A DNA stretch of 40,672 bases. It comes from Bacteroides sp. Its GTDB lineage: Bacteria; Bacteroidota; Bacteroidia; Bacteroidales; Muribaculaceae. Both the position numbers and the translations under genes were made by a program. Location of the stretch: assembly GCA_023666905.1 (NCBI GenBank), contig JAMPBC010000006.1:21770-62441 (forward strand). Reading direction: 5' to 3'. The notes under the pieces are model-generated. The model saw only the letters and a list, made by a program, of their open reading frames with translations, was not told where the DNA came from and ran no database searches. Of this stretch, positions 1 through 40,672 are shown one piece after another. How positions within the stretch are numbered: the first letter of the stretch is position 1; every line of letters begins with the position of its first letter.

Positions 1-242
1 GTGGGCTCAGCCTTGGGAGGGTCAGCCTTTGCAACTTCGGCCTTTGGAGGGTCGGTTTTTGCAGCTTCAGCTTTTGCCGTTTCAGCCTTTACTTCCGGCT
101 TTTCGGCAGGAGCTTTAGGCTGTTCAACCGGAGCCTTTGGTTCGGAAGATACCTTGGCCGGTTCCTCGGCAGACTCGCTACCATTTATAACATCGGCAAG
201 TTTGCCAATGCTGTTACTGATTTTATTAAAGAATCCTTTCAT
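1..242 (-). CDS. Ala/Lys/Pro-rich protein, N-terminal part (runs off the window)
   Basis: The first 80 codons of a minus-strand gene are visible. The ATG lies 2 bases after the TGA of the FtsW-PBP fusion gene, so it should be the next gene of that operon. The N-terminus begins MKGFFNKISNSIGKLADVIN and is short and amphipathic. From about residue 27 it becomes a low-complexity linker of Lys, Ala, Pro and Glu, with repeats of the type DPPKAEVAKA that are also visible as DNA direct repeats in 1-110. Such a linker usually joins a short N-terminal segment to a folded domain; that domain lies outside the window. Function unknown. The position suggests a cell-envelope or phospho-signalling role, but that is inference only. 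Confidence 0.6.
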   Translation of the reverse strand, partial: MKGFFNKISNSIGKLADVINGSESAEEPAKVSSEPKAPVEQPKAPAEKPEVKAETAKAEAAKTDPPKAEVAKADPPKAEP

Positions 243-244
243 AA

Positions 245-3200
245 TCAATAGATTTGATAGCCCGCGGCATTAAGCGTGGGAATTATGCAGTTGCCCACGG
301 CTTTTGCGGCACTGCTGGAGGTGAATCCGGGAGTGCGCTCCAAGCGAAGTGCCACGGCGAGATAAGAATTGAGTTTTTGGCTGAATAGAATGCAAATGTA
401 CCAAGCATCGTTGCTGTGAGGCAACTTGTTGCGATAGTCACCACGTTCCGGAGTACCTGTTTTTCCGGCAACACTGCGTTCATCGCCGGGATGATTGGGC
501 AGGAAGTTCCATCGCTGGCTCTCCAATTGCATGTGATGTTTAAGAATACCGGCTTCTGTTGCGCCCACAACATTTATTTGCTGAGGATAAGGCTGCTGCG
601 TACCGCCAATACTCTTGACGTAGCGGGTTGGAGCAAGTTTACCGCCATTGGCCACGATGGATGCCACACGCGCCATCATAAGAGGTGTGGCTCGGAGAGC
701 ACCTTGCCCCCAGGCAATTGCCATGTCGTTATTGAGCCACGCACGGCGCACATCCTTAATTGGACGCGGAGGATGCGTTATGTAGTTGTAATATCGCATA
801 CCTTCACTTTGAATGGCTGCAAGTTCCGAATTAAATCCGGCCGAGTTGTTAAGTTCACCCAGATTAAAGAAATAGGTCGAAGCTGATTGGTTGCGATGCA
901 GTCGGGCTCCTACAGCCTCATAAATCTGACCTAACTGAGAGTGCAGACTCTTGTCATGAAGAAGGTGAATGAAGTAGTTGTTCGACGATTTTTGAATTGC
1001 GGTGATCATTGGAAAATGTTCGCCCGTTAAATCGCCGCGCCGTTCAATCTCCTCGTCCATGGTTATTTTATATGTAATCTTATCGGCCTCCGGACCAAAT
1101 GCCTTGAATGCGGCAAGTGCTGTCATTATTTTAGCGGTTGAGCCCGGTGCGGTCTGGAATGTCATTCCAAGGTCGCGTTCGGTTATGGGCGCATGTCCCT
1201 TTATCTGCTCAAACGGGGCATCGCCATAGATCTTCGCATCGTTAAGCATTATAATGGAGTCCTGATTTGGCAGTGGATAGTTTGCCGAAGCAAGGAAATC
1301 GCCGGTAATGGCATTGAGCACAACAGCCGAAGCTCTCAAGCGCGGACGGCGCCCCACTTCCGATGCGGGGAAATAAGACGCCATGGCATCCTGCAACTTT
1401 TTCTGAAGCGCGGCATCAACAGTGAGATACATGTCGCGTTCCTCACGCCGCTCGTTGAACTCTTTAATAAGCGGATTATTATAAATTCCATATTTAAGGA
1501 ACGGAATTACAGATGTGTAATCCCTCTTTTTGGGGTGGAAAGTGGTGTCCTGTTCGGGCATGAACCGATTAGGGCGATATTTATGGGATTTGAGTTCAAT
1601 TGTTTGAAGCGGGATGTCGAGGCCTCGCAACTCCCCGGCATAACGAGATTCAGCCATAAAACCTATAGGGTCGGAATCCTGATAGCCAAGAACTTTTTTT
1701 GAACCGGCATCGCCAAGAATAAACAGCAAATGATCGCCCATGGTATAATAGCGGTCCTTTCGCTTGTGGGCTTCTTTCTGAAGCTCTTTAGCATCAAATC
1801 CCAGCGGGACAATCGAGGGAATTGCATTAAGCAACGAATCGGGCACACTTGTTGCGAGCAGAAGTCCGTTTGTATCGTAAATGTTTCCGGCATTCAATCT
1901 GTTAAGCACCATGCCTATGCGGGGATTGTATTCAATTATGCGTGCACCCATGGTGTTGGTTATTTTGGCCGGACGGATAAGAGTTTCGTTTTTATTGACA
2001 ATCTGATAATTGGCCAGAGTACCAATAATTACCAACGCACCGATTATAAACATAAGGACACTGGCGGCAATGGCTCCCGAGAATGATTGTGCATACTTAC
2101 GCTGGCTTTCAGTGGCTCGTGTGCGCGATGCCGAAAGCACAACACCGAAAGCGGCCATGGAGGCTATGAGACTTGTGCGGCTGTAGCTCAAGAACGGCAC
2201 GGTTACACCGGAGAGCGGCACAATTCCAAGGGAAGCGAACACAATGAACAGGAACTGCACGCCGGTGAGCAACGCAATGCCCATTACAAGATACATGGTG
2301 AACGGCTGACCGGCACGGCGGCCAATGAGCAACGACCGGTGGATGAGAAGCACAAAGCACACAATCACCAGCACCAAACCGGTAAGGCCAAGCATTTCAC
2401 CTATGGATGTAAAGGCCATGTCTGTGTGGAAAGCAGGAACCACTGATGGGCTGCCGTTTCCGAGTCCCATCCCGGTGGCACCACCTGTAGCGGCACTCCA
2501 TATACCTTGAGCCACCTGGTCGCCTCCATGCACATGATTGTCCCATTGTCCACCCCACGACATTGCAGTTCGGTTTGTCAATCGTGCGGCTTCCGATTCA
2601 GCGCCCATAATTTTCAGTAGAGGGCCTCCCAGTGCGAAAACCACAATAAGCAGATTGACTATTATGGCACTTTCATAGATTTGACGCGACTTGAACCAAC
2701 CGAAAGCAATCCACGCGACAAACCAAAAAGCGGCCGCGACAATAAGTGTAACCGGGGTGTTGTTTATGGCTCGGGCAAGCAACATCAGCCCAATGAAAGA
2801 GAGCAATCCGATGAGCAATTGCGCAAAATCGCGTCGCGCCATTGAATAAAGGAATATGAAAGTGACGAGCACTACAAGAGCCGGTCCCATATCGCTCAAC
2901 ACAAGAAGATAAAGCATCATCAGAGCCAACATAACACCGACCAACACGGCGATTGTTCCAACTTGCCGACGCGCTGACAGAGGGGTTAGTTTGGCTGAGA
3001 AGGCCTGAAGCAACAACGAGTTTTCAGCAAAGAATGCAGCTACGAAAATCAAAATGAGATATTTGCACACCTCGCTTGGCTGGAAACCGCCAAGATTCAC
3101 GCGGGCGTCACTTCCTTCGGGACCGCTGCCGAACATAGCCAATAAAAAGATAAGGCCCACAGCACAAAGAAGATAGGAGAATCCTGTGGAAAAGCTCAGC

Positions 3201-4429
3201 CCATTGGTGCGGGTAAGTGACCGTTTCTTTTTGCGGGAACTCATAAACTTATCAATGGGGTCGAACGGTAATGACCCGAATTGCAGCTTGCTCTTTCCGG
3301 CAAAAAATTTGGACATGTTCAAGCACGACACAAGGGCCATCGCCACAAGCCCCATACCCAAAGCCTTGGCCATTGTAAAACCATAGTCTTTGTCGGCAAG
3401 AGGATTGGTCATGGCATACATGGCCAGAAGTCCTATGCCGGTAAGAATCATTATAAGGCTAAGCAGCATAAAATCAGAGCGTGTGCCAAGTTTCCTGTCG
3501 CGAATGGCAGTGAACATGAACATGGCAAGCCACCCAATGAGGAATATGGCTGCACCGGTGGCAATGCTATCCTTGAATTGCGCCGGAGTGCGTACAATAA
3601 ATGTACGGTCGGCTTTTATTGCTTGATAAGTGTACGTGTCAAATGGAGTTATAACATGAGTTTGCTGGCGGAACGATAGGTTCAGTCCGGCTGATGGCAT
3701 TTTGCCGTCTGCAGTGGTTCCTTTTTCTCGTCCATATTGATAGCCTTCGGCAATGGGAACCACACTGTAGCTCTTGCCGGGCTGCAAATGGAACCGGGCT
3801 TCTCCCGAAGCATCGGTAACGGCATAGCCTAAAGTTTTAGAATTGCGGAACGCTTCTTTGCCATCAACCTTACCACCCTTGCTGTCGACAGAGTCAATGC
3901 TATGTTCGCGCAACCGAACGGTTATGCCACCCAAAGGAGCATTTGGCGAATTTTTGTCGTTGAACACCTTCACCTTCAGCAAAGCCGGGCCATTACCGAA
4001 ATCGGAAGTGAGCGAAGAATTCTTTGCAGCATACCATTCGGCATCCATGCCAAGAAGTTTGTAATCCTTGCCCACGCGTTCACGCATGTAAGTGCCACCC
4101 TCTTTGTAGGCCTTTTCGGCCTGCATTTTGTAGACGGTGCGGTTCAATGCGCCAAGATTTTCGGGAGCACCGTATTTGGCTATGCCGGCGGTAATCCAGT
4201 CAGCCACAAGACGGGCATCGACGGGATCAGTAAAATATCCGCACTCCATCAATAATTTGTTCAATGTATCGGCCTTCAGATTGGCGTCAAGAACCACAGT
4301 GTGGCCGGTAATCAAGTCCTTTTCAGTATCAGAAAGTTGAGCCGAAAAGTTGTTGGTCATTGAAATGCAGCCAAGAACGAACATGGCGGCACACAAAAGA
4401 TAGCTTATAAAAGGAGAGATTCTATTCAT
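245..4429 (-). CDS. FtsW/RodA glycosyltransferase fused to a penicillin-binding transpeptidase
   Basis: A 1394-residue inner-membrane protein that would both polymerise and cross-link peptidoglycan. Residues 1-145 form an N-terminal anchor and exported region. Residues about 150-240 resemble a carboxypeptidase-regulatory-like beta-sandwich. The multi-pass SEDS (FtsW/RodA) part follows from about 285 to 830, with the family signature QPSE at 450-453 and HTD at 668-670 before the IGE loop. The C-terminal part is a class B PBP transpeptidase with all three active-site motifs: STAK (Ser1097, Lys1100), SSN (1148-1150) and KTG (1323-1325). In most bacteria SEDS and bPBP are separate proteins that act as a complex; here they share one chain. 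The start codon overlaps the end of the PP2C gene by 8 bases, so the two are translationally coupled. Confidence 0.92.
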   Translation of the reverse strand: MNRISPFISYLLCAAMFVLGCISMTNNFSAQLSDTEKDLITGHTVVLDANLKADTLNKLLMECGYFTDPVDARLVADWITAGIAKYGAPENLGALNRTVYKMQAEKAYKEGGTYMRERVGKDYKLLGMDAEWYAAKNSSLTSDFGNGPALLKVKVFNDKNSPNAPLGGITVRLREHSIDSVDSKGGKVDGKEAFRNSKTLGYAVTDASGEARFHLQPGKSYSVVPIAEGYQYGREKGTTADGKMPSAGLNLSFRQQTHVITPFDTYTYQAIKADRTFIVRTPAQFKDSIATGAAIFLIGWLAMFMFTAIRDRKLGTRSDFMLLSLIMILTGIGLLAMYAMTNPLADKDYGFTMAKALGMGLVAMALVSCLNMSKFFAGKSKLQFGSLPFDPIDKFMSSRKKKRSLTRTNGLSFSTGFSYLLCAVGLIFLLAMFGSGPEGSDARVNLGGFQPSEVCKYLILIFVAAFFAENSLLLQAFSAKLTPLSARRQVGTIAVLVGVMLALMMLYLLVLSDMGPALVVLVTFIFLYSMARRDFAQLLIGLLSFIGLMLLARAINNTPVTLIVAAAFWFVAWIAFGWFKSRQIYESAIIVNLLIVVFALGGPLLKIMGAESEAARLTNRTAMSWGGQWDNHVHGGDQVAQGIWSAATGGATGMGLGNGSPSVVPAFHTDMAFTSIGEMLGLTGLVLVIVCFVLLIHRSLLIGRRAGQPFTMYLVMGIALLTGVQFLFIVFASLGIVPLSGVTVPFLSYSRTSLIASMAAFGVVLSASRTRATESQRKYAQSFSGAIAASVLMFIIGALVIIGTLANYQIVNKNETLIRPAKITNTMGARIIEYNPRIGMVLNRLNAGNIYDTNGLLLATSVPDSLLNAIPSIVPLGFDAKELQKEAHKRKDRYYTMGDHLLFILGDAGSKKVLGYQDSDPIGFMAESRYAGELRGLDIPLQTIELKSHKYRPNRFMPEQDTTFHPKKRDYTSVIPFLKYGIYNNPLIKEFNERREERDMYLTVDAALQKKLQDAMASYFPASEVGRRPRLRASAVVLNAITGDFLASANYPLPNQDSIIMLNDAKIYGDAPFEQIKGHAPITERDLGMTFQTAPGSTAKIMTALAAFKAFGPEADKITYKITMDEEIERRGDLTGEHFPMITAIQKSSNNYFIHLLHDKSLHSQLGQIYEAVGARLHRNQSASTYFFNLGELNNSAGFNSELAAIQSEGMRYYNYITHPPRPIKDVRRAWLNNDMAIAWGQGALRATPLMMARVASIVANGGKLAPTRYVKSIGGTQQPYPQQINVVGATEAGILKHHMQLESQRWNFLPNHPGDERSVAGKTGTPERGDYRNKLPHSNDAWYICILFSQKLNSYLAVALRLERTPGFTSSSAAKAVGNCIIPTLNAAGYQIY

Positions 4430-5684
4430 GGACGGAAGTATCAGTAGCGGGTTTTGATTGAGCAGATGTGGAAGTTGGTGCCGTTGCTTCCGCAGATGTT
4501 ACTTTGCCTGAAGCTTTTTTATTCAGCGAATCGGCAACTTCGGGGCCTACAAGTTCGGGGTTGTATATGGTATCCGTGGTTGTGGTGTCCATTGGCGTTA
4601 CAATTGTTTCCTCTACCGGGGCATCGGGTTCTTTATCCTCACCTATTGAGGTTGACAATCGGCCAATGAAAAATCCCGCCGTGCCACCAACAAGGAAGGA
4701 TATTGCAATGGTAATCACATAAACCGATACACGTTTTGTGTTCAATTTAGTGGCAAGTGATTTTTTCGGTTTGACGGCTTCTTCCGAGGTTGCCTGCCGG
4801 AGCGGTTGAGGCTCAGGAATGGCAATCATGTCGTCGCTGTTGTCGGCGGGAGGCAATTCAGGACCAAAAGTAATGTCATCAACTTCATCGGCAAGTGGAA
4901 CCTGAGTTATTGCGGGCACATTGACTTTTGCAATGACAGCGGTGATGTTATCCTTTCCGCCGGCATCATTGGCCATGTCGATGAGTTTTCTAACCTCATC
5001 CTGAGCCGGCGCGTCAGTGACAAGAACAGAAGCAATCTGACGTGAGTAGAGCATGTCGGAAAGCCCGTCGGAACATAGCAGGAATTGCGTCGGACCAAGT
5101 ATGGGAAAAATACCTGCGTCAAGGAAATTGGGGTCGTCAGGATTGTGCAGTTCATCGCCAAGCGAACGTTCAATAATATTACGTTGCGGGTGAGTCATTG
5201 CCTGCTCCTCAGTTAGCAGTCCAACTTCTTCACGATAACCAACCAGTGAGTGATCGTGGCTTAATTTCTTCAAACCGTCCACAGCGGTGAATTGATACAA
5301 GCGGGAATCGCCCACGTGAACCATATAGAGACGGCGCTCATCTACGGATATTATGGCCGATGAGATAACACATCCCATGCGGGAGCGCGCTGCATCTTTC
5401 CGCTTATGCTCAACTATGGCGTTATTGGCCTTTGTCACCGCATGCTTTAGAAGCTCCAGGCAATCAACTCCGGAACGCGAACTCACTTCAGCCGTAATAA
5501 CATCGCGGGCTATTTGAGCTGCCACCTCACCTCCTTCGTAACCGCCTATGCCATCAATAGCGGCCAGAAGGATGTGAGTTCCACCCCACAGCTCGCAAGC
5601 AATGTAGTTATCTTCGTTATTTGAACGTTTCCGTCCGGTGTCAATGGCGCCGAAAAAGGAAACGGTTACATTTTCAGTGTTCAT
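4422..5684 (-). CDS. Membrane-anchored PP2C-family Ser/Thr phosphatase
   Basis: A 420-residue protein with a cytoplasmic PP2C (PPM) catalytic domain at about 8-255. Metal-binding residues are visible: Asp25 in the NNED motif, Asp44-Gly45 in DGIGGYEGGE, Asp126 in HVGDSR, Asp206 in CSDGLSD and Asp245 in GGKDN. One membrane helix at about 321-342 follows a Lys-rich stretch. The last roughly 75 residues are Thr/Ser/Pro-rich and should be outside the cytoplasm. The layout matches PstP-type phosphatases that reverse Hanks-kinase phosphorylation of cell-wall enzymes. No kinase gene is in the window. The gene lies between an FHA protein and the FtsW-PBP fusion, overlapping the latter by 8 bases, which suggests it regulates wall synthesis. 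Confidence 0.93.
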   Translation of the reverse strand: MNTENVTVSFFGAIDTGRKRSNNEDNYIACELWGGTHILLAAIDGIGGYEGGEVAAQIARDVITAEVSSRSGVDCLELLKHAVTKANNAIVEHKRKDAARSRMGCVISSAIISVDERRLYMVHVGDSRLYQFTAVDGLKKLSHDHSLVGYREEVGLLTEEQAMTHPQRNIIERSLGDELHNPDDPNFLDAGIFPILGPTQFLLCSDGLSDMLYSRQIASVLVTDAPAQDEVRKLIDMANDAGGKDNITAVIAKVNVPAITQVPLADEVDDITFGPELPPADNSDDMIAIPEPQPLRQATSEEAVKPKKSLATKLNTKRVSVYVITIAISFLVGGTAGFFIGRLSTSIGEDKEPDAPVEETIVTPMDTTTTDTIYNPELVGPEVADSLNKKASGKVTSAEATAPTSTSAQSKPATDTSVHE

Positions 5685-5764
5685 CTTGGCAAGTTTTTAA
5701 AATGATTCACACATAAATAAATTACCAAAAGCACAAGGCTAAGTATGAAAAGCAGGTTCCACAT
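5681..5764 (-). CDS. 27-residue single-pass membrane peptide
   Basis: A short reading frame beginning MWNLLFILSLVLLVIYLCVN and ending with a basic tail (His-Phe-Lys-Asn-Leu-Pro-Arg). It occupies the otherwise empty gap between the FHA gene and the PP2C gene. Its TGA overlaps the ATG of the PP2C gene as ATGA, the same coupling used by many true gene pairs in this window. Almost the whole peptide is one hydrophobic helix with a positive C-terminus, as in small membrane regulators. No Shine-Dalgarno sequence is obvious, which is normal for the phylum. It could instead be a non-functional leader whose translation couples FHA and PP2C expression. Function unknown. Confidence 0.5.
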   Translation of the reverse strand: MWNLLFILSLVLLVIYLCVNHFKNLPR

Positions 5765-5779
5765 ATCTCGATGTGTTTA

Positions 5780-6886
5780 TTAAATGTTGGACCGAAAACG
5801 AATCTGCACGCTGTCGGCCAAAATAATTGTTGAGTTGTTGGGCAATGGACGCCACTGGTCCGGGTTCGGAGCAATACTGCGCTCATTAAGCGTTGCAGGA
5901 CCTATAATTGCAATTTCAAAACGTCCTGTTGATGCATTGCGTCGAATCATAGCATGGGGGGTCATCACTCTGTCGCTGTTAACGCGCACCACATCCACGC
6001 CGGGCGCTCCCCGCATTGAACTGCGCCCAACAATGTTGAGCTGTTCGGAGGTCATGGCTACGATGTGGATTTTTTTGTCACCGGCTCCCTCCAGGAACTC
6101 ACCTTCCTGAGCCTCAAGGGTTGCAAAATATGTTGACTGCCGGGGAGGAGTATTAGTTCCCTGCTGTGATGGTGCAGCTTTTTTAGCCGTTGTACCCTTT
6201 CTTTCGGAAGCATTTTTAGCAGAAACCGAAGGTTCCACCCCATGGGCAAAACCTGTTTGAGCCTTATGCTCATCAAGTTGAAGCAGCAACCTTATGCGAT
6301 CCTTTTCAACGAGGTCAAGTTTATTGAGAATATTGGGATTGATGCAATTGCGAATGGCGCGCAACGAATTTACGCCCTGCACGGTTGTCACAACCCGGGA
6401 ATCGCCTTGCGGCTGCGAGCCACCCTCAGTTGGAGGATAGAGGCTCGAACTGATTTGAACCAACGCTCCGGTGAGCAACTGCTCGGGAGTGACTCCATCA
6501 AGCACCGCATCCTCAGGGATTTCCACCAATTGAAATTGCCAATATTGGGAATGAGGTTGGTAATTCGGAAACGCTTTAGATGTGTGTTTCTTTATAATGT
6601 CAACCAACATTTTCTCGGCGCCCTCGGCCAAAAAAGGCAGACTGTCAGAAATCTCCGTGTAGTTACTGGCTTTAAGATAAATGGTAAACGAAGTATGATA
6701 CAAGAAGTTATATTCAGTGGAAAGCTTCTTTATGGTAAGATTAAAGTGATGCTTGATTGAGTCAAGGACTTCCTTTACAGTTATTTCATCCTGACCAATG
6801 CCCTCAATTTCCTCCCGCACATCATTCTGTGCCGGCTCGATATTTTCAGGAGCAAGGAATTTTTTAATATTTTTAAAAAATGACAT
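5780..6886 (-). CDS. FHA-domain protein with an FhaA-like N-terminal region
   Basis: A 368-residue cytoplasmic protein, first gene of the operon. Residues about 1-150 form an alpha/beta domain whose opening (MSFFKNIKKF) and placement recall the DUF3662 domain of actinobacterial FhaA; this resemblance was judged by eye. A Gln/Ser/Pro/Lys-rich linker follows (about 155-265). The C-terminal 100 residues look like a divergent FHA phosphothreonine-binding domain, with Gly287-Arg288 in the first strand, TPHA at 309-312 in place of the usual SRRHA, and a late beta strand ending in VQIRF. The loss of the usual Ser in the SxxH motif leaves phosphopeptide binding uncertain. It probably recruits phosphorylated partners to the wall-synthesis machinery encoded downstream. 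Confidence 0.75.
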   Translation of the reverse strand: MSFFKNIKKFLAPENIEPAQNDVREEIEGIGQDEITVKEVLDSIKHHFNLTIKKLSTEYNFLYHTSFTIYLKASNYTEISDSLPFLAEGAEKMLVDIIKKHTSKAFPNYQPHSQYWQFQLVEIPEDAVLDGVTPEQLLTGALVQISSSLYPPTEGGSQPQGDSRVVTTVQGVNSLRAIRNCINPNILNKLDLVEKDRIRLLLQLDEHKAQTGFAHGVEPSVSAKNASERKGTTAKKAAPSQQGTNTPPRQSTYFATLEAQEGEFLEGAGDKKIHIVAMTSEQLNIVGRSSMRGAPGVDVVRVNSDRVMTPHAMIRRNASTGRFEIAIIGPATLNERSIAPNPDQWRPLPNNSTIILADSVQIRFRSNI

Positions 6887-6906
6887 AGCTTAAGCAAAAT
6901 ATATTC

Positions 6907-6931
6907 CCATTACAGGAAAAAAGTGTAATGG
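6907..6931. repeat. 8-bp perfect inverted repeat in a divergent promoter region
   Basis: CCATTACA and TGTAATGG are separated by 9 bases, between the divergent FHA operon and EEP gene. This is the size and spacing of a dimeric operator, though it could also be a hairpin in the FHA 5' leader. It lies just downstream of the minus-strand -7 candidate. Confidence 0.4.
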
Positions 6932-6933
6932 TG

Positions 6934-6941
6934 CAAATTTA
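6934..6941 (-). promoter_or_regulatory. Candidate -7 element for the FHA-PP2C-FtsW/PBP operon
   Basis: TAAATTTG on the minus strand fits the Bacteroidetes -7 consensus TAnnTTTG and lies about 50 bases upstream of the FHA start. No convincing -33 TTTG was seen at the usual spacing. Confidence 0.35.
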
Positions 6942-6954
6942 CAATTTTTTTTTG

Positions 6955-6962
6955 TAACTTTG
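6955..6962 (+). promoter_or_regulatory. Candidate -7 element for the EEP phosphodiesterase gene
   Basis: TAACTTTG matches TAnnTTTG and ends 20 bases before the ATG at 6983. No clear -33 element was seen. Confidence 0.45.
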
Positions 6963-6982
6963 GCCAATTCAACAATTTTGCC

Positions 6983-7930
6983 ATGAAATCTTTAAAAAGT
7001 TTAGTAATTTGTGCTGTATTAGCCTTTTCCGCATTAAGTTCAGCAGCATCAAACGACCCTTACAAGCCCTCGTTCGTAGTGGCCAGCTATAATCTTCGTC
7101 AAGCCAACCACTCCGACTCGGTTGCCGGGAACGGCTGGGGACGGCGTCTTCCGGTTCTTGCCGAGCTGATACGCTTCCATGGATTTGACATATTTGGAAC
7201 ACAGGAAGGCTTCAAGCATCAGCTTGACAGCCTCCAAGCACGGCTTCCGGGCTATGAATACATTGGCGTTGGCCGAGACGACGGCAAAGACGAGGGTGAA
7301 CACTCGGCAATATTCTACCGCACCGACCTGTTTAAGCTGCTTGATAAAGGCGACTTCTGGCTTTCTGAAACCCCTGACCGTCCCGGACTGGGTTGGGATG
7401 CCGTGTGTCCCCGCATCTGTTCGTGGGGAAAGTTTATCCACATCCCCTCGGGAAAGGTGTTCGTGTTCATGAATCTCCACATGGACCATGTTGGCAAAAA
7501 AGCGCGTGTGGAAGCAGCCAAACTTGTAAAGCAAAAAATTTCAGAAGTGGCCGGAGACGCTCCTGCCATCGTCACCGGTGATTTCAATGTTGACCAAACG
7601 CATGAGTCATATCGCACAATGCTGGGCAATGGGGATATGCTTGACTCCTACAATGAAGCCATAATCCGTTACGCACCAAACGGCACGTTCAACAGCTATC
7701 ACACTGATGACTTTACCACATCGCGCATTGACCATGTGTTTGTCACCCCAGGTGTGACAATAAATAGATACGGAGTGTTGACCGACACTTACCGCACCGA
7801 CGATTCCGACAATGCGAAACGTTCTGAACTTTCGGCCGCTCCTGGAGAAATAGAGGCTCGGAAGTTTACACCCCGCACCCCTTCCGACCATTTCCCAGTC
7901 ATGGTTGTTCTAACACTGCAAGAGCCTTAA
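6983..7930 (+). CDS. Secreted endonuclease/exonuclease/phosphatase-family protein
   Basis: A 315-residue protein with a signal peptide (about 1-22, ending SSAAS), so periplasmic or secreted. The rest is one EEP-fold metal-dependent phosphodiesterase domain. Expected catalytic residues are visible: Asn37 (SYNLR), Glu75 (GTQEG), His165 (NLHMDH), Asp199 and Asn201 (TGDFN), Asp249-His250 (RIDH) and Asp301-His302 (SDHFPV). Secreted EEP proteins of Bacteroidales act on nucleic acids, phospholipids or sugar phosphates; the substrate cannot be told from the sequence. It stands alone, reads away from the FHA operon, and its stop region overlaps by 4 bases the stop region of the convergent TonB receptor gene. 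Confidence 0.9.
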   Translation: MKSLKSLVICAVLAFSALSSAASNDPYKPSFVVASYNLRQANHSDSVAGNGWGRRLPVLAELIRFHGFDIFGTQEGFKHQLDSLQARLPGYEYIGVGRDDGKDEGEHSAIFYRTDLFKLLDKGDFWLSETPDRPGLGWDAVCPRICSWGKFIHIPSGKVFVFMNLHMDHVGKKARVEAAKLVKQKISEVAGDAPAIVTGDFNVDQTHESYRTMLGNGDMLDSYNEAIIRYAPNGTFNSYHTDDFTTSRIDHVFVTPGVTINRYGVLTDTYRTDDSDNAKRSELSAAPGEIEARKFTPRTPSDHFPVMVVLTLQEP

Positions 7931-9957
7931 AAATGAGGGGTGACGGCAATGAAAAACTCAAAGTTTATACGGGGCATGGGGCGAGAAAGCACTGAAAGAT
8001 ATTCCTCGTTGAAGAGATTGTTAACGGCCAGTTTCAATTGAACATCGGCCGGCTTCCATGTGAATCCCTTTTCAAGAGCCACGTTGCTCATAAAGTAGGT
8101 GGGAAGATGCCCGGATATGCTATTCTCATTGCTTGACATGGTGAAACGCTTACTATAATAACACCACTTGTAGAGCAATGCCCATGATTGCCATTGCAGC
8201 CGCGCGGTGAACGATGCCGTGTGACGCGGAACATAGGGTAGTTGCCGCCCAATTGAACGGTCGGCATCCGACATTTTCTTTCCCACGTTCACCGACGGAG
8301 TCCATGAATATGAACCATTGAAATCAAACAACCAGTTCTCCCAAAGTTTCATGCCAACCGATGCTTTCAACTCAATGCCATAGGCATGCACTTTCTTTAC
8401 ATTGCGCGGTGAGAAAAAACCTTTGGTTGTCGGGAGCCATATAATCCAGTTGTCAATGCGAGAATCGAACCATGTGAGGCTACCGGAAAATGAAATCAGA
8501 TTAGGCTTTCCGGTGGTCAATGCAATGCCGGCATCGTACGTAAACCCCGTTTCGGACTCCAAATCGGGATTGCCGCCGGGCATGAAGTAAAGGTCGTTAA
8601 GTGAAGGGAATCGATGATTACGGGTTATTGAGGCTTTGGCTGTGAGAAGGTCGTTGGACGTGAGCCTGCCGTCAATGAAGAATGCGGGGATAATGGAAGC
8701 CCAGCGGTCGCCAAACATCTCTTCTCGCAACACGGCCGAAACGCCCATACGATCAATAGGTTGCCACTTTGCAGAAACAGAACCGGAAAACTCCACCCTA
8801 CCCTTGTCGTAGCCAACTATGCCGGTTTCATTATCCGCTGTGACTATTTTCCGGTCGGTACTCTTAACGAAGTGCTGATAAAGAGCGGCGTTTGCAGTAA
8901 AATACCATTGGCGGGAAGGAGTGTAATCCCCTTCAATCTGTCCATAGATGGTGTTAACCCGGGAACGGGAACGGGTCATAACGGCCATAGGTCCGCCCGG
9001 TGCGGTTTCACGCCTATAATCGTAAGCCATGAATGTGTTCACATATCCCCCGCGCAATCCGGTGCTCCAACTGGATTTGTGGTGATTCCAAGAAACTACT
9101 CCCCGGAACGTGCGCTCGCGCTGGCGATTTTCAAACTCCGTTTCAGAGCCATAGTCAGTGGTGAGCATTGGCAACTCTCGGTTTGAGTTTATGAACCATG
9201 CGGCAAGGCCTACGCGGTCGCCCTTCAAAGAATTATAATAAACCTCTTGCAACAGTTGCAAATCTTTGAAGGCACCGCTTCGGTTGCGTTCAGTTGGGAA
9301 ATATTGACCGATGATGTTGTGATCATCATCGTAAATATTTAGTTTTTTGTCACGATTAGTGTATTTGTAATCGTTAGGCGAGGATGAATAAACCGCGCGG
9401 GTAGATACTGACCAATGGTCAGTTCCATAGGTGAAGCGCCCGAACTCATCGAATGTTTTGAAGGAGCCTATGCCTTGAATGTACTTTACCCCTATGCCGG
9501 GATCAACATCCGGAGCAGTGCCAAGTTTTACAAGGCCGCCAATTCCACCGCCCGATTCGTTAACGGACGAGGAGCCGTGTAACAACGAGGCCCGGTCAAT
9601 GAAATAGGCCGGGATGGTTGAAAAGTCGGTCATTCCGAGCATGGGATTGTTAATGCGCATTCCGTTCCAAGTCACTTGTGTGTGCGAGGGCGAAGTTCCG
9701 CGAAATGCCACAGTGGACAGAGTTGCACGTCCATATGATTTAACAAACACACCTGAGTTGAAAGCAAGCACATCGGCCATTGAAAGAGCCACATTTTCCT
9801 TGAGTTGAACAGAATCAAATGTGGTTTTCTGAACCCCGATTTCTTTCATGGGGCGCCGTGCCGTTACAACAACGCCTCCAAGATTTTTTGATTTGAGTTG
9901 CGGGAAAGCGCATAACGCAAACGCCAAACAGATGGCAGACAGACCTGAACGTTTCAT
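7927..9957 (-). CDS. btuB: TonB-dependent outer-membrane receptor, probably for cobalamin (BtuB-like)
   Basis: About 676 residues. A signal peptide (MKRSGLSAICLAFALCAF) is followed by a plug domain with the usual GGVVVTARR opening and a 22-strand barrel ending in a C-terminal Phe. It lacks the N-terminal carboxypeptidase-like domain of SusC proteins, consistent with a small-ligand receptor. The start chosen is the ATG at 9957, which overlaps the upstream TGA as ATGA; a TTG three codons upstream is also in frame but less likely. The two upstream lipoprotein genes and the cobalamin riboswitch support B12 or corrinoid as the ligand, taken up with TonB-ExbBD energy. TonB and the inner-membrane BtuCDF transporter are not in the window. 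Confidence 0.88.
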   Translation of the reverse strand: MKRSGLSAICLAFALCAFPQLKSKNLGGVVVTARRPMKEIGVQKTTFDSVQLKENVALSMADVLAFNSGVFVKSYGRATLSTVAFRGTSPSHTQVTWNGMRINNPMLGMTDFSTIPAYFIDRASLLHGSSSVNESGGGIGGLVKLGTAPDVDPGIGVKYIQGIGSFKTFDEFGRFTYGTDHWSVSTRAVYSSSPNDYKYTNRDKKLNIYDDDHNIIGQYFPTERNRSGAFKDLQLLQEVYYNSLKGDRVGLAAWFINSNRELPMLTTDYGSETEFENRQRERTFRGVVSWNHHKSSWSTGLRGGYVNTFMAYDYRRETAPGGPMAVMTRSRSRVNTIYGQIEGDYTPSRQWYFTANAALYQHFVKSTDRKIVTADNETGIVGYDKGRVEFSGSVSAKWQPIDRMGVSAVLREEMFGDRWASIIPAFFIDGRLTSNDLLTAKASITRNHRFPSLNDLYFMPGGNPDLESETGFTYDAGIALTTGKPNLISFSGSLTWFDSRIDNWIIWLPTTKGFFSPRNVKKVHAYGIELKASVGMKLWENWLFDFNGSYSWTPSVNVGKKMSDADRSIGRQLPYVPRHTASFTARLQWQSWALLYKWCYYSKRFTMSSNENSISGHLPTYFMSNVALEKGFTWKPADVQLKLAVNNLFNEEYLSVLSRPMPRINFEFFIAVTPHF

Positions 9958-11012
9958 TTCCAACAAAAGGCGCCCGGGGTTACACCAACATAAAATGAAT
10001 CGACCGGCTGGGCGTTTCCGGTGTAGCGATAAATCATACCTTGCTGTTCGTAGTCAATAGCATCGGCCACATAAACCTCACCGGACCGAGGGTCAACAGT
10101 CAGACCATAATAAGTGGTTTTACGCTCTGAAAGGAATGGACGGACAGGAGGACGCTGTGCGCGTACATCCATGCGCCAGATGTCGCGGTTAATCCAATAA
10201 AGAGTGTCGCGAGTTCCATTAATCTGCAATTCAGATGGAGAATCGGCCATGCGGAATTGAAATTGTTTTTCAATGGTAAAGGAATTGGCATCTATGCAGT
10301 AGAGCGACGGATTTTCATGTCCGGCCGGGCTGCCGTCGTAACCGCCATCTGTGAGTGCCCATAACTTGCCGTATCGATCAAGGGCAATGGAGGAGGGCTG
10401 GAGGCCAACTTCAAGTTCGGCATCCACCTTGTCGGTACGAGTGTCAATTCTGATTATGCTGCGCTGATAACTCCAGCAGTTGCAGAACACATAGTCGCCC
10501 CATTGAATCATTTGTTCAGTGGAACCTTGGTCGGAGTTCATGCCGGGAACTAAGATTGTTCCCGTAATTTCACAGGTGGAAGGATTGATTATGAAAATCC
10601 TGTTGTCCCACAACTGGGACACGTACGCTTTTTGAGGAGAAACAAAATGAATGTAGCGGGGCGATGTCAGTCCGGTTATGCGTCCCTTTTCACGAAACGT
10701 CACCGGGTCAATCGCAAAAATAACATGCGAGTGATTTACAACCACCCAACCTGTACCGTTGTAAATAGTCATTGACTGTGCAACATCGCCGAGCTTATAG
10801 CCATTTGCCCGCTGAAACACCTCGTTCGATACCTGACGCGTTGCGGGATCGTAATAAGACAAGGAGGCATTGCTATATTGAAAGTTACCTTCGCACACAA
10901 TGAAAAGTCCATTACCTGAGGCCTGAATATCCTCCGGCTCGCCATAGTCCCATTTCATACATGAAGATGCAACTGTCAGCAACACCAGTGTGCAAAGGGG
11001 TAACTTTTTCAC
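9954..11012 (-). CDS. btuG: DUF5074 beta-propeller surface lipoprotein (BtuG-like cobalamin binder)
   Basis: About 352 residues. A lipoprotein signal (MKKLPLCTLVLLTVASSC) places the lipidated Cys at 18, so it is an outer-membrane, likely surface-exposed, lipoprotein. The body is made of repeated blades of the YncE/DUF5074 type, for example GLFIVCEGNFQYSNASLSYY near the start and AQSMTIYNGTGWVVVNHSH. Members next to BtuB in Bacteroides bind cobalamin very tightly and hand it to the receptor (established for BtuG of B. thetaiotaomicron). The GTG at 11012 gives a normal signal peptide; a TTG at 11024 is an alternative. It lies 16 bases after the DUF4465 gene and overlaps the receptor gene by 4 bases. 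Confidence 0.85.
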   Translation of the reverse strand: MKKLPLCTLVLLTVASSCMKWDYGEPEDIQASGNGLFIVCEGNFQYSNASLSYYDPATRQVSNEVFQRANGYKLGDVAQSMTIYNGTGWVVVNHSHVIFAIDPVTFREKGRITGLTSPRYIHFVSPQKAYVSQLWDNRIFIINPSTCEITGTILVPGMNSDQGSTEQMIQWGDYVFCNCWSYQRSIIRIDTRTDKVDAELEVGLQPSSIALDRYGKLWALTDGGYDGSPAGHENPSLYCIDANSFTIEKQFQFRMADSPSELQINGTRDTLYWINRDIWRMDVRAQRPPVRPFLSERKTTYYGLTVDPRSGEVYVADAIDYEQQGMIYRYTGNAQPVDSFYVGVTPGAFCWK

Positions 11013-11028
11013 GGCAAAATCCAATTTA

Positions 11029-11937
11029 TCAGAGAGTTGCCACAGGGGTTACGTTAACCTTAAGATTGTCAAGGCAAACGTAGGCCGGGGTGTTAAGTCC
11101 ATAAAGGCCGGCATCAGACCCCTTGAAGTTGACTTCAACAGCATTAACCTTACCGAGAGCTGAAAGGTCACACTCCGTCCATGAGTCGATGGCCTCGGTG
11201 GCTGTGGCTGAAAGTGGACGATAGTCGGCTAAATAAAATTCCACAGGTTTACCACCATTGGTAGCATTTCCCTCCGAGTCATAGCCATAAAATTCAACCT
11301 TGAACCAGCCTTCGGCTTCTTTGAGATTCTTGTCGGGCGTGCTGCCATAAGGATTTTTGTTCATCATTGTCCCATAGCAGTAGCTTGTGTTGCAAAGTTC
11401 TACGGAAACGAGTTCAAACTCAGCCTTATTTGTAAAATACATTTTCGAGCAAGAGCTCATGGAATTGGGGTCGGAATATCCGAAAGCTACAAGAAAAGTG
11501 TTTGACCCTGCGGCTCCGGCTCCATTGTTGGCTCCATCAACGGATTTCACATTGTAAACCGAACACTGATTCTCATAGCTGTACCACCATGCAGAATTTG
11601 TTTGATCAGCAGGATTTGAACGAATGTTCCAACTTGAAACGGCAAGACCGCCACCATAGAAATCAATTTCTTCAGTCCAAATACTTTGATTAACGCCGAT
11701 GTGGAGGTTTGTGTCGCCGGTCACTTGGAACTCAGCTTCGGTGAATTGCTTGCCGGCATATCCATAATAAAGGTTGGCACCATAGGATGTAGGTCCGGCA
11801 TGTTCAATTCCGGCATTTTCAAAACCAAGATTAACAATAATGCGATTGTCCACAGGCGAATCGTCATCGTCGGAACAGGAAGTGAAGCCAGCTCCGATGA
11901 AAAGCAGCATTGCTGCATAAAGGAATTTTTGTTTCAT
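11029..11937 (-). CDS. btuH: DUF4465 surface lipoprotein (BtuH-like)
   Basis: A 302-residue lipoprotein, first gene after the cobalamin riboswitch. The signal peptide ends GFTSC with the lipidated Cys at 21, followed by SDDDD, the acidic pattern linked to surface export of lipoproteins in Bacteroides. The mature part has DUF4465 hallmarks: a GS-NTFLVAFGY strand, ELCNTSYCYGTMMN, an EFYLADYRP strand, SWTECDLSALG and the terminal GLNTPAYVCLDNL. DUF4465 proteins of this position have been described as a cobalamin-binding class (BtuH); the family link is recalled rather than checked. It likely captures cobalamin at the cell surface with the BtuG-like and BtuB-like proteins encoded downstream. Confidence 0.85.
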   Translation of the reverse strand: MKQKFLYAAMLLFIGAGFTSCSDDDDSPVDNRIIVNLGFENAGIEHAGPTSYGANLYYGYAGKQFTEAEFQVTGDTNLHIGVNQSIWTEEIDFYGGGLAVSSWNIRSNPADQTNSAWWYSYENQCSVYNVKSVDGANNGAGAAGSNTFLVAFGYSDPNSMSSCSKMYFTNKAEFELVSVELCNTSYCYGTMMNKNPYGSTPDKNLKEAEGWFKVEFYGYDSEGNATNGGKPVEFYLADYRPLSATATEAIDSWTECDLSALGKVNAVEVNFKGSDAGLYGLNTPAYVCLDNLKVNVTPVATL

Positions 11938-12052
11938 AATATATAAGAATGTCTATCTGCTCGCACTTTCACCACAACAGACCAAGGAGTATAATAAAGC
12001 GGATAGACCAACCCGTTCCATTACCCGTGGACCGATAAGCGATTGTTTATAA

Positions 12053-12236
12053 AAGGCAGGTCTTCTGACTTATCCATTCTTCACCAAGCTCCGAAACCAG
12101 GAACTTTGGCGTTGTATTGTTGCCCCTTCCCAAAGCAATGGCTTCAGTGGCATTTGGCAACCTGCGTTGTGACAAACACAACAAGGACTTACAGCAGCGG
12201 GAACTGTGGCGGATTTGCACCGCCTTCCCTAACCAT
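12053..12236 (-). promoter_or_regulatory. Cobalamin riboswitch
   Basis: On the minus strand the segment opens with GGGAAGGCGGTGCAAATCCG, then CGCCACAGTTCCCGCTGCTG, the conserved 5' core of the AdoCbl riboswitch class. It ends with the B12 box AAGTCAGAAGACCTGCC at about 12055-12071. Between them lie variable stems P7-P10. About 115 bases separate the B12 box from the DUF4465 start, and no U-run terminator was seen there, so control of translation is more likely than of termination. It should repress the three-gene uptake operon when cobalamin is plentiful. With its promoter and the neighbouring terminator it fills the 428-base gap between the two flanking genes. Confidence 0.95.
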
Positions 12237-12244
12237 TTATTTGG

Positions 12245-12252
12245 CAAAAGTA
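12245..12252 (-). promoter_or_regulatory. Candidate -7 element for the B12 uptake operon
   Basis: TACTTTTG on the minus strand fits TAnnTTTG and lies just upstream of the riboswitch 5' core, where the transcript must begin. No -33 element was recognised. Confidence 0.5.
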
Positions 12253-12277
12253 AAGAAATTTAGAATACCGAATAGTT

Positions 12278-12322
12278 AAAAAAAATTAATGCGGGAACGC
12301 TGACATGAGCGTCTCCCGCATT
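12278..12322 (-). terminator. Strong rho-independent terminator after the DUF5723 gene
   Basis: Minus strand: AATGCGGGA, one bulged G, ACGCT, loop CATGTC, then AGCGT-TCCCGCATT, a stem of 14 pairs, followed by AATTTTTTTTAA. It ends the lipoprotein/DUF5723 operon and insulates the B12 promoter, which follows about 25 bases on. Confidence 0.85.
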
Positions 12323-12365
12323 ATATATCGCATTAAAAGTTTCGTAGTGAGTCTCTGAACTCAGA

Positions 12366-13787
12366 TTATCCGAAAGTCACATTGAAACCAATGTTCACAT
12401 TCATGTTGGCGTTTCCAACAGGAAGTACCTGAGGCGTAATCTTAAAGAACTGATGATCTGACCCGATGAAGAAATTAAAACCGCGGGGGTGGAAGTTGAG
12501 CATCCAACCCATGGCTGTGCCATAGGTTGATTGGCCCACGTTAAGTGTGCAATCAAACCACTTCACAGGCTTAACGTTGGCCGACAGACGACCTTCAGCC
12601 CACGAGAACGGCCCATTGATGTGCTGGGTGTAAAGGAAGCCGGCAGTTAATTTCTGATAGAAAGGCATCTCATACTCGGCACCAAGGTGAATGGTGGCTG
12701 CAAGAGCTTGTGAACGCGAACCATCAACTTCCTTGCGGTCAAAATTCATGCAATCCTTAAAGTCATCCCACATATTGTCGAATTGCTGTCCGAGTTTATT
12801 TTCTTCATAACCGGGCTGCGATGAATCAAGAGCAATGTTGTTGAAACCATCGAAACTCCATTGAGTCTGAGGTGTTTCACCTTTCACATTGTGGTTCCAG
12901 GAAATGAAACCGAGGTCAAGCACCGAAGCGGACACTGTGAGTCCGGGAATAACGTTTTTGTAAACGGCACCGAGGTCGAAACCAAGACCGAAACCGGTTG
13001 TGGAGAACTTGTCGTAGTCAATGTCGCCCCATTCAATCTGGTTGGCTTGCTCCGGGCGGTCAATGTCTTTGCCAAGCTCGCCCTTTGTGGGAACTTTCAA
13101 GCCTGTACCGGCGGCTGCATTTACTGAACCTTTGGCATTAACCTGCCAGCGCGTATCGGACAGTGTCAAATCCATTTGGTCAATTTTTGCATCAACACTT
13201 CCGGCACCTACCAAAACTTTAACCTTGGCACCTACTTCAATGTGCTCATTGATCGCATGACTATGGCCAAGGGCTACTTGAGCAAAGGCTGTGGCTTTGA
13301 TCCGCAAATCCTTGAACGAATAAGATGAGCTTTCACCTTGCTGGCCAAGTTTCATAAATTCAAACAGTCCGCGGGGAAGATTGATTCCGTTTTGATTGCG
13401 GGCAGAAATGGTGATGGTGTTGAAACCGCCAAAAGCCTTGAATCCGGCAGAAAGCAATGTGAGATTAAGATTGGTGTTAATCTTGTTGTTGTCGGAAAGT
13501 TTCGACAGGAACTCATCATTGCCCACAGTGGGACTCATAAATGTGGTAAGACGTCCGTCGGGAAGTTTGTAGAGGAACGTGTTTACACCTACATTTGAAC
13601 TCAGGCCCACGTTCAGGTTGCCGAGAGCAGGGATGGAGATGAAATTATGGTCGTTACCGAATGCCGGGTTAAGCTCATGACGGAATGAATAACCGTCCAT
13701 GAAATAACCGCTGCGTGACGCCTCCTGAGCCTGCGCGCCAAAAGTAGCGGCAATGGCGAGGGCTGATGCAATATATAGCTTTTTCAT
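12366..13787 (-). CDS. DUF5723-family outer-membrane-associated protein
   Basis: 473 residues with a clean signal peptide (MKKLYIASALAIAATFGAQA). The mature N-terminus, SGYFMDGYSFRHELNPAFG, is the usual start of DUF5723 proteins, which are predicted beta-barrels or barrel-associated proteins of the Bacteroidetes outer membrane. Alternating Gly-rich strands continue to the end (for example ITISARNQNG, FGLGFDLGAVYKN, MNVNIGFNVTFG), and the last residues TFG fit a barrel strand. Function unknown. It is read together with the upstream 588-residue lipoprotein gene, 31 bases away, and a strong terminator follows. The two products probably work together at the outer membrane, but nothing in the sequence says how. 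Confidence 0.8.
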   Translation of the reverse strand: MKKLYIASALAIAATFGAQAQEASRSGYFMDGYSFRHELNPAFGNDHNFISIPALGNLNVGLSSNVGVNTFLYKLPDGRLTTFMSPTVGNDEFLSKLSDNNKINTNLNLTLLSAGFKAFGGFNTITISARNQNGINLPRGLFEFMKLGQQGESSSYSFKDLRIKATAFAQVALGHSHAINEHIEVGAKVKVLVGAGSVDAKIDQMDLTLSDTRWQVNAKGSVNAAAGTGLKVPTKGELGKDIDRPEQANQIEWGDIDYDKFSTTGFGLGFDLGAVYKNVIPGLTVSASVLDLGFISWNHNVKGETPQTQWSFDGFNNIALDSSQPGYEENKLGQQFDNMWDDFKDCMNFDRKEVDGSRSQALAATIHLGAEYEMPFYQKLTAGFLYTQHINGPFSWAEGRLSANVKPVKWFDCTLNVGQSTYGTAMGWMLNFHPRGFNFFIGSDHQFFKITPQVLPVGNANMNVNIGFNVTFG

Positions 13788-13818
13788 TTTAATTCAAATT
13801 TCTATGTGACATGAACGG

Positions 13819-15585
13819 TTAATTAAGGTCAACACCTACGCCTCCAATAAGCTTGAGACGAATATTGGTGAATTTGACAGACTGATTCTCGTTAAGAGGA
13901 GTGCCGGTGAAACCGGGAGGGCAAGTGGCCTTGAATGTAAAGCGCACGCCATCGAGATTTCCAATGTTTGCGGCATTGGAGCGAAGATTCACCTTGAGAG
14001 TGGAGGTTGACGGCAATGCAATTGAACCGGGAGCAACCTGACCTTCAACCGACACAGTAATGTCACTGATTTCATTACCATTACGGTCAAGGGCAATAAC
14101 TTCGGGAGTGAGTTCAAGAGGAGCGGAGCTCACCACATCAACTGTTGCCACAGCTTCTTTGAATGAATATTTGCTAAGGTCTTCATCCCATCCAGCCTCA
14201 TCGGTTGTGTAAGAGAATTGGAGATCCGGACCGAATGCCAAAGGAATTATTGCCTGATATTCGGCTTGAAGATCGTAGTTGGAACCGAGAACAAAAGTAT
14301 ATTCCTTGTTGGCAGGAACCTTAACCTTTATGTTATCCAATGTAATGGTCTCGGGTATGGTTTCAATGAGAGTGGAAAGGTTGGGCACTGCAACATTCTT
14401 TGAACCTTCTTCGCCGCCACGGCCGAGGCGCGACACGGTGATAACCGTGAGTCCCGATCCATTAATGGTTATGGGGTCTGTGCCGTGTTCGTTACCAATC
14501 CAAACTTCAACAGTTTTACCATCGGAATCCTTGGCCATGAGCCGGCAGTTAAGATTGAGCTCCACAGGTGAACCATTGTAAACCGTGAGTTTGAGCATGG
14601 GGTTGTCAATGTCCAGATTGTTACCGGGTTCTTTGAGGAATGAGGGAATGTCGTTGATGGTAACAACAGTGGGGCTTACAGTAACAACGGGATCTATTGA
14701 ACCGGTTATTTCGCGGATTGAAGCGTATGGAATTGACGGGGTGATTTCAAAGGTAATGGTACCTGACTGACCTGCAGCCATATTGCCGGGAGTGAAGGTG
14801 ATAGGACCCGATGTTTGAATATCGTCTTCCAGACTGAACTTACCGGGAGCATAAAGACCCTGGTCGGCCGGTAACTTTGTGAAATCAACATTAGAAATCA
14901 CAATAGGAAGCGTAAGCGACGAATTTGCCGACACGGAATAGGCACGGGAGAAAACAATTTTATTTCCCTGAGCTTGCAAATATGAAGCCATGTTTCCTTC
15001 ACCAACCTTAACAGTCCAGCTTTCGGGGAACTTCAAAGTGAAACCGGGTTGGAAAGTAAGATTCCCGGAAACCGAATTATTGGATTTCACTGAGACAGAG
15101 AAGTTCATTCGAATGTCAGTAACAGCATTGGAAATGCTCTTGACAGCCTTGTCGATGTTAGCATCCTTGATGCTGATGGAGTTACTGAAAGCAGGTAACG
15201 TCAATGAAACTGCTTGACCGGTTCCCGTACTCACTACGTTGACAGTGCTTGAAGAGGATGCACAAGTAATATCGTTAAGAGTCTGAGTGGGCACATTCAC
15301 GGTTGAATTGGTCCTATTACCATTTTGTAACAAAACATAATCGCCCTGTGCAAGGCCATAATAAGCTCCAACAGGTTTGATGGAACTGTTACTGCTAAGA
15401 TCGAGAATCTGAGAAAGGGTGTAGCGCTCCGTACTGCTTGAGGGGAGTGTCAGATCACCACCCACATTAACGGTGAGGTCAACATCCTTGGCCAAATCGT
15501 AGTCGTTGTCGACACACGACGCTGAAACAGCGCCCACAAGCAACGCGGCCATAAGAGGGTGCAAACCTCGGTTAAAATACTTCAT
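13819..15585 (-). CDS. Large lipoprotein with repeated beta-sandwich-like segments
   Basis: 588 residues. The lipoprotein signal ends VSASC with the lipidated Cys at 24, followed by VDNDYDLAKDVDLTVNVGG. The mature part is rich in Ser, Thr, Asn and Val, with no long helices or catalytic motif. Repeated beta-rich segments of about 100 residues, such as the NDIPSFLKEPGNNLDIDNPM region, look like stacked immunoglobulin or adhesin-like domains. I do not recognise the family with certainty. A lipoprotein starting DYDL-KD paired with a DUF5723 gene is a recurring Bacteroidales arrangement as far as I recall. It is likely an envelope structural or surface protein. Confidence 0.75.
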   Translation of the reverse strand: MKYFNRGLHPLMAALLVGAVSASCVDNDYDLAKDVDLTVNVGGDLTLPSSSTERYTLSQILDLSSNSSIKPVGAYYGLAQGDYVLLQNGNRTNSTVNVPTQTLNDITCASSSSTVNVVSTGTGQAVSLTLPAFSNSISIKDANIDKAVKSISNAVTDIRMNFSVSVKSNNSVSGNLTFQPGFTLKFPESWTVKVGEGNMASYLQAQGNKIVFSRAYSVSANSSLTLPIVISNVDFTKLPADQGLYAPGKFSLEDDIQTSGPITFTPGNMAAGQSGTITFEITPSIPYASIREITGSIDPVVTVSPTVVTINDIPSFLKEPGNNLDIDNPMLKLTVYNGSPVELNLNCRLMAKDSDGKTVEVWIGNEHGTDPITINGSGLTVITVSRLGRGGEEGSKNVAVPNLSTLIETIPETITLDNIKVKVPANKEYTFVLGSNYDLQAEYQAIIPLAFGPDLQFSYTTDEAGWDEDLSKYSFKEAVATVDVVSSAPLELTPEVIALDRNGNEISDITVSVEGQVAPGSIALPSTSTLKVNLRSNAANIGNLDGVRFTFKATCPPGFTGTPLNENQSVKFTNIRLKLIGGVGVDLN

Positions 15586-15698
15586 GTGATATTAATTAAT
15601 AAAATAAATGATTGATTTACAATATCTTTATAATGCAATCTCCAAAATACACCAAGAAAAATTCCGGCAAACAATTGGACACGGCTTTAATTCAGCCA

Positions 15699-15706
15699 CA
15701 AAGATA
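15699..15706 (-). promoter_or_regulatory. Candidate -7 element for the lipoprotein/DUF5723 operon
   Basis: TATCTTTG on the minus strand matches TAnnTTTG and lies about 115 bases upstream of the lipoprotein start, in the divergent gap shared with sbcD. Confidence 0.4.
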
Positions 15707-15729
15707 GTGAAAAGAGACGGAAAATTTAG

Positions 15730-15737
15730 TATTTTTG
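15730..15737 (+). promoter_or_regulatory. Candidate -7 element for sbcDC
   Basis: TATTTTTG matches TAnnTTTG and ends 18 bases before the sbcD ATG at 15756. No clear -33 element was seen. Confidence 0.45.
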
Positions 15738-15755
15738 TACATTAAATAGGATAAT

Positions 15756-16910
15756 ATGAAGATTTTGCATACAAGTGATTGGCACCTGGGGCACACAATA
15801 AGCGGGTACGACAGGAGTGATGAACAGGCCGATATGCTCCGACAAATTTCGGACCTTGCAAAAATGCATAAACCCGATGTACTGCTAATAAGCGGAGACG
15901 TTTATCACACCGGGCAACCCTCAGCGGCGGTTCAGACATTACTCACTGAAACTCTTTCCAGACTACGACGCGAGTGTCCGGAAATGACCATAGTAAGCAT
16001 TGCCGGCAATCACGACAGTGCTTCAAAACACGACATTTTCCGCACACCTTGGCGCAGCTTGGGGGTGTACACATTCGGCTGCATTGACCGTGACAACCCG
16101 GGCACTCACATTGTTGAAATTGCCGACAAAGGTTTTGTGGTTGCTCTTCCCTACACTCATCCTCGCAACATGCCCGATGATTTCATGGGAAAATTGCAAA
16201 AGGCAATTGAAGACAGAAACACCAACAATTTGCCTGTTGTGCTGATGGCACACACTACGGTAAGCGGTTGCGATTTCACGGGACATGATGACGGGACAGA
16301 AATAACAGTTGGGGGCATTGACGGAATGGCGTTGAAAGAGCTCGGCGAAGGCTATGACTACGTTGCTCTTGGTCACATCCACGCTCCGCAAACCCTGAAG
16401 GGCTCTGCGAATCGGGCACGATACAGCGGCTCGCCTTTGGCTGTGAGTTTTGCCGAAGAATATGCCCACACTGTAACTATTGTAAATATAACTGAAAGGG
16501 GAACATTACCCATCATTTCCACAGAGGAAATAACTCCATTGCGGTCTCTGGTAACACTTCCGTCAAATGGATATGCCGATTGGGAAAACGCATGCCGGCT
16601 GCTAAAGGAGTTTCCTGACCGCCAAGAGGCGTACCTTCGCCTTAATATCTCAGCTTCAAGTCACATTCCCGCCGATGCCGCTTTGCAGGCAACCATGCTG
16701 TGCAAAGATAAGTCGGCCCGGTTTTGCCGCTTGAACATAGAGCGAAACAGCAGTAACGGAAAAGGCTGTGAACGGACAATGACTGTGGATGAACTAAAGG
16801 AAACATCCCCTCTTGAACTGGCACACCGATATGCGTCCGATATGGGAATAGTTTTCACTGATGAAATGGAGCAGATGTTGAACAGCGTAATAAACATGAT
16901 TGAACAATGA
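15756..16910 (+). CDS. sbcD: DNA exonuclease SbcD (Mre11-type nuclease subunit)
   Basis: 384 residues, close to the usual SbcD length. The calcineurin-like phosphoesterase motifs are present: Asp8 and His10 in SDWHLGH, Asp48 and His51 in GDVYH, Asn85-His86 in GNHD, then MAHTTVSG and ALGHIHAP for the last metal ligands. It forms the manganese-dependent nuclease of the SbcCD complex, which opens hairpins and blocked DNA ends during repair and replication. The stop overlaps the sbcC start as ATGA (16907-16910), so the two subunits are translationally coupled. Confidence 0.97.
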   Translation: MKILHTSDWHLGHTISGYDRSDEQADMLRQISDLAKMHKPDVLLISGDVYHTGQPSAAVQTLLTETLSRLRRECPEMTIVSIAGNHDSASKHDIFRTPWRSLGVYTFGCIDRDNPGTHIVEIADKGFVVALPYTHPRNMPDDFMGKLQKAIEDRNTNNLPVVLMAHTTVSGCDFTGHDDGTEITVGGIDGMALKELGEGYDYVALGHIHAPQTLKGSANRARYSGSPLAVSFAEEYAHTVTIVNITERGTLPIISTEEITPLRSLVTLPSNGYADWENACRLLKEFPDRQEAYLRLNISASSHIPADAALQATMLCKDKSARFCRLNIERNSSNGKGCERTMTVDELKETSPLELAHRYASDMGIVFTDEMEQMLNSVINMIEQ

Positions 16911-19900
16911 AACTTAAAAAACTGACCATTGACAACATAGCTTCTATTGAACATGCCGAAATTGACTTTGAGCAGGAGCCATTGGCCGGGAGTGAAGTGT
17001 TTTTGATAACCGGCAAGACCGGAGCCGGCAAATCGACAATTCTCGATGCAATTTGTCTGGCACTGTATGCAACCACCCCCCGAATGGTCAACAACAGAAT
17101 GCAAGGCGATGCTCCTGACGGTGAACAAAGCCTTACGTTAAGAGATGCCCGACAGCTGATGCGGCGCAACACCGGTTCATGCTATGCCAAGCTCACTTTT
17201 ACAGGCTCAAATGAAATTGATTATGAGGCCACATGGGCAGTGGCACGTGCATATAACAAACCGGGGAGAAAGCTCCAAAGCAAAACGTGGACACTAAAGT
17301 CGGGCGCAACAGGAAAAACGCTTACTAAAGACCGAGAAATAGAAGCTGAAATCAACTTAGCCATAGGACTAGATTTCAAGCAGTTTTGCCGGACCGTGAT
17401 GCTTGCGCAAGGTGATTTCACAAGATTTTTGAACAGCACTGACAATGAAAAAGCCGAGATTCTGGAAAAAATTACCGGAGCCGATGCCTATTCCCGAATT
17501 TCAGCAAAAATATTCGAACTGACATCAAACAAAAAAGCTGAATTAGAGAATGCCGCACAGAAAGTGGAAGGCGTAATCCTATTGAATGATACCGAAATTA
17601 ATGAACGGAAAGAGCATATCGGGCAAACAGATGCTGCAATAAGACAAACCGCCAGCAATATTGATTTGATAAAAAGCCAACTGCTTTGGCTTGAAAACAT
17701 CAATGAATTGTCTCGTAAACAGGCCGATGCCGTTAAACAGCTCCGGGAAGCTGAATGTGAACGCAATTCAGTCGGTTTTAAGGAGAAGGAATTGACCGTA
17801 ACACAGTGGACCTCAACAGCCAATGCCCGCGCCTGTATTGACCAAATTGAAAAGGACACTGCCACTATTCAAATTTTGAAAGTGGACCTTGACAAACTCC
17901 AAATCCAATACAGAAACCTAAAAGGAGGCGTCCTGCAAGCCACTCACCGCCATGCAAAACTTATAGAAAAGCTTCAAGAAATAGAGCGCAACCTGAGCAT
18001 ACTTGAACCGGACAAAGAGGTGTTTGCCAACATTGGAACTATAACAGAACTTATCGGGCAAAAAAATAAATGCCATGAAGTGATTAAAAACTCCCGGGCC
18101 AAAATTGTGGAATTGGAAGAGATGCTTGTGAAGCTAAAGCCGGAACAGCTTTCAGCCTGCCAAAGATGTGAAAACTTGGCTAATTCCGTGAATTCATTGG
18201 AAACAATCATAACGTCAAAAACCGAGAGCCTTAGTAAAGAAGAGGTTGAAAAATTACGCATGCGGCGCGAGCAGCTCACGCAATTAAACGGGAACCTTAC
18301 ACTTGCCTTGGACAGATTGAAATCCCGCGAAAACGCCATAAAAGCCGTTGCTGAAGAACGTCAATGGATTGAGAATGAACAAACGGCTCTTACAAAAATG
18401 AAACATACCATTGAGGAGGCCACAAAAGATGTTACACAAAAAGAGGTTGCAATGACTGAAGCAAAAATTGCTTTGGAAAAACAGCGTGACTCCGTTGACA
18501 AATTTGCCCGACAGATGCGTTCACGACTTCAACCGGGCGACAGTTGCCCGGTGTGCGGACAAAAAATATCTGCTTCGTTGCCCAGTGATGAGGATTTGAA
18601 TTTACTTACATGTGTGGCACAAGAGGCCTTCAATATAGCGGAGCAAAATCACAAGAATTCCCTCAGTGTGGAAATGAAACTAACGGCTGAATTTAAAACA
18701 AGAACAGTTCAACTGGACAAAGCAAGCAAACGACTGGCCACCGACAAAAGCGTAGAGGAAAGCACAAACGCTTTGGCAGCCTGTTTGAAAAGTTGTGGTT
18801 TGGATGAGCGTTCTGAAAATATAGAACAGGAAATCAACCAAAAGAAACATGACAGTGCTGAAGAATTGCGACTGCTATCCACAAAAATTTCCGCAATAGA
18901 AGTTCGTGAAAAAGCACTTCGAACAGAAGCTGAGGAATTGGGAAAGATTAGAAAACAACTCCAAAAAGAAACAGAAACCAAATTAGAATTGGAAAAGAGA
19001 AGTGCCGAATACAAAAAGGGTATCGAGGCAGCTACGGAGCTGTGCATGCTTAAAACAAAAGAGTCCGCAGAGGCATCAAGCAGAATTGAGAGATTAACAT
19101 CCAACAGCCGATGGAACTGCATAAAGAATGAGGCGGAAGTTCTCGCAGATATAAAACATGCAGCCGCAAGATACTCTGAACTTAATGAAAATCTTGGTAT
19201 AATCACCGACCAGGCCACAGAGCTGAGAGCGGAAATTGAATTGGCTGTGGAGCAGATGGAAAACATTGAGAGTGCGATACCTGAATGGAAAACATCGGAA
19301 TGTCCATCAAACCAGACTGATTACCGTGAGCTGAAGCGCCGGGCAACGCAGCTTGGCATTGAGGTCGGACGCATAAAAGCTATGTCGGACTCGGCTTTAT
19401 CAGCCCGGAATACCCGCCAATCTGAGTTGAATGAATTTTTGCATACTCATAAAGAAATTACGCTTGAACGGCTCAAGCATCTGGCCAGTCTCAACTCAGA
19501 ATTAATTAAGTGCATTAACAACGAAATTACCGACGTGAACGGACGTGAACGCGCCGGAAGGGCATTGCAACAAGAATGGACAGGTAAATTAATAAAAGCA
19601 TTGTCGTCACGCCCATCAATGGAATTGTCGCCCGACAAAGGAACTCTTGAAACAGAACAAGCAGCCAAAGAGAAAGAGTTGACAACCCTGATGGAAACGA
19701 AAGCATCCATAACAGCGGAACTCACTGCCGATGCCAAAGCCCGCGACAAAATTAAAGATTTGATTTGCGAACGTGAAAAATGCCGCGACGAATACCTGAA
19801 ATGGGAAGCTTTGAACATGTTGCTGGGAGAAAAGAATGGAGGCAAATTCCGAAAAATAGCCCAAAGCTACATCTTGGCGTCGCTCATTGACAATGCCAAT

Positions 19901-20293
19901 AAATACATGGCCCAGCTAACTGATCGCTATACGCTCTCCGTTATCCCCGGAACCTTTGTAATAACTTTGGCGGACGCCTATCAGGGATATACCACACGCT
20001 CAGCTGCCACTATATCGGGTGGTGAAAGTTTTCTCGTTTCGCTATCGTTGGCATTAGCATTAAGCGATATTGGAAGCCGACTGTCGGTTGACACACTGTT
20101 CATTGATGAAGGTTTCGGATCGCTAAGTGGCGAACCGCTGCAAAATGCCATAGCCACCTTACGCACCCTACACTCCACCACCGGGCGCCGTGTGGGGATA
20201 ATCAGCCACATAACCGAACTCCGGGAGTGCTTGCCGGTTCAGATAAAGGTGGAGCGAGAGGGTAACTTTTCAGCAAGCAAAATTGAAATCTAA
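16907..20293 (+). CDS. sbcC: DNA exonuclease SbcC (Rad50-type ATPase subunit)
   Basis: 1128 residues. The Walker A motif GKTGAGKST is at 36-44. Two long coiled-coil arms rich in Glu, Lys and Ala flank a zinc hook CPVC at 547-550, near the middle as expected. The ABC signature SGGE starts at 1037, and Walker B with the catalytic pair Asp1067-Glu1068 is in LFIDEGFGSL. The dimer clamps DNA and drives SbcD nuclease activity through ATP. All key motifs are intact. A reading frame on the opposite strand in this region is a by-product of the coiled-coil composition. Confidence 0.97.
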   Translation: MKLKKLTIDNIASIEHAEIDFEQEPLAGSEVFLITGKTGAGKSTILDAICLALYATTPRMVNNRMQGDAPDGEQSLTLRDARQLMRRNTGSCYAKLTFTGSNEIDYEATWAVARAYNKPGRKLQSKTWTLKSGATGKTLTKDREIEAEINLAIGLDFKQFCRTVMLAQGDFTRFLNSTDNEKAEILEKITGADAYSRISAKIFELTSNKKAELENAAQKVEGVILLNDTEINERKEHIGQTDAAIRQTASNIDLIKSQLLWLENINELSRKQADAVKQLREAECERNSVGFKEKELTVTQWTSTANARACIDQIEKDTATIQILKVDLDKLQIQYRNLKGGVLQATHRHAKLIEKLQEIERNLSILEPDKEVFANIGTITELIGQKNKCHEVIKNSRAKIVELEEMLVKLKPEQLSACQRCENLANSVNSLETIITSKTESLSKEEVEKLRMRREQLTQLNGNLTLALDRLKSRENAIKAVAEERQWIENEQTALTKMKHTIEEATKDVTQKEVAMTEAKIALEKQRDSVDKFARQMRSRLQPGDSCPVCGQKISASLPSDEDLNLLTCVAQEAFNIAEQNHKNSLSVEMKLTAEFKTRTVQLDKASKRLATDKSVEESTNALAACLKSCGLDERSENIEQEINQKKHDSAEELRLLSTKISAIEVREKALRTEAEELGKIRKQLQKETETKLELEKRSAEYKKGIEAATELCMLKTKESAEASSRIERLTSNSRWNCIKNEAEVLADIKHAAARYSELNENLGIITDQATELRAEIELAVEQMENIESAIPEWKTSECPSNQTDYRELKRRATQLGIEVGRIKAMSDSALSARNTRQSELNEFLHTHKEITLERLKHLASLNSELIKCINNEITDVNGRERAGRALQQEWTGKLIKALSSRPSMELSPDKGTLETEQAAKEKELTTLMETKASITAELTADAKARDKIKDLICEREKCRDEYLKWEALNMLLGEKNGGKFRKIAQSYILASLIDNANKYMAQLTDRYTLSVIPGTFVITLADAYQGYTTRSAATISGGESFLVSLSLALALSDIGSRLSVDTLFIDEGFGSLSGEPLQNAIATLRTLHSTTGRRVGIISHITELRECLPVQIKVEREGNFSASKIEI

Positions 20294-20307
20294 TTAAGGA
20301 AATTTGC

Positions 20308-20315
20308 TACCTTTG
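20308..20315 (+). promoter_or_regulatory. Candidate -7 element very close to its gene
   Basis: TACCTTTG matches TAnnTTTG exactly, with ATTG about 22 bases upstream as a possible -33. It ends only 7 bases before the ATG at 20323, so the transcript would have almost no leader. Confidence 0.5.
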
Positions 20316-20322
20316 CCCAAGC

Positions 20323-21945
20323 ATGAACAGAATTGACAAAACGATTGGCATCACAGGGGTAATAATGCTCGGAAGCATTGTTGCCACTTATGTTATAGCA
20401 TCCTTGACATTACTTTTCGGAGGACACATCTCTGCACTTACTGCATTGTTCGGCTTATTTGCCGGGATTGCAATCGGATTTCTGTTCTTCCCTAAAGAGT
20501 CATTGAACATCATTGCAGGAGCCGCTTTGCTGTCAGAAATAATTTCAGGCATCTTCGTGTGGATTGGGAGTTCGCTTTTTGATTTCTCATACGACGGAAA
20601 TTTCTACCATCAACCCACCATAATGGCATTGACCATGGGGTGGAATCCGATTCACGACGCAGCGGCTCCGGTTGAACTGACCGTTTGGTCGCTACATTAC
20701 GCAAGAGCAATGGAAACCGTTCAAGCTGCAGCAGCAATGCTCTTTGACAATGTTGAAGCGGCCAAATGTGTAAACTTTATGCTCATTGCAGCAACGGGAC
20801 TAATTTCTTACAGTGCATTACGAAGGTACACTTCAATCTCTCCACGATTTGCAGCCATAACCGCACTGGTTGCCGTTAGCAACCCTGTGGTTATTTGTCA
20901 ATGCCTGACATTTTACATTGATTACACAAAGTATCTATATTTAATTCTAACCATCATTGCAATCATAGGGATTGCACATGACCGCAAACCATCGCGCGGC
21001 ATTGCGCTGCTTGCCGGTGTAGTTTGGCTGGCAATAGGAACAAAATTCAACATTTTCTTTGAAGAGGGAGTGGCCATTGCCGCCGCTTTAGCATGGCTAA
21101 TGTATAAAAAACTGAACCATGCCGCACTCATCACCACCATAACTGGCATAGGCGCACTGGTTACCGGAGTTCTGATACTCGGATGGCACCCGTACATAAC
21201 GAACTGGATTGGGAATGGCCATCCCCTATATCCACTCATGGGAGAGGGGGCGCTTGAAATCATGGAAGCCCAAACTCCTGCAATATATGAAAATGGCAAC
21301 CGTTTTGTCAACTTCTTCATATCCCTTGCAACGCCTGAACTTTTTGTCACCGTCGATTCACGCAACGGTGCTTTCGGACCAATTGCTATTTTAATATTTG
21401 CAATTGCCTGGTTCTTGCTTTTGAAGCACATAAAGGTGTTTGGCGGTCTGGCCGTTTACATTTCCGTTTGGTGCCTTGCAAGTTGCTTCTTTTTCGAACA
21501 ATCGTGGTGGGGACGCTATGTTTGCCAATTATGGCTTCCCGTTCCATTGGCAGTAGCGGTTTCGTTTCAGGCGGCTAAACGAATTATTCCAATACTGCTT
21601 AGTTCGTTGGTTGTCATCACTGCATTATTGTGCACCTCTTCTGTTTATTATTCCTCTTTAAGGCGGACCCTTTTCCGCAAAGCCGTGTGCAACGCTCTTA
21701 AAGATGAGATTGTGGAAGCCCGGAACCTCAACGTCGCATTCCGTCAACAATTGGAACAAGGGGGCATTCAAGTATTTGAGAGCAAATCTCTTAACGCCGC
21801 AGACTACGGCATAATGTACTTTTTTGGATTTACAGGTGAAGAAAAACCGATTTTGAAACTTAACGAAGACCAAATTACATCCGTTAGACTGGAATTTTAC
21901 ATAACGCCATTTAATTATTCAGAAGTGACAGAAGGATGGGAATGA
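20323..21945 (+). CDS. Polytopic membrane protein, GT-C glycosyltransferase-like
   Basis: 540 residues with about 11-12 hydrophobic helices, starting with two close together (about 10-55). The first large outer loop, after helix 3, holds DGNFYHQP at 91-98. An acidic residue at the start of this loop is the catalytic base of GT-C enzymes that use polyprenyl-phosphate sugars (ArnT, PMT, AftB types); the match here is by position and topology, not by a full signature. The last 100 residues (about 440-540) form a soluble domain. It is the first gene of a four-gene coupled unit with a UbiA-type phosphoribosyltransferase, a HAD phosphatase and an antigen-85-like esterase, so it may use the lipid-linked pentose they would make. 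It could also be an unrelated membrane protein. Confidence 0.65.
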   Translation: MNRIDKTIGITGVIMLGSIVATYVIASLTLLFGGHISALTALFGLFAGIAIGFLFFPKESLNIIAGAALLSEIISGIFVWIGSSLFDFSYDGNFYHQPTIMALTMGWNPIHDAAAPVELTVWSLHYARAMETVQAAAAMLFDNVEAAKCVNFMLIAATGLISYSALRRYTSISPRFAAITALVAVSNPVVICQCLTFYIDYTKYLYLILTIIAIIGIAHDRKPSRGIALLAGVVWLAIGTKFNIFFEEGVAIAAALAWLMYKKLNHAALITTITGIGALVTGVLILGWHPYITNWIGNGHPLYPLMGEGALEIMEAQTPAIYENGNRFVNFFISLATPELFVTVDSRNGAFGPIAILIFAIAWFLLLKHIKVFGGLAVYISVWCLASCFFFEQSWWGRYVCQLWLPVPLAVAVSFQAAKRIIPILLSSLVVITALLCTSSVYYSSLRRTLFRKAVCNALKDEIVEARNLNVAFRQQLEQGGIQVFESKSLNAADYGIMYFFGFTGEEKPILKLNEDQITSVRLEFYITPFNYSEVTEGWE

Positions 21946-22823
21946 GATATAGCGTTATAAAAATATTGAGGCCAAAACAATGGATGAAGAACCTGTTTGT
22001 GGGGTTGCCTATGTTTTTCAGCGCCAGACTCACTGATGCACCCACCTGGTATGCCACACTGATAGCTTTTGTGGCTTTTTGCCTTGTGAGCAGCGCCGTC
22101 TACTGCATTAACGATGTTGTAGATGTGAAATATGACCGGATGCATCCCATCAAAAAGAACAGGCCGGTAGCTTCGGGCGCCATCAAACGCTCCACAGCCA
22201 TAAGTATGGCATGCACATTAGCCATTCTTGGGTTGGGATTACCATCCGTACTCTTGGGAGTGAATGGTGTTTACACCGCGTGCGTCTGCGGGACTTACCT
22301 TATTATAAACCTTGCATATTCTCTATGGCTCAAGCGTGTAGCCATTCTTGATGTAGCGCTGATTGCTTTGGGATTCGTGCTTAGGGTGGCTGCCGGGGCA
22401 TTAGCTTGCGACATCTGGATTTCTCCATGGATTGTGTGTCTTACATTTTTGCTCACGCTCATGCTTGCCCTTGCCAAACGCCGAAGCGAAGTGGCGCTTT
22501 GTGTTGAAACCGGAGTTGAAAGCCGGGGAAACATTTCGGACTACTCGCTGAAATTTCTTGATCCGGCGCTCGCAATGCTTGCAGCAATAACAACTGTGTC
22601 TTACATTATTTACACTGTAACGCCTGAAGTTCAACAACGCTTCAGCAGTGAATATGTTTATATAACAGCCCTATTTGTAATTTTAGGGCTTCTGCGCTAT
22701 CTGCAATTGACATTACAAACCAAGCAGGCTTCCGACCCCACTAAGCTCATGCTTTCCGACCATTTCATTCAAGGCTGCTTGCTTGCATGGGGTGCTACAT
22801 TTCTTTTCATCATCTACCTTTAG
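21942..22823 (+). CDS. UbiA-family prenyltransferase, polyprenyl-phosphate phosphoribosyltransferase type
   Basis: About 293 residues, multi-pass. The opening RPKQWMKNLFV is typical of the decaprenyl-phosphate phosphoribosyltransferase (DPPR synthase, Rv3806c-like) branch of UbiA. The first Asp motif is NDVVDVKYDR (Asn57 to Arg66), followed by HPIKKNRPVASG. The second is in YSLWLKRVAILDVALIALGF. These enzymes transfer 5-phosphoribose from PRPP to polyprenyl phosphate in the inner membrane, the first step to lipid-linked ribose or arabinose. The start chosen (21942) overlaps the upstream TGA as ATGA; an ATG at 21936 is also in frame. It is followed 12 bases later by a phosphatase that could remove the 5-phosphate. 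Confidence 0.85.
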   Translation: MRYSVIKILRPKQWMKNLFVGLPMFFSARLTDAPTWYATLIAFVAFCLVSSAVYCINDVVDVKYDRMHPIKKNRPVASGAIKRSTAISMACTLAILGLGLPSVLLGVNGVYTACVCGTYLIINLAYSLWLKRVAILDVALIALGFVLRVAAGALACDIWISPWIVCLTFLLTLMLALAKRRSEVALCVETGVESRGNISDYSLKFLDPALAMLAAITTVSYIIYTVTPEVQQRFSSEYVYITALFVILGLLRYLQLTLQTKQASDPTKLMLSDHFIQGCLLAWGATFLFIIYL

Positions 22824-22835
22824 AAACTGTTTGTT

Positions 22836-23459
22836 ATGGCAATAAAACCTGTTGTAGCTCTATTTGATTTCGATGGCACCCTTATCAATAGGGATTCATT
22901 TGTGGAGTTTGCGAAATTCTCGCTAAGTCCATGGAGATTAGGAGTGGGAATAATGCGTTCCCTTCCATGGCTGATTTCCTGGAAAATTGGGAAAACGAGT
23001 TCGCATAAAGCCAAGGAACGCCTGTTCAGAAATTTATATAGAGGAGCTCGCGGACGTTGGTTTGAAACCAAATGCCGGTTGTTTGCCGACAAACTTGACA
23101 CAATGGTGTGTCAAGCCACAATGGATGCTTTAAAGCAGTGTAAAAAGAATGAGTTCGATATAGCCATAATTTCAGCAAGCATAGGGACATGGATAAGGCC
23201 GTGGGCCGAACGTCACGGAATTTATTGTGTCATTGCCACGGAGGCGGAAATTGAAAACGGGCGTTTGACAGGTAATTTTGCAACCCCCAATTGCCGTGGA
23301 GAAGAAAAGCTCCGGCGATTTAAAGAATTTGAAAACCGTCAGCGGCGTGGATACGACCTCTATGTTTGGGGTGATTCCGATGGTGACAAACCTCTTATGG
23401 AATATGCCGACAAATCATATCTTGTAAATTCAAAAAACAACACAATAACTGAACTATGA
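22836..23459 (+). CDS. HAD-IB family phosphatase
   Basis: 207 residues, SerB-like HAD fold. Motif I is DFDGTL with nucleophile Asp11 and acid Asp13; motif II is ISAS; motif IV is GDSDGDKPLM. The helical cap between them is basic and hydrophobic (about 25-75), which would suit a membrane-bound substrate. In DPPR pathways a phosphatase must remove the 5-phosphate from polyprenyl-phosphoribose; a HAD enzyme directly behind the synthase gene fits that job, but the substrate is inferred from position only. The stop overlaps the esterase start as ATGA (23456-23459). Confidence 0.85.
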   Translation: MAIKPVVALFDFDGTLINRDSFVEFAKFSLSPWRLGVGIMRSLPWLISWKIGKTSSHKAKERLFRNLYRGARGRWFETKCRLFADKLDTMVCQATMDALKQCKKNEFDIAIISASIGTWIRPWAERHGIYCVIATEAEIENGRLTGNFATPNCRGEEKLRRFKEFENRQRRGYDLYVWGDSDGDKPLMEYADKSYLVNSKNNTITEL

Positions 23460-24265
23460 AAAAAATATTTTTCTTTTTTGCGTTAATGGCATCGCTTTTT
23501 GCCAATGCCACCACAGAGCGCATAGTTGAATCGAAGTACATTACATCGCCTGCGCAAATCACAATTGCAGTTCCCGATGGTTACGACGAAGCCATCACGG
23601 AGTCCTTTCCGGTGGTTTATCTGCTCAATGGGCACGGCGGAAATCACAAATCGTGGGCTTCGATTGTGAATCTTGACAGTCTTGCCACGGTCAACAATGT
23701 CATCATAGTGTGCCCCGACGGCCGCAACTCATGGTATTGGGATTCGCCAATTGACTCCACCATGCAAATGGAAAGTTACATTGTGAAAGAACTTGTTCCG
23801 TGGGTAGACCGCAACTACCGCACCCGTCCAAACGCCGCCGGACGAGCCATAACAGGGCTCAGCATGGGCGGCCACGGCGGTCTTTGGCTCGGCATACGTC
23901 ATCCGGAATTGTTTGCCAACATCGGCTCCACTTCGGGCGGTGTCGACATCCGTCCTTTCCCGAAGAAATGGAACATGGCCGACCGTCTGGGAGACTACGC
24001 TTCAAACCCCAAACGATGGGACAACCATACCGTGGCAACACTTGTTGACAGTATAAAGCCCGGCTACTATAACATTATATTCGATTGCGGCACTGAGGAT
24101 TTTTTCTATAAAGTGAATTGCAATCTTGACAAAGCTTTGACGAAAAAAGGAATCAAGCACACTTACCTCACCGGTCCGGGAGCACACAATCCTGCCTACT
24201 GGCGCAAATCAATACAGCCCCAGCTCCGCTTTTTCAGCGACAAATTTTACCCTAAAAAGAAATGA
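23456..24265 (+). CDS. Exported esterase of the antigen 85 / esterase D type
   Basis: 269 residues with a signal peptide (MKKIFFFFALMASLFANA), so periplasmic or on the surface. Alpha/beta-hydrolase fold: oxyanion region LLNGHGGNH, nucleophile Ser136 in GLSMGG, acid Glu214 or Asp215 in CGTEDFF, and His244 in GAHNPAYW. This family includes acetyl-xylan and feruloyl esterases, S-formylglutathione hydrolase and mycobacterial mycolyltransferases (Ag85). The last gene of the coupled operon, it may add or remove acyl groups on the glycan made by the upstream enzymes. A stand-alone carbohydrate esterase is the main alternative. Confidence 0.87.
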   Translation: MKKIFFFFALMASLFANATTERIVESKYITSPAQITIAVPDGYDEAITESFPVVYLLNGHGGNHKSWASIVNLDSLATVNNVIIVCPDGRNSWYWDSPIDSTMQMESYIVKELVPWVDRNYRTRPNAAGRAITGLSMGGHGGLWLGIRHPELFANIGSTSGGVDIRPFPKKWNMADRLGDYASNPKRWDNHTVATLVDSIKPGYYNIIFDCGTEDFFYKVNCNLDKALTKKGIKHTYLTGPGAHNPAYWRKSIQPQLRFFSDKFYPKKK

Positions 24266-24314
24266 GCTAAAACCAAAATCCAGTCCCATTATTGGGGAAG
24301 ACTCTCATTCTAAA

Positions 24315-25538
24315 TCATATAAGGTGCGTAAGGTTTTCCTTGCGCATTTTTCTTCCCCGGATACGGCTCACCATTGTTCGCCAGGGACGGAACCAGGCAA
24401 GCCAGGGCACGGTCCAGAAAAGAGGCCGGTCGGCCAAGGCAACGGCTGTCCTGCGCCATTGGGTCATTGCTATGAAGCAATAAGTAACTGAAAGAACAAA
24501 AGCTGCAGCCGCGGGAATAAGGCTCGGCAAAGCCACAATGGATGAAGCCACAGCGCAGAGCATCCACAGCCACCACAACAATGAAGATAACGATTGCGTT
24601 AAATATGGCTTGGAAGGAAGCATTGAAGCAGTAAAATCGCGTCTGATTCGCTCAACACGAGCCATTTGGTCCGGTTTTGATTCTATAATCACCACACGCG
24701 AATCATCGCTAAGTTCCACAGCCGTATTCCGCCCCGTCGCAATTTCATGGAGAAACACATCGTCATCGCCATAACGAAGATGAAGTGTGTTGGAAAATCC
24801 CTTGTGGTCAAAAAACAGCTGGCGGGTATAGGCCATGTTACAGGAAGTCCCTCTTATTGGCTTATGGCAAATGGCGGCCGACAGCCAACGAACTGATTCC
24901 AGAGTCCGATCCCAACTGTAACGGCGGGAGAGCGAAGGGCAATCTTCGGCCGCACGTAACTCGGCGTAGCCCAATACAACTTCCGCTCCGGTAATAAAAT
25001 GACGCGTCAGACTTCTCAACCACACGGGCGACGTGATGCGGCAATTGCCATCGGTCAACACCACAACTCCGTATCGGGCTGCTTTTATGCCAAGTGTTAT
25101 GCTCAATTTGCGCCTTGACAATGAACGGGAGCGCTCCGGAGCGAACGTCATGTAGAGGTTCTGATAATATAGTTCAAGTTCTGAGACTATATCCTCGGTA
25201 TCATCATCGGTCTCATCATTAACCACAATAACCTCCATGGGAGCCGGATAGTCCTGCTGAAGAATTTGAGGAAGAAGAGTGCGAAGATTATTCGCGGCGC
25301 CCTGGGCATAGACAATCACCGATGCCGAAGGATAGCCCTCCGTGGGAAGTGGTGCAGAATTATCGGAGGTGACCTGCCGGCGCACGCGCCATAATTTTGG
25401 CCATATAAGACATGCTGAAAGGGCCATGAACAACACCATGGCACCCAACAAGCACCACGCCGCCACCGGCACATTTATGGAATATAGACTTGCGTCAATC
25501 ATAGGCAAAATAAAAAAACAGCTGATAAACAGAGCCAT
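24315..25538 (-). CDS. Membrane-bound GT2-family glycosyltransferase
   Basis: 407 residues. An N-terminal membrane helix (about 20-45) is followed by a GT-A domain: nucleotide-binding strand ASVIVYAQGAANN, VVNDETDDDTED, and TDGNCRI at the place of the DxD motif. A later RYGDDDVFLHE is the acceptor acidic motif, and RIRRDF takes the place of the Q/RxxRW motif. Two to three helices follow near 325-370. The arrangement resembles processive or lipid-anchored GT2 enzymes of poly-N-acetylglucosamine or hyaluronan type, but the altered DxD leaves activity open. It is a single gene, convergent with the esterase operon. Confidence 0.85.
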   Translation of the reverse strand: MALFISCFFILPMIDASLYSINVPVAAWCLLGAMVLFMALSACLIWPKLWRVRRQVTSDNSAPLPTEGYPSASVIVYAQGAANNLRTLLPQILQQDYPAPMEVIVVNDETDDDTEDIVSELELYYQNLYMTFAPERSRSLSRRKLSITLGIKAARYGVVVLTDGNCRITSPVWLRSLTRHFITGAEVVLGYAELRAAEDCPSLSRRYSWDRTLESVRWLSAAICHKPIRGTSCNMAYTRQLFFDHKGFSNTLHLRYGDDDVFLHEIATGRNTAVELSDDSRVVIIESKPDQMARVERIRRDFTASMLPSKPYLTQSLSSLLWWLWMLCAVASSIVALPSLIPAAAAFVLSVTYCFIAMTQWRRTAVALADRPLFWTVPWLAWFRPWRTMVSRIRGRKMRKENLTHLI

Positions 25539-25574
25539 TACTCTTAACGCTGCGGCTCACGTTCAGTTCAGCGG

Positions 25575-25582
25575 CAAAGGTA
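25575..25582 (-). promoter_or_regulatory. Candidate -7 element for the GT2 gene
   Basis: TACCTTTG on the minus strand matches TAnnTTTG and lies 36 bases upstream of the GT2 start at 25538. Confidence 0.45.
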
Positions 25583-25682
25583 CGAAATTCCAATGACAAA
25601 TTCCCCTACACCTTCACGCAATATTTATCAACACATTTACGTTTTCATTTGAAGAGCATAAATCCACATTTCGTTTGTAGCA

Positions 25683-27104
25683 ATGGAGAAAGCCGCAACA
25701 CCGGGCAGAGGAAAAAAATTCATGAAGGACCTTGGCATTTATGCCATAGGTAGCCTTGGCTCCAAGCTAATCACATTTCTGCTCCTCCCTCTTTACACAT
25801 TCTTTATTACCGACCCGGCTGATTTCGGATATTACGACATCTGCCTCACAATTGTGTTCGCACTTGAACCGCTGTTAGGTTGCCAGCTGTCCGATGGTGG
25901 TTTCAGATTCCTGATTGAAACTGACCGGATTGAACGCCAACGCACAATTATAACCTACGTTGTAAAGACTCTGCTGCGGAACTCACTGATTCTTATCGGT
26001 ATTGGCATTTGCGTTGGATTGGTGGAGGATGTCAAATACCTCTGCTTCATTGTGGCTTACAGCATTGTGTTCACCACTTACGATTATTCCAACCAACTCA
26101 CCCGCGGGCTGGGGCAATTGAAAACCTACATGTCAGTGAACATATTCACGGCATTTGCAGTTGCTTGTTTTTCGGTGCTCACTGTCGCTGTGCTTGGATG
26201 GGGTGTTCCCGGGTTGTTCATTGCCAACATTGGCGCACGCATCTGCAGCCTGATTATTCTGCAAATCCGGATAGGATTATTTTCCAAATACATAACATTC
26301 CGCCGGCTTGACAAAACATACGTACGGGAACTGCTTCACTATTCGCTTCCGTTGGTTCCCATGATGATGCTGTGGTATGTTCTCAATTCCAACAATGTTT
26401 TCTTCATCAAGCATTTTTTAGGGCTACGGGAGAATGGCATTTTCGCTGTACTAAGCAAGTTCGCCGGAATAATTTTCACTCTGACAAGTGTATTTTATCA
26501 AACTTGGCAACAAAACGCTTTTGAGCAATACAACACTCCGGACAGAAACAGATTCTTCACAACCATTCTCAATAATTACATATTACTCCTTACCTTCATA
26601 GCTTCAATATTTCCATACGCGCTCCGATTGGTATATCCCTGGATTGTGGGGCAGGAATATCAGGAAAGCTCCAACTATCTGTCAATTATAACGCTTTTCA
26701 CCGTAGGCTTCTCAATATCTGCTTTTTTGGAAGTCCTTTACCAATGTGCCAAACAAACCAAACGCATAATGATTTCAGTGTCAATTGGCATTCCCACAAA
26801 CATTCTATTAAATTATCTACTGGTTATTCGGTGGGGAATCTATGGGATTGTAATATCCAATGTGATAACCTACGTGGTGATGATAATTTACCGAGCCATT
26901 GACACACGTAAATATGCCAAACTCTCAGTGCATCGTAACAGTGTGATAGCCATCGCGATAATGTTTGGATCAGGCATACCGTATTATTATTGGCAACAAC
27001 CGCTTGCCGATATTATTCTATCCATTTTAATAATTGCTGTTTTTTTACTACTTTTGCCAAAAGATGTTGCGACATCCCTGAAATCCCGCTTGAAACTGAA
27101 CTGA
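25683..27104 (+). CDS. Polysaccharide flippase (Wzx/MVF-type lipid-linked oligosaccharide exporter)
   Basis: 473 residues with about 12-14 hydrophobic helices and few charged residues between them. The start, DLGIYAIGSLGSKLITFLLL, followed by PADFGYYDI, is the usual opening of the polysaccharide-biosynthesis (Wzx/MOP superfamily) exporters. It should flip undecaprenyl-linked repeat units across the inner membrane. It begins a plus-strand set with Wza-, Wzy- and Wzz-like genes, which supports a Wzy-dependent capsule, exopolysaccharide or O-antigen route. Confidence 0.9.
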   Translation: MEKAATPGRGKKFMKDLGIYAIGSLGSKLITFLLLPLYTFFITDPADFGYYDICLTIVFALEPLLGCQLSDGGFRFLIETDRIERQRTIITYVVKTLLRNSLILIGIGICVGLVEDVKYLCFIVAYSIVFTTYDYSNQLTRGLGQLKTYMSVNIFTAFAVACFSVLTVAVLGWGVPGLFIANIGARICSLIILQIRIGLFSKYITFRRLDKTYVRELLHYSLPLVPMMMLWYVLNSNNVFFIKHFLGLRENGIFAVLSKFAGIIFTLTSVFYQTWQQNAFEQYNTPDRNRFFTTILNNYILLLTFIASIFPYALRLVYPWIVGQEYQESSNYLSIITLFTVGFSISAFLEVLYQCAKQTKRIMISVSIGIPTNILLNYLLVIRWGIYGIVISNVITYVVMIIYRAIDTRKYAKLSVHRNSVIAIAIMFGSGIPYYYWQQPLADIILSILIIAVFLLLLPKDVATSLKSRLKLN

Positions 27105-27162
27105 AAGGGAAATGGGACTTCGCACTACAACAGATCGCCACAAAATCGTCACATAAAGCAAT

Positions 27163-27972
27163 ATGTTTAAATCAAATACGTTTCCCATCCTGCTTTTAAT
27201 CGCATGCATTTTCTGTTCTTGCAGCACAACTAAAAAAGATCTTGCATTTTTTCAGGACCTCGCCGACTCTAACTCAGGCACTCTGCCAACAATTCCATAC
27301 ACCAACACCGTAGAACCCGAATCGGAACTGGTTATCACGGTTAATGCAGACAACCCGGAAGTGGTGGCCGACTTTAATCTGCCTTATTTGAATCCCACCA
27401 CTCCTCGCTCACTGAGCAGCAATCCTCAGCCCCGCCAGCAAACCTATATGGTGGATAAGGATGGTTATATTGATTTCCCAAAACTCGGTAAAATTCATGT
27501 TGCCGGCATGACAACCTATCAAATCAAGGATTATCTTACGAAACGCATTTCGGAATATGTGAAGAATCCCATTGTCAACGTTACGTTAAACAGCTACCGT
27601 ATTGTTGTTATGGGCGAAGTAAACAATCCTAACACATTCTTCGTCTCCAATGACCGTTTCAGTGTGCTTGACGCACTTGCGGAAGCAGGCGGCTTGAGCG
27701 ATTATGCTCTTCGCGACAACATATTGGTACTCCGACGCAATGACAAAAACCAAATAGAATATACTCGCCTGAATCTTCACAACTCAAACATAACCCAAAG
27801 TCCCTGTTTCTGGCTGAAGAACAATGATGTTGTGCTTGTTTCACCAAACCAGATTAAGGAAGAGAACTCAAAATATAACACAAACAACGCCTATAAGTTA
27901 TCCGTCATATCCACAATTGTGGGTATGAGTTCGGCAATTATCTCCCTTATCATAGCATTAGCCGTAAAGTAA
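27163..27972 (+). CDS. Wza-like polysaccharide export lipoprotein
   Basis: 269 residues. The lipoprotein signal ends IFCSC with the lipidated Cys at 20. A polysaccharide-biosynthesis/export (Poly_export) domain follows, with YMVDKDGYIDFPKLGKIHV and LTKRISEYVKNPIVNV. A SLBB-like segment comes next, with VMGEVNNPNTFFV and VLDALAEAGGLSDYA. A hydrophobic C-terminal helix (about 247-267) spans or ends at a membrane, as in many Bacteroidetes Wza proteins. It would form the periplasmic and outer-membrane channel for the polymer. It is followed after 4 bases by the polymerase gene. Confidence 0.93.
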   Translation: MFKSNTFPILLLIACIFCSCSTTKKDLAFFQDLADSNSGTLPTIPYTNTVEPESELVITVNADNPEVVADFNLPYLNPTTPRSLSSNPQPRQQTYMVDKDGYIDFPKLGKIHVAGMTTYQIKDYLTKRISEYVKNPIVNVTLNSYRIVVMGEVNNPNTFFVSNDRFSVLDALAEAGGLSDYALRDNILVLRRNDKNQIEYTRLNLHNSNITQSPCFWLKNNDVVLVSPNQIKEENSKYNTNNAYKLSVISTIVGMSSAIISLIIALAVK

Positions 27973-27976
27973 TTGG

Positions 27977-29245
27977 ATGATACGTATTGACCGAGTTTGC
28001 GTATGGCTATTAATTGGTTGCCTTGCTTTTCTAACGCCCAGTTTTATAGTCTTCGGATTCGCTGATGAAATATTCAGCGCTTTATTCGGTATCATAGCGT
28101 TTTTTGACTGTATTGTCAATCATAATTGGAAAAAGTATAAATTATTGTGGATTATGATGGCTGTTTTGACACTATATGCCGTTTACTCCACAACTCTTGG
28201 ATTCAACACAATTTCAAGCATTATCATAGATTGGGTAATCTGCCTGAAACCATACATACCGTTTATGGTATTATATGCTGTTGCACCAACACTTACTGAA
28301 ACCGACAAAAAGACACTGCGAGTTATTTCAATCATAAATCTTGCATTCTCAAGTGCAGTGCTATGTGGAGGCACCACAGTGCTAAAGGCCGTACTGTCGC
28401 AGCCATACGTACCGGGAGTAATTATTTATATATCGGCATGCGTTTACTTGTATGCCTCCATTGACTCGTATGACAAGATACCATACCGTAACCTTATTAT
28501 CACCATTGTGTTTCTCTCTTTTGGCTTGCTGTGCACAAGATCAAAATTCTATGCCGAATATATTGTAACCTTGTTTTTCCTCTTTATTTATAAACCGGGA
28601 ATTACAAAGCACATCACACTTGGACATGTTACTGTTATAGCAGGACTATGTGTAACCGTCTTGCTTGCCACATGGCAGAAAATATCCTATTATTTTTTAA
28701 TGGGTAACAACACCACTTTTGATGCTGAAACTTTGCAATCGTTTGCCCGACCGGTCCTTTATGCCACATCGGGTTTAATACTCTGGGATTTTTTTCCTTT
28801 TGGTAGTGGTCTTGCATCTTTTGCAACTTTTGCATCGCAAGTCAATTACTCAAACTTGTACTATGAATATGGTCTTGATAAGATTCATGGGTTGTCGCCA
28901 CAAATGAATGATTTTATATGTGATGCATATTATCCTTCGTTAGCCGAATTTGGAATTGTGGGAGTAATCCTGTTCATTTGGCTGTGGTCGTACATTTATG
29001 GTATTATTAAAAAACTATTGCGGGCGCGAATGCCTGAAAAAAGCATGGACTACGTCATTGGCTCGCTTTTAATATTGTTCATACTTATTGAATGTACCAG
29101 CGGAACAACCATCACCCAATCGCCAGGTGTTATTGCCGCCGCCCTATTAGGACTCATCTGCGGAAAAGCAGAAAAAATAAGCACTTCAGAGCCTGCAAAA
29201 AGCTCCAGTTTGAAAAATAATAAGTTAATTTGCAAAAAAATATAA
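27977..29245 (+). CDS. O-antigen polymerase/ligase-like membrane protein (Wzy-type)
   Basis: 422 residues with about 10-11 hydrophobic helices and a large outer loop near 240-320 (SYYFLMGNNTTFDAETLQ and on to DAYYPSLAEFG), the layout of Wzy polymerases and O-antigen ligases. No short sequence signature is diagnostic; the call rests on topology and on the neighbours Wza-like (4 bases before) and Wzz-like (10 bases after). The base composition is clearly richer in A/T than the surrounding genes, as is usual for wzy, which is often horizontally exchanged. Confidence 0.75.
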   Translation: MIRIDRVCVWLLIGCLAFLTPSFIVFGFADEIFSALFGIIAFFDCIVNHNWKKYKLLWIMMAVLTLYAVYSTTLGFNTISSIIIDWVICLKPYIPFMVLYAVAPTLTETDKKTLRVISIINLAFSSAVLCGGTTVLKAVLSQPYVPGVIIYISACVYLYASIDSYDKIPYRNLIITIVFLSFGLLCTRSKFYAEYIVTLFFLFIYKPGITKHITLGHVTVIAGLCVTVLLATWQKISYYFLMGNNTTFDAETLQSFARPVLYATSGLILWDFFPFGSGLASFATFASQVNYSNLYYEYGLDKIHGLSPQMNDFICDAYYPSLAEFGIVGVILFIWLWSYIYGIIKKLLRARMPEKSMDYVIGSLLILFILIECTSGTTITQSPGVIAAALLGLICGKAEKISTSEPAKSSSLKNNKLICKKI

Positions 29246-29255
29246 TCCAACTGCA

Positions 29256-31304
29256 ATGGAACAAAAAAATAATGTTATAGATATTCGCCGTTTCATACGG
29301 GCATCTAAAAAGATTTGGTGGCTGTTTTTGGCTTCAGCAATTATATGTGTTGGCGCAGCCGGATGGTATGTTTCCAGATCGTTACAGAAATTCCCCATCA
29401 CAGGCGAGATGCTCATTGGCGAAGAGTCCATGATTGACGGCGGAGCCAGTGCACTTGCGGCAGCCAAGGCAGGTGGCGGAATGGGACAAATGCTGAAAAC
29501 ATTTTCCATTGGAGGACTTGGAGGTTCAGCTGTGGATAATGAGTTGCTGGTTCTTGGCAGCCACGATGTTATGCTGCGCACCGTAAGAGCGCTTGACCTC
29601 AACCGCTCTTATCTCGGCAAAACAGAAGATGGCACGAAAGCATTGCTATGGCGTAACAGCCCTGTGGTTGTAGCCGCATCATCCGAATATTTCGATACCC
29701 TTGCCACAGGATTTAATCTGAAAATAAAATTGCTGCCCGGAGGCAAAGCCGACATTGTAGCAACTAAAGGTCTCCTGCGAAAAGTTATTGCTGAGGCCAA
29801 GGATGTTAAATTACCGACTCTGTTCTCTACTCCTTTGGGCAAAGTAGAAGTGCTTCGTGGGGAATCATTTGACTCATCGCCCTACAGAACAATAACCGTG
29901 AACGTCAACGGTAACAATCCGGCCGCCGTGAAACTCGCAAAGGATTTGGACATTGCAATAAAAACCAAACTGAGCGATGTGATTTATGTTGACCTTGAAT
30001 GTGCCAACAAAGATCTTGGCAAAGCCATTGTTAACGGCGTAATGGCCGAATATAATGCAAAACGTCTTGACCGTGTGCATGAAACAGCCGTAAATTCAAT
30101 AAAATATTATGACGGCCGCATTGCTGAAACACTTAAGCAATTGGAACAGTCCGAGAAAAAAATGGCTGACTACAAACGCGACAAGCAGTTTTCCGGCACC
30201 GAGTCAGAAGCAAAAGTGCTTACCGAAATGGGAGCTGAGACAAAAGCCATTGTGTTGGCGGCTCAGAACAGCATAAATTACTATGAAACCGTGGTGAAGA
30301 CTCTACGCAACGGACTTAACTCCGACGCTTTGATACCGCAAATGGCAGCAATGGGCGACACATCGCTTATTGCAAAATACAACAAATTGATTCTTGAACG
30401 CCGTGAGTTACGCCAATCGGCCACAGAAGATAACCCTGTGCTTGTCCAGCTCAACCAACGAATTTCCTCCATGGCCGGATTGATTGAATCAAATGCCGAT
30501 ATGCTAATGGCTCAAGCCAAATCTAAACTTGATGCCCAAATGGGCCTCTCCGGCTTGATCAGCAATCGATTGGGACAATATCCTAACATTGAATTGGATT
30601 ATGTTCCAATTTACCGCGACACCCAGTTCCTTAACTCCCTTTACATTTATCTGGTTCAGGCTCGTGAAAATGCTGTGTTGAAGCTATACGCTGACACCGA
30701 TTTGGGCTATGTGTTTGAACCTGCCTACGTTTCCAAGCCGGGATTGCCCATTAAGAATATACTCCTTGTGGTGGGGGCATTTCTATTTGCTTTGATTGGT
30801 TCAAGCATAATCGCCTTGATTGTTATGCGATTCTCACAACGTGTTCAGCAACCCATGGATTTGGCCTTTATGGGCATTGACGCACACGCTTTTAATTATG
30901 ATGACTCAAACCAAAACATGGCCAGGATGCGCACAATGCTGATGTCAGAACCTGACAGACGAGTAATATATCTTGCAGACTTTGCAAACAACAGCAGCGT
31001 CAAAGAAAATCTGTTAAAATCATTTACAGAAGCCGGTCTGGAACCCTCTGTTATCAGCGCCGACACCGACAGCTATCTACTTTCACCTGAAATCAATGCT
31101 GATATTGACAAATTGCTTGCAACCACGCAATACGTCTTTGTCAACACTCCCAATGCCGAAAACATTTTCATGCTTGAGAACGCCATTAGCAGTCGCGAAG
31201 CCTCATTACTCATCATTGTTCCTGATAGCATGAAGCGCAAGCAACTTAAAAAGCTGCTTAAAGGCCAACAAGCCGACAAGGTTTACACACTGATTGTGAA
31301 ATAA
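29256..31304 (+). CDS. Wzz-like polysaccharide co-polymerase with a degenerate BY-kinase domain
   Basis: 682 residues. Membrane helix 1 is at about 22-42 and helix 2 at about 500-525, with a long periplasmic alpha/coiled-coil region between (for example YDGRIAETLKQLEQSEKKMA). A cytoplasmic domain at about 540-682 follows. It aligns by eye with the C-terminal bacterial tyrosine kinase domain: VIYLADFANNSSVKENLLKS sits where Walker A should be, but the GxGKST residues are absent. SADTDSYLLS and VFVNTPNAE replace the Walker A' and B motifs. No Tyr cluster ends the chain. It should set polymer length and link to the Wza-like channel; kinase activity is unlikely. Confidence 0.88.
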   Translation: MEQKNNVIDIRRFIRASKKIWWLFLASAIICVGAAGWYVSRSLQKFPITGEMLIGEESMIDGGASALAAAKAGGGMGQMLKTFSIGGLGGSAVDNELLVLGSHDVMLRTVRALDLNRSYLGKTEDGTKALLWRNSPVVVAASSEYFDTLATGFNLKIKLLPGGKADIVATKGLLRKVIAEAKDVKLPTLFSTPLGKVEVLRGESFDSSPYRTITVNVNGNNPAAVKLAKDLDIAIKTKLSDVIYVDLECANKDLGKAIVNGVMAEYNAKRLDRVHETAVNSIKYYDGRIAETLKQLEQSEKKMADYKRDKQFSGTESEAKVLTEMGAETKAIVLAAQNSINYYETVVKTLRNGLNSDALIPQMAAMGDTSLIAKYNKLILERRELRQSATEDNPVLVQLNQRISSMAGLIESNADMLMAQAKSKLDAQMGLSGLISNRLGQYPNIELDYVPIYRDTQFLNSLYIYLVQARENAVLKLYADTDLGYVFEPAYVSKPGLPIKNILLVVGAFLFALIGSSIIALIVMRFSQRVQQPMDLAFMGIDAHAFNYDDSNQNMARMRTMLMSEPDRRVIYLADFANNSSVKENLLKSFTEAGLEPSVISADTDSYLLSPEINADIDKLLATTQYVFVNTPNAENIFMLENAISSREASLLIIVPDSMKRKQLKKLLKGQQADKVYTLIVK

Positions 31305-31333
31305 ATAGCTCTGTAATACGAACTACAAACTCT

Positions 31334-31366
31334 AAGAGCCTGGCCCCATGATGGGTCAGACTTTTT
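31334..31366 (+). terminator. Intrinsic terminator after the export operon
   Basis: Stem of about ten pairs with one mismatch (arms AAGAGCCTGGCCC and GGGTCAGACTTT, loop around CATGAT) followed by a T run. It lies between the convergent Wzz-like and GT2 genes. Confidence 0.65.
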
Positions 31367-32291
31367 ACCTTCCTAAAATTCGTTGGCTAAGATGTGCGGC
31401 TTGAAACAGCATGCGGTAAGCTAATGGGATGTGACGCAACTGCATTATCCGGGAGTTTACTTGTGGAAATGTTTCATGCCATTTCCTTAAATCCCTGTGA
31501 GGAGCTCTTGCATATTTTATTTTTGCGCAGAACATCAAATGGTCAAGAAACTCATTATACTTGTCGGAGTAGCCTTGTTCATTGAACCAGTCAACAAGTT
31601 TTACGGCAATAGCAATATGATCTGACAGAAGTTTCTCTTTTGAACTCCGAGCCAATGTAACGACACCCGGCCTTTCAAAATAATTATAAACCGGTGTGGA
31701 GATTTGAGCAATTTTTCTAACCTGAGTCATTAATTTGGCCACTATAGCCAGGTCGGCCCAACGGTCCAAACCGGGGAAAGGCTTGGCCGACTCATCCAAC
31801 ACATATGTTTTAATTAGCTTGTTCCACAGAGCAAAATGAGCTGTATCAATTGGCATATCGTTGAGAGAACGAATGTCGGCTTTAGGCGTAACGAGTTTAG
31901 TCTTATCCCCAACATGTTGAACGTATGGAGCGAATACAATGTCAGCGTTGGTTTTAGTTGCCTCTTGAGCGAGCGCCGAGAGTGCGCCGGGACGCATGGT
32001 GTCGTCAGCATCGCAGCACATCACATAAACAGCAGGACCTCCACGAAAGCCATCTATCAGAGCACAAGCGTAACCCTCGCGCATGGGTTTGTGATACACA
32101 TAAGCATTTGAATGGTTTTTCAATCTCTCATCAATAATGCTTCCGGTGCTGTCCGTTGAACAATCATTGATAACAATCAGAATAAAATCTTTGAAATCTT
32201 GTCCAAGAACCGAATCGATTGCTGCCCCGACTGTTTTTTCAGCATTGTAAGCAGGCATAATCACAGCGATATAGGGTTGCGCGGGCATCAT
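31365..32291 (-). CDS. GT2-family glycosyltransferase
   Basis: 308 residues. Canonical GT-A start IAVIMPAYNAEKTVGAAIDS, then VINDCSTDSTGSI and the DxD motif CDADD at about 108-112. It is a soluble enzyme without membrane helices, apart from a short amphipathic C-terminus. It likely adds a sugar from a nucleotide donor to a surface glycan; the donor is not predictable. The start overlaps the AlbA_2 gene stop as ATGA (32288-32291), making it the last gene of the mtnN-luxS operon. Its end faces the end of the polysaccharide export operon, whose pathway it may serve. Confidence 0.92.
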   Translation of the reverse strand: MMPAQPYIAVIMPAYNAEKTVGAAIDSVLGQDFKDFILIVINDCSTDSTGSIIDERLKNHSNAYVYHKPMREGYACALIDGFRGGPAVYVMCCDADDTMRPGALSALAQEATKTNADIVFAPYVQHVGDKTKLVTPKADIRSLNDMPIDTAHFALWNKLIKTYVLDESAKPFPGLDRWADLAIVAKLMTQVRKIAQISTPVYNYFERPGVVTLARSSKEKLLSDHIAIAVKLVDWFNEQGYSDKYNEFLDHLMFCAKIKYARAPHRDLRKWHETFPQVNSRIMQLRHIPLAYRMLFQAAHLSQRILGR

Positions 32292-32959
32292 GAATGTAGC
32301 GAAGGATCTGAAGGCACCAGATGGAACCTTCGGTTAATGAAACGGAAATCAATAACAGACAGCGCGTAAAGTCGCAATATCAATTGCTCGGCTACGTTGT
32401 TTGACACCTTGCATAGTGCAGGAACCTTATCGGGATCAATGAAGCCACTGGAATTGAGCATTGTCAATAAACTCTGCTCCGCCTCCGAGAGTGAAATAAT
32501 GTTTGGCTGTGATTTTAATTTATGCTTCCAAGCCTTCACCATAAGAGGGTGAGCCAAAATATTTTCATCGGCCACTCTGTAGAACGCCTTTAAACTGCCG
32601 TCGGCTTCGGAAACAGAGACCGGCCGACGGGCCGAAGCGTCCACTTCGGCAATAATGACCATGGCCCCCTCCTCGGCCTTGTATGCAGAGAATTTAGGAC
32701 TTTGCGCAGGCTTGCAATATAATTGAGCCGCCTGCTCCACAACATAAATGTCCTCTTCGTTCCGCACTCCGGCAATTGAGCCATTATCCTTGACTCCAAT
32801 AAGTAAACGTCCGCCGGAATTGTTGGCAAATGCGGAAATGGAACGCGCAATCTTCCTGGCATCAGAAATTTGAAACTTAAAATCCTGATGTTCGTTTTCA
32901 CCCTCAGCAATGAGTTTATGAAGGTAATATTTACCGCGTGAGGCGCGAATATCTTTCAC
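32288..32959 (-). CDS. AlbA_2/Schlafen-domain protein
   Basis: 223 residues. Residues about 20-130 form the AlbA_2 (Schlafen-type) domain: EHQDFKF, ISAFANNSGGRLLIGVKDNG, SIAGV and a later EVDASARRPV strand. The C-terminal part (about 155-223) resembles a small winged helix. Members are called ATP-binding or nucleic-acid-binding regulators; the biochemical role is largely unknown. It starts at a GTG that overlaps the luxS TGA as GTGA, so it is coupled to luxS, and it is coupled again to the GT2 gene by ATGA. Its presence in a SAH-recycling operon is unexplained. Confidence 0.85.
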   Translation of the reverse strand: MKDIRASRGKYYLHKLIAEGENEHQDFKFQISDARKIARSISAFANNSGGRLLIGVKDNGSIAGVRNEEDIYVVEQAAQLYCKPAQSPKFSAYKAEEGAMVIIAEVDASARRPVSVSEADGSLKAFYRVADENILAHPLMVKAWKHKLKSQPNIISLSEAEQSLLTMLNSSGFIDPDKVPALCKVSNNVAEQLILRLYALSVIDFRFINRRFHLVPSDPSLHS

Positions 32960-33438
32960 TTGGGATAATTTAAGTTCTCTGCATCCGGATGTTGCAGCAC
33001 TTCTTCAAGAAAAGTCGCAGCGGCTTTACGTGCTCCGTCAAGATCCATATAGGAATAATTTCCGCAATCGCGGGGTGTTGCACCGGGAATGTCGCCGGTG
33101 AAAGTTGCAACATAGCTGAACATCTCCCTGAGCAATGGAAGTATTTGAGTGGACGTAAGTTCACCCTGCAAAATAAGATAATTTCCTGTCAGGCACCCCA
33201 TAGGCCCCCAATATACCACCTTTGGCGCCCACTCGGCGTGATTGCGAAGAAAAGTGGCGGCAAGATGCTCCATGGCATGCAGCGAAGCTCCATCGAGAGG
33301 TTGCTGGCGATTAGGCTCTGTTAAACGCACATCAAAAGTAGTGAGGACATCGCCGCTTGGCGTTACATCCCTGCGCGACACATACACGCCTCGCTTTAAA
33401 CGCAGATGGTCAATGGTGAAACTTGGAATCTTTTCCAT
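32956..33438 (-). CDS. luxS: S-ribosylhomocysteine lyase LuxS
   Basis: About 160 residues, the normal LuxS size. It cleaves S-ribosylhomocysteine to homocysteine and DPD, the precursor of AI-2. The metal-binding HxxEH is present (LHAMEHL), with the catalytic Cys in YWGPMGC and the third metal ligand Cys in DCGNY. The start chosen is the ATG giving MEKIPSFTIDHL, one base after the mtnN stop; a TTG seven codons upstream would give a 167-residue form and is less likely. With mtnN directly upstream it completes the two-step detoxification of S-adenosylhomocysteine. Confidence 0.97.
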   Translation of the reverse strand: MEKIPSFTIDHLRLKRGVYVSRRDVTPSGDVLTTFDVRLTEPNRQQPLDGASLHAMEHLAATFLRNHAEWAPKVVYWGPMGCLTGNYLILQGELTSTQILPLLREMFSYVATFTGDIPGATPRDCGNYSYMDLDGARKAAATFLEEVLQHPDAENLNYPK

Positions 33439-33439
33439 T

Positions 33440-34144
33440 TCAGATTTTGGGTTCGTCAAGTTCGCTTATCTGTTCAATTACCAACCGCAACGCATCGAAT
33501 GTGTGATGCGGAGCCTCTTCCCAGAAATTAGTGTATTGAGCAATGTTATCATCGGCACCGGGGGTGTCGGAAATAACCCTTATGCAAGCAAAAGGCACAT
33601 CACGCAAATAACATACCTGAGCTATGGCAGCCGACTCCATGTCGACGGCATCCACATCAGGATACAGCGTTTTTATGCGGTTTATCACTTCGGAATCTGA
33701 AACGAAAATATCGCCGGAACAAACAAGTCCGTGCTTAATGTTGTCACTTTCATGCAAGCAAGGAAGCGAATTCACAGCATCGGAAGTGTGGAAATAACGG
33801 GGACAGCCTGAAGCATCGCCCCATTGTGTCCCGGGGCCGCACCAAACGTCATGATAAGCCACGCGGGTACCAACTACAATGTCAAGCACTCCTGCATTTC
33901 CTCCTGTTCCGCCGGCAACTCCGCTGTTAATAATTAAATCGGGCGAGAAATTATCAATAAGAGTAGCAGTGCCAAGAGCGGCATTGACCTTTCCAATGCC
34001 ACATTGCATTGCAATTATGGAAGTGTCACCAAGAATTCCTGTGTGAAATGTGTACCCATGAATGGTGCTTTGTGTGCAACCTTCAAGCAAAGGTAAAAGG
34101 AGCTGCAACTCCTTATCCATGGCCACTATAACGCCTATTTTCAT
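33440..34144 (-). CDS. mtnN: 5'-methylthioadenosine/S-adenosylhomocysteine nucleosidase
   Basis: 234 residues from the ATG at 34144, which gives the classic MKIGVIVAMDKEL start with catalytic Glu12; an ATG-less extension upstream is ignored. The purine-binding DAVDMESAAIAQ segment and the catalytic Asp in RVISDTPGADD are present. It removes adenine from SAH and MTA, producing S-ribosylhomocysteine for LuxS, encoded one base downstream. The enzyme carries an insertion-like stretch near residues 105-135 (WCGPGTQWGDASGCPRYF), common in Bacteroidales homologues as far as I recall. Confidence 0.95.
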   Translation of the reverse strand: MKIGVIVAMDKELQLLLPLLEGCTQSTIHGYTFHTGILGDTSIIAMQCGIGKVNAALGTATLIDNFSPDLIINSGVAGGTGGNAGVLDIVVGTRVAYHDVWCGPGTQWGDASGCPRYFHTSDAVNSLPCLHESDNIKHGLVCSGDIFVSDSEVINRIKTLYPDVDAVDMESAAIAQVCYLRDVPFACIRVISDTPGADDNIAQYTNFWEEAPHHTFDALRLVIEQISELDEPKI

Positions 34145-34175
34145 TATGTTTCGATATTTTTTGTGGTTTCTATTG

Positions 34176-34183
34176 CAAAAATA
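34176..34183 (-). promoter_or_regulatory. Candidate -7 element for the mtnN-luxS operon
   Basis: TATTTTTG on the minus strand matches TAnnTTTG and lies 31 bases upstream of the mtnN ATG. It also supports starting mtnN at 34144 rather than further upstream. Confidence 0.45.
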
Positions 34184-34310
34184 ACAAAACTCATCCAAAT
34201 TGAAAAATCATTTTTCTCACAACGCTTGTCTTCACCAAGAATTGGCAAGTTGGGGCAAAGCAACTTAATGGTAATACACTTGAAACGAACGAGTCGGCCC
34301 AATGAAAATA

Positions 34311-34347
34311 TTAAGCCGGCGCATCCCAATAGGAATCGCCGGCTTTA
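34311..34347 (-). terminator. Terminator hairpin after rng
   Basis: Minus strand: AAGCCGGCG, ATTCC, loop TATT, GGGAT, one bulged G, CGCCGGCTT, a stem of about 14 pairs, then AATATTTTC. It begins about 30 bases after the rng stop codon. Confidence 0.75.
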
Positions 34348-34376
34348 ATTCTTGTTCAGATAGGTTGTGAGGATAA

Positions 34377-36032
34377 TCAGCCCTCTGTTTCGGGCTTGGA
34401 GTTTTCCTCCGCTTGGATGTTACGGTTCTTGGCTTTACGCTTGTTTTTTGTAGCCGAGGAGTCTATGTCCTTCTCCTCTTTGAGGTCAATAACGTTATGA
34501 TTCTTGTCAATTACGCGATATTCCAGATAGGCAAGTGACTGGTCGGGGAGTATTTTGAACTTACGGCCTAATTCCAAACGCCATTTGCGATAAACTGACA
34601 GAAGACCTTTTTTTATGTATGCATCCACAAAAGGGTGGACATACATTATAAAGTCGTTTACCTGAAGGTCATCAATAAGGTAATGAAGTTTCTCCTTGAG
34701 GGTATCGGTAAAGAGCAACGACGGACGCACTTTGCCTTTGCCATAACACGAAGGGCAAGTTTCGGCCGTTTCAATGTCAAGTGCGGGACGGACTCTTTGG
34801 CGGGTGATCTGCATCAAACCGAATTTAGACAACGGCAGGATGTTATGGCGGGCGCGGTCACTGGCCATAATTTCACGCATGTGGTCATAAAGCGCCTGGC
34901 GGTGCTCAGCCTTGGCCATGTCAATAAAGTCAATGACAATGATGCCGCCCATGTCGCGCAGTCGCAATTGACGAGCAATTTCATCGGCAGCTCTGAGATT
35001 CACTTCAAGTGCATTACTTTCCTGATCGGCCGATGCCTTGGTGCGATTGCCTGAGTTCACATCAATAACATGGAGCGCCTCTGTGTGCTCTATGATTATG
35101 TAAGCGCCTGACTTGAATGAAACGGTTTTACCGAACGAAGTCTTGATTTGGCGGGTAATACCGAAATGGTCAAAGATGGGTTGCTCACCGGTATAAAGTT
35201 TTACAATGTCAACTTTCTCGGGAGCTATCAGGCTAACATAGTTGCGAATCTGCTCATACGTATCGCGGTCGTTGACATGGATACTCTCGAAATTAGGCGA
35301 GAAAACATCGCGTAGAACTCCAACCGCGCGGCCTTCTTCTTCAAATATGAGTGCCGGAGCAGTTGCAGTGCGGGCTTTAGCCACAGCTTCTTCCCAATAC
35401 CGAACCAGAGTTTTCATTTCATGAATGAGTTCGGCCACACGTTTGCCCTCGGCCGATGTGCGGATAATCACACCGAAGTTCTTTGGGAGAATGCTTTTTA
35501 TAAGCTGCCGGAGCCTTACTTTCTCTTCGGGACTTTTAATTTTCTGGGAAATTGAAACTTTGTCCGAAAATGGCATCAACACCATGTAGCGTCCGGTCAG
35601 CGAGATTTCAGTGGTAAGCCTCGGACCTTTGGATGAAATGGGTTCTTTGACAATTTGCACCATCAGTTGCTGACCCTGAATAAGGCGATCAGTAATAGTG
35701 CCGTGTTTGTCAATGTCAGGCAGCAAGGTCATCTTTGACACTTGCGGAATGTTGCGCCGATTGGTGTCAAGCGCCTGGGCGAGAAACTCGGAGTAGGATG
35801 AGAACTGCGAGCCAAGATCCAAGTAATGGAGGAAAGCGTCCTTGTCATAGCCCACGTTGACAAAAGCGGCATTCAATCCCGGCATCAGTTTCTTCACTTT
35901 AGCCAGATAGATGTCGCCGACAGCATAGGCAAGATTACGTGACTCCTTCTGGAGTGAAACGAGCCTGGAATCTTCCAACAGGGCTATTGAAATTTCCTTG
36001 CTCTGCACGTCAACAATAAGTTCGCTTTGCAT
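34377..36032 (-). CDS. rng: Ribonuclease E/G family endoribonuclease
   Basis: 551 residues from the ATG at 36032, giving the usual start MQSELIVDVQSKEISIALLE; an upstream TTG would add 30 residues that look non-coding. An S1-like domain follows (GDIYLAKVKKLMPGLNAAFV), then the catalytic region with the metal-binding IHVIDVNSGN and IIVIDFIDM segments and the zinc-link ETCPSCYGKG. It cuts single-stranded A/U-rich RNA in mRNA turnover and rRNA processing. It lies downstream of the HU and bS22-like genes, an order common in Bacteroidetes, after a structured 194-base leader. The C-terminus is a Lys-rich tail of about 35 residues without a degradosome scaffold. Confidence 0.94.
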   Translation of the reverse strand: MQSELIVDVQSKEISIALLEDSRLVSLQKESRNLAYAVGDIYLAKVKKLMPGLNAAFVNVGYDKDAFLHYLDLGSQFSSYSEFLAQALDTNRRNIPQVSKMTLLPDIDKHGTITDRLIQGQQLMVQIVKEPISSKGPRLTTEISLTGRYMVLMPFSDKVSISQKIKSPEEKVRLRQLIKSILPKNFGVIIRTSAEGKRVAELIHEMKTLVRYWEEAVAKARTATAPALIFEEEGRAVGVLRDVFSPNFESIHVNDRDTYEQIRNYVSLIAPEKVDIVKLYTGEQPIFDHFGITRQIKTSFGKTVSFKSGAYIIIEHTEALHVIDVNSGNRTKASADQESNALEVNLRAADEIARQLRLRDMGGIIVIDFIDMAKAEHRQALYDHMREIMASDRARHNILPLSKFGLMQITRQRVRPALDIETAETCPSCYGKGKVRPSLLFTDTLKEKLHYLIDDLQVNDFIMYVHPFVDAYIKKGLLSVYRKWRLELGRKFKILPDQSLAYLEYRVIDKNHNVIDLKEEKDIDSSATKNKRKAKNRNIQAEENSKPETEG

Positions 36033-36071
36033 TGGCTTGGTTAAGGATGGTGAGTTATTCAATGATGATAA

Positions 36072-36107
36072 GCAGGTTAACACACATTCACCAATGTTTG
36101 TGCCTGC
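36072..36107 (-). other. Stem-loop in the rng leader, proximal
   Basis: In the minus-strand RNA, GCAGG pairs with CCTGC and the inner ACATT side with AATGTGT, loop GGTG, about 40 bases before the rng ATG. It may be an autoregulatory element; role unproven. Confidence 0.4.
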
Positions 36108-36116
36108 TAATACAAA

Positions 36117-36174
36117 GAACAAACTTTTGCAAGCTTCCGGTGCTGATGTTGCCGGTGCCGCATCAAGTTTGTTC
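36117..36174 (-). other. Stem-loop in the rng leader, distal (10-bp inverted repeat)
   Basis: GAACAAACTT at the 5' side and AAGTTTGTTC at the 3' side, 38 bases apart on the minus strand, form a perfect 10-pair stem, followed by TTTG. It could be a leader structure of rng or an attenuator after the bS22-like gene. Confidence 0.45.
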
Positions 36175-36226
36175 AGTGTATGGCGATTAGCAAAATCGGC
36201 CTTGAGTGGAAGTTGTCCACAAGAAA

Positions 36227-36316
36227 TTATTTCTTCTTATGACGATTCTTTCTCAGACGTTTTTTGCGCTTGTGCGTGGCCATCTTGTGGCCTTTTCTTT
36301 TCTTTCCGCTTGGCAT
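36227..36316 (-). CDS. 29-residue basic ribosomal protein, AURKAIP1/COX24 (bS22-like) type
   Basis: A very short gene of 29 codons plus stop. The product begins MPSGKKRKGHKMATHKRKKR and ends LRKNRHKKK, with about half of the residues Lys, Arg or His. It matches the small AURKAIP1/COX24-domain proteins found next to RNase E/G genes in Bacteroidetes, related to mycobacterial bS22 and mitochondrial mS38, which sit in the small ribosomal subunit. It lies between the HU gene and rng, with 109 bases before and 194 bases after. Homology is judged from composition, length, motif and position. Confidence 0.85.
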   Translation of the reverse strand: MPSGKKRKGHKMATHKRKKRLRKNRHKKK

Positions 36317-36425
36317 TTTGTGAGATTGTTAAGTGTTTGTTATTTATAGTGAAGTTTGTGCAATATTCAACTGCAACGTGCGAAATTCAATTCAGATTGC
36401 TCCCGGACGGGAAACAAAAGCTGAA

Positions 36426-36698
36426 TTATTTCACATCTTCCATGAACACTTTTGCGGGCTTGAAAGCGGGGATTTTGTGTTCGGGGATGATGATAGTGGT
36501 GTTCTTGGAAATATTGCGGGCAGTTTTTTCTGAACGAACTTTGATGATGAAGCTACCAAATCCGCGGAGATAAACGTTTTCACCTTTTGAAAGAGAATCC
36601 TTCACTACTTCCATGAATTTTTCGACAGTTGCCAATACAGCAGCTTTTTCAATGCCTGTGCTTTTGGCGATTTCGTTAACGATGTCAGCTTTAGTCAT
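36426..36698 (-). CDS. HU/IHF-family DNA-binding protein
   Basis: 90 residues, the exact HU size. MTKADIVNEIAKSTGIEKAA forms the dimer helices, and GENVYLRGFGSFIIKVRSEKTARNIS leads into the DNA-bending arm, which carries IIIPEHKIPAFKPAK, with the conserved Pro at the tip region. It is a nucleoid protein that bends DNA and assists replication and recombination. HU and IHF subunits cannot be separated by eye. First gene of the HU, bS22-like, rng order. Confidence 0.96.
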   Translation of the reverse strand: MTKADIVNEIAKSTGIEKAAVLATVEKFMEVVKDSLSKGENVYLRGFGSFIIKVRSEKTARNISKNTTIIIPEHKIPAFKPAKVFMEDVK

Positions 36699-36880
36699 TG
36701 TTGTATAATGTTATATTTTGATTAGAATAGGTTGACTTTTTGATTATCACGCTTTTAAAGCTGAAATATTACTATTTTGCTTTTTGCAAGTGCAAATATC
36801 GTATTTTTTTTTCAATTAGACACAAAAACAGAGTAAAAATATTTCATAATTGACACTTTAACACACGTTTGGGGCGTTCA

Positions 36881-37615
36881 TCACTCCCAAACAAGCATTG
36901 CGGGTATATCATTAAGTGTGTCCACAGCGCGTTTACAACCGGGGGCTTCGGGCGTTCCGGGATGCCTCAAAAACCGGATTGCGCCCCATCCGGCTCCTAA
37001 AGCTCCGGCAATATCAGACTCGGGATTATCGCCAATCATAAGATGTGCTTCGGGGGTAGAAATGCCCGACCGCCGCTCAGCATAGCGGAATATTTCAGGA
37101 GCGGGCTTATTCACCCCAATATCATCCGAGAGCACCACTATGTCAAACCAGGGCTCAAGTCCGCAGTTTCGTATTTTGCGAAATTGAACATCCTTAAATC
37201 CGTTACTCAGACACCCGACTTTCACCCCATGTTCCTTGAAAAATTTCAAAAGCTCCATACTTCCGGGAATCAGCGCTCGCTCCATTGCAAGGTAATCGAG
37301 ATAAAGCGTGTCGAAACGCTCGGCCAATATGCGCGCACGGGGCAACGGGACTCCGCCGGCGGTAAGCGGCCTAATGAATCGTTCCATCCTCAAATAGGAC
37401 CGGGAGATTTCTCCGGCCCCATACTGAGCCCACAGTTTATGATTATGATACTCATAAATATCGATCCAACCGTTTGCCGTGGCAAACACGGAATGCACAT
37501 CCGGCTCCTCTTCCCACAATCTGTGAAGAGCTCGCCGGCTGTTGGTTTCAAAATCTATAATGGTGTCGTCGAGGTCAATCCACACCATTTTAATATCGCG
37601 ACCTTCAAATTTCAT
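36881..37615 (-). CDS. HAD-family nucleotidase (YjjG-like)
   Basis: 244 residues. HAD motif I is WIDLDDTI with nucleophile Asp14 and Asp16; motif II is LSNG; motif III Lys is in NKPAPEIF; motif IV is GDNPESDIAG. The helical cap (about 20-95) is of subclass I, as in YjjG, which dephosphorylates dUMP, dTMP and mutagenic pyrimidine nucleotides. The ATG used overlaps the end of the transporter gene by 11 bases; an internal ATG (MVWIDLDD) is an alternative. Confidence 0.88.
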   Translation of the reverse strand: MKFEGRDIKMVWIDLDDTIIDFETNSRRALHRLWEEEPDVHSVFATANGWIDIYEYHNHKLWAQYGAGEISRSYLRMERFIRPLTAGGVPLPRARILAERFDTLYLDYLAMERALIPGSMELLKFFKEHGVKVGCLSNGFKDVQFRKIRNCGLEPWFDIVVLSDDIGVNKPAPEIFRYAERRSGISTPEAHLMIGDNPESDIAGALGAGWGAIRFLRHPGTPEAPGCKRAVDTLNDIPAMLVWE

Positions 37616-38315
37616 TTATCTTCCACCATTTATAAGATGAATTATTATCTTCCATTTCACCTTCAACCTGCCTGAGCCTTCGGACAATGCGTATGGTAAC
37701 CGGAAGAATAAGAATTTCGTAACAAGTTTTCAAAAGTGTTTGGGTAAGGATGAGCGTAACCACCGTGGAGAAAGGAAGCACTCCGGCAAATGCGAGAGGG
37801 AAAAATATGGCTGAGTCAGTGCCTTCGCCAAGCACTGTTGAAACTATGGCTCTAAAAGAAAATCCTTTATTGCCTCCTGAAGAAAGCTTCATGCGACTCA
37901 TCACATAGGCATTGACCATTGAACCGCAAATAAAAGCAGTGAAACTGGCCATAAGTATGCGTGGAACGGCGCCGAACACCAATTCCATGGCTTGCTGTCC
38001 GTGCCATGAAGCATCGCCGGGAAGCCAAAGGCCTATCTGGAAAAGGACTGTTACAAGCAAGTTCATGGCAAAACCGAGCCATATAACAAATCTTGCTCGT
38101 GAAAACCCATAGATTTCCACAATACAATCGTTGAGAATGTAGGAGATGGGGAATACAATCACGCCTGCGGTTATGGTCAGAGGCCCAAGATCAACGGTTT
38201 TTATTTCCATCAGATTCGCCACTATCAGACATACACAGAACAACACTGCAAGCAGAAGGAATGTAGGCGAAAACTGCGCCGACGGGGCGGATTGTAAGTC
38301 AGATTGTTGTTTCAT
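37605..38315 (-). CDS. yhhQ: Queuosine precursor transporter (YhhQ family)
   Basis: 236 residues, about six hydrophobic helices. The family pattern is clear: LFCVCLIVANLMEIKTVDLG, then GVIVFPISYILNDCIVEIYGF and later GEGTDSAIFFPLAFAG. These inner-membrane proteins import preQ0 or preQ1 for queuosine tRNA modification. It overlaps the YjjG-like gene by 11 bases, a frequent Bacteroidales pairing. The synthesis genes for preQ1 are not in the window, which is expected for a salvaging organism but not proof of it. Confidence 0.9.
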   Translation of the reverse strand: MKQQSDLQSAPSAQFSPTFLLLAVLFCVCLIVANLMEIKTVDLGPLTITAGVIVFPISYILNDCIVEIYGFSRARFVIWLGFAMNLLVTVLFQIGLWLPGDASWHGQQAMELVFGAVPRILMASFTAFICGSMVNAYVMSRMKLSSGGNKGFSFRAIVSTVLGEGTDSAIFFPLAFAGVLPFSTVVTLILTQTLLKTCYEILILPVTIRIVRRLRQVEGEMEDNNSSYKWWKINEI

Positions 38316-38363
38316 TGTTCTTGTTTTTTACGAGGTAGCAAGCACTCGGGGGGGTTGTTATAA

Positions 38364-39461
38364 TTAATTTTTCAGGAGGGAACGGTAAATTTTAACAGTG
38401 CGGTGGGCAATGTGATCCCAATTATAACGGTCAAGCGGATAGGAGTGTCGAGCCGGTCCGCTCAAGGCTGCTTCAATGGCCCGGGCCAGAGATGGAGCAT
38501 CACCGGGAGGAGCATAGTGCGAGTTTGGCAATTCAATGATGTGCGCTGCCGGAATATCGGAAGCCGCTATCGGGAGTCCGAAGCTCATGGCCTCGAGGAG
38601 CACCATTGGGAACCCTTCGGCAAGCGACGGGAGCACATATGCCGCAGCGTTGGCATAGAGTTGGGTAAGGTCAGTGCCCGATGTATAGCCGGTAAACACA
38701 ACTTTACCCTTACGGTCAAGTTCCTTGAGTTTGGAAATGGCATTCGGATTGTGGTCGGAGCTTCCGGCAATAACCAATTGCTTGACCGAATCAAGCTCCT
38801 GCACGGCTTCTATAAGATAACTGAATCCTTTTTCGGGCGTAATCCGGCCAACTGAAAGAATGTAACCACCCGGCTCAACACCATGATGTGTGAGAAAATC
38901 AATCGACTTAGTCGGTTCTAGGCGATTTATTCCGTTAGGCACCACCGATGAACGTTGCTGAACCCGTTCGGAATATTTAGCCTGCTGAAACGGACTTACA
39001 AAAATGGTATGGGAAGCAAAACCGAGCGAAAGCTTTTCACTTAGCCGCAAAATGGCTTTTGACACGGTCCCCCACTTGTCATGCTCATAATTGGGACTAT
39101 GGTAAGTGAGGACTACAGGATAACCCATAAGACGAAGCAACGGAATGAACATTCCGGGGCCAATATTGTGAACATTCACAGCATCTACCCGATTGAACAG
39201 CAAATGCATCACGCAAAGGAATGTGTGGACCAATGCCTCCACACCTTTAAGACGTGTAGAGGGTAAGTCAACAAATTCAACACCGGGATACTTTTTGTGT
39301 GAATGGGCGGTAAGATACGGTTTGCGACGATACACCCGAAAGTTAAAATCGGAAGCCATGAGAGGCACCAGTTGCATACAATGACTCTCGACGCCTCCCT
39401 GCACATCAGGAAAGCCCCGGAAGCCAATCACAGCTATCGTTTTACGCCTTCTTTTGCCCAA
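38364..39461 (-). CDS. GT4-family glycosyltransferase with an N-terminal DUF1972-type domain
   Basis: 365 residues. The start IAVIGFRGFPDVQGGVESHC is typical of the DUF1972/GT4 rhamnosyl- or related transferases of surface polysaccharide clusters. The C-terminal Rossmann half has GYILSVGRITPEKGF and the catalytic-site motif LAEGFPMVLLEAMSFGLPI (an E-x7-E pattern) for nucleotide-sugar binding. Retaining sugar transfer in the cytoplasm onto a lipid-linked acceptor is expected. The start is a TTG, the only in-frame start that keeps the first strand; it lies 3 bases after the radical SAM gene, with which it must be co-transcribed. Confidence 0.92.
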   Translation of the reverse strand: MGKRRRKTIAVIGFRGFPDVQGGVESHCMQLVPLMASDFNFRVYRRKPYLTAHSHKKYPGVEFVDLPSTRLKGVEALVHTFLCVMHLLFNRVDAVNVHNIGPGMFIPLLRLMGYPVVLTYHSPNYEHDKWGTVSKAILRLSEKLSLGFASHTIFVSPFQQAKYSERVQQRSSVVPNGINRLEPTKSIDFLTHHGVEPGGYILSVGRITPEKGFSYLIEAVQELDSVKQLVIAGSSDHNPNAISKLKELDRKGKVVFTGYTSGTDLTQLYANAAAYVLPSLAEGFPMVLLEAMSFGLPIAASDIPAAHIIELPNSHYAPPGDAPSLARAIEAALSGPARHSYPLDRYNWDHIAHRTVKIYRSLLKN

Positions 39462-39464
39462 CTG

Positions 39465-40472
39465 TCAATCCCAACAGATGTCTTTGCCGCGATAAATACG
39501 CCATTTGTTCTTCAGAATCCATTTAATTGGAATCCAGGGACGGCGCTTCATATCGTGACGCTCGGTTACAATAAATGCACAGTTGCGGTTGCAGTTTTTA
39601 ACCTTTTCCAAAGCTTCACGGGCTTTGTCAGAGTTCATTATTTCCTCAAATGATTGCTCTTTGATGTTGCCCATGACCCACTCGTCACCGGAACCGTTGC
39701 AAGGCGATACATTCCCCCATGGGTCAATGAAAAAGAAGTCAGTGAGCGCACCGCATGCCGGACGATAGCCGCTTTCGTCGCCACGCAAACGCCGATGAAT
39801 GGAGCGGTTAAAGAAAGCTCGGCCATAATCCTTAAGTTTCTTTTTCAGGCCACGGCGTTTTGATGTAAGCAGCGCCTTGACAAAAAGTTCGTGCTGGGCA
39901 AGAGCTTCAGCACTCTCAATTTGATTATCATCCTTATGGAAATACCATGAATTGTGGACTGTAGAATTACCCAACTCCACGTCAAGAGCAACACATAATT
40001 CATAGAGGTGCACCAAATCCTTGTAATTGTCAGGCGAAATCACCACAGAGAAACCAATGTTTTTGCACTTGGTTTTCTTCAATTCAAGCATTGTACGGAG
40101 TGCATGGTCAAAACCATCAACAAGCCCTCGCTTCGAATCGTTGATTTTGGGCAGGCCCTCAACGCTCACACGGATAAGGATGTTGGGGTATTTATTGGCC
40201 AGCTCAACAATTTTTTCAGTGTTGTAGCCATTGGTACTGAGCTCAAGCAGCGCGGATTTCGGATACAGGATTTCAAAAATCTTGTCAATATCCTTGCGTA
40301 TAGTAGCTTCGCCTCCGGTTATGTTTATACGCAAACCGGGGGGTAGTTTCTCGTAATATTCGGCATCTATCTCCTCTTTCGGAGCAGTGGGAAATTTCCA
40401 AATGTTACACATGTTGCATTTGGCATTGCAGCGAAAGGTGGTGATGAGACTACCTTGGACTATATTTTTCAT
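39465..40472 (-). CDS. Radical SAM protein with a SPASM-like C-terminal region
   Basis: About 335 residues from the ATG at 40472, which gives MKNIVQGSLITTFRCNAKC; an ATG at 40517 would add 15 residues. The CxxxCxxC cluster (RCNAKCNMCNIW) binds the [4Fe-4S] centre for SAM cleavage, and INITGGEA is the GGE motif. Late cysteines in RPACGALTDFFFIDPWGNVSPC and NCNRNC resemble an auxiliary-cluster SPASM domain. Such enzymes modify peptides, sugars or small molecules. Its partner gene is a GT4, so a glycan-related reaction is possible, but the substrate is unknown. Confidence 0.88.
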   Translation of the reverse strand: MKNIVQGSLITTFRCNAKCNMCNIWKFPTAPKEEIDAEYYEKLPPGLRINITGGEATIRKDIDKIFEILYPKSALLELSTNGYNTEKIVELANKYPNILIRVSVEGLPKINDSKRGLVDGFDHALRTMLELKKTKCKNIGFSVVISPDNYKDLVHLYELCVALDVELGNSTVHNSWYFHKDDNQIESAEALAQHELFVKALLTSKRRGLKKKLKDYGRAFFNRSIHRRLRGDESGYRPACGALTDFFFIDPWGNVSPCNGSGDEWVMGNIKEQSFEEIMNSDKAREALEKVKNCNRNCAFIVTERHDMKRRPWIPIKWILKNKWRIYRGKDICWD

Positions 40473-40672
40473 ATCGATATTCAAAATGGGCACTTGCCTC
40501 CATTGCGACGAGTGCATTTACGAATTATTAACGTGAATACACTTTTATTATTGTGTGATAATGCTACATATTTTAATTTAAGTGCCCTCCGCGCTTCAAT
40601 GTCCGTTAAAAACAGAACATTAAGAGTCCATTCGATAAGGAATGTTAAAGCCGGGGTCGCATATCCTCGAAG
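40473..40672 (-). other. Right edge: A/T-rich spacer and possible end of an upstream minus-strand gene
   Basis: No complete gene is visible. On the minus strand one frame ends with NIPYRMDS and a TAA at 40620-40622, followed by an imperfect hairpin (AATGTTC and GGACATT arms), which could be the end of an upstream gene. A second frame stays open to about 40480. The stretch 40520-40620 is A/T-rich and looks non-coding. Neither frame can be confirmed from this window. Confidence 0.25.

Follow-up and report, generated by a model that had tools for sequence, protein, structure and literature searches.

A predicted pentofuranosylation gene trio beside an exopolysaccharide locus in Bacteroidales

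Three consecutive genes in the genome of an uncultured, gut-type Bacteroides sp. (Muribaculaceae), encoding a membrane protein with a predicted GT-C fold, a UbiA family enzyme and a HAD phosphatase, likely constitute a portable pentofuranosylation cassette that would attach ribofuranose to a periplasmic glycan via a lipid carrier. The conserved unit consists of these three genes, not of four; their linkage is far beyond chance, and the esterase gene that follows is a neighbor only. Among known systems, the trio most resembles the three-component pathway for pentofuranosylation in Citrobacter youngae (PMC11127046), of which it is a split-gene Bacteroidales variant. Lipid-linked pentofuranose chemistry has been described in mycobacteria and, more recently, in Citrobacter; the trio would extend it to a group of Bacteroidales.

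Organization of the locus

The window, that is, the whole stretch of 40,672 nucleotides that was analyzed, contains four intact consecutive ORFs on the + strand at 20323..24265 (ORF list of the window and reading of the sequence). The relevant features are:

20282..20315, + strand: putative trio promoter, ATTG-N22-TANNTTTG (motif), ending 7 bases 5' of the first ATG
20323..21945, + strand: candidate GT-C-fold membrane glycosyltransferase, 540 aa (AlphaFold2/Foldseek)
21936..22823, + strand: predicted UbiA-family polyprenyl-phosphate phosphoribosyltransferase, 295 aa (PF01040, E 2.6e-25; NF008978)
22836..23459, + strand: HAD-IB phosphatase, 207 aa (PF12710, 3.4e-31; TIGR01490)
23456..24265, + strand: CE1-type esterase, 269 aa, outside the conserved module (PF00756, 8.6e-27)
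24315..25538, - strand: GT2 glycosyltransferase of the exopolysaccharide locus (PF00535)
25683..31304, + strand: Wzx-like flippase (MatE), Wza-like export, Wzy-like polytopic and Wzc-like chain-length proteins (PF01554, PF02563/SLBB, gene order)

The Wzy-like and Wzc-like proteins match no Pfam family and are named from gene order and shape. As called, the GT-C and UbiA ORFs overlap by 10 bases (UbiA ATG at 21936); an alternative in-frame ATG at 21942, an equally plausible start, gives an ATGA overlap. The UbiA and HAD ORFs are separated by 12 bases, and an ATGA is common to the end of the HAD ORF and the start of the esterase ORF. The latter two junctions are as described in the sequence-only reading that preceded this work, and the ATGA that it assigned to the first junction exists only if the UbiA ORF starts at 21942. 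The putative promoter follows a pattern that we take to be that of Bacteroides promoters; the window contains 5 occurrences (1.0 expected), the pattern having been written after the trio site was seen. An Rfam search finds no match in 19500-32000, and base composition does not distinguish the trio from its flanks.

Protein families and fold

The UbiA family protein scores 208.4 bits against NF008978, just above the cut-off of 207, and falls below those of the sister model NF008977 (220.4 vs 234) and of NF008976 (145.3 vs 474). The best solved chain is the Rv3806c structure 8j8j (E 2.3e-30), and the family profile of the protein matches Rv3806c with E 1.4e-64, the next UbiA protein being found at 4e-10. 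In a tree of 57 rows, it belongs to a clade with relatives from Nocardia and Lactococcus, with E. coli UbiA, MenA and CyoE outside (97/89, with very long outgroup branches). Residues N59, D60, D63 and D67 have the same spacing as N247, D248, D251 and D255 of Citrobacter ORF15, and R182/E185 the same as R366/E369 (ORF15 residues as given in PMC11127046); the NDxxDxxxD motif is present in E. coli UbiA, too. By sequence, then, this is a predicted polyprenyl-phosphate phosphoribosyltransferase, as initially proposed: it clusters with DPPR synthases, apart from the quinone and heme prenyltransferases, which also speaks for the polyprenyl-phosphate pentose pathway in Bacteroidales suggested by the sequence-only reading.

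The phosphatase had been recognized as a HAD enzyme unlike the mycobacterial one. Its matches to PF12710 and TIGR01490 (115.7 bits, cut-off 98.3) bear this out, and Rv3807c is unrelated to HAD according to PMC11127046. Residues D11, D13, S115, K158 and D184 are invariant in 13 aligned sequences including that of the window. Fusions of the HAD domain occur elsewhere: with GtrA (L113, from a genome of the same genus), with UbiA (L078) and with a PMT_2-like membrane domain (L125, with PMT_2 just below the cut-off). These fusions, to UbiA, GtrA and a GT-C-like protein, independently tie the steps of the pathway together.

Neither Pfam nor NCBIfam contains a match to the 540-aa membrane protein, and by sequence it has no solved relative. 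A Foldseek search of the PDB with its AlphaFold2 model (pLDDT 83.8, pTM 0.90) returns GT-C enzymes in all of the first 14 rows, with the arabinosyltransferase AftA on top. Among the best 50 of 193 rows, the model resembles AftA, ALG12, DPY19, OST, PimE, PMT and AftD, and AftB is absent; the likeness is modest (TM 0.44, identity 12-13%, 2 rows with E < 0.001). Thus, the GT-C label, which structure prediction had been proposed to check, holds for the predicted structure at the level of fold, and kinship to AftB in particular, as suggested, draws no support from these rows or from sequence, AftA being the nearest fold. In 12 aligned sequences including that of the window, D91, Y95 and H96 are near-invariant and W395, R398 and Y399 invariant. 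A scan of genome contigs identifies only 4 relatives (L017 was taken to be L022, and L018 to be L027), and viral contigs and plasmid records contain none. The results point to a family of GT-C enzymes to which no function has been assigned.

Conservation of the trio and the place of the esterase

Within a sample of 198 genomes of the family, the GT-C protein is found in 14 and the UbiA enzyme in 32, with both present in 13 (hypergeometric p 5.7e-11, uncorrected for kinship); by genus, 8 of the 9 with the former are within the 14 of 30 with the latter (p 0.0035). In G037, the lone genome with the GT-C protein and without the UbiA enzyme, the GT-C copy is interrupted by 3 in-frame stops. The UbiA enzyme is encoded in the neighborhood of the GT-C gene in 10 of the 14 cases, 8 of which include the HAD gene as well. 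Neighborhoods were fetched from 31 of the 32 genomes that have the UbiA enzyme (all except G153), and compact locus maps extended about five ORFs to each side. Of 53 fetched loci, 43 contain a HAD gene of the same kind no more than 4 kb from the UbiA enzyme; within this distance, SMR-type proteins occur in 7, GtrA in 4 and DprE1 in 2. At the site in G097, UbiA and HAD are retained, and this GT-C gene is absent. The first three of the four genes initially grouped together are therefore conserved as a set, and the esterase gene is not part of it: in only 1 of the 53 loci, that of the window itself, is it no more than 4 kb away from the UbiA enzyme.

Among 34 genomes in the genus, 32 carry the esterase and only 3 the UbiA enzyme. 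In G490, G501 and G105, the esterase gene lies directly 3' of sbcC, and the trio is missing; the order esterase-GT2-Wzx-Wza-Wzy-Wzc is retained in 2 relatives that lack the trio. Because the esterase is present in nearly all genomes of the genus and directly follows sbcC in these three, the trio looks inserted beside the exopolysaccharide locus.

Relationship to known systems

In Mycobacterium, the Rv3804c-Rv3807c genes encode Ag85, AftB, UbiA and a phosphatase. The four genes of the window had been read as the Bacteroidales counterpart of this array, including acyl editing by the esterase, which now appears highly improbable. The gene types and their order are superficially alike, the UbiA protein is homologous to Rv3806c, and the GT-C fold is closest to AftA. 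However, the esterase, whose N-terminus looks like a signal peptide by eye, is closest among solved sequences to esterases acting on feruloyl esters and tributyrin (best E 5e-29, feruloyl esterase 7xrt first), and Ag85A (2e-6) and Ag85B (7e-6) are more distant among the 36 matches. The protein is thus nearer to feruloyl/CE1 esterases than to antigen 85, and the array contains no Ag85. Furthermore, the phosphatase is a HAD enzyme, DprE1 is not found in the 92% complete genome, and the sugar is probably ribose, not arabinose. The genus-core distribution of the esterase also argues against its part in the pathway, and the trio-free sbcC-esterase junctions largely refute the four-gene counterpart.

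The Citrobacter system is the better parallel. In C. youngae O1/O2, the pathway comprises ORF12 (GT136), the flippase ORF14 and the HAD-UbiA protein ORF15, with enzymology reported in 2024 (PMC11127046). Both systems combine a UbiA-type phosphoribosyltransferase, a HAD phosphatase and a GT-C-fold protein, share the spacing of the UbiA active-site residues, and adjoin polysaccharide genes. In the window, the phosphoribosyltransferase and phosphatase are recognized by family and linkage, and the GT-C protein, recognized by fold only, lies alongside; HAD and UbiA, fused in ORF15, are separate genes, no small flippase comparable to ORF14 was found near the trio, and the host belongs to Bacteroidales.

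The exopolysaccharide locus of Lactococcus plasmid pLLF27D (L135) contains, in the same order and beside polysaccharide genes, a 533-aa hypothetical protein with about 12 hydrophobic segments, a DPPR-type enzyme and a separate HAD-IB phosphatase. It differs in that a GtrA gene directly follows, and an hhalign comparison with a single sequence, a weak test, detects no sequence similarity between the 533-aa protein and the GT-C protein of the window.

Predicted pathway and acceptor

In the pathway that we infer, the UbiA enzyme would transfer phosphoribose from PRPP to polyprenyl phosphate, presumably undecaprenyl phosphate, at the cytoplasmic face, and the HAD phosphatase would strip the 5'-phosphate from the lipid-linked phosphoribose. 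The resulting lipid-linked ribofuranose would be flipped by a protein encoded outside the locus, and the GT-C protein would then take ribofuranose off the lipid carrier and attach it to a periplasmic glycan. The acceptor would probably be the exopolysaccharide of the adjoining wzx-wza-wzy-wzc locus, which is a possible maker of this glycan; indeed, the trio directly precedes this Wzx/Wzy-type export locus. That a protein, LPS or another glycan is modified instead is a serious possibility, if one we hold somewhat doubtful: in the mapped stretches, wza/wzc relatives are found only near the window trio, the GT-C fragment of L033 and the UbiA enzyme of L122, and the arabinosylation of pilin in Pseudomonas has been proposed to use a DPPR-type donor (PMC11127046).

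On a broader scale, there may be a nearly even chance that Bacteroidales possess accessory glycan-conversion cassettes in which the phosphoribosyltransferase-HAD pair is constant and the GT-C enzyme interchangeable, being drawn from several sequence families with no kinship that can be detected between them, and that one of these families founds a new glycosyltransferase family. Inserted beside surface-polysaccharide loci, such cassettes would add ribofuranose after polymerization, similarly to enteric seroconversion modules. An hhalign comparison of the GT-C family with 4 membrane proteins from other UbiA-HAD loci detects no kinship (single sequences on that side, a weak test), so that a common role of these proteins is suggested by context. 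The proposed cassette predicts surface-glycan ribofuranose in strains that bear it and its absence from sister strains that do not. Among the papers listed by literature searches, we noticed none on this pathway in Bacteroidales; the main text of PMC11127046, whose supplement shows further candidates, contains no word beginning with "bacteroid".

Sugar identity and flippase

The NF053785 profile finds no DprE1 in the genome (assembly 92% complete, so that absence is not proof), and the DprE2 profile NF053786 detects only two SDR proteins at 53-56 bits, far under the cut-off of 250. These two profiles replaced PF04030, judged a weak test for DprE1 because the DprE1 relative in L071 does not match it. 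The DprE1/DprE2 pair is thus not found, in line with what was first noted, and, given that no DprE1 is found, the sugar probably stays ribose, which turns an earlier "may" into a likely assignment. Epimerization elsewhere of the lipid-linked ribose to xylofuranose or arabinofuranose before transfer is improbable. Such a route has precedents in L071, which holds UbiA, DprE1-like, DprE2-like and HAD genes (NF053785 426.7 bits, below the cut-off of 500; NF053786 162.4, below 250), in L037, with UbiA and two oxidoreductases, and in Citrobacter O2, where a single SDR sets xylofuranose (PMC11127046, available part); the two SDR proteins of the genome might be weak candidates. Nevertheless, their scores are low, DprE1 has no match whatsoever in the 92% complete assembly, and no epimerase adjoins the trio.

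With one query per transporter type, which divergent transporters escape, no SMR or GtrA gene is detected near the trio, and the same holds for 11 of the 12 loci with this GT-C family beside the UbiA enzyme. PF00893 has no match in the genome (92% complete), which encodes one GtrA protein away from the trio and three EamA proteins of more than 300 aa. This single GtrA was considered as the flippase, and two GtrA proteins and one SMR protein from UbiA-HAD loci give no useful match to it. A four-helix protein in L127 exemplifies a divergent transporter that escapes the SMR and GtrA queries, and L066, which encodes a relative of this GT-C protein, has a small flippase gene.

Gene set and protein families

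The plus strand of the window carries four closely spaced intact open reading frames, placed exactly as in a sequence-only reading; the source genome is a 76-contig draft (2.18 Mb, 92% complete).

20323-21945, + strand: ORF 1, 540 aa, GT-C-fold membrane protein; no Pfam or NCBIfam family matched
21936-22823, + strand: ORF 2, UbiA enzyme
22836-23459, + strand: ORF 3, HAD-IB phosphatase
23456-24265, + strand: ORF 4, PF00756 esterase

The first three genes (the trio) are most plausibly a Bacteroidales variant, with HAD and UbiA as separate genes, of the pentofuranosylation system of Citrobacter youngae, which comprises a GT-C enzyme (ORF12), a flippase (ORF14) and an HAD-UbiA protein (ORF15). This pathway (PMC11127046) is a closer precedent than the mycobacterial Rv3804c-Rv3807c operon, to which the sequence-only reading, without naming Citrobacter, had likened all four genes.

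The UbiA protein scores 208.4 bits with NF008978 (decaprenyl-phosphate phosphoribosyltransferase; cut-off 207) and falls under the cut-offs of NF008977 (220.4 vs 234) and NF008976 (145.3 vs 474), while heme o synthase and quinone-type prenyltransferase models give 46.4 and at most 31.6 bits, respectively. Its sole convincing solved relatives are two Rv3806c sequences; a 10-member family profile matches the better one with E 1.4e-64 and the next UbiA protein with 4e-10. With this match above the NF008978 cut-off and Rv3806c as the nearest solved protein, the type of pathway proposed earlier is borne out. A 57-row tree places the protein with relatives from Nocardia and Lactococcus, apart from E. 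coli UbiA, MenA and CyoE, all three very long-branched, which calls for caution. Residues N59, D60, D63 and D67 are spaced like N247, D248, D251 and D255 of Citrobacter ORF15, and R182 and E185 like R366 and E369, the six ORF15 residues being ones studied in the Citrobacter work (PMC11127046). The first of these motifs also fits E. coli UbiA, and its last aspartate is replaced by asparagine in two relatives (loci L022 and L109). Close to the Nocardia and Lactococcus relatives, the tree also shows a separate group of UbiA enzymes (loci L073, L074 and L076), each of them following a run of four genes that look similar by eye (size and first residues), and two of the three have no HAD gene nearby.

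The HAD protein exceeds the TIGR01490 cut-off (115.7 vs 98.3). Residues D11, D13, S115, K158 and D184, which we take to serve HAD activity, are invariant among 13 aligned sequences, a pattern compatible with an active enzyme.

An AlphaFold2 model of the 540-aa protein (12-sequence alignment; pLDDT 83.8, pTM 0.90) identifies AftA as the top Foldseek match in the PDB (E 2.4e-4, probability 1.00, TM 0.44, 13% identity), followed by ALG12, DPY19, oligosaccharyltransferase subunits, PimE, Pmt1, AftD and Pmt4. The top 14 rows all belong to GT-C enzymes, but just 2 of 193 rows have E <0.001. Sequence-profile searches found no solved relative, and single family members show slight matches to GT87 (E 5.7e-5), PMT_2 (E 0.016) and LIC_10190 family membrane proteins (E 1.8e-7). 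In this family, W395, R398 and Y399 are invariant and D91, Y95 and H96 nearly so. In the Citrobacter study (PMC11127046), changing D31, E34, H106 or R349 of ORF12 abolished all reactivity; any correspondence of these to the conserved residues of the window protein is a guess.

Linkage across genomes

The GT-C protein is present in 14 of 198 family genomes (single-sequence search, E up to 0.001) and the UbiA enzyme in 32 (profile, E up to 1e-30), as well as in 20 of 295 genomes of the wider order. Both occur in 13 genomes (p 5.7e-11, uncorrected for kinship); at the genus level, 8 of 9 GT-C genera are among the 14 of 30 genera with UbiA (p 0.0035). The exception, genome G037, lacks the UbiA enzyme, and its GT-C copy has three stops. 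The UbiA enzyme lies in the GT-C neighborhood in 10 of the 14 (G000, G029, G049, G073, G087, G111, G118, G142, G174 and G176), accompanied by HAD in all but G087 and G118 (8/10); in G011, G139 and G151, the two genes are on different contigs. The G111 locus recurs in G097 with UbiA and HAD and the GT-C gene missing, a natural presence/absence pair. Loci L109 and L022, of one genus, share an LptF/G-like (by eye)-UbiA-HAD arrangement, with the GT-C gene between in only one.

Of 53 loci (from 31 of the 32 UbiA-bearing family genomes and 18 further genomes of the order, plus loci L019, L036, L037 and L038), 43 have an HAD gene no more than 4 kb from the UbiA enzyme. The ten others are L021, L030, L037, L061, L074, L075, L076, L078, L120 and L122; masked stretches adjoin the UbiA gene in L061, and the UbiA protein of L078 has an HAD-like N-terminus.

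The 53 loci also include SMR-type small transporters (7), separate GtrA genes (4) and DprE1 relatives (2). In locus L066, a relative of the window GT-C protein (E 2e-103) is encoded alongside SMR, HAD and UbiA, and a Lactococcus plasmid polysaccharide locus contains a hydrophobic 533-aa protein, the DPPR enzyme, HAD and GtrA. The same HAD domain is fused to different partners in different Bacteroidales: to GtrA in the window's genus (L113:6673-7722; PF12710 and PF04138 both above cut-off), to a PMT_2-like membrane domain (L125:5638-7944; at 25.9 bits, narrowly short of the 26.1 cut-off) and to UbiA (L078:5260-6735; NF006088 585.6 bits, Pfam HAD below its cut-off). In L071:8941-12494, also from Bacteroidales, UbiA, DprE1-like, DprE2-like and HAD genes are consecutive and may form a pathway to an arabinofuranose donor. 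Together, these fusions and loci place phosphatase, flippase, transferase and phosphoribosyltransferase in a single pathway.

Other UbiA neighborhoods contain a second polytopic family, without a clear Pfam assignment, in which a GF.RRG stretch is invariant (L114, L115, L116, L128, L112, L119, L062 and L113). A small four-helix protein encoded immediately after HAD and UbiA (L127:2437-2811), missed by SMR and GtrA queries, is possibly a flippase of another transporter family. The 6.6-kb human-faeces record MT837543.1 (L038), deposited as unverified phage sequence, encodes a relative of the L067 membrane protein alongside UbiA, HAD and SMR proteins, and may be bacterial.

The esterase and the probable insertion site

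The proposed four-gene unit does not hold for the esterase: of 34 same-genus genomes, 32 carry the esterase (40 of the 61 genomes searched in total) and 3 the UbiA enzyme. The analogy with Ag85 also fails, the closest solved sequence being feruloyl esterase 7xrt (E 5e-29; Ag85A 2e-6, Ag85B 7e-6). In 3 of 15 genus loci examined (genomes G490, G501 and G105, all devoid of the UbiA enzyme), sbcC is followed by the esterase and a convergent GT2 gene, after which Wzx, Wza, Wzy and Wzc come in G501 and G105. The sbcC-esterase gaps between aligned ends are 65, 105 and 24 bases, respectively, the G501 alignment leaving the first 15 esterase residues unaligned. From these trio-free junctions, the trio appears to have been gained between sbcC and the esterase; its loss from these three relatives is a less likely alternative to gain in the window lineage. 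No sbcC was found near the esterase within the fetched stretches of the other 12 loci, which shows that the gene is not confined to the sbcC site.

Sugar and flippase

The genome yields no DprE1 match (92% complete assembly), and its SDR proteins match DprE2 far under the cut-off; the predicted absence of an arabinose branch thus holds, and these searches favor ribofuranose as the transferred sugar, with a xylose-type epimerase hidden among the other SDR proteins as a possible alternative. No PF00893 protein was found in the genome. The genome encodes one GtrA protein, on a different contig, and three EamA proteins of >300 aa; the Wzx-like protein encoded downstream of the trio is a purely speculative candidate for the donor flippase. 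Elsewhere in the window (32959-34198, - strand), family searches identify LuxS adjoining a nucleoside-phosphorylase-family gene (PNP_UDP_1), presumably an autoinducer-2-type pair.
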